A model generated the notes under the pieces. It saw only the letters and a program-made list of their open reading frames with translations, ran no database searches and was not told the origin of the DNA. Below, in pieces: positions 1 to 40,680 of a DNA stretch of 40,680 bases; the stretch's first letter is position 1; the number at the start of each line of letters is the position of its first letter. The stretch comes from Microcystis viridis FACHB-1342 (lineage in GTDB: Bacteria; Cyanobacteriota; Cyanobacteriia; Cyanobacteriales; Microcystaceae): NCBI RefSeq assembly GCF_014698335.1, contig NZ_JACJSV010000045.1, positions 1 to 40,680 of the forward strand. Reading direction: 5' to 3'. The position numbers and the translations under genes were made by a program.

Positions 1-290
1 CAGATGGGGTAGAAGTGGAGTCCAATCGCGTTGGAAGAGGGAACAACCGCACCAGAGATGATGTTGTTTCCGTAGAGTAGAGAACCAGCTACAGGCTCGC
101 GAATACCGTCGATATCTACAGGAGGAGCGGCGATAAAGGCGATGATGAAGCAGGTGGTGGCGGTGAGCAGGGTGGGGATCATGATCACACCGAACCAGCC
201 GACATAAAGACGGTTGTTGGTGCTGGTAATCCACTGGCAGAACTGCTCCCACAGGGAAGCGCTCTCGCGCTGTTGTAAGGTGGTGGTCAT
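1..290 (-). CDS. psbA: Photosystem II D1 protein, N-terminal part (cut by window edge)
   Basis: The reverse strand from position 290 encodes about 96 residues that begin [20 protein letters not shown] and continue through the first transmembrane helix ([20 protein letters not shown]) into the lumenal stretch [19 protein letters not shown]. This is the near-invariant N-terminus of the D1 reaction-centre protein, which with D2 binds the P680 chlorophylls, pheophytin, QB and the Mn cluster in the thylakoid membrane. The gene runs off the left edge, so the QB-binding and Mn-ligand residues, and the residue that separates D1 isoforms (Gln or Glu 130), cannot be seen. A sigma70-type promoter with an HLR1 motif lies just upstream, as expected for a light-responsive psbA copy. 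Identification is essentially certain from the conserved sequence. Confidence 0.98.
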
Positions 291-329
291 TGGTTTATGA
301 GTGCGGTTTTATTGATTTATGATGTTCTC

Positions 330-358
330 ATCTTAAGGGTAATGTAACGGTTTGTAAA
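330..358 (-). promoter_or_regulatory. psbA promoter (-35 TTTACA, 17 bp, -10 TAAGAT)
   Basis: On the minus strand TTTACA (353-358) is followed after exactly 17 bases by TAAGAT (330-335), about 40 bases before the psbA ATG. This is a good sigma70-type match and matches the usual psbA arrangement of a short A/T-rich leader. The leader (291-325) has no clear Shine-Dalgarno sequence but is rich in A and T. Confidence 0.75.
341..358 (-). promoter_or_regulatory. HLR1-type RpaB site overlapping the psbA -35
   Basis: Read on the minus strand the sequence is TTTACAAACCGTTACATT. This fits the HLR1 consensus, two (G/T)TTACA(T/A)(T/A) octamers separated by two bases, at every position. HLR1 is known to bind the response regulator RpaB at high-light genes. 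Because the site covers the -35 box, repression under low light is the expected mode. That last point is inference from position. Confidence 0.6.
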
Positions 359-457
359 GAAGTTTGACGATATTGTTACTTATGCTATTGATAAGCTGAG
401 GTTATGTTAGGTTAGTTGGTCGCACTACCGACAATGAACTATGAAGCACCTTTTGTT

Positions 458-643
458 TTAAGCCGGATGCGATCGCTTGTCCCGTTCGATCTTACCAGCG
501 ATCGCATCTAGTCTTGCTTTGATTCTGGTCATCCACTGGTTAAACTCGGCCGATTGCCGATTGATCGCTTCCTTGCGTTGTCTTATCTCATCGGTTGTTT
601 TTTCGGGGGCCTCTAACCGGATATTTAATTCTGTAATCATCAT
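458..643 (-). CDS. Small charged hypothetical protein (61 aa)
   Basis: An ATG at 643 opens a 61-codon frame with GAGG about 3-6 bases upstream. The product is strongly charged and helix-prone (EIRQRKEAINRQSAEFNQW then MTRIKARLDAIAGKIERDK), so it could form a short amphipathic helix or coiled coil. There is no signal peptide or membrane segment. I do not recognise a family. A frame on the opposite strand (477-692) covers the same DNA but reads as hydrophobic low-quality sequence, so the minus frame is the better candidate. The C-terminal end runs into a HIP1 octamer (GCGATCGC at 470-477). It may be a genuine small gene or the remnant of a larger one. Confidence 0.4.
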   Translation of the reverse strand: MMITELNIRLEAPEKTTDEIRQRKEAINRQSAEFNQWMTRIKARLDAIAGKIERDKRSHPA

Positions 644-802
644 TGCCTCAAGTATCCATGGATTCTTTACGGCAGGGAACTTGACATATTAATCAATGGG
701 AATCACCCTCTTTACGGAAATTTTGCCGTTGACATCCTCACCACCTTAAAATGGACGGCAATACCACCCAAAAACCATGAAGCGCCTTTTCCTTTTAGCC
801 GT

Positions 803-863
803 AGGGTGCGTTCCCTAAGATGGCTCATACTACTCCACCGATAGATTTTTGGGAACGCACCCT
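803..863. repeat. REP-like palindrome, 13-bp perfect inverted repeat
   Basis: AGGGTGCGTTCCC at 803-815 is the exact reverse complement of GGGAACGCACCCT at 851-863, with a 35-base spacer. The type resembles the GGTGCGTT repeats common in cyanobacterial spacers. The inner part CCACCGATAGATTTT recurs at 14121-14135 beside the TnpB remnant, so the two may share an origin. Confidence 0.6.
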
Positions 864-906
864 GCACATTCATTGAAGCTGTGAGTTTAAGTGCGGTCGC
901 TGATCT

Positions 907-1002
907 TATAGCGTTTCCTGTTCGCAAGAGGTACATTATCGATGTTGAAAAGCTTAATTAGCAAAGGTTTAAATGTGCCACACAGGTGTGAGAACTGATA
1001 TA
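907..1002 (+). mobile_element. 96-bp MITE-like element, copy 1
   Basis: This 96-bp unit begins TATAGCG and ends with an imperfect inverted copy of that end (GAGAACTGATATA). It has a same-length partner in reverse orientation at 12728-12823; by my count 13 of 96 positions differ. A hairpin with arms CACAC/GTGTG (979-990) lies near the right end. It has no coding capacity, so it would depend on a transposase in trans. Flanking TA bases suggest an IS630-type target, which is inference. Confidence 0.65.
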
Positions 1003-1494
1003 ATAAGCTACATTAACAACAATACTTAAAGAAAAGGCTTAAAGATGATCAGTAACAAGGGTAAAAAAACAAGTCGCTCCTGGTGTTTTTGCCCGACGAT
1101 AGGCTCTCTTGGGTTTGGTGGGTAAAATGTATTCTAAGATACAGTCCTGCGGGCGAGCGAGTGAAACGAACCACAAAGACACAAAGGACACAAAGATTGA
1201 TCGCTCTTATATAATTTAAACTTATCACACAAGGTCGAGAAGAGCCGACGATATTGCAGATTATAATTAATGAAACAGGTTTTGTTGCTATAGGGATTCG
1301 TTTTGTCCAACCATTACCGATGAAGATGATTGGCAACCTTGCCAGGAATTAGTGGTACAATTACCAAATAAACAGTAATTTTTTCCATAAGTATCTAAGC
1401 ACAATTAATTACACATCTAAGCCACTACTCCGTCAGACTTCTGCTGTGAGTAAACAGTGAACTGAAAACTCAAATCCGATCCCTAATAGCTTTA

Positions 1495-1532
1495 TCCCGT
1501 CTCCCATCTCCCGTCTCCTGTCTCCTGTCTCG
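1495..1532. repeat. STRR-type heptamer tandem (CCCGTCT/CCTGTCT)
   Basis: About five heptamers of the form CYYRTCT follow one another just before the creatininase gene. Such short tandem repeats are common in cyanobacterial spacers; no function is evident. Confidence 0.6.
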
Positions 1533-1590
1533 ACTAGGAAATTAATTTTGCACGACTACTTAACCCTAATCCCTCACCCCCAATAGGATT

Positions 1591-2397
1591 ATGATGCACG
1601 GTTTTATTCCCCCTCATCGTTATTTTCCCTATCTTACTTGGACCGATATAGATTCAATGCTGGATAAGGAAAATGTGGTAATTATTCAACCCATCGGTGC
1701 GATCGAACAACACGGACCCCATCTCCCTATTGCTGTCGATGCTGCCATTAGTTTAGGGGTTTTAGGCAAAGCTTTCGAGAAATTAAATACAAATGTTCCC
1801 GCCTTTGCTTTACCCTGTCTCTACTACGGAAAATCTAACGAACATTGGTCTTTCCCCGGCACGATTACCCTCTCGGCAGCCACCTTATTAACCCTCATTC
1901 AAGAGATAGCTGAAAGTCTCTATCGTTCGGGGTTTCGCAAGTTAGTATTAATGAACTCTCACGGCGGACAACCGCAAGTTATGGAAATTGCCGCTAGAGA
2001 TATTCACCAACAATATACCGATTTTTTAGTATTTCCTTTTTTCACTTGGCGAGTTCCCCACAATGCGGCTGAATTATTCTCGGAATATGAATTAGAATAC
2101 GGTATTCATGCAGGAGATGTGGAAACTAGCATTATGTTATCATTACTGCCAGAACAGGTCAAAATTGAGCGGGCTGTCCGAGAATATCCCCAGGGTTTGC
2201 CAGAAAATAGTTTATTAACTATGGAAGGAAAATTACCCTTTGCTTGGTTAACTAAGGAATTAACTAAAAGTGGAGTGATGGGAGATGCTACTAATGCAAG
2301 TAAAGAAAAAGGCGATCGATTATTAGAATCCGTTGCTAATGGTTGGGTACAGGCGATCATTGATGTTTATCGATTCCGTCAACCGAAGTTATCTTAA
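1591..2397 (+). CDS. Creatininase-family amidohydrolase
   Basis: The 268-aa product carries the creatininase family signature in order: GAIEQHGPHLP (about residues 36-46, metal-binding Glu and His), a conserved NSHGG motif (about 122-126) and HAGDVETS (about 173-180, metal-binding Glu). The length is typical for the family. Members are metal-dependent amidohydrolases; besides creatininase they include the mycofactocin peptidase MftE and FAPy deformylases in pigment pathways, so the substrate is unknown. Two ATG codons stand in tandem at 1591 and 1594; either may start the protein. There is no partner gene nearby that suggests a pathway: the next gene is a minus-strand toxin remnant. It is probably a cytoplasmic housekeeping or salvage enzyme. 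Confidence 0.9.
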   Translation: MMHGFIPPHRYFPYLTWTDIDSMLDKENVVIIQPIGAIEQHGPHLPIAVDAAISLGVLGKAFEKLNTNVPAFALPCLYYGKSNEHWSFPGTITLSAATLLTLIQEIAESLYRSGFRKLVLMNSHGGQPQVMEIAARDIHQQYTDFLVFPFFTWRVPHNAAELFSEYELEYGIHAGDVETSIMLSLLPEQVKIERAVREYPQGLPENSLLTMEGKLPFAWLTKELTKSGVMGDATNASKEKGDRLLESVANGWVQAIIDVYRFRQPKLS

Positions 2398-2658
2398 TAG
2401 AAGATTAATCAGAATTGTTAATAAGCTGTACTGCACTTAAACTGCCTATTCGTAATTTTCTTACAAAGGATAAAACTCCATCTTCCTTCTCCTTTGATTC
2501 GAGCATTTGATCACTATCTTCTATTAGCATCAACAGAGGAAATTTTAACCAGACTTCTGGTGGTTTTTAGCATAACTATATAATCTCAATTATGAGCTTT
2601 ATTTTTGAGATTTTAGAAATTTTGTAACCAGTAATAAAAAGAAAACAAACGACATTTT

Positions 2659-3045
2659 TTACCATATTTTTTGTACAGGATAAGAATCGAAAACAGAATC
2701 AACACCCAGGATAATTAGGTTTTCTGTAATTGCTTGAGAAATCAATAAACGATCAAACGGATCTTTGTGATAATAAGGTAAGGTGTCTAATGTCCAAATA
2801 TGAGATAATTTCAGGGGTAAAATCTGCACATCATTAATTTTAGTTTGATCTTTAACTATTTCCGAGAGAGAAATATCTAAATTTAATTTGCCTAACTGTA
2901 CTTTGATCTGTATTTCCCAGACACTGACCAAACTCAAGAAAAGAAGATTATTTCTATCTTCTAGTATCTTAATTGCTGATGAGGAAAGCTGAGGAGAATT
3001 CTGGGAAAATTAGATTAAAGTGTGACTATCTAAGAGAATATTCAT
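2659..3045 (-). pseudogene. VapC-type PIN-domain toxin with an early stop codon
   Basis: Translation from the ATG at 3045 gives MNILLDSHTLI, then TAA at 3010-3012, then FSQNSPQLSSSAIKILEDRNN followed in the same frame by LVSVWEIQIK and a complete PIN-domain remainder ending YPVQKIW. Intact relatives normally read LLDTHTLIW here, so the stop replaces the conserved Trp at codon 12. The first catalytic Asp (LLD) lies before the stop, while the other acidic residues (DPFDRLLISQA, DSVFDSY) lie after it. A TTG at 2937 could restart translation but would give a toxin without its first active-site Asp. The reading overlaps the upstream antitoxin by ATGA, the classic toxin-antitoxin layout. The toxin is therefore most likely dead. 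Confidence 0.8.
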
Positions 3046-3269
3046 GAGTCAAAATTCCAGAAATTATCGGGTAAGGGTTGATTGAAATCATCACTCATCC
3101 AAATTTTTCCCTGATGCAACCCAAAGACTCGTTTTTTAGGGGAAGATAAAGGCTCCTTTTCCTCCGTGAGAGCTTCTACATATTCTAAGATTTGTTTTTG
3201 TTTATCTAGAGGAATTTCCTGTAGCTTGTTAATAATGCTTTCTGTAATTTTATTGCCAGAAATAGTCAT
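3042..3269 (-). CDS. DUF2281/VapB-type antitoxin
   Basis: The 75-aa product starts MTISGNKITESIINKLQEIP and has the short helical N-terminus with KQKQILEYVEALTEE, followed by a Trp-rich tail (KIWMSDDFNQPLPDNFWNF). This is the DUF2281-type antitoxin commonly paired with PIN toxins in cyanobacteria. It ends in a 4-base overlap with the toxin reading frame, so both would be translated from one transcript. Here the antitoxin is intact while the toxin is interrupted, which suggests an orphaned antitoxin left after toxin inactivation. It could still neutralise related toxins elsewhere in the genome. Confidence 0.75.
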   Translation of the reverse strand: MTISGNKITESIINKLQEIPLDKQKQILEYVEALTEEKEPLSSPKKRVFGLHQGKIWMSDDFNQPLPDNFWNFDS

Positions 3270-3780
3270 GGTTTTCTCAATATATACTGAAATCTACGAT
3301 GCAAGCTTCATGATAGCATTTTAAACATAAATAAAGTTAATTTTTGTAGAACCACTTCCCCAACTTGTTTAAGAGAGTTCCTGCAAAAATCAAAAATCTT
3401 CCGTGAGGAGACTCCGAGACAGTCCAGAGGAGGAGAAAAAAGACAAGAAACAACTATCCCGTCCATAAAACCCAAGATTATGTCAAATTTATCTGAGGTT
3501 TTCGATATTTTGAGCCGATAGCACCTCGAAAACTTACTTTTACAGGAGGTTTAAGCTAAATTAATCCTATTGTTAAGGATATTAGCCACAGCAGTTATCT
3601 TAATGAGCAGGTACGAAGTTTTCGTTTTCGGGAGTCGGTCTTCCATACCAAATTAGATTACACTTCATCTTTATGAGAAACACTGTAACAGACAGAAATT
3701 AGCTGTTTCAGTCCACTAGGGCTGCTGACTTAGAAAAAATTGCGTTAGAATTAAAGAAATATTACAAGTGATTGACAAAA
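3270..3780. other. Spacer with dispersed repeat and a gene-tail remnant
   Basis: No complete gene is visible. At 3645-3681 lies a unit that recurs almost unchanged at 12236-12272. After it, the frame 3703-3771 reads LFQSTRAADLEKIALELKKYY-Lys-stop, which looks like the C-terminus of a lost gene that ended just before the HEAT-repeat gene. The part from 3270 to 3640 shows nothing I recognise. Confidence 0.45.
3645..3681 (+). repeat. Dispersed 37-bp repeat, copy 1
   Basis: The unit starts TACCAAATTAG, continues TTACACTTCATCTTTATG and ends GAAAC. It matches 12236-12272 with two differences (A/G in both cases). Each copy abuts a truncated reading frame, so it probably marks the end of an insertion element. 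Confidence 0.6.
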
Positions 3781-4449
3781 ATGAGCAAGCCTGATATAGA
3801 AACCATTGCCCTGCAGTTAGAAAGCAGCAACTCCAAAGATCGTCTGCTGGCCTTGGCATCCCTGCGAGAAGTGACCCCGGAGGAAGCTGTACCCTTGATC
3901 AAAAAAGTCCTTTATGATGAAATGCTGCCAGTGCGATCGATGGCTGTCTTTGCTTTGGGAGTCAAACAAACCGAGGAATGCTTTCCTATCCTCGTGGATT
4001 TGTTAGCCAATGATGCCGATTATGGCATTCGCGCCGATGCTGCGGGGGCCTTAGGTTATTTAGAAGATATTCGCGCTTTTGAACCCCTACAACGAGCTTT
4101 TTACGAAGATACGCAATGGTTAGTCCGCTTCAGTGCTGCCGTCGCTTTGGGCAATTTACGCGATATTCGGGCTAAACAGGTGTTATTATCGGCTCTCGAT
4201 AGTAACGAAGCGGTTATTCAACAGGCCGCTATTGCCGCTCTTGGGGAAATCAAAGCAGTGGAAACCGTCGAGAAGCTTTTAACCTTTGTTAACTCCGATG
4301 ACTGGTTAATCCGGCAGCGATTAGCGGAAGCTTTAGGCCAGCTTCCGGCGGAAAAAACGATCGCAGCCTTAAAATTTTTGGTCAAGGACGAACATCCACA
4401 AGTGCGGGAAGCAGCCCGTTTATCTTTGCAAAAATTGGCCAACGTCTAG
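3781..4449 (+). CDS. HEAT-repeat protein (NblB/CpcE-like)
   Basis: The 222-aa product is built of roughly six HEAT repeats of about 31 residues; recurring cores include LLALASLREV, VRSMAVFALG, IRADAAGALGYL, VRFSAAVALGNL, IQQAAIAALGEI and VREAARLSLQKL. There is no signal peptide. Cyanobacterial HEAT proteins of this size include NblB (phycobilisome disassembly) and CpcE/CpcF-type bilin lyases. The next gene encodes a bilin lyase of the CpcS/CpeS family 61 bases downstream, which favours a phycobilisome-related role. I choose ATG 3781 over an in-frame TTG at 3772 because ATG is preferred and the family starts close to this point. No strong Shine-Dalgarno sequence is seen. The exact subfamily is not settled. 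Confidence 0.8.
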   Translation: MSKPDIETIALQLESSNSKDRLLALASLREVTPEEAVPLIKKVLYDEMLPVRSMAVFALGVKQTEECFPILVDLLANDADYGIRADAAGALGYLEDIRAFEPLQRAFYEDTQWLVRFSAAVALGNLRDIRAKQVLLSALDSNEAVIQQAAIAALGEIKAVETVEKLLTFVNSDDWLIRQRLAEALGQLPAEKTIAALKFLVKDEHPQVREAARLSLQKLANV

Positions 4450-4510
4450 GTATAGGATAGAATAAATAATCTATTCTTCCAGAGCGATCGATCTTTGCCT
4501 ACAGCCATTC

Positions 4511-5023
4511 ATGGACATTCAAGAATTTATTAATCTCTGTGCGGGTAAATGGTTTTCTCAGCGCACCAGTTATCAATTAGCTGCCCAAAAAGTTGCCAAT
4601 AATAAAGCAGAAATCACCATCGATTTGCTGGCTGCCGATGCTGCCGATGTGGTGCAATTATGTTTAGGAAATAACTGTCAGTCCCACACCAGTCTAGGGG
4701 GATGGAAAACGACTTGGGATAATTCCGTGGACTATGGACAACCGAAAAAAATCGGTTCTAGCTATTTAGTTTGGCTACCCTCAGAAAATTCTTGGCAAGG
4801 AAAATTAATCACAGCGGTCGGTAAATCGGCAGCGCTGGGAGAATATCATCTCAGAAGCGATCAAGCTTTAACTTTAACCATCGAGGACAATCACCATCGT
4901 ATCGAGGAAAGAATCTGGTTTGCTAGTCCTAATCTGAGATTGCGTACCAGTATTATTCAGTCGGCCAATGGCGATCGCCAAACGGTTTTCTATTCGGAAA
5001 TTCGCAAAATGGTTGCTTCTTAA
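4511..5023 (+). CDS. CpcS/CpeS-family phycobiliprotein lyase
   Basis: The 170-aa product starts MDIQEFINLCAGKWFSQRTS, the hallmark N-terminus of the CpcS/CpeS (DUF1001) lyases, and continues with a predicted all-beta barrel of lipocalin type including GSSYLVWLP and RIEERIWFASPNLRLRTS. These enzymes attach phycocyanobilin to Cys residues of phycobiliprotein beta subunits (Cys-84 class) or of allophycocyanin. The sequence is slightly shorter than the roughly 195-aa CpcS type, so CpcU-like is possible. It follows the HEAT-repeat gene on the same strand and probably shares a transcript with it. Confidence in the family is high; confidence in the target subunit is low. Confidence 0.88.
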   Translation: MDIQEFINLCAGKWFSQRTSYQLAAQKVANNKAEITIDLLAADAADVVQLCLGNNCQSHTSLGGWKTTWDNSVDYGQPKKIGSSYLVWLPSENSWQGKLITAVGKSAALGEYHLRSDQALTLTIEDNHHRIEERIWFASPNLRLRTSIIQSANGDRQTVFYSEIRKMVAS

Positions 5024-5093
5024 GTAGCTGCCATCCCCAATCTCTGAGGTGGGGAAGACAGGATTAATCTTCCACCACTCCAGTCAAATCCTC

Positions 5094-5966
5094 CTAACGT
5101 CGGCCGCGTCTGCTGCTGCCGAAACCACTGCGACTAGGGGTACGACGGGAACCAGAGGAACCGAAACTAGGAGAACGTTTGACATTATCAGATTTACCCG
5201 AATTCTTCAGGGTACTGGAACCATAACCAGAACCACTGGGTTTTGTGGTGGTGGTGCTGCTGCGATTGGGACTAGAGGGAGTATTGCTAGGATAACGACG
5301 TAAATTGCCGGTAGAACGGAGAGTTTGCCGGTTTTTGACTGCCGGAGGTGGACTATTATGTTTAGTCCGGTATTGATCCACTGCCTGATTATAGGTGGAA
5401 CCGTAACCACCAAAACCGGTCATCACACCCCCCGGAGTATAGAGGGGAGGAACGTAATATTGAGGACGAAAGAGCAAACTACCCAAAGCTTGACCAGCAA
5501 CAGCACCGAAAAAAGGACTCCAAAAACTCGATTCTTGTCGAATCACCACGGTTTCCTGTTGTCCGGTTTGGGGATTGTTCCGCACTTCCGTGACATTATG
5601 GACATACTCAATTTTAAAATCTTCGGTCATGTACAGGGTAGCCTGATCACCGTTGATTTCCACCGCAGTTTTTTCCCCTTTAGCGATAGCTTCATCGCTT
5701 AATCTAGCCATTTGCAGGTTAGTGGTGCGAAAGAGGGGAGAAGTCCCCCCGGGGGTGTTTAACAGCATTAAGGTATAAGTGCCATCTCCGTCATCGTAGG
5801 TAGCTTGTTGCACCTCGTAGCGACCGCTACTAACCTGATTGGATTCTCGTCTTACACTACTGTTATTAGCTGACGGTGACTGAGTTTGATTTGACGACGA
5901 ACCACAGGCCACCGTTGTGCAACAAAGGGTAAGAATTAAAAAAATTGTCGTTACTTGGCGCAGCAT
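5094..5966 (-). CDS. Predicted lipoprotein with Gly/Ser/Arg-rich tail
   Basis: From ATG 5966 the product is 290 aa. It starts MLRQVTTIFLILTLCCTTVACGSSS, a lipoprotein signal peptide with lipobox TVAC and a Ser-rich spacer, so it should be anchored in a membrane after cleavage at Cys-21. The middle has a compact beta-rich part (RYEVQQATYDDGDGTYTLML, ATLYMTEDFKIEYVHNVTEV) and a short glycine-rich segment (FFGAVAGQALGSLLFRPQYY). The last 90 residues are low-complexity Ser/Arg/Gly ending SRSGFGSSRRGRR. I do not recognise a function. An upstream in-frame start at 6026 exists but would overlap the next gene and precede the signal peptide. Its 5' neighbour (DUF1517 protein) is only 16 bases away, so the two form an operon. 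Confidence 0.75.
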   Translation of the reverse strand: MLRQVTTIFLILTLCCTTVACGSSSNQTQSPSANNSSVRRESNQVSSGRYEVQQATYDDGDGTYTLMLLNTPGGTSPLFRTTNLQMARLSDEAIAKGEKTAVEINGDQATLYMTEDFKIEYVHNVTEVRNNPQTGQQETVVIRQESSFWSPFFGAVAGQALGSLLFRPQYYVPPLYTPGGVMTGFGGYGSTYNQAVDQYRTKHNSPPPAVKNRQTLRSTGNLRRYPSNTPSSPNRSSTTTTKPSGSGYGSSTLKNSGKSDNVKRSPSFGSSGSRRTPSRSGFGSSRRGRR

Positions 5967-5982
5967 AAGGGCAAAATTAAGA

Positions 5983-6582
5983 CTATAAAGGCAGCAATTC
6001 GGGGAAATTGAGTAATAGTTGCTCATTGGTCAATTCATCTCCCAATTGAGCAGGAGAAAAATGTACCTGAATCGCACGCAGCCGACCTTGGTAGTGAAGG
6101 TTAATTATTGATTTTAAACCATCTTCCAGGGCCTCTCGATCGGCTAGGCTAGTTTCTAAAGCAGCACTCTCACCCTCGAAGGCTATTGTGATCATAACAA
6201 CTAAGTTATCGGTGACGGGTAAAGTTAAGGGTTCGTTTTCCCCCAACTGTGAAGACACCGATTCACTTAGGTATCTGGCCGCGGAATCGGTAAACAGTTC
6301 GTTAACGTAGTCTCCCGCTTCCCCCTCATGCCAAAAAACATCGCCCTCATTAGCCACAGAAAACCAATAGAGGTTCATCTGCAGCAGATTTTGACAAATT
6401 TCTACTAAACCCTCTCCCATGACCTCTAAATCGCCTTCGGAATCGATCGCCTCCCGGCCGGCACGATTAAGAATACCGATCAGCGGTGCGATTTCTTGGC
6501 CGTAGAGATGCAAAAATAAGCGACAGACCACATAGCGAGTTCTACCCGCAAATTTCTTGAAGCGATCGCCTAAAGAACTCAT
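5983..6582 (-). CDS. DUF1517-family protein
   Basis: The 199-aa product ends with the segment VVMITIAFEGE...ETSLADREALEDGL...LRAIQVHFSPAQLGDELT, which is typical of DUF1517 proteins found throughout cyanobacteria and plastids. Those proteins often have an N-terminal membrane segment; here the N-terminus (MSSLGDRFKKFAGRTRYVV) is basic and no clear transmembrane helix is present, so this looks like a soluble short form. Function is unknown. It is the first gene of a two-gene minus-strand unit with the lipoprotein at 5094-5966. A dispersed repeat (6586-6634) lies directly in front of its start codon and probably contains or replaces part of its promoter. Confidence 0.7.
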   Translation of the reverse strand: MSSLGDRFKKFAGRTRYVVCRLFLHLYGQEIAPLIGILNRAGREAIDSEGDLEVMGEGLVEICQNLLQMNLYWFSVANEGDVFWHEGEAGDYVNELFTDSAARYLSESVSSQLGENEPLTLPVTDNLVVMITIAFEGESAALETSLADREALEDGLKSIINLHYQGRLRAIQVHFSPAQLGDELTNEQLLLNFPELLPL

Positions 6583-6585
6583 AAT

Positions 6586-6634
6586 AGACCTCTGGTAAAA
6601 ATCAAAAATTGTCGTTAAGGTTAGGAGTCAGTAG
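6586..6634 (+). repeat. Dispersed 49-bp repeat, copy 1
   Basis: This unit starts AGACCTCTGGTAAAAATC and ends GTTAGGAGTCAGTAG. It matches 24615-24663 with about six differences. The second copy is the left end of a 178-bp MITE-like element, so this one may be a solo end of the same element. Confidence 0.5.
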
Positions 6635-6671
6635 TCAGGAGATAGGAGACTTTTTTTTATTTATTCTTCCC

Positions 6672-6697
6672 AATTCCCACTTCCCACTTCCCACTTT
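6672..6697. repeat. STRR-type heptamer tandem (TTCCCAC)
   Basis: Three or more copies of TTCCCAC stand in tandem in the spacer before hpnH. It is the same family of C-rich heptamers as at 8030-8068 and 23620-23655. Confidence 0.6.
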
Positions 6698-6858
6698 CAA
6701 GTCAGTAGTCTTGAAGCCATCAGCTAGATCAAGATGATAATCAAGTAAACAGCCAAAAAAGCCACCAGCTTTTATTTATTTTGCCATTTTCTAGGGTTCT
6801 ATGCCTTGATGTCCTGTTAACAGTCTATAATGACTTAGAATCCTATTGGTGTGAGCAA

Positions 6859-7875
6859 ATGGCTGTCCAACTACAACAAGCTTTAGTGGTTGCTTCCTAT
6901 ATCTTGAAACAGCGTCTAGCAGGAAAAAAGCGTTTTCCCTTAGTTTTAATGCTAGAACCCCTATTTCGCTGTAATTTAGCCTGTACTGGCTGCGGCAAGA
7001 TTCAACATCCCCCGGAAATCCTCCGCAATCATCTTACCCCAGCAGAATGTTTCGCAGCGGTGGAAGAATGCGGAGTTCCCGTGGTTTCCATCCCCGGGGG
7101 TGAGCCGCTTTTACATCCACAAATCGATGAAATTGTCAAGGGGTTAGTGGACAGAAAAAAATTCGTCTATCTGTGTACCAATGCCCTGTTATTGGAAAAA
7201 AGCCTAGATAAATTTACTCCTTCACCCTATCTTACCTTTAGTGTCCATCTGGATGGTCTCAAAGAACATCACGATCGCTGTGTGGATCGAAAGGGAGTAT
7301 TCGATAAGGCAGTAAAAGGGATTAAAGCGGCGAAAGCGAGAGGTTTTCGGGTTACTACTAATACCACGGTTTTTGAAGGCACAGATCCGCGAGAAATGCA
7401 GGAATTTTTCGATTTTCTTGCTACTTTGGGCATCGATGGCATGATGATTTCCCCCGGTTACAGTTATGAGTGGGCCCCGGATCAAGATAGTTTCTTGAAA
7501 CGGGAGCAAACTAGAGCTTTATTCCGAGAAATTCTCTCACCCTGGAAATCAGGTCAGAAAAAGTGGAATTTTAACCATAATCCTCTCTTTCTCGATTTTC
7601 TCATCGGTGAACAAGACTATGAATGCACCCCTTGGGGTAGTCCTAGCTATAGTCTTTTAGGATGGCAAAAACCCTGTTATCTGCTCAACGAAGGTCATTA
7701 CAAAAGCTTTCGGGAACTTTTAGCAGAAACCAATTGGGATAACTACGGTCGGGCTAGTGGCAATCCTCAATGTGCCGATTGTATGGTACATTGCGGCTAT
7801 GAACCGACCGCGGCCATGGCAGCTTTTAAACCGGCTAATATGAGACGTGCCATGCAGAGTTTAATCGGAGTCTAA
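6859..7875 (+). CDS. hpnH: Hopanoid biosynthesis radical SAM protein HpnH
   Basis: The 338-aa product has the radical SAM Cys triad CNLACTGC (about residues 40-47) after LMLEPLFR, the SAM-binding [12 protein letters not shown] and a C-terminal Cys cluster ([15 protein letters not shown]). This matches HpnH, the adenosyl hopane synthase that adds the 5'-deoxyadenosyl radical to diploptene, giving the first C35 hopanoid. The length agrees with the family. ATG 6859 is chosen because the family begins MAVQLQQAL...; the frame is open upstream to 6781. The stop at 7875 is followed two bases later by a MITE. Squalene-hopene cyclase is not in this window. Confidence 0.93.
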
Positions 7876-7877
7876 TC

Positions 7878-8096
7878 TAGGGTCTGCTGAATAAATCTAA
7901 AAACCTTGTTGGATAAGAATTTTAGACTTTTTTCCCATCAAAAAGTGCCAGACCTTGGGGGGATCGGGGGGGGAAATTTAGGCTCTTTTTCCCTGAAAAT
8001 TAGGTAATTGACCCCCTGAAAATGGGTAAAACCCCACACCCCACACCCCACACCCCACACCCTACCCCCAGGAAAAACTTTTTCAGCAGACCCTAA
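7878..8096. mobile_element. MITE with 14-bp terminal inverted repeats and TA ends
   Basis: TAGGGTCTGCTGAA at 7878-7891 is the exact reverse complement of TTCAGCAGACCCTA at 8082-8095. The element is about 219 bp and non-coding, and the outer TA at both ends fits a TA target duplication of the IS630/Tc1 type. The interior has a G-rich stretch (GGGGGGATCGGGGGGGG) and a CCCCACA heptamer tandem. It exactly fills the gap between the stop of hpnH and the stop of the DICT/HD gene, so it may act as the 3' end of both convergent transcripts. Confidence 0.8.
8030..8068. repeat. STRR-type heptamer tandem (CCCCACA) inside the MITE
   Basis: Four to five copies of CCCCACA/CCCCACAC in a row. The reverse complement type (GGGGTGT) recurs at 9493-9519, 18270-18342, 23620-23655 and 27434-27460. 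Confidence 0.65.
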
Positions 8097-8098
8097 TC

Positions 8099-9472
8099 CT
8101 AAACTGATTCTAACCAGACGGCGGGGACTTGACTAGGGCGATCGGGTAATTGCATCCACCCCATTTCGCACAGACGAATTACCGAACTTAATTTTTCTAC
8201 CAAAGCGGGATCGAAACGAATCCCGCTATAATTTTGACAGCGCTCTAGGGCCTCTCCTAAATCTAGAGCTAGTCGGTCGCCTCGCGGTTGAGTTAATTCC
8301 TGAAAATAGGCTGATAATCCTAAAATTCGCGACTCTAGGCTGATTTCTTCCCCTTTTAAACCGTTGGGAACCCCGCTACCATCCCAGTATTCAAACTCAT
8401 GGTAAATAATCTGTTGAATTGGGGCTAATTCGGGCATAGTGGCGAGTAATTGTGCGCCTAACACCGATCGATCCCGCCAAAATAACGCATTTGCTCCCTC
8501 TAACTGACTGGCACGCTGTCTAAAAACTTCGATCGGAGCCTCCGCTAGACCGATGCGGTATAATAAACCAGCTAATCGTAAGCGTCGTAATCTCAGGGTG
8601 GGTAAATCGAGCAATTGTCCCAACATTTCCGCTAAAGCGGCCACCTGTAGGGAAGCAAGGGGATTATCAATATCTCTTTCATCGACTTTTTGGGCCATTC
8701 TTAGAAAAGCTTGCAGTTTATTAGCGGCTAAATTTTTATTTAAACGGGATGCTTGTCCTTCTAAGTCGCTTAATTCTCGCGCTTGTCTGCTGACGGTGAC
8801 TAACTGCTGTTGACTGGTTTGCAGATAGGTGACAATGCGAGAGACTACTCCGGTTAAATCCGTGGGAATGGGATTAATATTTTGACTAATTTCCTGCTGT
8901 TGTCTGCTTAAATCGGCCGCTAGACTGGGATTATAGGGATGCAGACGCTCAATTAAGATCCTAGCGGCTTTTTCAACTAAATCGCGATCGAATGTCCATA
9001 AACCGTAGAATTTTCGCTCCGTGTCTATTTGGGGTTGACTATCGGACCGGTATTCTTCTGGGGATAACTCATGACAGAGTACCATGGAGGCGTAATCGGG
9101 GGAAAGAATGATTAAATTCCACTCATTCACCAAACTATCGCTATTATCTAAGTTCACTAGCGAAACATTCTCTAAACTGCCGGTTTTATGCTCAGAAAAA
9201 CCACTATCGGCCACGGCAGCGATCGCAATATGACGAGAAGAGCGAGCAATATCTAAATAGCGCTCTGCTTCCTGTAAATACCATTTTCCCTGTTGAAAGG
9301 TGACTAAAACCAGTGGTTTATTTGTACTGTCTGGGCTGCTAGTTTGCAAAATATGATCTTCAAGAGCATGACAGAGGGCCACCAGGGTATTCTTAAAATA
9401 GACCCCGTAACTGCTGGGTAATCTTCCCGATGAAGCTATTTTTAACTGTTGTAAGCTGGATCCTACGGTCAT
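8099..9472 (-). CDS. DICT sensory domain fused to a degenerate HD-GYP domain
   Basis: From ATG 9472 the product is 457 aa (an in-frame TTG at 9481 is possible). Residues about 1-200 resemble the DICT domain, a predicted sensory module tied to diguanylate cyclases and two-component proteins in cyanobacteria (GVYFKNTLVALCHALED, WNLIILSPDYASMVLCHELS). A helical linker (about 200-270) follows. The C-terminal part aligns with HD-GYP cyclic-di-GMP phosphodiesterases: LRLAGLLYRIGLAEAP stands where the active-site HDIGK block belongs, and HEFEYWDGSGVPNGLKGEEI stands at the HE..DGSGYP block. The catalytic His-Asp pair is replaced by Tyr-Arg and GYP is changed to GVP. It is therefore likely a non-catalytic c-di-GMP or protein-binding regulator. 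Confidence 0.75.
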   Translation of the reverse strand: MTVGSSLQQLKIASSGRLPSSYGVYFKNTLVALCHALEDHILQTSSPDSTNKPLVLVTFQQGKWYLQEAERYLDIARSSRHIAIAAVADSGFSEHKTGSLENVSLVNLDNSDSLVNEWNLIILSPDYASMVLCHELSPEEYRSDSQPQIDTERKFYGLWTFDRDLVEKAARILIERLHPYNPSLAADLSRQQQEISQNINPIPTDLTGVVSRIVTYLQTSQQQLVTVSRQARELSDLEGQASRLNKNLAANKLQAFLRMAQKVDERDIDNPLASLQVAALAEMLGQLLDLPTLRLRRLRLAGLLYRIGLAEAPIEVFRQRASQLEGANALFWRDRSVLGAQLLATMPELAPIQQIIYHEFEYWDGSGVPNGLKGEEISLESRILGLSAYFQELTQPRGDRLALDLGEALERCQNYSGIRFDPALVEKLSSVIRLCEMGWMQLPDRPSQVPAVWLESV

Positions 9473-9488
9473 AAGTGGCAAGATTAGG

Positions 9489-9519
9489 GGGAGTGGGGAG
9501 TGGGGTGTGGGGAGTGGGG
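9489..9519. repeat. STRR-type heptamer tandem (GGGGAGT/GGGGTGT)
   Basis: About four heptamers of GGGGAGT/GGGGTGT in the spacer 5' of the DICT/HD gene, followed by ACTGATG-type heptamers near 9560. No function is evident. Confidence 0.6.
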
Positions 9520-9645
9520 AGAATAAATAAAAATAATCTCCTGATTTCTGACTCCTGATTACTGATGACTGATGACTGACTCCTCATAGCTTTTTACTTA
9601 ATTTTATCTCAAATGTCAGGGACTCTTAACAGGTAAATTGGAGGC

Positions 9646-10563
9646 TTAACAGTTTACTTGGGCCCCTAGGGTATCTAAAGCCAAAATTTTGGCACTGGAG
9701 TTAATCCCCACTTCCTCCCAAGCATTGGTCATCTCTGTGGCTGTTTTTTGGGCATTGTCGGGGTTAGTTAAAGCTAATAGGCTCGGACCTGCGCCACTAA
9801 TTACCATCCCGTAAGCACCCCCATTAATGGCGGCTTTTTTCACCTTTTCGTAACCCGGGATCAAAGATTGGCGATAGGGTTGATGCAGTTTATCCTCTAG
9901 GGCAATTCTCAGCCAATCGCCGTTACCCGTCTCTAATCCCCGCAATAATAAACCCAAGCGGGAAATATTGAAAATAGCCTCCTGACGGCTAATTGTTTCC
10001 GGTAAAACCGCCCTAGCTTTTGCCGTAGCCAGTTCAAAATCGGGAATCGCTAGGACGGGAATGAGATTTTTTTGCCAAAATACTTGACAAATAGCCCAAT
10101 TTGTGCTATCACCTGCCGATAGCTGACAGTTGCCCCGTAAAGCCGGCACCACATTATCTGGATGGCCCTCCAAGGCGATCGCTAATGCTTCGATTTCCCC
10201 CATAGATAAAGGATTGCCCGCGCATTGATTGGCAGCCACTAACCCACCGATAATAGCAGTAGCAGAACTACCTAAACCTCTAGCCAGGGGAACCCCTAAA
10301 CCGATCTCGATGGCGATAGGGGGCGGATTCTGTCCTATTTTTTGATAAACTTGCAAAAAAGAAGTGTAGATTAAATTATCAGCACCTTGGCTAACTTTAG
10401 CTGATTCAGTCCCCTTGACAATAATGCTGACAGGGTTAGCTGTCGTTGCCGGCAGCAGGGTAAAAGTAAACTGATTATATAGGGTTAAGGCCGCTCCGAG
10501 ACAATCGAAGCCGGGCCCAATATTAGCAGTGGTAGCGGGAACTGTTACCGTAAAAGTTGTCAT
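9646..10563 (-). CDS. thrB: Homoserine kinase
   Basis: The 305-aa product starts MTTFTVTVPATTANIGPGFD and carries the GHMP-kinase ATP loop GLGVPLARGLGSSATAIIGG (around residues 83-105) plus the C-terminal GGAYGMVISGAGPS. It phosphorylates L-homoserine with ATP, the step before threonine synthase in threonine biosynthesis, in the cytoplasm. The length matches bacterial ThrB. The start lies two bases after the stop of the SOD gene on the same strand, so the two are very likely cotranscribed; the pairing has no obvious metabolic reason. Confidence 0.95.
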   Translation of the reverse strand: MTTFTVTVPATTANIGPGFDCLGAALTLYNQFTFTLLPATTANPVSIIVKGTESAKVSQGADNLIYTSFLQVYQKIGQNPPPIAIEIGLGVPLARGLGSSATAIIGGLVAANQCAGNPLSMGEIEALAIALEGHPDNVVPALRGNCQLSAGDSTNWAICQVFWQKNLIPVLAIPDFELATAKARAVLPETISRQEAIFNISRLGLLLRGLETGNGDWLRIALEDKLHQPYRQSLIPGYEKVKKAAINGGAYGMVISGAGPSLLALTNPDNAQKTATEMTNAWEEVGINSSAKILALDTLGAQVNC

Positions 10564-10565
10564 GG

Positions 10566-11276
10566 TTAAGCTTTTGCCTGAAGATAGCGGCGATTTACCT
10601 CCTCCCAGTTAACCACATTCCACCACTGTTTTAAATACTCAGCCCGTTGATTACGATATTTTAAGTAATAGGCGTGTTCCCAAACATCATTGCCCATAAT
10701 TGGCTGTAATCCCATCATTAGGGGGCTATCTTGGTTAGCAGTGCTGATAATTTCTAGTTGTCCTGACTTATTTAAAACCAACCATGTCCAACCACTACCA
10801 AAAAGTTTAGTACCTGCTTGGTTGAAAGCGTTTTTAAATTCCTCGAAACTGCCAAATTTAGCGATTATTGCCGCTCCTATTTCTCCTGTTGGTTCGCCAC
10901 CGCCATCGGGGGACATAATCTGCCAAAACATCGTATGATTAAGATCGCCGCCGCCATTATTGCGGACAGTGGTGCGAATATCGGCGGGTAAAGAGTCAAG
11001 ATTTTTAATCAATTCTACTACTGTTTTTTTCTGCAATTCTGGATATTTTGCCACTGCCGTGTTGAGATTATTAACGTAGGCTGCATGGTGTTTATCGTGA
11101 TGAAATTGCATCGTTTCCTTATCGATATAAGGTTCTAGGGCATCATAGCTATAGGGTAGGGCAATAAGACCATAGGGACCAGTAGCAGCAAAGGCCGGAG
11201 GCTTCAAACCAGCAAGAGTGGCTGTGCCAAGGGTGGCACCTAAAAGATAAAGAAATTGACGGCGATCGAGAGACAT
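10566..11276 (-). CDS. sodA: Tat-exported Mn-type superoxide dismutase
   Basis: From ATG 11276 the product is 236 aa. The N-terminus [25 protein letters not shown] is a twin-arginine signal (RRQF followed by a hydrophobic stretch and an AFA cleavage site). The mature part has the SOD metal ligands: FHHDKHH, LNHTMFW and DVWEHAYY. The [11 protein letters not shown] context and NQDSPL, which holds the Gln typical of Mn enzymes, favour Mn over Fe. It disproportionates superoxide to peroxide and oxygen outside the cytoplasm, in periplasm or thylakoid lumen. The frame is open to 11336 but a start there would bury the Tat motif. It is upstream of and probably cotranscribed with thrB. Confidence 0.92.
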
Positions 11277-11393
11277 ATTCTCAGAGCAGATGTTACAATG
11301 ATCAATTATCCTATCGATCGGTACTTCGGGAGACAAAAATTTTTATCGACAGACTCCCAGAAGTAATCAGAATCTAGTGGTAGTTCTCCCTAA

Positions 11394-12068
11394 TTACCAT
11401 AAACGATAAAAATTTTTCAACAAATGCGGCGGAATTTTTAGATAATAACCAATAATTATTAATTGATTAACTAAGGTAGTTTTGCCAACTCCTAATTTTT
11501 GCCAACGTCTTGCTGAGGTAATCACCGCAGTAGAAACTATGGCTATTTTACCCCTTTTTTTCAATCTTTGTATTAATTCAAAATCTTCCATAATTGGTAA
11601 CTCAGGAAACCCCCCTAAATCGGTCAATATTGAGGCTTTTAAAAATATTCCTTGATCTCCGTAGGGAAGAGAAAACCAGTGAGAACGCCAATTAACTAAT
11701 TTTTCCACTAAACGCAGGTTTTTTTCCTCTCCATCAATTTTTAATTCAAAAGCCCCCGCTACTATCCCAGATTGAGATAAAGTATTGATAATTTGCTCTT
11801 GATAATTTTGGGAAAGTAAAGTATCTCCATGTAGAAATAACAAAATATCTCCTTTCGCTATTTTGGCTCCTAAATTCATCTGAAATGCACGACCTTTACT
11901 CGGTGAAATAATTACTTTTGCTCCCAATTTTTCAGCTATTTCTCTGGTTTTATCTGTACTTCCCCCATCGACAACAATAATTTCTACTCCTTCACCTATC
12001 TGTTTTAACGTTGCTGCAATTCTTAACTCCTCATTAAGAGTCGGAATGATAACACTAAGATAATTCAT
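11394..12068 (-). CDS. TIGR04283-type family 2 glycosyltransferase
   Basis: The 224-aa product starts MNYLSVIIPTLNEELRIAAT, the GT-A fold start, and has DGGSTDKT (nucleotide-sugar Asp), SKGRAFQMN, FLHGDT in place of the DxD metal site and IMEDFELIQRLKK (acceptor-side acidic pair). This combination matches the TIGR04283 glycosyltransferases, some of which sit in arsenosugar clusters, although no arsenic gene is visible here. It is single-domain and soluble. Its start overlaps the stop of the upstream 67-codon remnant by 14 bases, so it was the second gene of an operon whose first gene is now truncated; its own promoter may therefore be altered. Confidence 0.85.
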   Translation of the reverse strand: MNYLSVIIPTLNEELRIAATLKQIGEGVEIIVVDGGSTDKTREIAEKLGAKVIISPSKGRAFQMNLGAKIAKGDILLFLHGDTLLSQNYQEQIINTLSQSGIVAGAFELKIDGEEKNLRLVEKLVNWRSHWFSLPYGDQGIFLKASILTDLGGFPELPIMEDFELIQRLKKRGKIAIVSTAVITSARRWQKLGVGKTTLVNQLIIIGYYLKIPPHLLKNFYRLW

Positions 12069-12258
12069 GAGGTTTTGTACTAACTAAAGTCAGAGGATTT
12101 AGGGGCAACCATCGGGTAAATTTTCCTACAGATACCGAGGAATTGATTGGGATTGGTAATAACTGTTTTTCCGATATAAAAGTTAAACATTGCTGCCAGT
12201 TCTCCAGAGGGGCTAAAGCTGCAGTTAAAAGTCGATACCAAATTAGGTTACACTTCAT
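12055..12258 (-). pseudogene. C-terminal remnant of a gene truncated by a repeat
   Basis: This 67-codon frame ends EFSVSVG-like beta-rich sequence ...GKFTRWLPLNPLTLVSTKPHEL and overlaps the glycosyltransferase start translationally, so its 3' end is authentic. Its 5' end lies inside the dispersed repeat at 12236-12272: the first codons (MKCNLIWY) are encoded by the repeat itself. The original gene has therefore lost its N-terminal portion. The recognisable native part starts around RLLTAALAPLENWQQCLTF. I do not recognise the family. It may still be translated as a short peptide, with a coupling role for the glycosyltransferase. Confidence 0.6.
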
Positions 12259-12272
12259 CTTTATGGGAAACG
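12236..12272 (+). repeat. Dispersed 37-bp repeat, copy 2
   Basis: It matches 3645-3681 with two differences. It joins directly to the truncated minus-strand frame on its left; about 28 bases to its right the intact CoA-binding gene begins. Confidence 0.6.
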
Positions 12273-12299
12273 AAACTCTGTTCTAAGATAGGTGGGACA

Positions 12300-12725
12300 A
12301 TGCCGAATATTAAAGGAGACGATGGTGCGCTCAAAACCATTTTCAGCAATAGTAAAATTATCGCAGTGGTGGGGCATTCTGAGAAATCGAGTCGCGCCAG
12401 CTATCAGGTAGCCAAATTTCTGCAAGCGGTGGGTTATCGAGTCTATCCTGTCAATCCGATGGTCAAGCAAATTGATGGTCAAAGGTGCTATCCTTCTCTA
12501 GAGGCTATCCCTGAACCCGTGGATATTGTTAACGTTTTTCGTCATCCTGATTATCTACCTGAAATTGTCGAGTCAGCTATTGCTATTCAGGCTGCTACCC
12601 TTTGGACACAATTGAAAATTTATCACCCAGTTGCGGAAAAAAGGGCGATCGAGGCGGGTTTAAATGTGATTATGGATGCTTGTATCCAGATAGAATATCA
12701 GCGTTTAGGGATTTCCCAAAAATAA
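12300..12725 (+). CDS. CoA-binding domain protein (YccU-like)
   Basis: The 141-aa product has a Rossmann-type CoA-binding core: IIAVVGHSEKSSRASYQVAKFL (phosphate-binding loop and first helix), GYRVYPVNPMV, then VDIVNVFRHPDYLPEIV. It ends in AGLNVIMDACIQIEYQRL, where intact family members also have a Cys at the last strand. The length of about 140 aa matches YccU/CoA_binding_2 proteins, the stand-alone relatives of the succinyl-CoA synthetase CoA domain. Their role is not established, perhaps CoA or nucleotide sensing. It stands alone, divergent from the glycosyltransferase unit. The stop codon is followed after two bases by the reverse copy of a 96-bp MITE. Confidence 0.85.
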   Translation: MPNIKGDDGALKTIFSNSKIIAVVGHSEKSSRASYQVAKFLQAVGYRVYPVNPMVKQIDGQRCYPSLEAIPEPVDIVNVFRHPDYLPEIVESAIAIQAATLWTQLKIYHPVAEKRAIEAGLNVIMDACIQIEYQRLGISQK

Positions 12726-12727
12726 AC

Positions 12728-12823
12728 TATAGCGGTTCTCGTACCTGTACGGCACATTTAAACCTTTGCTGATTAAGCTTTTGAACATCAATAATGTACC
12801 TCGTGCGAATAGAACACGCTATA
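12728..12823 (-). mobile_element. 96-bp MITE-like element, copy 2
   Basis: This is the reverse-complement partner of 907-1002, of equal length. Its ends are near-perfect inverted repeats: TATAGCGGTTCT on the left, and TATAGCGTGTTCT when the right end is read in reverse. The internal hairpin at 12740-12751 (CGTAC/GTACG) differs from copy 1 at two base pairs, both compensated. It starts two bases after the stop codon of the CoA-binding gene. Confidence 0.7.
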
Positions 12824-12976
12824 TACTTTTTGAAAAATGGTATTATCGGGGCTTGGTTGTCAGTCGTTTGAGCGCTGTTGTATCAAGCTTTTTTTGTTTG
12901 TGGTCTCTCCTTGGAAAAATTTGCTATGATGTAGAGACTTGTTTAGTATTTGGTAAAAATAACCATAAATCTCACC

Positions 12977-13936
12977 GTGTTCACAACTGTTCAACCCGCA
13001 AATCGATCGAGCTTACCTGATGACCTATTTACGGCAATTAAAGAGCTTAAAAGGGAATTAAACGCCGTTATTCTGGCTCACTACTATCAAAATTCTGACA
13101 TACAGGATATAGCTGATTATATTGGTGATTCTCTAGGTTTATCCCAGCAGGCTGCCCAAACGCCAGCAGATGTAATCGTATTTGCGGGGGTTCACTTCAT
13201 GGGAGAGACAGCTAAAATCTTAAATCCGGATAAGTTGGTATTGCTGCCGGATTTAGATGCGGGATGTTCTTTAGCTGATAGTTGTCATCCTGAAGATTTT
13301 GCTCGTTTTAAAGCCCAATATCCCGATCATATCGTGATTTCCTATATCAATTGCAGTGCAGAAATTAAGGCCATGAGTGATATTATCTGCACCAGTTCCA
13401 ACGCAGTCAAAATAGTGAATCAAATCCCTGTCCATCAACCGATTATCTTCGCTCCTGATCGCAATTTAGGCCGTTATGTCAGTCAGCAAACTGGCAGAGA
13501 TTTAGTTCTCTGGCAGGGTAGTTGTATTGTCCATGAAACTTTTTCCGAACGCAAGATAATAGAATTAAAAGTTGCCCATCCAGAAGCAAAAATTATCGCC
13601 CATCCTGAGTGTGAATCATCGGTTTTACGCCATGCCGATTATATTGGTTCCACGACGGCACTATTAAATTATTCCCTGAAAAGTTCCGAAAAAACCTTTA
13701 TTGTCGTCACAGAACCGGGGATTATTCACCAGATGCAAAAATCCGCGCCAGAGAAAGCATTTATACCCGCACCAGCTTTAAATAACTGTGCTTGTAATGA
13801 GTGTCCCTATATGAGACTGAACACTCTCGAAAAATTGTATCTCTGTATGCGAGATAAAACTCCAGAAATTACTATTTTTGAAGATTTAAGAGTTAAGGCA
13901 CTGTTGCCGATTCAAAGAATGTTAGAAATGTCTTAA
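12977..13936 (+). CDS. nadA: Quinolinate synthase A
   Basis: From GTG 12977 the product is 319 aa, starting (M)[20 protein letters not shown]. It carries [29 protein letters not shown], the ICTSSNAV block, HPECESSVL and the C-terminal CACNECPYM. Three Cys residues of these blocks ligate the 4Fe-4S cluster. The enzyme condenses iminoaspartate with dihydroxyacetone phosphate to quinolinate in NAD biosynthesis. There is no ATG before the catalytic core. GTG 12977 fits the family N-terminus, whereas TTG 12950 adds nine unusual residues (VKITINLT). A TATGAT at about 12925 is a weak -10 candidate. The gene appears monocistronic. Confidence 0.94.
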
Positions 13937-14162
13937 TCAGTTATCAGTGCGCCAATTCAAAAACGAAAAGCATCAACCCCAAGAGTTAGCTCTTCTGGTG
14001 TTTGTCTGGAAGGAAAAAGAATAGGGATAATTTGGGTTAACCACAGAAACCAAAAACCTACCTAAAGCCTTTTAAAGTTACTCATTTCTGTAGCTAGATA
14101 ACTAAAATAAGTAACTTTGGCCACCGATAGATTTTAAGAACGTTATCAGGTATAATCAAGAT

Positions 14163-14348
14163 ATGAAGGTAGTTGAACGTCATATTATCAGTCAAAACCA
14201 TCCCTTATGGTCAGAAATCGACCATTATGCCTTCTTGTCAAAAAATTTGTTCAATCTAGCTAACTACCATTATCGCCAATATTTCTTTGAAAACTCCCAA
14301 AAACTGAGTTTTAATCAACTCTATCATCTGGTATCTAAAACCTCTTAG
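14163..14348 (+). pseudogene. N-terminal remnant of a TnpB (IS200/IS605-type) protein
   Basis: The 61 codons read MKVVERHIISQNHPLWSEID then HYAFLSKNLFNLANYHYRQYFF and FNQLYHLVSKTS. This is the characteristic N-terminus of TnpB/OrfB, the RNA-guided nuclease of IS605 elements (SKNL(Y/F)N..NY...RQ). All catalytic RuvC residues and the zinc ribbon are missing, since the frame stops after about 15 percent of the normal 400 aa. A TATAAT box stands just before the ATG (about 14151-14156), and a 9-bp inverted repeat (AAAGTTACT at 14074, AGTAACTTT at 14110) lies upstream, possibly part of the element end. The remainder of the element was deleted. Confidence 0.75.
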
Positions 14349-14406
14349 CTTCACCATGAGTGATTATTGTTGACTGATCACTGAAAAATCTCTCCAACCT
14401 CCCACT

Positions 14407-14442
14407 TAAAAAGGGAAAGAGCTATGCTCTTCCCCTTTTTTT
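14407..14442 (-). terminator. Rho-independent terminator of the HLIP gene
   Basis: AAAAAGGGAAAGAGC and GCTCTTCCCCTTTTT face each other around a two-base loop, giving a long stem with A and T tracts on both sides. It lies about 50 bases past the HLIP stop codon on the minus strand and, because of its symmetry, can work in both directions. Confidence 0.75.
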
Positions 14443-14490
14443 AAGGATTTATTCAAGATGATTGTAGATGCACAGCAGTCGAGGCCGAAA

Positions 14491-14634
14491 TTACATTAAG
14501 CCTAACTGAGCAAGGATGCCTTTGTGGGTTAAGTATTCCGTAGCTACGCCAATAACGAAACCGAGCATGGCTAAACGACCATTCCAGTTTTCAGCGAAAG
14601 CGGTGAAACCGAGTTTGTTTTCTTGCTTATCCAT
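14491..14634 (-). CDS. High-light-inducible (HLIP/SCP) protein, 47 aa
   Basis: Reverse translation from ATG 14634 gives MDKQENKLGFTAFAENWNGR followed by LAMLGFVIGVATEYLTHKGI and a short tail ending LGLM. The core ENWNGRLAMLGF is the chlorophyll-binding motif of the Lhc superfamily (ExxNGRxAMxGF), with Glu, Asn and Arg all present in one transmembrane helix. HLIPs bind chlorophyll and carotenoids next to PSII assembly intermediates and quench excess light energy. AGGAAGG stands nine bases before the start. A TTGCAT-17-TACATT promoter lies about 55 bases upstream. The gene is single, with its own terminator. Confidence 0.93.
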   Translation of the reverse strand: MDKQENKLGFTAFAENWNGRLAMLGFVIGVATEYLTHKGILAQLGLM

Positions 14635-14687
14635 GGTGAATTGCCTTCCTATAAGAAAATTGCGCTTAAGTCAAGTGCTTGATATTT

Positions 14688-14716
14688 AATGTAACATAAC
14701 TTTCCAGACTATGCAA
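14688..14716 (-). promoter_or_regulatory. HLIP promoter (TTGCAT, 17 bp, TACATT)
   Basis: On the minus strand TTGCAT (14711-14716) and TACATT (14688-14693) are 17 bases apart. The -10 is part of GTTACATT, which matches one half of an HLR1 repeat. The second half-site is not present at the correct two-base spacing, so RpaB control is only a possibility. Confidence 0.5.
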
Positions 14717-14910
14717 CATTTCTTTACATAAATTTTATTGATGTTGGCCATAAACTTTTATGGGGGTAGGGTCAAGGGTGGGCAATGGCGGCCGAAAATC
14801 AAGCCTGATCCTAGTTCTCAGACTAAATAACGGTTTTCCCATCCCTGACCGAAAAAGATTACAATCAAGCGAAAGGTCAAGAATCGATCGCCGTCGAGCG
14901 AGGAGTGAAT

Positions 14911-16473
14911 ATGCGTGCCTTACTGATTTATCCCGTTTTTCCGCCGACTTTCTGGTCTTATAACAAAATTCTGGAATTAGTCGATCGCAAAGTCTTACTT
15001 CCTCCCCTGGGTATGGTGACGGTGGCGGCGATTCTACCCCAGGAATGGGAATTTAAACTGGTCGATCGCAATATTCGGGCAGTGACAGAAGCAGAATGGG
15101 ACTGGGCTGAAATAGTCATTCTTTCGGGTATGATCGTCCAACGTCAAGATTTAATCGAGCAAATTCACGAAGCCAAGCAACGGGGTAAACTGGTGGCCGT
15201 GGGGGGTCCCTATCCCACTTCTATCCCCCACGAAGTTGCTGAGGCCGATTTTCTGATTCTCGATGAGGGAGAAATCACCATCCCGATGTTTGTGGAAGCA
15301 TTGGCAAAAGGAGAAACTAAAGGTGTTTTCCGCACCACAGAAAAACCCGATGTGACAATTACCCCGATCCCCCGCTACGATCTGCTCGATTTTGAAGCTT
15401 ATGATTCCATGTCGGTGCAGTTTTCGCGGGGCTGTCCCTTCCAGTGCGAATTTTGCGATATTATCGTTCTCTACGGTCGTAAACCCCGCACCAAAGCCCC
15501 CGCACAATTATTAAAAGAATTAGATTATCTCTACGAATTAGGTTGGCGCCGGGGCGTGTTCATGGTGGATGATAATTTTATCGGCAACAAGCGCAACGTT
15601 AAATTACTCCTCAAAGAATTAAAAGTTTGGCAAGAAGAACACCAGTACCCTTTCCGGTTTAACACGGAAGCATCGGTGGATTTAGCCGCCGATCCCGAAT
15701 TAATGGAAATGATGGTCGATTGTTATTTTGACGCGGTCTTTTTAGGGATTGAAACCCCCGACGAAGAAAGTTTACAATTAACCAAAAAATTCCAAAATAC
15801 CCGTAGTTCCTTAACCGAGACGGTAGAAAAGATTATTAAAGCCGGATTGCGCCCCATGGCGGGATTTATCATCGGTTTTGATGGCGAGAAAAAAGGAGCG
15901 GCCGATCGCATTATTAATTTTGTCGAAGAAGCGGCCATTCCCACGGCTCTCTTCGGAATGTTACAAGCTTTACCGAATACCGCCCTATGGACTCGCTTGG
16001 AAAAAGAAGGACGACTACGATTAACGGGGAAACAGGACATTAACCAAAGTACCCTGATGAATTTCGTTCCCACCCGGCCGATCGAAGATATTGCCACAGA
16101 ATATATTGAAGCCTTCTGGAAATTGTACGATCCAGAGGTATTTCTCGATCGCACCTATCGCTGTTTCCTGAAATTAGGCGCACCTAAAGCTAAACCAGCC
16201 TTTAAACTGCCTCGTCGGGCCGATCTCTATGCCCTAGCGGTAATTATCTGGCGACAGGGCTTTAAACGTTCCACTCGCTGGAAATTCTGGCAGAATTTAT
16301 TCGGTATTTTGCGCCATAATCCCGCCAATGCCGAACACTATATCACTGTCTGCGCCCACAACGAGCATTTCCTGGAATACCGTCAGATTGTTCGGGATGA
16401 AATTATGGCACAATTAGCCGAATTTCAACGCCAAGAGGCATTAATAGCGGAAAAAACTGCCATAGCGGCCTAA
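14911..16473 (+). CDS. B12-binding radical SAM protein with DUF4070 (HpnP-like)
   Basis: From ATG 14911 the product is 520 aa, with GAGGAG five bases upstream (an in-frame GTG at 14905 is less likely). Residues about 1-150 form a cobalamin-binding-like domain starting MRALLIYPVFPPTFWSYNKI. The radical SAM triad is CPFQCEFC, at about residues 177-184, after SVQFSRG; a VFLGIETP segment follows. The C-terminal 150 residues match DUF4070. The layout is that of HpnP, the hopanoid C2-methylase, but many cyanobacteria carry paralogues of unknown substrate, so I leave the symbol blank. hpnH lies about 7 kb away in the same window. A hairpin after the stop (16482-16504) may end its transcript. Confidence 0.82.
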   Translation: MRALLIYPVFPPTFWSYNKILELVDRKVLLPPLGMVTVAAILPQEWEFKLVDRNIRAVTEAEWDWAEIVILSGMIVQRQDLIEQIHEAKQRGKLVAVGGPYPTSIPHEVAEADFLILDEGEITIPMFVEALAKGETKGVFRTTEKPDVTITPIPRYDLLDFEAYDSMSVQFSRGCPFQCEFCDIIVLYGRKPRTKAPAQLLKELDYLYELGWRRGVFMVDDNFIGNKRNVKLLLKELKVWQEEHQYPFRFNTEASVDLAADPELMEMMVDCYFDAVFLGIETPDEESLQLTKKFQNTRSSLTETVEKIIKAGLRPMAGFIIGFDGEKKGAADRIINFVEEAAIPTALFGMLQALPNTALWTRLEKEGRLRLTGKQDINQSTLMNFVPTRPIEDIATEYIEAFWKLYDPEVFLDRTYRCFLKLGAPKAKPAFKLPRRADLYALAVIIWRQGFKRSTRWKFWQNLFGILRHNPANAEHYITVCAHNEHFLEYRQIVRDEIMAQLAEFQRQEALIAEKTAIAA

Positions 16474-16481
16474 TTATTCCG

Positions 16482-16504
16482 AGGATGGGTTATTTACCCA
16501 TCCT
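16482..16504 (+). terminator. Hairpin after the radical SAM gene
   Basis: AGGATGGGT and ACCCATCCT form a perfect 9-bp stem with loop TATTT, nine bases after the stop codon. There is only a weak T tract behind it, so efficiency is uncertain. Confidence 0.55.
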
Positions 16505-16733
16505 GAACATTTTCTGTCCTGATGGTGGGCGATCGATAAATCAATAATATTCCTAGTTTTCTGGTTAAAAATTCCCTCAATCTCTGCCAAAGCAATTCAG
16601 TATAATTTCTTAATTTTCTAGATATAATTACATTTTTTCCCTAAAATGTTAGCTGGAATACTGAATAAATCGAGAAAATCTGGATAAAGCCAGTATTTTT
16701 AGTTCCTTAACCCTATCAATCAAGCTAAAATCA

Positions 16734-17813
16734 ATGATTACTCGTCAAGAACTTAAGAAACTACAATCCCTAACTCAAATACCCGCCCTTTCCATTCTCT
16801 TACCTACCCATCGCACCTCACCGGATAACAAACAAGACCCTATTCTCGTTAAAAATTTGGTCGATGAAGCAAAGCACCGATTATCGGAAGAATTCTCTAA
16901 GCGTGAAATCGAACCTTTGTTCGATCGCCTCGATAGTCTAGTAGCTGAAATAGATTATCCTTATACTCTAGATGGATTAGCTCTCTATATTGGTCCGGAT
17001 ATTGCCAAGCTTTATAACCTGCCTTTTTCTGTCCAGGCAAGAGTTATCATCGATAAAACCTTTGCCACACGGGATTTAGTTTATGGATTACATCGAGAAC
17101 AACCCTATTGGCTGTTACTATTAAGTCAGGGTTCTACTCGTTTAATCTCAGCTACAGGAGAAACTCTTGAAGAAATTCGCGATCAGAATTTTCCCCTAGA
17201 AATGACTGGACCGGGGGCCACCGCACCACTGCCCTTTGATGCCGATACCAGTTATCTAGATGATAGAATCCGGCGATTTTTCCAACAGGTAGATAATGCT
17301 CTGGGTGAATACATTGACATTGATGATTCTTCCCCTTTGATTGTGGGTGGAGTGGTTCGTCAAATTTCCTTCTTTCAAGAAGTTTCACAGTACACATCAG
17401 CAATTGTTGGCACTTTAACCGGCAATTTTGACAAAACCTCACTGCCAGAATTAATTCCGCAAGTATTGCCGATTATGCATTCAGTGCGTCAGAATCAAAA
17501 AACTGAAGCTCTGCAAGCTTTGGATGCGGCAGTCAGCGCTCAAAAAGTTATCTCTACCCTGGGAGAAGTGTGGCGTTTAGCGCAGGAAGGTCGAGGAAAA
17601 TTGTTATTAGTGGAGAAAAATTACCATGTACCCGCAGTTTTAAGCGAAAATGGTGACTTGATACTGGTGGAAAACGTCGGTGGTACGGAGGTAATTGATG
17701 ACGCAGTGGATGAAATTATCGAAGTGGTATTGGCCAAGGGAGGACGTGTAGCTTTAGTCGAGGAGGATTCCTTGAACGATTACCAAAAAATTGCCTTGAT
17801 TTTACGTTATTAG
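16734..17813 (+). CDS. baeRF-family (release-factor-like) protein
   Basis: The 359-aa product starts MITRQELKKLQSLTQIPALS and has SILLPTHRTSPDNKQDPILVKNL, the typical opening of baeRF3-like proteins (bacterial relatives of archaeo-eukaryotic release factor eRF1). It continues with DGLALYIGPD, LLLLSQGSTRLISAT and a C-terminal LAQEGRGKLLLVEKNYHVPA and GGRVALVEEDSLNDY block. Such proteins are thought to act on stalled ribosomes, but their activity is unproven. The GGQ catalytic loop is not visible; the TGPGATAPLPF loop sits in its area. The gene is convergent with moaE and the stops are two bases apart. Confidence 0.75.
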   Translation: MITRQELKKLQSLTQIPALSILLPTHRTSPDNKQDPILVKNLVDEAKHRLSEEFSKREIEPLFDRLDSLVAEIDYPYTLDGLALYIGPDIAKLYNLPFSVQARVIIDKTFATRDLVYGLHREQPYWLLLLSQGSTRLISATGETLEEIRDQNFPLEMTGPGATAPLPFDADTSYLDDRIRRFFQQVDNALGEYIDIDDSSPLIVGGVVRQISFFQEVSQYTSAIVGTLTGNFDKTSLPELIPQVLPIMHSVRQNQKTEALQALDAAVSAQKVISTLGEVWRLAQEGRGKLLLVEKNYHVPAVLSENGDLILVENVGGTEVIDDAVDEIIEVVLAKGGRVALVEEDSLNDYQKIALILRY

Positions 17814-17815
17814 AC

Positions 17816-18259
17816 CTAACACTCCGTTTCACAGGCCCCAATACTAACCCATTGACTAGAACCATCAGACCAGTATTCTTTTTTCCAGATGGGGGCATTA
17901 TGCTTGAGAGTATCAATAGCATAACGACAGGCTGCGAAAGCTTCCCCTCGATGGGGACAACCCACCGCTACTAAGACGCTAATTTCACCGATTTTGAGCT
18001 TACCAGTGCGATGGTGAATGACAACTCGATTGGTATCGGGCCAGGTTTGCCGAATTTGCCGAGCAATTTGCCGGAAAACCTCCATCGCCATGGGTTCGTA
18101 GGCCTGATAATCAAGATAAATAACTGGTTTACCGTCGGTTTGCTCCCGTACAGTACCACTCATTAGTACAATAGCCCCATTAGCCCCATCATCGGCTAAT
18201 TGATATACTTCCTGCAAAGATAAAGGAGCAAAACTGATGCGAAAACTATCTTGAGTCAT
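17816..18259 (-). CDS. moaE: Molybdopterin synthase catalytic subunit
   Basis: The 147-aa product has GAIVLMSGTVREQTDGKPV, the YLDYQAYEPMA block, VVIHHRTGKLKIGEISVLV and the active-site region ALRD-like TLKHNAPIWKKEYWSDG with the catalytic Lys pair. MoaE, with the sulfur carrier MoaD, converts precursor Z (cPMP) to molybdopterin. The size is normal. MoaD is not adjacent. The stop nearly touches the stop of the convergent baeRF gene, so the two transcripts may overlap. Confidence 0.95.
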   Translation of the reverse strand: MTQDSFRISFAPLSLQEVYQLADDGANGAIVLMSGTVREQTDGKPVIYLDYQAYEPMAMEVFRQIARQIRQTWPDTNRVVIHHRTGKLKIGEISVLVAVGCPHRGEAFAACRYAIDTLKHNAPIWKKEYWSDGSSQWVSIGACETEC

Positions 18260-18269
18260 GGATGAGGTG

Positions 18270-18342
18270 ATGGGGTGTGGGGGAATTATGAATTATGAAT
18301 TATGAATTATGAAGTGGGAAGTGGGAAGTGGGGTGTGGGGAG
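18270..18342. repeat. Compound tandem repeat (AATTATG x4, GGGAAGT, GGGGTGT)
   Basis: Directly upstream of moaE stand a GGGGTGTG run, four AATTATG heptamers (18284-18311), then GTGGGAA x3 and GGGGTGTGGGG. All have a period of seven. This lies where a moaE promoter would be expected. Confidence 0.7.
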
Positions 18343-18403
18343 AACAAAGCTGCCTTTTGCCTTTTGTATCCTGACGACCGTATCCTGACGGCCGAGAGCT
18401 ATA

Positions 18404-19300
18404 TTAATCGAGGGTGCAACGAATTTGAAGACAGCACCATTCTTGACGTTTCCACAGGGCAGCCACTGTCCAGCCTTGGGGTTCTAAAATATCTGTAACT
18501 GCTTGTGCTTGGGTGACAAGAATGCCGCTTAAAATTCCCCAAGTGGTGGGTTTTGCCAGACGGGTGATTTCGGGCATTAAAGCGATAATTGTCTCGGCTA
18601 AAATATTACAAACGATGCCATCAACACCATCGGGAATTAATTCTAATAACTCCTCGACACTACCCTGATTAACAGCTAAATTTTCGGGGTTAATCCCGTT
18701 GAGATGGCGATTACTGTACGTCGCATTCACCGCCAGGGGATCTATATCGACAGCATAAACTTTTTTAGCCCCCAATAAAATCGCCCCGATCGCCAGTATG
18801 CCGGAACCACAACCGATATCGGCGATAATTTTATTCTCTGGATTGCTACTTAAAAGCATTTCTAGGGATTCTAGACATAATTGGGTGGTGGGGTGGGTTC
18901 CTGTGCCGAAAGCGGAACCGGGGTCAATTTTAATCACCAATCTCCGGTTATTTTCCGGGGGATTTAACCAAGCAGGACAGATCAAAAAGCGATCGCCGAT
19001 CTCGCTAATTTGCCAATGTTGTTTCCAACTGCTGGCCCAGTCTTCCTCGTCCATTAACTGCCAATAGCTGACAGGTTCAGAAAAACCTAAAATCAAAGCA
19101 TCCTGCTTTAACCAGAGGCTTAGTGCCTCTAAATCGGGCAATTGCGCTTTAATTTCTGGTATATAGGCCTTAACCTCTAAAGAGGATTGTTTTTTAGCAG
19201 TGGCCGTTCCCGAACAGCCAAAATCTTCCAGTCTCCAGAAAACCGTTTCTTCGAGACTAGGTTCGCACAAAACCGTAATTTCCCACCAACTATTAGACAT
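18404..19300 (-). CDS. prmA: Ribosomal protein L11 methyltransferase
   Basis: The 298-aa product starts [20 protein letters not shown] and has PrmA-specific [19 protein letters not shown], the SAM motif [29 protein letters not shown] and VCNILAETI (NIL replacing the NPPY motif). It trimethylates the N-terminus and Lys residues of ribosomal protein L11. Length and motif order are standard. The start at 19300 is supported by the family N-terminus. It appears monocistronic on the minus strand; a GGCAAGA/GGCAACA tandem lies upstream. Confidence 0.95.
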
Positions 19301-19446
19301 ATATCAGTTATCAGCTTCTGAAGGCAAGAGGCAACAGGCAAGAGGCAAAAGACAGAATCTGACAATTCTCCTACCTAAAAAGAAGGTTAGAAACTAAGCA
19401 CATCAAAGCTTTTAGCTTAACCAATTAGGTCTGAGATTCGGCCCTT

Positions 19447-19467
19447 GTTATCAGTTATCAGTTATCA
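19447..19467. repeat. Heptamer tandem (TTATCAG x3)
   Basis: Three TTATCAG heptamers in a row between prmA and serA, with further ACTGATAAC-type units up to the serA stop. It is the same ATCAGTTATCAG family as near 13940. Confidence 0.6.
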
Positions 19468-19559
19468 GATTTGGGTTTTCAGTCAACAGTATTAAGTGGC
19501 AAGTGCAGAGCTTTCCTTTCACTGATTACTGTTGACTGTTTACTGATAACTGATTTAAT

Positions 19560-21137
19560 CTAGAGTTTCACTGTGTAAGCATCGCGGATACCGGGGACTT
19601 TAGTAATTTCCGAGAGAAGACCTTCCGGTAGAGGATCATCGAGACTCAGGGCCATAACTGCATCACCGCGAATAATTTTGCGTCCTACCTGCATACTGGC
19701 GATATTGACATTAAAACTGCCTAAAAGTGCGCCAATTTTGCCGATAATACCGGGCATATCCTGGTGAAGGGTAAATAACATATGATTACTCGGTGGCACG
19801 TTAATGGGGAACTCATCGAGGTCAGTAATGCGGATTTCTCCCGTACTTAACAGCGCTCCGGTGACGGAATGGGTACCCATGGAACCATTAGCTTCCAAAT
19901 GAATCGATCCCGAATAGTCGCGGGTGGAAGCATCCCGGGTTTCGATTACCCGGATACCGCGTTCCTTAGCTTCGATCGCCGCATTAACATAGTTTACCCG
20001 TTCCCGGAGGGCTTGGGAAAGTAAGCCCTTAATTGCCGCTACCACCAGAGGTTGACTGTCTTTAGTGGCCAATTCTCCCTGTAAACGGACATTTAACGAG
20101 TCACAGCGACCTCCTGCCAACTGACTGACAAGATTACCCATAGTTTCCGCTAATTGCAGGTAAGGGCGCAGTTTTTCCATAACATCGGGAGTTAGTCCGG
20201 GGATATTAACGGCCGAACGCGCTGGCAAACCGAGGAGGACATCGCGAATTTGTTCGGCCACATCAACAGCTACACCCACCTGTGCTTCCGTAGTCGATGC
20301 ACCTAGGTGGGGAGTGAGGATGACGTTAGATAATTCTCTTAATCTAGATTCGCCTAAAGGTTCCTGTTCAAATACATCCAAGGCTGCCCCGGCGATTCTA
20401 CCGGATTCGAGGGCTTCAATTAAAGCCAACTCATCGATAATGCCGCCTCTGGAACAGTTAATGATGCGAACCGTGGGTTTCATCTTAGCGATGGTTTCCC
20501 GACCGATGAGATGCTGGGTTTCGGCAGTTTTCGGGACGTGGAGAGTGATAAAGTCGGACTCAGCAAAGAGTAATTCTAGATCCACCAGGGTGCAACCGAG
20601 TTGATCGGCGCGTTCTTTGGAAATAAAGGGATCGTAGGCGAGAATTTTCATGCCTAGGGATCTAGCAACGGTGGCGACGTGGGAGCCAATTTTACCTAAA
20701 CCGACGACTCCTAGGTTCTTTTTATAAACTTCTGTGCCGATAAAGCGATTTCTTTCCCATTTATTCGCTTTTACCGACTGATTGGCATTGGGAATATGAC
20801 GGGAAAGGGATAACATCATGGCCAAGGCGTGTTCGGCAGCGGCGATCGTGTTACCTTCGGGAGAGTTAACGACAATAATACCCTGACGAGTGGCCGCAGG
20901 AACATCGATATTATCGACTCCTACCCCCGCGCGGCCGATAATTTGCAGTTTGCTGCCCGCTTCGACGATTTCTTTGGTGACGCGGGTACTGGAACGGAGC
21001 ATCAGTGCGTCGTATTCGGGGATAATTTGAATGATTTCCTCAGCGGATAGTCCTGTTTTCACGTCCACTTGGGCAACCTGTGACAGAATTTCTACTCCTA
21101 CCGGATCGATCGAATCGGATACCAGAACTTTGGCCAT
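19560..21137 (-). CDS. serA: D-3-phosphoglycerate dehydrogenase
   Basis: The 525-aa product carries GRAGVGVDNIDVPAATRQGI, the NAD-binding LGVVGLGKIGSHVA, the catalytic NCSRGGIIDE and HLGASTTEAQ (His of the His/Glu pair), an intervening ASB domain (about 320-450) and a C-terminal ACT domain (NHMLFTLHQDMPGIIGKIGA). It oxidises 3-phosphoglycerate to 3-phosphohydroxypyruvate, the first step of serine synthesis; the ACT domain usually mediates serine feedback. The length is that of the long cyanobacterial/plant/actinobacterial form. A possible promoter region lies at 21140-21200. Confidence 0.96.
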   Translation of the reverse strand: MAKVLVSDSIDPVGVEILSQVAQVDVKTGLSAEEIIQIIPEYDALMLRSSTRVTKEIVEAGSKLQIIGRAGVGVDNIDVPAATRQGIIVVNSPEGNTIAAAEHALAMMLSLSRHIPNANQSVKANKWERNRFIGTEVYKKNLGVVGLGKIGSHVATVARSLGMKILAYDPFISKERADQLGCTLVDLELLFAESDFITLHVPKTAETQHLIGRETIAKMKPTVRIINCSRGGIIDELALIEALESGRIAGAALDVFEQEPLGESRLRELSNVILTPHLGASTTEAQVGVAVDVAEQIRDVLLGLPARSAVNIPGLTPDVMEKLRPYLQLAETMGNLVSQLAGGRCDSLNVRLQGELATKDSQPLVVAAIKGLLSQALRERVNYVNAAIEAKERGIRVIETRDASTRDYSGSIHLEANGSMGTHSVTGALLSTGEIRITDLDEFPINVPPSNHMLFTLHQDMPGIIGKIGALLGSFNVNIASMQVGRKIIRGDAVMALSLDDPLPEGLLSEITKVPGIRDAYTVKL

Positions 21138-21458
21138 AATCTTTATAACGTGCTTTTTTCAGTCTACGGGCAAATGCTAGACCAATATTGGTATCTAGCC
21201 GCAATAGCCCATTTTAGAAGCAAAGGGTGCAGTCTATGGCAAAATTAGCGAAAAGATTTTAGGTTGTTATTCTTAATTGTCGTCCATGGGGTTGATGTCA
21301 GGCTCTTGCCGTTGTCACTGAGATATGCCTAATTTAATCACGGTGGCGATCAAGTTTTTCGCTCCTTTTTCTAAGGCTTTTTCTAGGGCTGTCATTGCTT
21401 CTATTTGAAAATTTCTAAGTAGCTGGTTATGATTAAATTAAAAATGGATTTTAAGTTC

Positions 21459-21490
21459 GATCCCCCCTGCCCCCCTTGATAAGGGGGGTT
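21459..21490. repeat. Palindromic C/G repeat, intergenic copy
   Basis: GATCCCCCC, four more bases, then CCCCCTTGATAAGGGGGG. The core forms a hairpin of CCCCCTT/AAGGGGG with loop GAT. The same unit is found inside the NRPS/PKS genes at about 34104, 36600 and 40022. Confidence 0.75.
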
Positions 21491-21551
21491 TCTGATAATT
21501 TTTAACGCCTACCTACTTATGATGTTCACACAGTAGAGAAAAAGCCAAAAA

Positions 21552-21573
21552 CCTCCGTTATACTTAACGGAGG
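21552..21573 (-). terminator. Rho-independent terminator of ilvB
   Basis: On the minus strand CCTCCGTTA and TAACGGAGG form a 9-bp stem with loop AGTA, followed by TTTTTGGCTTTTT. It is about 26 bases past the ilvB stop codon. Confidence 0.85.
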
Positions 21574-21599
21574 CTGGTTAATTAATTAACAATTTTCAG

Positions 21600-23453
21600 C
21601 TACAATTTCGCCCCACATTCAGGACAGAATTTATTATTCCAACTGTTAACCGCGCCACAACTGGGACAATTGTGCATTTCACAACCCCCGGTGACAATTT
21701 TCGGTAAACCAATCATACGGGCATTACTTTGGCCGGGGGCAACCATGGGATAACAATTTTCGTCTTTAGTCACGATCGCATTGACCAAAACTGGACCATC
21801 ATGGGCCAACATTTCGGCAATTTTTGCGGCTAATTCATCTCGATGGCGAATAGTAATCCCTTTAATGCCGTAAGCTTGGGCTAACAGTTCCACATTTGGC
21901 ATTCCCGCTTCCATATTGGAATTAGAATAACGTTCCCCATAGAAAGCTTCTTGCCATTGACGTACCATACCCTGCCAACCATTATTAATAATAATCGTCT
22001 TGGCATGAATATTAAATTGGGTTAGGGTGGCCAATTCCTGTAGATTCATTTGGAAACTGGAATCACCACTAATACAGATGACCTCCTCATCGGGAATAGC
22101 CACCTTTACCCCCATCGCAGCGGGTAAACCGAAACCCATCGTCCCCAATCCCGCGCTAGAAATCCAACGTCGGGGGCCATTTTTGAGGAATTGGGCCGCC
22201 CACATCTGATGCTGGCCCACATCGGTGGTATAGTAGGCGTGGGGTGCCTGACGGCCCACCTCAACGATTACTTCTTGGGGGGAAAGTCTGCCTTCCGGTA
22301 GGGGGACTTGCAGGGGATAATCTTGGCGCCAGCGCTCGATCTGGGCTAACCAAGCTTGGGTGCGATCGGAATTAGTGGGATAATCAAATTCTCTGGCTTT
22401 TTGGAGTATTTGTTCTAAAACTACCCGCACATCCCCGACAATCGGCACGTCAGGGGCGCGATTTTTGCCCACTTCCGCCGGGTCGATGTCCACATGAATT
22501 ACCTTAGCTTTTGAGGCGAATTCGTCCAATTTCCCCGTTACTCGGTCATCAAAACGAGCGCCGACGGCAATTAATAAATCACACCCGGTCACGGCAAAAT
22601 TAGCGTAGGCAGTGCCGTGCATTCCTAACATTCCCACCGAGAGGGGATGATGTTCATCAAAAGCACCGATCCCCATTAACGTGGTGGTGACGGGTAACTG
22701 AAAACGCTCGGCAAACTCGGCAATTTGGGCGTGGGCATTAGCCGCGATCGCACCTCCGCCAACGTAAAGTAAGGGTTTTTCGGCGGTTTCCAAGAGGTGC
22801 AAAGCGGCCTCGATTTGACGGCGATTACCCTTAACCGTGGGACGATAACCGGTTAGTTTCACATCTCCCGGTTCGACGGGGATATAATCGCATAGTTCTA
22901 AACCGACATCTTTGGGAATATCGACTAAAACCGGTCCCGGTCGTCCTGTACTGGCGATGTGGAAGGCTTCAGCGACGATTCTCGCTACTTCCCGGGCATT
23001 TCTAGCCACATAGGAATGTTTAACAATCGGGAGAGTAATACCATAAATATCGGTTTCTTGGAAAGCATCGGAACCGATGGCCGCCCGGCTGACCTGACCG
23101 GTGATAATTACCATCGGGATGGAGTCCATGTGTGCGTTAGCGATGCCTGTCACCAAATTGGTCGCCCCGGGGCCGGAAGTACCGAAACAGACCCCGACTT
23201 TGCCGGTGGCCCTAGCGTAGGCATCGGCGGCATGGGCGGCCGCTTGTTCGTGGCGCACTAAAATATGTTGTAATTCTCCCCGCTCTTCAAAGCGGTAGAG
23301 TTCGTCATAGATGGGCAGGATCGCACCTCCGGGATAACCGAAGATGTGCTTAACGCCATGACGTTTGAGACTGTCCATCAAGGCATAAGCACCAGAACAA
23401 CGCTGGGGAACCGTTGTTAAAGAGTTATTGGGCTTGGGAAGTGATGAAACCAC
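21600..23453 (-). CDS. ilvB: Acetolactate synthase large subunit with zinc-ribbon tail
   Basis: The 617-aa product has the ThDP-enzyme layout: [17 protein letters not shown], the catalytic Glu in [17 protein letters not shown], the FAD/acyl region, and the ThDP/Mg motif [15 protein letters not shown]...[12 protein letters not shown]. It condenses pyruvate units (or pyruvate and 2-oxobutyrate) in branched-chain amino acid synthesis and works with a small regulatory subunit encoded elsewhere. The last 30 residues ([20 protein letters not shown], then PECGAKL) contain two CxxC pairs and look like a zinc ribbon, which is not part of the canonical enzyme. The start ATG at 23453 agrees with homologues that have a short leader before [16 protein letters not shown] terminator follows. 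Confidence 0.95.
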
Positions 23454-23619
23454 AGGGCAAACCGTCCAATTTCTAACTAGAGGGATAATTGCAATTCTGT
23501 TGCCTAGGATGCAACTTGAAAAATAGCAAAATTGATAACCTTATACTTTTAGTGTATTCCATCTCACCTTTTTGGCTGCAGTTTTTTTTCTTTTTGCATC
23601 TTACCCATGCAATATCTGG

Positions 23620-23655
23620 GAAGTGGGGTGTGGGGTGTGGGGTGTGGGGTGATGG
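23620..23655. repeat. STRR-type heptamer tandem (GGGGTGT x4)
   Basis: Four GGGGTGT heptamers stand between ilvB and bioD, the divergent promoter region of both. Confidence 0.7.
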
Positions 23656-23722
23656 GTAAGAGGGGAGATAAGATAATAAATATTGGTGATTTCACCTGAT
23701 CTTGACTGAGCCTGGGAGTTTT

Positions 23723-24385
23723 ATGAATAGTCTTTTGATTGCGGCTACGGATACCGATGCGGGTAAAACCGTTGTCACCACTGCTTTAGTGGCTTATTGG
23801 CAAAAATACTATCCATCCAAGGCCTTGGGGCTGATGAAATTAATGCAAACGGGTCAAGGCGATCGAGAATGGTATGAGGGCTTATTTCAGGGTCAATTAG
23901 AAATGATCACACCGCTGCAATATCAAGCACCCTTAGCGCCTCCTGTGGCTGCTGATTTGGAAGGTCGAGATATTCCTTTAGGGACAGTGTGGCAAGCTCT
24001 GCTGAACCTACAAAAAAGCCAAGATTTGGTTTTAATTGAGGGTTTGGGGGGTTTAGGTTGTCCTGTCACCCACGAGCTAACTTTGGCGGATTTAGCGGCT
24101 CAATGGCGGTTAAAAACCCTTTTGGTGGTGCCGGTGAAATTGGGGGCGATTTCCCAAACGGTGGCTAATATTGCCCTAGCAGAGCAAAAAAAGGTCAATT
24201 TGGGCGGAATTATCCTTAATTGTCTCGAACCGCGCACGGAGACGGAAATAGAGCAGTTAACACCGATCGATTTAATTCAATCCTTGACTAATTGTCCGGT
24301 TTTAGGTGTTTTTCCCTTTATCGAAGATCGTCGGGATTTGGATAAATTGGCCTCGGTGGTAGCTAGTTGGCCAGAAATTATCTAG
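23723..24385 (+). CDS. bioD: Dethiobiotin synthetase
   Basis: From ATG 23723 the product is 220 aa, starting [24 protein letters not shown]. The P-loop is the BioD form (TDTxxGKT) though with DAGKT rather than the usual [26 protein letters not shown] matches the VEGAGG block, and [18 protein letters not shown] and [10 protein letters not shown] follow. It closes the ureido ring of biotin from DAPA, CO2 and ATP. TTG 23702 is an unlikely earlier start (it adds MTEPGSF). No other biotin gene is next to it. Downstream of its stop, the DNA becomes mobile-element debris. Confidence 0.93.
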
Positions 24386-24510
24386 AGCAGGAAACCGTAC
24401 CAGATTTTGGAATTTTTGTCAAGAGATATTTGTTAAATATATATTATTTCTGATAAAAATATATATTTATTTGGAAAAGTTTAAGTTCTTTGGCAAAAAT
24501 ACAAAGTCTT

Positions 24511-24627
24511 ATGAAAATTCTTGAAAAATTATGGCAAAAATCGGCAAATACGAGCAGAATTTCGGGACAATGGGAGCTAGAGGGATGGATTCGTCAATTA
24601 GTTAGCCGCACATTAGACCTCTTGTGA
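24511..24627 (+). pseudogene. Short frame cut by a MITE-like element (38 codons)
   Basis: It reads MKILEKLWQKSANTSRISGQ, then WELEGWIRQLVSRTLDLL and stop. The last five codons lie inside the 178-bp element, so the original frame was probably longer. The sequence looks like real coding DNA, but I do not recognise it. Confidence 0.3.
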
Positions 24628-24790
24628 AAACTAAAAATTGTTGTTAGGGTTAGGAGTCAGTAGCCAGTAGTCAAGAGAATTAAGAATGAATAATAATTAA
24701 CTAAATAGTCTATTTACAGATTTTAGGCAGTTTAGTTCTTATTTTTGCCGTTTTTGAACCCTCAAAAATTAATTATGCAAGAGGTTTAAT
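24613..24790. mobile_element. 178-bp MITE-like element
   Basis: ATTAGACCTCTTG at 24613-24625 faces CAAGAGGTTTAAT at 24778-24790, a 13-bp inverted repeat with one mismatch. Its left 49 bp recur at 6586-6634. It has no coding capacity. Its right end fuses with the decayed IS4 transposase and supplies that frame's stop codon. Confidence 0.55.
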
Positions 24791-25192
24791 AAAACGCATC
24801 CGTTCATCGCTGTTTGAGTTGCCTTTTTTCTTCTTGAGCATCACCAGAGAATGGGTATGACTACCAAATGACCAATTGGTGCGGTCAATACTCAATAGCC
24901 AGGGTTGAGGGATAGGGAGCCACTGGACTACAATGGGAGCTATTTCAATGGAGCGAGTAAAGAGAGTCTTGCTCCGTGCCATCCCTTTAGGAGGTTTGAG
25001 AGCTTGTTTCAAGGCGTTATACTGGGGAGCATCTCATTTATGCAAGTGAGTAATTATACTTGTCCCTAAAACTGGTTTCTGGCAAGGCTTTTAAAATAGC
25101 TTGACATAAAACCTGATTTAGGGGTTACAAAGGTGAGATGCTCCCTTATACTGGTTCACGGGGATTTCGAGATTAGTGCTATTTCTCATAAA
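24773..25192 (-). pseudogene. Decayed IS4-type transposase, split by a MITE
   Basis: Rejoining the minus-strand frame after removing the MITE and one target copy (25017-25024 or 25146-25153) gives MRNSTNLEIPVNQYNALKQ, then ALKPPKGMARSKTLFTRSIE, then WLLSIDRTNWSFG and finally KKKGNSNSDERMRF. DRTNW holds the first catalytic Asp of IS4-family DDE transposases, and GNSNSDERMRF is a second recognisable block. Between those two blocks most of the usual residues are missing, so an internal deletion preceded or followed the MITE insertion. The C-terminal two thirds, with the other catalytic residues, are gone. Confidence 0.65.
25025..25145. mobile_element. 121-bp MITE with 12-bp perfect TIRs and 8-bp target duplication
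   Basis: GGGAGCATCTCA at 25025-25036 is the exact reverse complement of TGAGATGCTCCC at 25134-25145. TTATACTG is duplicated at 25017-25024 and 25146-25153. It is inserted in the IS4-type transposase remnant. Confidence 0.88.
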
Positions 25193-25236
25193 ACCCTACT
25201 CCCGCCTACTTTTCAAGTTTTTCCTCCTGTACTTAG

Positions 25237-26979
25237 ATGACTATTAACTATGGTGATCTGCAAGAACCCTTTAATAAATTCTCAACCCTAGTTGAATTAC
25301 TCCGTTATCGGGCAAGCAGTCAACCGGAACGCCTCGCCTATATTTTTCTGCGAGACGGAGAAATCGAAGAAGCTCGTTTAACCTATGGGGAACTGGATCA
25401 AAAGGCTAGGGCGATCGCCGCTTATCTACAATCCTTAGAAGCCGAGGGCGAAAGGGGTTTACTGCTCTATCCCCCAGGACTAGATTTTATTTCAGCTTTT
25501 TTTGGTTGCTTGTATGCGGGAGTCGTTGCCATTCCCGCCTATCCACCCCGACGCAATCAAAACCTTTTGCGTTTACAGGCGATTATTGCCGATTCTCAAG
25601 CCCGATTTACCTTCACCAATGCCGCTTTATTTCCCAGTTTAAAAAACCAATGGGCTAAAGACTCTGAATTAGGCGCAATGCAGTGGATTGTTACCGATGA
25701 AATTGACCATCACCTCAGGGAGGATTGGCTAGAACCAACCCTCGAAAAAAACAGTCTCGCTTTTCTACAATACACCTCTGGTTCAACGGGAACTCCAAAG
25801 GGAGTAATGGTCAGTCACCATAATTTGTTGATTAATTCAGCCGATTTAGATGGTGGTTGGGGCCATGATCAAGATAGCGTAATGGTCACTTGGCTACCGA
25901 CCTTCCATGATATGGGTCTGATTTATGGGGTTATTCAGCCTTTGTACAAAGGATTTCTTTGTTACATGATGTCCCCTGCCAGCTTTATGGAACGACCGTT
26001 ACGTTGGTTACAGGCCCTTTCTGATAAAAAAGCGACCCATAGTGCAGCCCCCAACTTTGCCTATGATCTTTGTGTGCGGAAAATTCCCCCTGAAAAACGG
26101 GCCACGTTAGACCTAAGCCATTGGTGCATGGCCTTAAATGGGGCTGAACCCGTCAGAGCGGAGGTACTAAAAAAGTTTGCGGAGGCTTTTCAAGTTTCTG
26201 GTTTCAAAGCCACGGCCCTTTGTCCTGGCTACGGTTTGGCAGAAGCCACCCTGAAAGTTACGGCGGTTAGTTATGACAGTCCCCCTTACTTTTATCCCGT
26301 TCAGGCTAATGCTTTAGAAAAAAATAAGATTGTGGGAGCCACTGAAACCGATACCAATGTGCAGACCCTCGTGGGCTGCGGCTGGACAACGATTGATACT
26401 CAAATCGTCATTGTCAATCCTGAAACCCTGAAACCTTGCTCCCCTGAAATTGTCGGCGAAATTTGGGTATCAGGTTCAACAATCGCCCAAGGCTATTGGG
26501 GAAAACCTCAAGAGACTCAGGAAACCTTTCAAGCTTATTTGGCAGATACAGGAGCCGGGCCTTTTCTGCGAACAGGAGACTTGGGCTTTATCAAAGACGG
26601 TGAATTATTTGTCACAGGTCGGCTCAAGGAAATTATTCTGATTCGAGGACGCAATAATTATCCCCAGGATATTGAATTAACCGTCCAAAATAGTCATCCC
26701 GCTCTGCGTCCCAGTTGTGGGGCTGCTTTTACCGTTGAAAATAAGGGCGAAGAAAAGCTCGTGGTCGTTCAGGAAGTGGAGCGCACCTGGCTCCGTAAGG
26801 TAGATATAGATGAGGTAAAAAGAGCCATTCGTAAAGCTGTTGTCCAGGAATATGATTTACAGGTTTATGCGATCGCGCTGATCAGGACTGGCAGTTTACC
26901 AAAAACCTCTAGCGGTAAAATTCAGCGTCGTAGCTGTCGGGCCAAATTTTTAGAGGGAAGCCTGGAAATTTTGGGCTAA
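25237..26979 (+). CDS. Fatty acyl-AMP ligase (FAAL), loading enzyme of the lipopeptide line
   Basis: The 580-aa product has A3 LQYTSGSTGTPKGVMVSHHN (about residues 176-195), TWLPTFHDMGLIYGVIQPLY, LCPGYGLAEATLKVT, the FAAL-type insertion region with VGCGWTTIDTQIVIVNPET, RTGDLGF, GRLKEIILIRGRNNYPQDIE and the A10 segment SLPKTSSGKIQRRSCRAKF. The composition matches stand-alone FAALs such as CylA or the loading domain of microginin synthetase: it makes an acyl-adenylate from a free fatty acid and passes the acyl group to an ACP instead of CoA. The ACP gene follows after 148 bases. It is the first gene of the co-directional cluster. Chain length cannot be read from sequence. Confidence 0.95.
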   Translation: MTINYGDLQEPFNKFSTLVELLRYRASSQPERLAYIFLRDGEIEEARLTYGELDQKARAIAAYLQSLEAEGERGLLLYPPGLDFISAFFGCLYAGVVAIPAYPPRRNQNLLRLQAIIADSQARFTFTNAALFPSLKNQWAKDSELGAMQWIVTDEIDHHLREDWLEPTLEKNSLAFLQYTSGSTGTPKGVMVSHHNLLINSADLDGGWGHDQDSVMVTWLPTFHDMGLIYGVIQPLYKGFLCYMMSPASFMERPLRWLQALSDKKATHSAAPNFAYDLCVRKIPPEKRATLDLSHWCMALNGAEPVRAEVLKKFAEAFQVSGFKATALCPGYGLAEATLKVTAVSYDSPPYFYPVQANALEKNKIVGATETDTNVQTLVGCGWTTIDTQIVIVNPETLKPCSPEIVGEIWVSGSTIAQGYWGKPQETQETFQAYLADTGAGPFLRTGDLGFIKDGELFVTGRLKEIILIRGRNNYPQDIELTVQNSHPALRPSCGAAFTVENKGEEKLVVVQEVERTWLRKVDIDEVKRAIRKAVVQEYDLQVYAIALIRTGSLPKTSSGKIQRRSCRAKFLEGSLEILG

Positions 26980-27127
26980 GAAAATTTCTCGATCGGCACT
27001 TAATGTGTTAAATTCGTATGTCGATTGAAACTTCGACCAATTCTTTCTCTCCCCTTAAGTCCACGTCTCTGGATTTGAAAATTCCTTAAACTTTAACTAC
27101 ATTTCTAAAGAAAGCAAACTGAGTCTA

Positions 27128-27394
27128 ATGTCCACAGAAATCCCAAACGACAAAAAACAACCGACCCTAACGAAAATTCAAAACTGGTTAGTAGCTTACA
27201 TGACAGAGATGATGGAAGTGGACGAAGATGAGATTGATCTGAGCGTTCCCTTTGATGAATATGGTCTCGATTCTTCTATGGCAGTTGCCTTGATCGCTGA
27301 TCTAGAAGATTGGCTAGGACGAGATTTAGATCGCACGCTGATCTACGATTATCCGACACTAGAAAAGTTGGCGAAACAGGTTAGTGAACCCTGA
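27128..27394 (+). CDS. Stand-alone acyl carrier protein for the FAAL
   Basis: The 88-aa product has a PP-binding fold with FDEYGLDSSMAVALIADLED; Ser-49 in the GLDSS motif is the predicted phosphopantetheine site (the second Ser follows immediately). It ends YDYPTLEKLAKQVSEP. It differs from the fatty-acid-synthase ACP by its DSS motif and resembles the CylB type, which receives the fatty acid from the FAAL and presents it to a CylC-type halogenase. The position between the FAAL and halogenase genes supports this role. A 409-base spacer separates it from the halogenase gene. Confidence 0.93.
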   Translation: MSTEIPNDKKQPTLTKIQNWLVAYMTEMMEVDEDEIDLSVPFDEYGLDSSMAVALIADLEDWLGRDLDRTLIYDYPTLEKLAKQVSEP

Positions 27395-27802
27395 CATTTT
27401 GGGCTGATGGGGTGGCAAGCCGCTTGAAAATGAGACAGGGTGTGGGGTGTGGGGGGTAGGGAAAAAGCTTGGGACTTTTCCCGAAAGTTGGCTAAAAAAT
27501 AACAGTTTTAAAAAACTTGCGTTTTTTGGATCATCCTAGCAAAGATGGATGATTATACTGAGTTCTGGTAAAGTGAATTGTTCGCCAATCCAAAAACGAA
27601 GTGTCCCACTAGGGAGTATTCCCTAAAGGAATCCCATCAAGGTAATCTGACTTCTGACTTGTACCATCAAGAAAGGAAAACCTAGATGAATCCCCCAACA
27701 GCTTAACCCAGAACAACTCATTCAAGTTTATCGACTTGAGCAAACTAACAGCTTGAATTGGCCAAAACAAAAATCATTACTACTATTGAGAAATCTAAAA
27801 TC
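27395..27802. other. 408-bp spacer between ACP and halogenase genes
   Basis: It has a GGGGTGT tandem (27434-27460) and a possible hairpin at about 27500-27525 (AGTTTTAAAAAACTTGCG). At 27703-27832 a frame overlaps the start of the halogenase gene and reads LNPEQLIQVYRLEQTNSLNW; it resembles the N-terminus of an insertion-sequence helper protein. I treat it as a remnant or chance frame. Confidence 0.4.
27434..27460. repeat. STRR-type heptamer tandem (GGGGTGT)
   Basis: GGGTGTGGGGTGTGGGGGG, with two to three heptamers, just after the ACP gene. Confidence 0.55.
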
Positions 27803-29179
27803 ATGTCGGACAGTAACCCTATTGACAATCAGCAATCCCCTAGAACTCTCAAACTGAATAATACTAATTATCGTCACAATCTCGAATCTGACTATACCGA
27901 AAAAATTGAAACCCTTGCAAAAAGCTTTGATTATGCCAGTAATAGTGAGCATCTATGGGGAGACCCTGAACTGTCGATTTTGTATGGAACTCCCCTCTAT
28001 GAACAAGCTTCCGCTTCTCAAAAGTTAGCTCTCAATCATTTATATTGGGGCGCACAGTATGATTACATTGCTGCTAGTGAAGCCAGTACGATTAACTACA
28101 ATCAAGTGACGGCGGGTGTCTTTGCTAAGGTCGGTGGCTACGATTCTCTTTGCTTGACCTTGGATCATGAAAGCAATCAAGAAAAATACCATATCCATGC
28201 CTTTCAAACTATTGGTAGTAAAACAAAATTTGCTCTTTTAGGCAAACAGGCTTTTAAGCTGAAACCCAACAAAAATACTACCAGTAAAGCGGATAAAAGT
28301 AAGAAAATAACCTCAAGAGTGGGAGAACAAATTTTAAATCTTACTTCGGTTTCCTCCTACTCAGAATTGCAATATAAAGGTTTACGTTCTTTAAGTAAAG
28401 CTCTGCTCAACAACTCATCAAAGTATTATTCTTCTCATTTGCTAGATTTAGAGAAAAAAGGTGTATTTCTAAATGCTTCTAACAAAGGCTACTTTGGGGT
28501 GGCAAATCCTCAGTTTTTGCTGCAATTTTTTGCCTTTCATTGGGGCAGTTCTCCCTTTTTAGCCTGTCAGCACTATACCTATCGTTTAACGGGTAATATG
28601 GGCTTAAAAAACTATGAATATCAATATTCTCGCTATTTGAGAGAACTAGAAAGAAAAGGGGAGTTTATTCCTGTTCCTACAGCAGTTTCCCATTATCATC
28701 TTTTAGATGAAGCTTTTCATACCACGACTTCCCAATTGATTGGCCGTGATTTATACAAAGAGTTTTCTAAGCCAACAGCCTATGAACAGTTTATCGGCAA
28801 TTTAGTTTTTTATCGGATGCAACAAGGCTTTTTAGGAAGTTTATCCTTGGGGATGGTGTCTATTTTCCGACAGGATGCTGCTTTTTTATCCTATTACGAT
28901 AAGATTTTGCGTTCTCCTTTGTTTGGAATGTCAGCAGAGGAGTCTCTATATTGGCTAGAAAGATGTTTATGTCAAGAGCATCAGGGCTTCGATGTACAAG
29001 TTAAGTATCATCAAAAAATGCTGAAGAATATGTTACGTTTGACCGATAGTTTGGATTATCTATGGCCAGTTAACCGTGAAATGCGGCTCATGAAAGCTGG
29101 GGGGTCAATTGAACGGGCGATCACCAATAACATTAAAGCTTTTCTTCAATTTAAAGAAACTGTAACCGTATTAAATTAG
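27803..29179 (+). CDS. CylC-like dimetal-carboxylate halogenase
   Basis: From ATG 27803 the product is 458 aa (in-frame TTG 27758 is less likely). The protein is mostly helical, with no signal peptide. Two ExxH motifs fit a ferritin-like dimetal site: EKYH (residues 127-130) in DHESNQEKYHIHAF, and EAFH (303-306) in SHYHLLDEAFHTTTSQ. Glu-93 in IAASEASTINYN and a late Glu/His cluster (ERCLCQEH) are further ligand candidates. This pattern and size match CylC, which chlorinates an unactivated carbon of an ACP-bound fatty acid, as in cylindrocyclophane and in columbamide and chlorinated microginin pathways. The order FAAL-ACP-this gene repeats cylA-cylB-cylC. An AurF-like N-oxygenase is the main alternative but fits the neighbours less well. 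Confidence 0.82.
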   Translation: MSDSNPIDNQQSPRTLKLNNTNYRHNLESDYTEKIETLAKSFDYASNSEHLWGDPELSILYGTPLYEQASASQKLALNHLYWGAQYDYIAASEASTINYNQVTAGVFAKVGGYDSLCLTLDHESNQEKYHIHAFQTIGSKTKFALLGKQAFKLKPNKNTTSKADKSKKITSRVGEQILNLTSVSSYSELQYKGLRSLSKALLNNSSKYYSSHLLDLEKKGVFLNASNKGYFGVANPQFLLQFFAFHWGSSPFLACQHYTYRLTGNMGLKNYEYQYSRYLRELERKGEFIPVPTAVSHYHLLDEAFHTTTSQLIGRDLYKEFSKPTAYEQFIGNLVFYRMQQGFLGSLSLGMVSIFRQDAAFLSYYDKILRSPLFGMSAEESLYWLERCLCQEHQGFDVQVKYHQKMLKNMLRLTDSLDYLWPVNREMRLMKAGGSIERAITNNIKAFLQFKETVTVLN

Positions 29180-29213
29180 AAAAACCGCAGTGAGGAATTT
29201 GAGAGGAATTTGA

Positions 29214-32200
29214 ATGGAACCCATCGCAATTATTGGTCTTGGTTGCCGCTTTCCAGGGGCTGACAATCCAGAGGCTTTCTGGCAACTCATGCGAAATGGG
29301 GTGGATGCGATCGCCGATATTCCTCCTGAACGTTGGGATATTGAGCGTTTCTACGATCCCACACCTGCCACTGCCAAGAAGATGTATAGTCGCCAGGGCG
29401 GTTTTCTAAAAAATGTCGATCAATTTGACCCTCAATTTTTCCGAATTTCTCCCCTAGAAGCCACCTATCTAGATCCTCAACAAAGACTGCTACTGGAAGT
29501 CACCTGGGAAGCCTTAGAAAATGCTGCCATTGTGCCTGAAACCTTAGCTGGTAGCCAATCAGGGGTTTTTATTGGTATCAGTGATGTGGATTATCATCGT
29601 TTGGCTTATCAAAGTCCTACTAACTTGACCGCCTATGTGGGTACAGGCAACAGCACCAGTATTGCGGCTAACCGTTTATCATATCTGTTTGATTTGCGTG
29701 GCCCCAGTTTGGCCGTAGATACCGCTTGCTCTTCTTCCCTCGTCGCCGTTCACTTGGCCTGTCAGAGTTTGCAAAGTCAAGAATCGAACCTCTGCTTAGT
29801 GGGGGGAGTTAATCTCATTTTGTCGCCAGAGACAACCGTTGTTTTTTCCCAAGCGAGAATGATCGCCCCCGACAGTCGTTGTAAAACCTTTGACGCGAGG
29901 GCCGATGGTTATGTGCGCTCGGAAGGCTGTGGAGTAGTCGTACTTAAACGTCTTAGGGATGCCATTCAGGACGGCGATCGCATTTTAGCAGTGATTGAAG
30001 GTTCCGCGGTGAATCAGGATGGTTTAAGTAATGGACTCACGGCCCCTAATGGCCCTGCTCAACAGGCGGTGATTCGTCAGGCCCTGGCAAATGCCAAGGT
30101 AAAACCGGCCCAGATTAGCTATGTCGAAGCCCATGGCACGGGGACAGAATTGGGGGATCCGATCGAAGTTAAATCTCTGAAAGCGGTTTTGGGTGAAAAG
30201 CGATCGCTCGATCAAACCTGTTGGCTCGGTTCTGTGAAAACCAACATTGGTCATTTAGAAGCGGCGGCGGGAATGGCGGGTCTGATTAAAGTCGTTCTCT
30301 GCCTACAACACCAAGAAATTCCCCCTAATCTCCACTTTAAAACCCTTAATCCCTATATTTCCCTAGCTGACACAGCTTTTGCGATTCCCACTCAGGCTCA
30401 ACCCTGGCGGACCAAACCCCCTAAGTCTGGTGAAAACGGTGTCGAACGACGTTTAGCCGGTATCAGTTCCTTTGGGTTTGGGGGGACAAATTCCCATGTG
30501 ATTCTTAGCGAAGCTCCTGTCACCGTTAAAAATAATCAACAAAATGGGCAGAAGTTGATAGAACGTCCCTTGCATTTGCTAACTTTATCTGCCAAGAATG
30601 AAGAAGCCTTAAAAGCCTTAGTCCGTTGTTATCAAAAGTATTTAGCTGATCATCATGAAATTCCTCTCGCTGATGTTTGTTTTACGGCCAATAGTCGGCG
30701 ATCGCACTTTAATCATCGTTTAGGAGTAGTGGCTAGAGATCGCTTAGAAATGTTGCAGAAGTTAGAGAACTTTAGTAACCAAGAAAGGATGAGAGAACCG
30801 AAGAGTATTAACAAAAAGAAAAAACCTAAAATTGTTTTTCTATTTGCCGGTCAAGGTTCTCAATATGTAGGTATGGGTCGTCAACTGTACGAAACCCAAC
30901 CCATCTTTCGCCAAACCTTGGATCGCTGTGCTGAAATCCTGCGACCCCATTTAGATCAACCCCTCTTAGAAATTCTTTATCCTGCTGACCTAGAACCGGA
31001 AAAAGCGAGTTTTTACCTGGAGCAGACTGCCTATACCCAACCTGCTTTATTCGCATTCGAGTATGCCCTAGCACAGTTATGGCGTTCCTGGGGAATAGAA
31101 CCAGCGGCAGTAATTGGTCATAGTGTCGGTGAATATGTGGCGGCTACTGTTGCCGGAGCCTTAAGCTTAGAAGACGGATTAACGCTAATTGCCAAGCGAG
31201 GAAAACTGATGCAATCTCTCCCTCAAGAAGGGACAATGATCGCCGTTTTTGCCGCAGAAGAGCGGGTTAAAGCTGTTATTGAGCCTTATACAAACGAAGT
31301 AGCGATCGCTGCTGTTAATGGACCAGAAAATTTTGTTATTTCAGGAAAAGCGCCGATTATTGCTGAGATTATCATTCATTTAACGGCAGCAGGAATAGAA
31401 GTTCGTCCTCTCAAAGTTTCCCATGCTTTTCACTCGCACCTGTTGGAGCCAATTTTAGATTCCTTAGAACAGGAAGCTGCTGCTATTTCCTACCAACCCC
31501 TGCAAATTCCCTTAGTTGCTAATTTAACGGGGGAAGTTCTACCAGAAGGAGCAACGATTGAGGCTTGTTACTGGCGAAATCATGCACGCAACCCTGTACA
31601 ATTTTATGGGAGTATCCAAACGCTGATCGAGCAGAAATTCAGTCTTTTTTTAGAAGTTAGCCCTAAACCGACTTTATCTCGATTGGGTCAACAATGTTGT
31701 CCAGAAACATCAGCTACCTGGCTATTTTCCCTCGCCCCTCCTCAAGAAGAAGAACAAAGCCTACTAAATAGTTTGGCGATTCTCTATGATTGCCAAGGAG
31801 CCGAAATAAACTGGGAAGGTTTTAATCAAAATTATCCCCACCATTTACTGGCTCTACCGACCTATCCTTTTCAACGTCAACGCTATTGGCTTGAAACCAT
31901 TAAACCGACTTCTGAAGAAACAACCATGACGACCAATGCCACTAATGTCCAAGCTATCTCCAGCAATCAAAAACAACAGGAGATTCTAATCACATTGCAA
32001 ACCCTAGTGGGAAATTTACTGCAATTGTCCCCTGCTGATGTCAATGTTCATACACCTTTCCTGGAGATGGGGGCAGATTCCATTGTCATGGTTGAGGCGG
32101 TCAGACGGATTGAGAATACCTATAACGTTAAAATTGCTATGCGTCAGTTATTTGAGGAGTTATCAAATTTAGATGCTTTAGCTATTTATTTGGCTCAAAA

Positions 32201-35200
32201 TCTGGCTAATGATTTCCAGAATACTCAAGTTAATACCGAGGTGTTTTCTGCGCCCATTGCCTGCTCAAATAACCGATCGCCCAATGTCGTGCTGAGTTCT
32301 AATACCAACGGCTTTCAAGGTCAAACGGCTTCTCCAAAGGTTTCGGCGATCGCCCCAAATAGCACAGTTTCTCAAGAGCCTGTACCACAGCCAAGGGTTC
32401 TGGCAGCATCAGGTTCAAGCGTTCCTAGTTCTGCCCTGGAAAATATTATGGGTCAACAGTTACAACTGATGGCCAAACAGTTAGAGGTCTTGCAAACGGC
32501 CAATTTTGCCCCGACTATCCCCATCAGCAAGGAAAATCCCCCCTCTGCGGTTGATCAAAATAGAGCCAACGGGATTAATCAGAAGTTGATTCCCCCCCAG
32601 CAATTAGCGGCGAACCTAGGGCCAATAGCCAGTCGCACCCGTCAAACCAGTAATCAAGCTTCTGCTCCCCAACCGACAGTAACAGCCACTCCCTGGGGGC
32701 CGAAAAAACCACCCACAGGTGGATTAACTCCCCAACAACAGCAACATCTAGACGCATTAATTGCTCGCTTTACGGAACGTACCAAAACTTCTAAGCAAAT
32801 TGTGCAACGCGATCGCTCTGTTTTAGCAGATAGTCGAGCCTCGGTCGGATTCCGTATGTCCATTAAAGAGATGCTTTATCCCATTGTGGCCCAACGTTCT
32901 CAAGGGTCAAGAATTTGGGATGTGGACGGTAATGAATATATTGATATGACGATGGGGCAAGGGGTAACGCTGTTTGGGCATCAACCTGACTTCATTATGT
33001 CGGCCCTACAAAGCCAACTCGCCGAAGGTATTCATCTCAATCCGCGATCGCCGATAGTGGGAGAAGTGGCCGCCTTAATTTGTGAACTAACAGGAGCCGA
33101 ACGAGCTTGTTTTTGCAACTCTGGAACCGAAGCAGTCATGGCTGCCATCCGTATTGCTAGGGCAACAACAGGTCGCAGTAAAATTGCCATCTTTGAAGGT
33201 TCCTATCATGGCCATGCGGACGGAACCCTTTTTAGAAACCAAATTATTGATAATCAACCCCACTCCCTTCCCCTAGCTCTAGGGGTTCCCCCCAGCCTTG
33301 GTTCCGATGTGGTGGTATTAGACTATGGCAGTGCGGAGGCTTTGGATTATTTAACAAGCCAGGGACAGGATTTAGCGGCGGTCTTAGTAGAACCGGTTCA
33401 AAGTGGCAATCCTCTACTACAACCCAAGCAATTTCTCCAAAGTCTGCGACAAATTACCAGTCAGATGGGCATTGCTCTAATTTTTGATGAAATGATTACG
33501 GGTTTTCGCTCACATCCAGGGGGAGCGCAAGCTTTATTTGGAGTACAGGCGGATATTGCCACCTATGGCAAAGTCGTTGGGGGGGGAATGCCCATTGGGG
33601 TCATAGCGGGTAAGGCCGATTATCTGGACGGCATTGACGGGGGAATGTGGCGTTATGGCGATAAATCCTATCCTGGGGTGGACAGAACCTTTTTTGGCGG
33701 AACCTTTAATCAGCATCCTTTAGCGATGGTGGCGGCTAGGGCTGTTCTTAGCCATTTGAAGGAGCAGGGGCCAGGTCTGCAACAACAATTAACAGAACGC
33801 ACTGCGGCCTTAGCCAATACCCTCAATCGCTATTTTCAAGCAGAAGACGTTCCCATTAAAATTGAACAGTTTAGTTCTTTCTTCCGGTTTGCCCTCTCTG
33901 GCAATTTGGATTTACTTTTTTATCACATGGTAGAAAAAGGTATTTATGTCTGGGAATGGCGTAAACATTTTCTTTCGACAGCCCATACGGAAGCTGATCT
34001 TGCTCAATTTGTCCAAGCGGTTAAAGATAGCGTCACAGAATTGCGTCAGGGAGGTTTTATCCCCGCAAAAAAGCCTTCCTGGTCAGTGCCAACGCCTCAA
34101 ATTGATCCCCCCCTAACCCCCCTTGATAAGGTAGGGAGTGATCAAGTCCCTCTCACCGAAGCCCAGCGACAACTGTGGATTTTGGCCCAATTAGGAGACA
34201 ACGGCTCGACTGCCTATAATCAATCAGTGACATTGCAATTAAGCGGCCCGTTAAATCCCGTTGCGATGACCCGGGCGATTCAACAAATCAGCGATCGCCA
34301 TGAAGCGTTACGAACCAAAATTAATGCCCAGGGAGATAGTCAAGAAATCCTGCCCCAGGTCGAAATTAACTGCCCTATCTTAGACTTCAGTCTTGACCAA
34401 GCTTCGGCCCAACAGCAAGCAGAACAATGGTTAAAGGAAGAAAGTGAAAAACCCTTTGATTTGAGCCAAGGTTCTCTGGTGCGTTGGCATCTACTTAAAT
34501 TAGAACCAGAATTACATTTATTAGTATTAACAGCCCATCACATTATCAGTGACGGTTGGTCAATGGGGGTAATTCTCCGAGAATTAGGAGAGTTATATTC
34601 AGCCAAATGTCAGGGTATTACGGCTAATCTTAAAACCCCAAAACAGTTTCGAGAATTGATTGAATGGCAAAGCCAGCCCAGCCAAGGGGAAGAACTGAAA
34701 AAACAGCAAGCTTATTGGTTAACAACGCTTGTCAATCCGACCGTTTTGAATTTACCCACTGACAAACTTCGTCCAGCTTTACCCAGTTACCAAGCCAATC
34801 GTCAAAGTCTAACTTTAGATAGCCAATTTACAGAAAAACTAAAACAATTTAGTCGTAAACAGGGCTGTACTTTGCTAATGACTCTGTTATCAGTTTATAA
34901 CATTCTCATTCATCGTTTGACGGGACAGGATGATATTCTGGTGGGTCTGCCAGCGTCTGGACGTGGCCTTTTAGATAGTGAAGGAATGGTGGGGTATTGC
35001 ACTCATTTTTTACCCATTCGTAGTCAATTTACAGGGAATCCCACTTTTGCTGATTATCTCAAACAAATGCGGGGGGTTTTGTTGTCGGCTTATGAACATC
35101 AGGACTATCCCTTTGCCTTGTTGCTCAATCAGTTAGATTTACCGCGTAATACCAGTCGCTCTCCTTTAATTGATGTCAGTTTCAATTTAGAACCAGCCAT

Positions 35201-37340
35201 TAATTTACCCAAAATGAAAGGATTAGAGATTAGTTTACTGCCTCAAAAGGTTAGTTTTAGGGATCGAGATTTGCACTTGAATGTGACAGAAATAGGCGGA
35301 GAAGCTCTGGTTGACTGTGACTACAATACGGATTTATTTGAGGATGAAACGATTCAGCGTTGGTTAGGCCATTTCCAAACCTTACTTGAGGCAGTTATTA
35401 ATGATCCGCGACAAAATTTGCGGGAATTGCCCTTATTAAGTCCTGCTGAACGACAACAGTTATTAGTGGATTGGAATGATACCAAGACCGACTATCCTCA
35501 AGATCTGTGTATTCATCAATTATTTGAAGCGCAAGTTGAACGGACTCCCGATGCGATCGCGGTCGTCTTTGAAAACCAACATTTAACATACACCGAGTTA
35601 AATTGTCGAGCCAATCAGTTAGCCCATTATTTGCAAACTTTAGGAGTCGGGCCAGAGGTCTTAGTCGGCATTTTGGTAGAACGTTCTTTGGAAATGATTG
35701 TTGGCTTATTAGGAATTCTCAAAGCTGGGGGAGCCTATGTACCTCTTGATCCTGACTATCCCATTGAACGTCTTCAATTTATGTTAGAAGATAGTCAGGT
35801 TTCATTTTTGATTACCCAACGTTCTTTATTGGCCGTATTACCTCCTTCTCAAGCTAATGTTATTTGTTTAGATGAGATTGAAGAGCAGGTTTCTCAATAT
35901 CCTCAAGATAATCTTCAAAATGGATTAACTATTGCTAGTTTAGCGAATGTGATTTACACCTCTGGCTCTACAGGAAAACCGAAAGGGGTAATGGTTGAGC
36001 ATAAGGGTTTAGTTAATTTAGCTCTTGCTCAAATTCAGCGTTTTGGAGTCAACCATAAGAGCCGTGTGCTGCAATTTGCTTCTTTTAGTTTTGATGCTTG
36101 TATTTCGGAAATCTTGATGACTTTTGGCTCTGGAGCGACTCTTTGTCTTGCTCCAAAAGATGATTTGTTGCCAGGTCAGCCATTAATTGAACAGTTAGTA
36201 AAGAATGGAATTACCCATGTGACTTTGCCGCCTTCAGCTTTAGCGGTTTTACCCAAGGAATTGTTACCCAACTTACAAACCTTAATTGTGGCGGGTGAAG
36301 CTTGTCCTCTGGATTTGGTGAAACAATGGTCGGTGGGAAGAAACTTTTTTAATGCCTATGGTCCAACGGAAACAAGTGTTTGTGCTTCGATTGGACAATG
36401 TTATCAGGATGATTTGAAAGTCACGATTGGTAAGGCGATCGCCAATGCCCAAATTTACATTTTAGATTCTTATCTTCAGCCATTACCTATCGGGGTGGTC
36501 GGAGAATTGCACATTGGCGGGGTTGGTTTGGCGCGGGGTTATTTAAACAGGCCTGAGTTAACGGCGGAGAAATTTATTGCAAATCCGTTTGCTTCCCTTG
36601 ATCCCCCCCTAACCCCCCTTGATAAGGGGGGAGAGCAACCATCAAAATTGTATAAAACGGGAGATTTAGCCCGTTATTTACCCGATGGCAATATTGAGTA
36701 TCTGGGACGGATTGATAATCAGGTCAAAATTCGCGGTTTTCGCATTGAGTTAGGAGAAATTGAAGCGGCTTTACTTTCCCATCCTCAGGTACGAGAAGCG
36801 GTAGTTTTGGTGAATGAAAGCGATCGCCCTGAAGATCGGGCTTTGGTAGCCTATGTTGTCCTTAATGATCCTGCTTGTACGACTCAATCATTACGAGAGT
36901 TTGTTAAACGGCAACTTCCCGACTACATGATTCCCGCCTATTGGCTTGTGCTAGAAAATTTACCGTTAACCAACAATGGCAAAATTGATCGTCGTGCGTT
37001 ACCGTTGCCCAATCCAGAGTTACATCGTTCGGTAGATTATGTGGCTCCTGACAATCCTACCCAGGAGGCGATCGCCGCTATTTTTGGTCAAGTTTTAAAA
37101 CTGGAAAAAGTAGGAATTGATGATAATTTTTTTGAGATTGGTGGTAATTCTTTGCAAGCCACTCAAGTTATTTCAAGGTTACGAGAAAGTTTTGCCCTAG
37201 AGTTACCCCTGCGTCGTCTGTTTGAACAACCGACTGTGGCGGATTTGGCTTTAGCCGTAACGGACATTCATGCCACTTTACAAAAACTACAAACCCCTAT
37301 TGATAACTTATCAGGCGATCGCGAGGAAATTGAACTATGA
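29214..37340 (+). CDS. Hybrid PKS-aminotransferase-NRPS (KS-AT-ACP-AMT-C-A-PCP)
   Basis: The 2708-aa product starts at ATG 29214, with GAGAGGA about 6 bases upstream. Domains: KS (1-430; Cys-172, His-307, His-347), AT (about 540-870; Ser-637 in GHSVGE, HAFH at 737, so malonyl-type), ACP (Ser-956), class III PLP aminotransferase (about 1210-1620; IFDEMITGFR, Lys-1453), C domain (HHIISDGWS at 1775), A domain (A3 at about 2248) and PCP (Ser-2646). There is no KR, DH or monooxygenase domain, so the beta-keto group reaches the aminotransferase and becomes a beta-amine. Specificity code read by hand: D-A-S-T-I-A-A-V-C(-K), Tyr-like. The acidic tail DREEIEL fits docking to the TubC domain of the next protein. 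Two copies of a palindromic repeat lie in frame (about 34104 and 36600). Confidence 0.95.
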   Translation: MEPIAIIGLGCRFPGADNPEAFWQLMRNGVDAIADIPPERWDIERFYDPTPATAKKMYSRQGGFLKNVDQFDPQFFRISPLEATYLDPQQRLLLEVTWEALENAAIVPETLAGSQSGVFIGISDVDYHRLAYQSPTNLTAYVGTGNSTSIAANRLSYLFDLRGPSLAVDTACSSSLVAVHLACQSLQSQESNLCLVGGVNLILSPETTVVFSQARMIAPDSRCKTFDARADGYVRSEGCGVVVLKRLRDAIQDGDRILAVIEGSAVNQDGLSNGLTAPNGPAQQAVIRQALANAKVKPAQISYVEAHGTGTELGDPIEVKSLKAVLGEKRSLDQTCWLGSVKTNIGHLEAAAGMAGLIKVVLCLQHQEIPPNLHFKTLNPYISLADTAFAIPTQAQPWRTKPPKSGENGVERRLAGISSFGFGGTNSHVILSEAPVTVKNNQQNGQKLIERPLHLLTLSAKNEEALKALVRCYQKYLADHHEIPLADVCFTANSRRSHFNHRLGVVARDRLEMLQKLENFSNQERMREPKSINKKKKPKIVFLFAGQGSQYVGMGRQLYETQPIFRQTLDRCAEILRPHLDQPLLEILYPADLEPEKASFYLEQTAYTQPALFAFEYALAQLWRSWGIEPAAVIGHSVGEYVAATVAGALSLEDGLTLIAKRGKLMQSLPQEGTMIAVFAAEERVKAVIEPYTNEVAIAAVNGPENFVISGKAPIIAEIIIHLTAAGIEVRPLKVSHAFHSHLLEPILDSLEQEAAAISYQPLQIPLVANLTGEVLPEGATIEACYWRNHARNPVQFYGSIQTLIEQKFSLFLEVSPKPTLSRLGQQCCPETSATWLFSLAPPQEEEQSLLNSLAILYDCQGAEINWEGFNQNYPHHLLALPTYPFQRQRYWLETIKPTSEETTMTTNATNVQAISSNQKQQEILITLQTLVGNLLQLSPADVNVHTPFLEMGADSIVMVEAVRRIENTYNVKIAMRQLFEELSNLDALAIYLAQNLANDFQNTQVNTEVFSAPIACSNNRSPNVVLSSNTNGFQGQTASPKVSAIAPNSTVSQEPVPQPRVLAASGSSVPSSALENIMGQQLQLMAKQLEVLQTANFAPTIPISKENPPSAVDQNRANGINQKLIPPQQLAANLGPIASRTRQTSNQASAPQPTVTATPWGPKKPPTGGLTPQQQQHLDALIARFTERTKTSKQIVQRDRSVLADSRASVGFRMSIKEMLYPIVAQRSQGSRIWDVDGNEYIDMTMGQGVTLFGHQPDFIMSALQSQLAEGIHLNPRSPIVGEVAALICELTGAERACFCNSGTEAVMAAIRIARATTGRSKIAIFEGSYHGHADGTLFRNQIIDNQPHSLPLALGVPPSLGSDVVVLDYGSAEALDYLTSQGQDLAAVLVEPVQSGNPLLQPKQFLQSLRQITSQMGIALIFDEMITGFRSHPGGAQALFGVQADIATYGKVVGGGMPIGVIAGKADYLDGIDGGMWRYGDKSYPGVDRTFFGGTFNQHPLAMVAARAVLSHLKEQGPGLQQQLTERTAALANTLNRYFQAEDVPIKIEQFSSFFRFALSGNLDLLFYHMVEKGIYVWEWRKHFLSTAHTEADLAQFVQAVKDSVTELRQGGFIPAKKPSWSVPTPQIDPPLTPLDKVGSDQVPLTEAQRQLWILAQLGDNGSTAYNQSVTLQLSGPLNPVAMTRAIQQISDRHEALRTKINAQGDSQEILPQVEINCPILDFSLDQASAQQQAEQWLKEESEKPFDLSQGSLVRWHLLKLEPELHLLVLTAHHIISDGWSMGVILRELGELYSAKCQGITANLKTPKQFRELIEWQSQPSQGEELKKQQAYWLTTLVNPTVLNLPTDKLRPALPSYQANRQSLTLDSQFTEKLKQFSRKQGCTLLMTLLSVYNILIHRLTGQDDILVGLPASGRGLLDSEGMVGYCTHFLPIRSQFTGNPTFADYLKQMRGVLLSAYEHQDYPFALLLNQLDLPRNTSRSPLIDVSFNLEPAINLPKMKGLEISLLPQKVSFRDRDLHLNVTEIGGEALVDCDYNTDLFEDETIQRWLGHFQTLLEAVINDPRQNLRELPLLSPAERQQLLVDWNDTKTDYPQDLCIHQLFEAQVERTPDAIAVVFENQHLTYTELNCRANQLAHYLQTLGVGPEVLVGILVERSLEMIVGLLGILKAGGAYVPLDPDYPIERLQFMLEDSQVSFLITQRSLLAVLPPSQANVICLDEIEEQVSQYPQDNLQNGLTIASLANVIYTSGSTGKPKGVMVEHKGLVNLALAQIQRFGVNHKSRVLQFASFSFDACISEILMTFGSGATLCLAPKDDLLPGQPLIEQLVKNGITHVTLPPSALAVLPKELLPNLQTLIVAGEACPLDLVKQWSVGRNFFNAYGPTETSVCASIGQCYQDDLKVTIGKAIANAQIYILDSYLQPLPIGVVGELHIGGVGLARGYLNRPELTAEKFIANPFASLDPPLTPLDKGGEQPSKLYKTGDLARYLPDGNIEYLGRIDNQVKIRGFRIELGEIEAALLSHPQVREAVVLVNESDRPEDRALVAYVVLNDPACTTQSLREFVKRQLPDYMIPAYWLVLENLPLTNNGKIDRRALPLPNPELHRSVDYVAPDNPTQEAIAAIFGQVLKLEKVGIDDNFFEIGGNSLQATQVISRLRESFALELPLRRLFEQPTVADLALAVTDIHATLQKLQTPIDNLSGDREEIEL
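34104..34139. repeat. In-frame palindromic repeat, copy in AMT-C linker
   Basis: GATCCCCCCCTAACCCCCC then TTGATAAGGTAGGG; it encodes DPPLTPLDKVG in the linker between aminotransferase and C domain. The right arm has a T that breaks the palindrome. Confidence 0.75.
36600..36634. repeat. In-frame palindromic repeat, copy in first A domain
   Basis: It encodes DPPLTPLDKGG between A6 (GYLNRPELTAEKFIANPF) and A7 (LYKTGDLAR). Intact A domains have a short loop here. The palindrome CCCCCCTTGATAAGGGGGG is complete. Confidence 0.85.
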
Positions 37341-40300
37341 AATCTATTGAAACCTTTTTGTCAGATTTAGCCAATCAAGATATTAAACTCTGGATGGACG
37401 GCGATCGCCTGCGTTGTAATGCTCCCCAGGGCCTATTGACCCCAGAGATTCAAACAGAACTGAAAAACCGTAAAGCAGAAATCATTCAATTTCTTGAGCA
37501 ACTGGGTTCAGAGGAGCAGGTTAGCTCTAGAACCATTCTTCCGACTGCCCGTGATACCCAATTACCCCTCTCCTTTGCCCAGGCGCGACTTTGGTTTCTG
37601 TATCAATTAGAAGGAGCCACAGGAACCTATAACATGACAGGGGCCTTGAGTTTAAGCGGGCCTCTTCAGGTCGAAGCCCTCAAACAAGCCCTAAGAACCA
37701 TCATTCAGCGTCATGAATCACTACGTACCAGTTTTCAATCGGTTGACGGGGTTCCAGTGCAGGTGATTAATCCCTATCCTGTTTGGGAATTAGCGATGGT
37801 TGATTTGACAGGAAAGGAGACAGAAGCAGAAAAATTGGCCTATCGGGAATCCCAAACCCCCTTTGATTTAACCCAGAGTCCTTTACTGAGGGTAACGCTC
37901 CTCAGATTGCAACCGGAAAAGCATATTTTATTAATTAATATGCACCATACTATTTCTGATGGCTGGTCAATCGGTGTTTTTGTTCGTGAATTGTCCCATC
38001 TCTATGGGGCTTTTGTTGCGGGTAAAGAACCAACTTTACCGACTTTACCAATTCAATATGCCGATTTTGCTGTTTGGCAGCGAGAGTGGTTACAGGGTAA
38101 GGTTTTAGGGACTCAATTGGAATATTGGAAGCGACAATTGGCAGATGCTCCTCCTCTGCTGGAACTGCCCACTGATCGCCCTCGTCCCGCAATCCAAACC
38201 TTTCAAGGCAAGACAGAAAGATTTGAGCTAGATAGGAAACTGACCCAAGAATTAAAGGCATTAAGTCAACAGTCGGGTTGTACTTTATTTATGACTTTGT
38301 TGGCCGCTTTTGGGGTGGTTTTATCCCGTTATAGTGGCCAGACTGATATCGTCATTGGTTCGGCGATCGCCAACCGTAATCGCCAAGACATTGAGGGGTT
38401 AATTGGCTTTTTTGTTAACACTTTGGCGTTGAGGTTAGATTTATCAGAAAAACCCAGCTTTGCCGCTTTTTTAAAACAAGTACAGGAAGTCACTCAGGAT
38501 GCCTATGAGCATCAAGACTTGCCCTTTGAAATGTTAGTGGAAGAATTACAACTAGAGCGCAAATTAGACCGTAATCCCCTTGTTCAGGTGATGTTTGCCC
38601 TTCAAAATGCGGCCAATGAAACCTGGAATTTACCTGGGTTGGCTATTGAAGAAGTGTCTTGGGAGCTTGATTCTGCCCGTTTTGACTTAGAGATTCATTT
38701 ATCAGAAGTTAACGACGGCATAGCTGGATTCTGTTGCTACAACATTGACTTATTTGATGGCTCAACGATCGCCCGTCTATTGGAACATTTTCAGAATCTT
38801 CTCAGGGCGATTATTGTTAATCCTCAAGAGTCGGTAAGCCTATTACCTTTATTGTCAGAACAGGAACAAAAGCAACTTTTAGTTGATTGGAATCAAACCC
38901 AAGCCGATTATCCTAAAGATAAGCTTGTCCATCAGTTATTTGAAGCTCAAGCAGTCAGTCAGCCAGAGGCGATCGCGCTCATCTTTGAAAATCAAGCTTT
39001 AACCTATAGAGAATTAAACAATCGTGCCAATCAGTTAGCCCACTATCTTCAGTTATTAGGGGTTAGTCAAGAACAAATCGTCGGAGTCTATTTTGACCGT
39101 TCTTTAGAGATGGTAATCGGACTTTTAGGGATTCTCAAAGCAGGAGCGGCCTATCTCCCTATTGATCCAGAATATCCCTCAGTACGCACCCAATTTATCC
39201 TCGAAGATACTCAACTTTCGCTCCTCTTAACCCAAGCGAAACTGGCAGAAAAACTCTCCCAAACTCAAACCCAAATTATCTGCCTAGATAGAAACTGGCC
39301 AGAGATTGCATCCCGGCCTCAGACAAACCCAGACCTAAAGGTAGAATCCAGTCATCTAGCCTATTGTATTTATACCTCTGGTTCCACAGGACAACCCAAA
39401 GGCGTACTAATTCCCCATCAAGCCTTACTCAATTTAATCAGTTGGCATCAACAAACTTTTCAGCTTAGTTCTTTAGATAAAACGACCCAATTAGCTGGAG
39501 TTGCTTTTGATGCTATGGTTTGGGAATTATGGCCTTCTCTCGCCGCAGGGGCTTGTATTCATCTGGTTCCCCAAAATATTTTGGTTTCACCAACAGATTT
39601 ACGCGATTGGTTACTTAATCAAGAAATTACCATTAGTTTTGTGCCAACCCCTGTAGCCGAAAAATTATTATCCTTGGATTGGCCTGAGCATTCTTGCCTC
39701 AAAACCCTGTTACTGGGGGGTGACAAACTTCATTTTTATCCTGCTGCGTCCCTTCCCTTTCAGGTGATTAACAACTATGGCCCAACGGAAAATACAGTGG
39801 TTGCGACCTCTGGACTGGTCAAATCACCAACGTTCGATCACTTTTCGGCCCCGACCATCGGTAAGGCGATCGCCAACGTCCAAATCTATTTACTAGACCA
39901 AAACCTACAACCTGTACCGATTGGTGTACCAGGAGAATTACATTTAGGCGGAGCAGGGTTAGCACGAGGTTATCTCAATCGCCCTGAGTTAACGGCTGAA
40001 AAATTTATTGCCAATCCCTTTGATCCCCCCCTAACCCCCCTTGATAAGGGGGGAGAAGAACCCTCAAAACTCTATAAAACGGGAGACTTAGCCCGTTATT
40101 TACCCGATGGCAATGTAGAATTTTTGGGACGTATTGACAATCAGGTAAAAATTCGGGGTTTTCGCATCGAAATTGGAGAAATTGAAACCGTTTTAAGTCA
40201 ATATTTCCTCTTAGCTGAAAGTGTAGTCGTTGCCAAGGAAGATAATACTGGGAATAAACGTCTCGTTGCTTACCTGGTTCCTGCCCTGCAAAATGAGGCC

Positions 40301-40680
40301 CTACCAGAGCAATTAGCTCAATGGCAAAATGAATATATCAGTGATTGGCAGAGTCTCTATGAAAGAACCTATAGTCAAGGGCAAGACAGCCTAGCTGATC
40401 TCACTTTTAATATCACGGTTTGGAATAGCAGTTATACCCGCCAACCGCTTCCTGCTTCAGAGATGCGAGAGTGGGTTGAAAACACTGTTAGTCGCATCTT
40501 AGCCTTGCAACCAGAACGCGGTTTAGAAATTGGTTGTGGTACAGGTTTGTTACTCTCCAGGGTAGCAAAGCATTGTCTTGAATATTGGGCAACGGATTAT
40601 TCCCAAGGGGCGATCCAGTATGTTGAACGGGTTTGCAATGCCGTTGAAGGTTTAGAACAGGTTAAATTACGCTGTCAAAT
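37337..40680 (+). CDS. NRPS with TubC docking, C, A and start of N-methyltransferase (cut by window edge)
   Basis: The start codon overlaps the previous stop by ATGA. The visible 1114 residues begin with a TubC_N-type docking domain (MKSIETFLSDLANQDIKLWM...RCNAPQGLLTPE, 1-55). A C domain follows (MHHTISDGWSIGV around 200), then an A domain (YTSGSTGQPKGV around 677, YKTGDLARYLPDGN near 915). The A domain carries an inserted methyltransferase start (LEIGCGTGLLLSRVAKH around 1063) before its final subdomain, the usual site of N-methyltransferases. Specificity code read by hand: D-A-W-F-L-G-N-V-V(-K), the code of Leu in McyB module 1. An N-methyl-Leu residue is predicted. The palindromic repeat lies in the A domain (40022-40054). 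The PCP and later modules are beyond the window. Confidence 0.93.
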   Translation, partial: MKSIETFLSDLANQDIKLWMDGDRLRCNAPQGLLTPEIQTELKNRKAEIIQFLEQLGSEEQVSSRTILPTARDTQLPLSFAQARLWFLYQLEGATGTYNMTGALSLSGPLQVEALKQALRTIIQRHESLRTSFQSVDGVPVQVINPYPVWELAMVDLTGKETEAEKLAYRESQTPFDLTQSPLLRVTLLRLQPEKHILLINMHHTISDGWSIGVFVRELSHLYGAFVAGKEPTLPTLPIQYADFAVWQREWLQGKVLGTQLEYWKRQLADAPPLLELPTDRPRPAIQTFQGKTERFELDRKLTQELKALSQQSGCTLFMTLLAAFGVVLSRYSGQTDIVIGSAIANRNRQDIEGLIGFFVNTLALRLDLSEKPSFAAFLKQVQEVTQDAYEHQDLPFEMLVEELQLERKLDRNPLVQVMFALQNAANETWNLPGLAIEEVSWELDSARFDLEIHLSEVNDGIAGFCCYNIDLFDGSTIARLLEHFQNLLRAIIVNPQESVSLLPLLSEQEQKQLLVDWNQTQADYPKDKLVHQLFEAQAVSQPEAIALIFENQALTYRELNNRANQLAHYLQLLGVSQEQIVGVYFDRSLEMVIGLLGILKAGAAYLPIDPEYPSVRTQFILEDTQLSLLLTQAKLAEKLSQTQTQIICLDRNWPEIASRPQTNPDLKVESSHLAYCIYTSGSTGQPKGVLIPHQALLNLISWHQQTFQLSSLDKTTQLAGVAFDAMVWELWPSLAAGACIHLVPQNILVSPTDLRDWLLNQEITISFVPTPVAEKLLSLDWPEHSCLKTLLLGGDKLHFYPAASLPFQVINNYGPTENTVVATSGLVKSPTFDHFSAPTIGKAIANVQIYLLDQNLQPVPIGVPGELHLGGAGLARGYLNRPELTAEKFIANPFDPPLTPLDKGGEEPSKLYKTGDLARYLPDGNVEFLGRIDNQVKIRGFRIEIGEIETVLSQYFLLAESVVVAKEDNTGNKRLVAYLVPALQNEALPEQLAQWQNEYISDWQSLYERTYSQGQDSLADLTFNITVWNSSYTRQPLPASEMREWVENTVSRILALQPERGLEIGCGTGLLLSRVAKHCLEYWATDYSQGAIQYVERVCNAVEGLEQVKLRCQ
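40022..40054. repeat. In-frame palindromic repeat, copy in second A domain
   Basis: It encodes DPPLTPLDKGG in the same A6-A7 loop as the copy at 36600, with almost the same flanks (FIANPF before, SKLYKTGDLAR after). Confidence 0.85.

Follow-up and report, generated by a model that had tools for sequence, protein, structure and literature searches.

Microginins are small chlorinated lipopeptides that inhibit proteases, and the microginin (mic) cluster of Microcystis aeruginosa LEGE 91341 was reportedly expressed in a heterologous host by Eusebio et al. in 2022. Clusters of this kind are described as having two to six NRPS modules (PMC12250027) and a terminal thioesterase, and CylC homologues have already been published for them (PMC8406957). 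Starts of the order FAAL-ACP-CylC-PKS are nevertheless common to several type I PKS clusters (PMC8406957). The puwainaphycin synthetase PuwE carries an aminotransferase (AMT) and a monooxygenase (MO) domain, a pair proposed to form the 3-amino-2-hydroxy acyl group (PMC4219810), and a similar AMT-MO proposal has been made for tychonamide-like clusters (PMC13252402).

We analyzed a window of 40,680 bases, which is the entire contig C79 of the Microcystis viridis FACHB-1342 genome (4.70 Mb, 138 contigs, completeness estimate 99.97%). All mic genes from position 25237 to the contig end lie on the + strand, and they follow a bioD-like gene:

23702..24385, + strand: bioD-like gene (AAA_26), bordering the mic island on the left
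25237..26979, + strand: MicA, fatty acyl-AMP ligase (FAAL; Pfam AMP-binding, 7.7e-68)
27128..27394, + strand: MicB, stand-alone acyl carrier protein (ACP; GLDS motif, homology)
27803..29179, + strand: MicC, predicted CylC-like dimetal-carboxylate halogenase (homology, conserved residues)
29214..37340, + strand: MicD, KS-AT-ACP-AMT-C-A(Tyr)-PCP, 2708 aa, without MO (Pfam, codes, motifs)
37337..40678, + strand: start of MicE, TubC-C-A(Leu)-MT, cut by the contig end and continuing on contigs C38 and C47

Every part named by the first-pass annotation (FAAL, ACP, CylC-like enzyme, KS-AT-ACP-AMT-C-A-PCP and TubC-C-A-MT, in one direction) was present, as was the 4-base ATGA overlap between MicD and MicE (37337-37340). 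Pfam E-values for the FAAL, KS, AT, AMT, C and A domains ranged from 2e-47 to 9e-123, indicating that these matches are not due to chance. The PDB entries nearest to MicA were 7r7e-g and other FAALs, and the protein was 92-94% identical to its counterparts in the mic clusters of S464 and of G281, a genome drawn from the same order. MicB was absent from the Pfam call and was assigned by its GLDS motif and because it is 94-99% identical to its ACP counterparts in three further mic clusters. The MT domain of MicE, partial in the window, gave a weak Pfam match (2e-6, under the curated cut-off), contained the SAM motif GCGTG and could be aligned with the full MT of its relatives. The KS motifs (DTACSSS/EAHGTG/NIGHLE) and AT motifs (GHSVGE and HAFH) of MicD were intact, as were the carrier-protein serines, the AMT lysine motif, HHxxxDG in 4/4 C domains and the thioesterase (TE) motif GWSMG. 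Scans of the window for tRNA genes and Rfam families returned no match.

The open reading frame of MicC was called from a TTG at 27758 (27758-29179), with an alternative in-frame ATG at 27803. MicC was 85-97% identical among Microcystis mic clusters, and residues E93, E127xxH130, E272, H299 and E303xxH306 were invariant in 9/9 aligned proteins, the frame-broken copy of Planktothrix rubescens PCC7821 being left out. We take this E, ExxH, E, H, ExxH series to be the carboxylate/histidine metal ligands of the AurF pattern. Against Pfam AurF the match was sub-threshold (E 1.3e-4), and there was no NCBIfam match and no PDB match by sequence. For the ferritin-like fold with a dimetal site that characterises CylC-type halogenases, an AlphaFold model built from three sequences had a mean pLDDT of 31. 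MicC is predicted to be a halogenase from its homologues, in mic clusters and elsewhere in cyanobacteria, together with the conserved residues.

The contig end falls within the MT domain of MicE. The last 101 bases of C79 are exactly the last 101 of C38 (3,476 bases), and the first 101 bases of C38 are exactly the first 101 of C47 reversed; these overlaps place C38 and C47 downstream of C79. They form the pattern expected from a collapsed repeat, with contigs sharing one k-mer, and no separate contig for such a repeat was seen in the 138-contig assembly. With C79 and C38 entering the repeat and C38 and C47 leaving it, the contigs would be joined as C79-repeat-C38-repeat-C47 unless C38 is circular. 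This order derives from graph logic and not from reads, would accommodate more than one C38-type unit, and is consistent with LEGE 91341, in which bioD precedes mic and a DUF1995 gene follows it. C38 carries A10-PCP-C-A and the beginning of an MT; on C47, the remainder of MicE is followed by MicF (TubC-C-A-PCP-TE, 1417 aa) and a 667-aa ABC transporter. If the contig order holds, the completed MicE has two N-methylating modules, MicF contributes C-A-PCP-TE, and the three contigs together carry four A domains and one TE. Extension downstream, which had been proposed as a check, thus completed MicE, MicF and the transporter as a short, microginin-like NRPS with TE. A product ending at N-MeLeu, as first suggested, does not agree with the second N-methylating, Tyr-type module and the Pro-type module with TE on the linked contigs.

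Six mic clusters were compared: three loci from one contig scan, together with those of Planktothrix agardhii No66, G281 and the present genome. G281 came from a set of 388 genomes drawn from the order, in which, among the matches listed, G281, G354, G384 and G225 were followed. Gene order and sequence in FACHB-1342 matched the mic clusters of LEGE 91341, S464, No66, PCC7821 and G281. The FAAL, ACP and CylC-type halogenase genes precede the PKS-NRPS gene, the single PKS module carries an aminotransferase (KS-AT-ACP-AMT) and would give a C10 chain, and, provided that the contig order holds, the number of NRPS modules falls within two to six, ending in TE with an ABC transporter nearby. The feature missing from this set is a 2-hydroxylation function, which yields 3-amino-2-hydroxydecanoic acid (Ahda) and is common but not universal in microginins. 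Judged by sequence, the locus is a predicted mic cluster of the known kind with its own residue order. Pfam matches, A-domain codes, mic homology and the MicC residues likewise bear out the microginin type, beta-amino acid, halogenase, first Tyr and second N-MeLeu of the first-pass annotation. The separate loading and halogenation proteins, contrasted there with fused FAAL-ACP synthetases, are not unusual, separate FAAL, ACP and halogenase genes being the normal mic layout (6/6 clusters compared).

We also weighed whether the line belongs to a different lipopeptide class with a start of this type (puwainaphycin, columbamide or chlorosphaerolactylate). PuwE resembles MicD in having a PKS module with AMT between its PKS and NRPS parts (PMC4219810), but MicD has no MO. 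A puwainaphycin-type line would show AMT followed by MO and a longer NRPS for a cyclic peptide, and here there is no MO and the NRPS is short and ends in TE. This short NRPS with TE on the linked contigs, together with the match of gene order and sequence to five other mic clusters, speaks against the puwainaphycin/columbamide class and makes any such alternative extremely improbable.

Among the mic clusters, that of LEGE 91341 also follows bioD and agrees in gene content and order, with FAAL, ACP and halogenase on individual genes; it lacks the MO too, bears a near-identical scar and finishes with an ABC transporter. Its MicE, however, comprises a single module with no MT (1145 aa), its MicF has two modules (2492 aa), and its codes read Pro, DLG-SGAVC, Pro, Tyr against Tyr, Leu, Tyr, Pro in FACHB-1342. 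The PCC7821 cluster (oscillaginins A and B) shares the start genes, AMT, C-A-PCP, TubC-C-A-MT and TE, whereas it has an MO between AMT and C, is plasmid-borne, contains an IS and has a halogenase broken into frames in its record. No66 is likewise MO-less, with a repeat between AMT and C and the MicE A code DAWFLGNVV with MT, but differs in its junction, its one N-methylating module, its Ser-type first code and its plasmid location.

A luciferase-like MO lies between AMT and C in three of the six clusters (S464, PCC7821 and G281) and is absent from the other three (FACHB-1342, LEGE 91341 and No66). The family is TIGR04020 (517.9 bits; cut-off 244.45), and the PDB entry nearest to the S464 MO is PuwE 6ket. 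Pfam detected no MO in MicD, and the S464 MO used as a query gave 0 matches in the FACHB-1342 genome; across 12 genus genomes its 1 match was in S464's own, which served as the positive control. The absence of MO from LEGE MicD was read from the AMT-C junction and 0 MO matches in the LEGE genome (G009), not from Pfam. Since neither the cluster contains an MO nor the genome a match to that of S464, 3-aminodecanoic acid (Ada) is expected, as in LEGE 91341, in place of the Ahda that had been proposed from the window.

The presence of MO matches the chemistry in two strains with known products, PCC7821 and LEGE 91341. The MO-bearing PCC7821 makes oscillaginins (PMC9366434), and these carry Ahda (PMC12250027). 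For LEGE 91341, PMC12250027 is inconsistent, giving the structures Ahda in its text and Cl2Ada in its own table; the mass it lists for microginin 773, 774.34, equals protonated Cl2Ada-Pro-Hph-Pro-Tyr (773.332 + 1.007) and supports Ada against the review text, and the Phe printed there does not fit this mass. Conversely, most microginins in the table of PMC12250027 are listed with Ahda, although Ada-type ones exist too, and a hydroxylase of another family, encoded outside the cluster, could escape the MO query and still give an Ahda product. The lack of any MO match in a genome estimated to be 99.97% complete, and the Ada-fitting microginin mass of LEGE 91341, which has the same scar and 0 MO matches, render this quite improbable.

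At the site occupied by MO in other clusters, MicD contains a palindromic repeat, of which another copy lies in MicE:

34101..34146, + strand: palindromic repeat at the AMT-C junction, in frame; probable deletion scar at the MO site of other mic clusters
40021..40054, + strand: dispersed copy of the palindromic repeat, in frame, inside the MicE A domain

Genome-wide, the 15-base core of this repeat was counted 75 times per strand, whereas its reversed control gave counts of 0 and 1. In S464, a 33-base unit stands twice at the left border of the MO, and its exact reverse complement stands at the right border; there, one contig ends with two exact units plus a variant, and the contig overlapping it begins with three exact units plus a variant. 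PCC7821 has the repeat only at the right MO border; in G281 a single copy lies on the left, at a different position, and the right side carries several decayed copies. Up to and including CTTGATAAGG, the FACHB-1342 scar differs from the S464 left border at 3 of 87 bases, and from there on it tracks the right border; the LEGE 91341 AMT-C scar is nearly the same. The No66 junction differs, in that the PCC7821 left flank, without the repeat, is joined straight to the right-hand repeat. That two distinct MO-less junctions both lie at this type of element suggests at least two losses, with a breakpoint that is only approximate, because the repeat variant AAGGTAGG is not confined to this junction (34 places across 8 of the 12 genus genomes, and 0 for the control). 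REP-like repeats are described as guiding IS elements to mcy genes, and those motifs are said to be absent from the other chromosomal clusters of Planktothrix (PMC9366434). Our literature search, whose scope excluded the original LEGE 91341 paper, found in the excerpts covered no link between repeats and mic MO loss and nothing joining microginin, monooxygenase and aminotransferase. An MO bordered by a dispersed repeat, with two MO-less junctions at that repeat, has apparently not been reported.

The opposite direction was also considered, namely that the MO-less form is original in Microcystis, that S464, PCC7821 and G281 gained the MO, and that the junction repeat is an unrelated insertion. 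On trees of the AMT and C domains, each with 9 rows, the MO label has to change three times; this is compatible with one gain and two losses and, on so few rows, does not fix the direction; the MO+ label was no more clustered than in shuffles (310/500 as low for AMT, 305/500 for C). The more distant G354 cluster is without MO, and the occurrence of the AAGGTAGG variant elsewhere means that the junction element could be an ordinary copy. Against a gain, the three MO+ clusters are 92.8-95.2% identical to one another in the MO, which is above the 88.1-92.6% seen for AMT and C in the same pairings; by this measure the MO seems to be of the same age as its flanking domains. The distant G384 and G225 clusters also have the order AMT-MO-C, and the left part of the scar is almost identical to the S464 left MO border while its right part follows the right border. 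Loss is thus probably the likelier event, at about three to one, and the gain scenario is unlikely. The placement of No66 differs between the AMT and C trees, and in the C tree LEGE 91341 groups with the MO+ S464 and not with FACHB-1342; these conflicts indicate that the domains have recombined, and the scar shared with LEGE 91341 may also have spread in this way.

The A-domain codes were extracted by script, with two MicE-1 positions read by eye, and are DASTIAAVC in MicD, DAWFLGNVV in MicE-1, DASTIAAVC in MicE-2 (on C38) and DVQFIAHVV in MicF, which we take to denote Tyr, Leu, Tyr and Pro, respectively. The LEGE 91341 codes agree with microginin 773, providing a check on the code reading. 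The products of No66 are putative Mic 548, 582 and 616 (PMC9366434); its codes predict Ser, MeLeu and Tyr, and the reported masses fit Phe better, being consistent with Ada-Ser-MeLeu-Phe bearing 0, 1 and 2 Cl if they are neutral masses, with other residue sets isobaric. This disagreement leaves some uncertainty in the code assignments. At 80% identity, the MicE-2 A domain is closer to that of MicD than to the neighbouring MicE-1 (61%), a sign of A-domain copying within the cluster, and recombination has been published as a source of microginin diversity (PMC8097286). If the line is colinear, the product would be (Cl0-2)Ada-Tyr-NMeLeu-NMeTyr-Pro, with monoisotopic masses of 751.452/785.413/819.374. 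Microginins 99-A and 99-B (NIES-99) share this order as Tyr, Leu, MeTyr, Pro and have masses compatible with unhydroxylated Ada, but their Leu is listed without N-methyl and the product predicted here would be 14 Da heavier. For 99-A, the text of PMC12250027 gives ClAda and its table ClAhda; of the two, ClAda (772.38 average) fits the mass of 772.37 listed there.

The genomic site was compared among FACHB-1342, LEGE 91341 and stretches of nine of the ten other genus genomes (10 regions). bioD and the DUF1995 gene are present in 12/12 genus genomes; they lie far apart in G005, which was left out, and 26 bases apart in G006. In six genomes (G004, G008, G011, G012, G013 and G014) they are separated by 4 to 12 kb containing a long gene, in two pieces in G014, whose translation starts like that of a 1206-aa gene of C47; the C47 gene, the sole copy scanned, matched an Eco57I-type methylase (3.2e-33). 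In G007, bioD adjoins a gene of this type on one contig, and for G010 the link is not shown. In FACHB-1342, mic lies between bioD and the 1206-aa gene; homology to five mic-free references stops near the bioD stop and in four of the five resumes at the end of the 1206-aa gene, indicating that mic is an island at the bioD site in FACHB-1342 and LEGE 91341. The S464 mic cluster sits elsewhere.

Collectively, our findings support, with a probability of about 0.77, a mic assembly line for (Cl0-2)-3-aminodecanoyl-Tyr-NMeLeu-NMeTyr-Pro from which the MO was probably deleted at its bordering palindromic repeats. In the proposed pathway, MicA would activate octanoate and load MicB, MicC could chlorinate the acyl chain, and MicD would add one malonate to reach C10, its AMT converting the 3-keto to the 3-amino group; with no MO there would be no 2-hydroxyl, leaving Ada as the first residue. 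MicD would then add Tyr, the two tandem C-A-MT-PCP modules of MicE N-MeLeu and N-MeTyr, and MicF Pro, whereupon the MicF TE would free the linear peptide, with the ABC transporter encoded next.

The broader proposal that in-frame repeats in cyanobacterial PKS-NRPS genes act as domain-deletion points, with the MO lost at least twice and Ahda thereby changed to Ada, stands at even odds in our judgement. The comparison offers a simple genotype-chemotype rule, MO present for Ahda and absent for Ada, with a visible probable scar, applicable to any Microcystis or Planktothrix genome with known microginins. Microginins 99-A and 99-B are listed as showing no leucine aminopeptidase inhibition at 100 ug/mL (PMC12250027), and the rule may help to explain this, as their listed masses fit Ada. 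If true, repeat-driven MO loss would alter a group that may matter for metallo-aminopeptidase binding.

All four A domains of the microginin (mic) assembly line in this strain also contain, in frame, the palindromic repeat seen at the AMT-C junction, which encodes the peptide DPPLTPLDKGG and in each of these domains lies directly ahead of the LYKTGDL motif; the MicF copy has diverged.

Window 36613-36640: palindromic repeat in A domain
Window 40021-40054: palindromic repeat in A domain
L003 (downstream stretch with the second MicE A domain), ~2831: palindromic repeat in A domain
L009 (contig C47 stretch), MicF: palindromic repeat in A domain, diverged

The MT domains of both MicE modules were near-identical in the genome of the strain (G000: C79 end, C38 and C47 end), and micE is split into these three contigs because the near-identical MT domains collapsed in assembly.

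A complete, chromosomal mic cluster that includes the luciferase-like monooxygenase was present in G281 (L088-L089), a 7.9 Mb genome from the same family as the window's source and a different genus. In the Planktothrix rubescens PCC7821 plasmid record (L015 1400-7802), the reading of the halogenase gene was spread over more than one frame, and MicD was interrupted by an ORF resembling an IS insertion; the literature names the IS in this cluster ISPlr1. Oscillaginins A and B were reported for PCC7821 despite the frame-broken halogenase and split MicD (PMC9366434).

In L009, a long Eco57I/MmeI-like restriction-modification gene (2613-6233) separates the mic island from the DUF1995 gene.

On the Planktothrix agardhii No66 plasmid (L012 1-16452), an MmeI-type gene and the DISARM-type defence genes drmD, drmA and drmC are annotated immediately ahead of mic. 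Among the Microcystis genomes examined, most carried a gene similar to the L009 Eco57I/MmeI-like gene at the same variable site.
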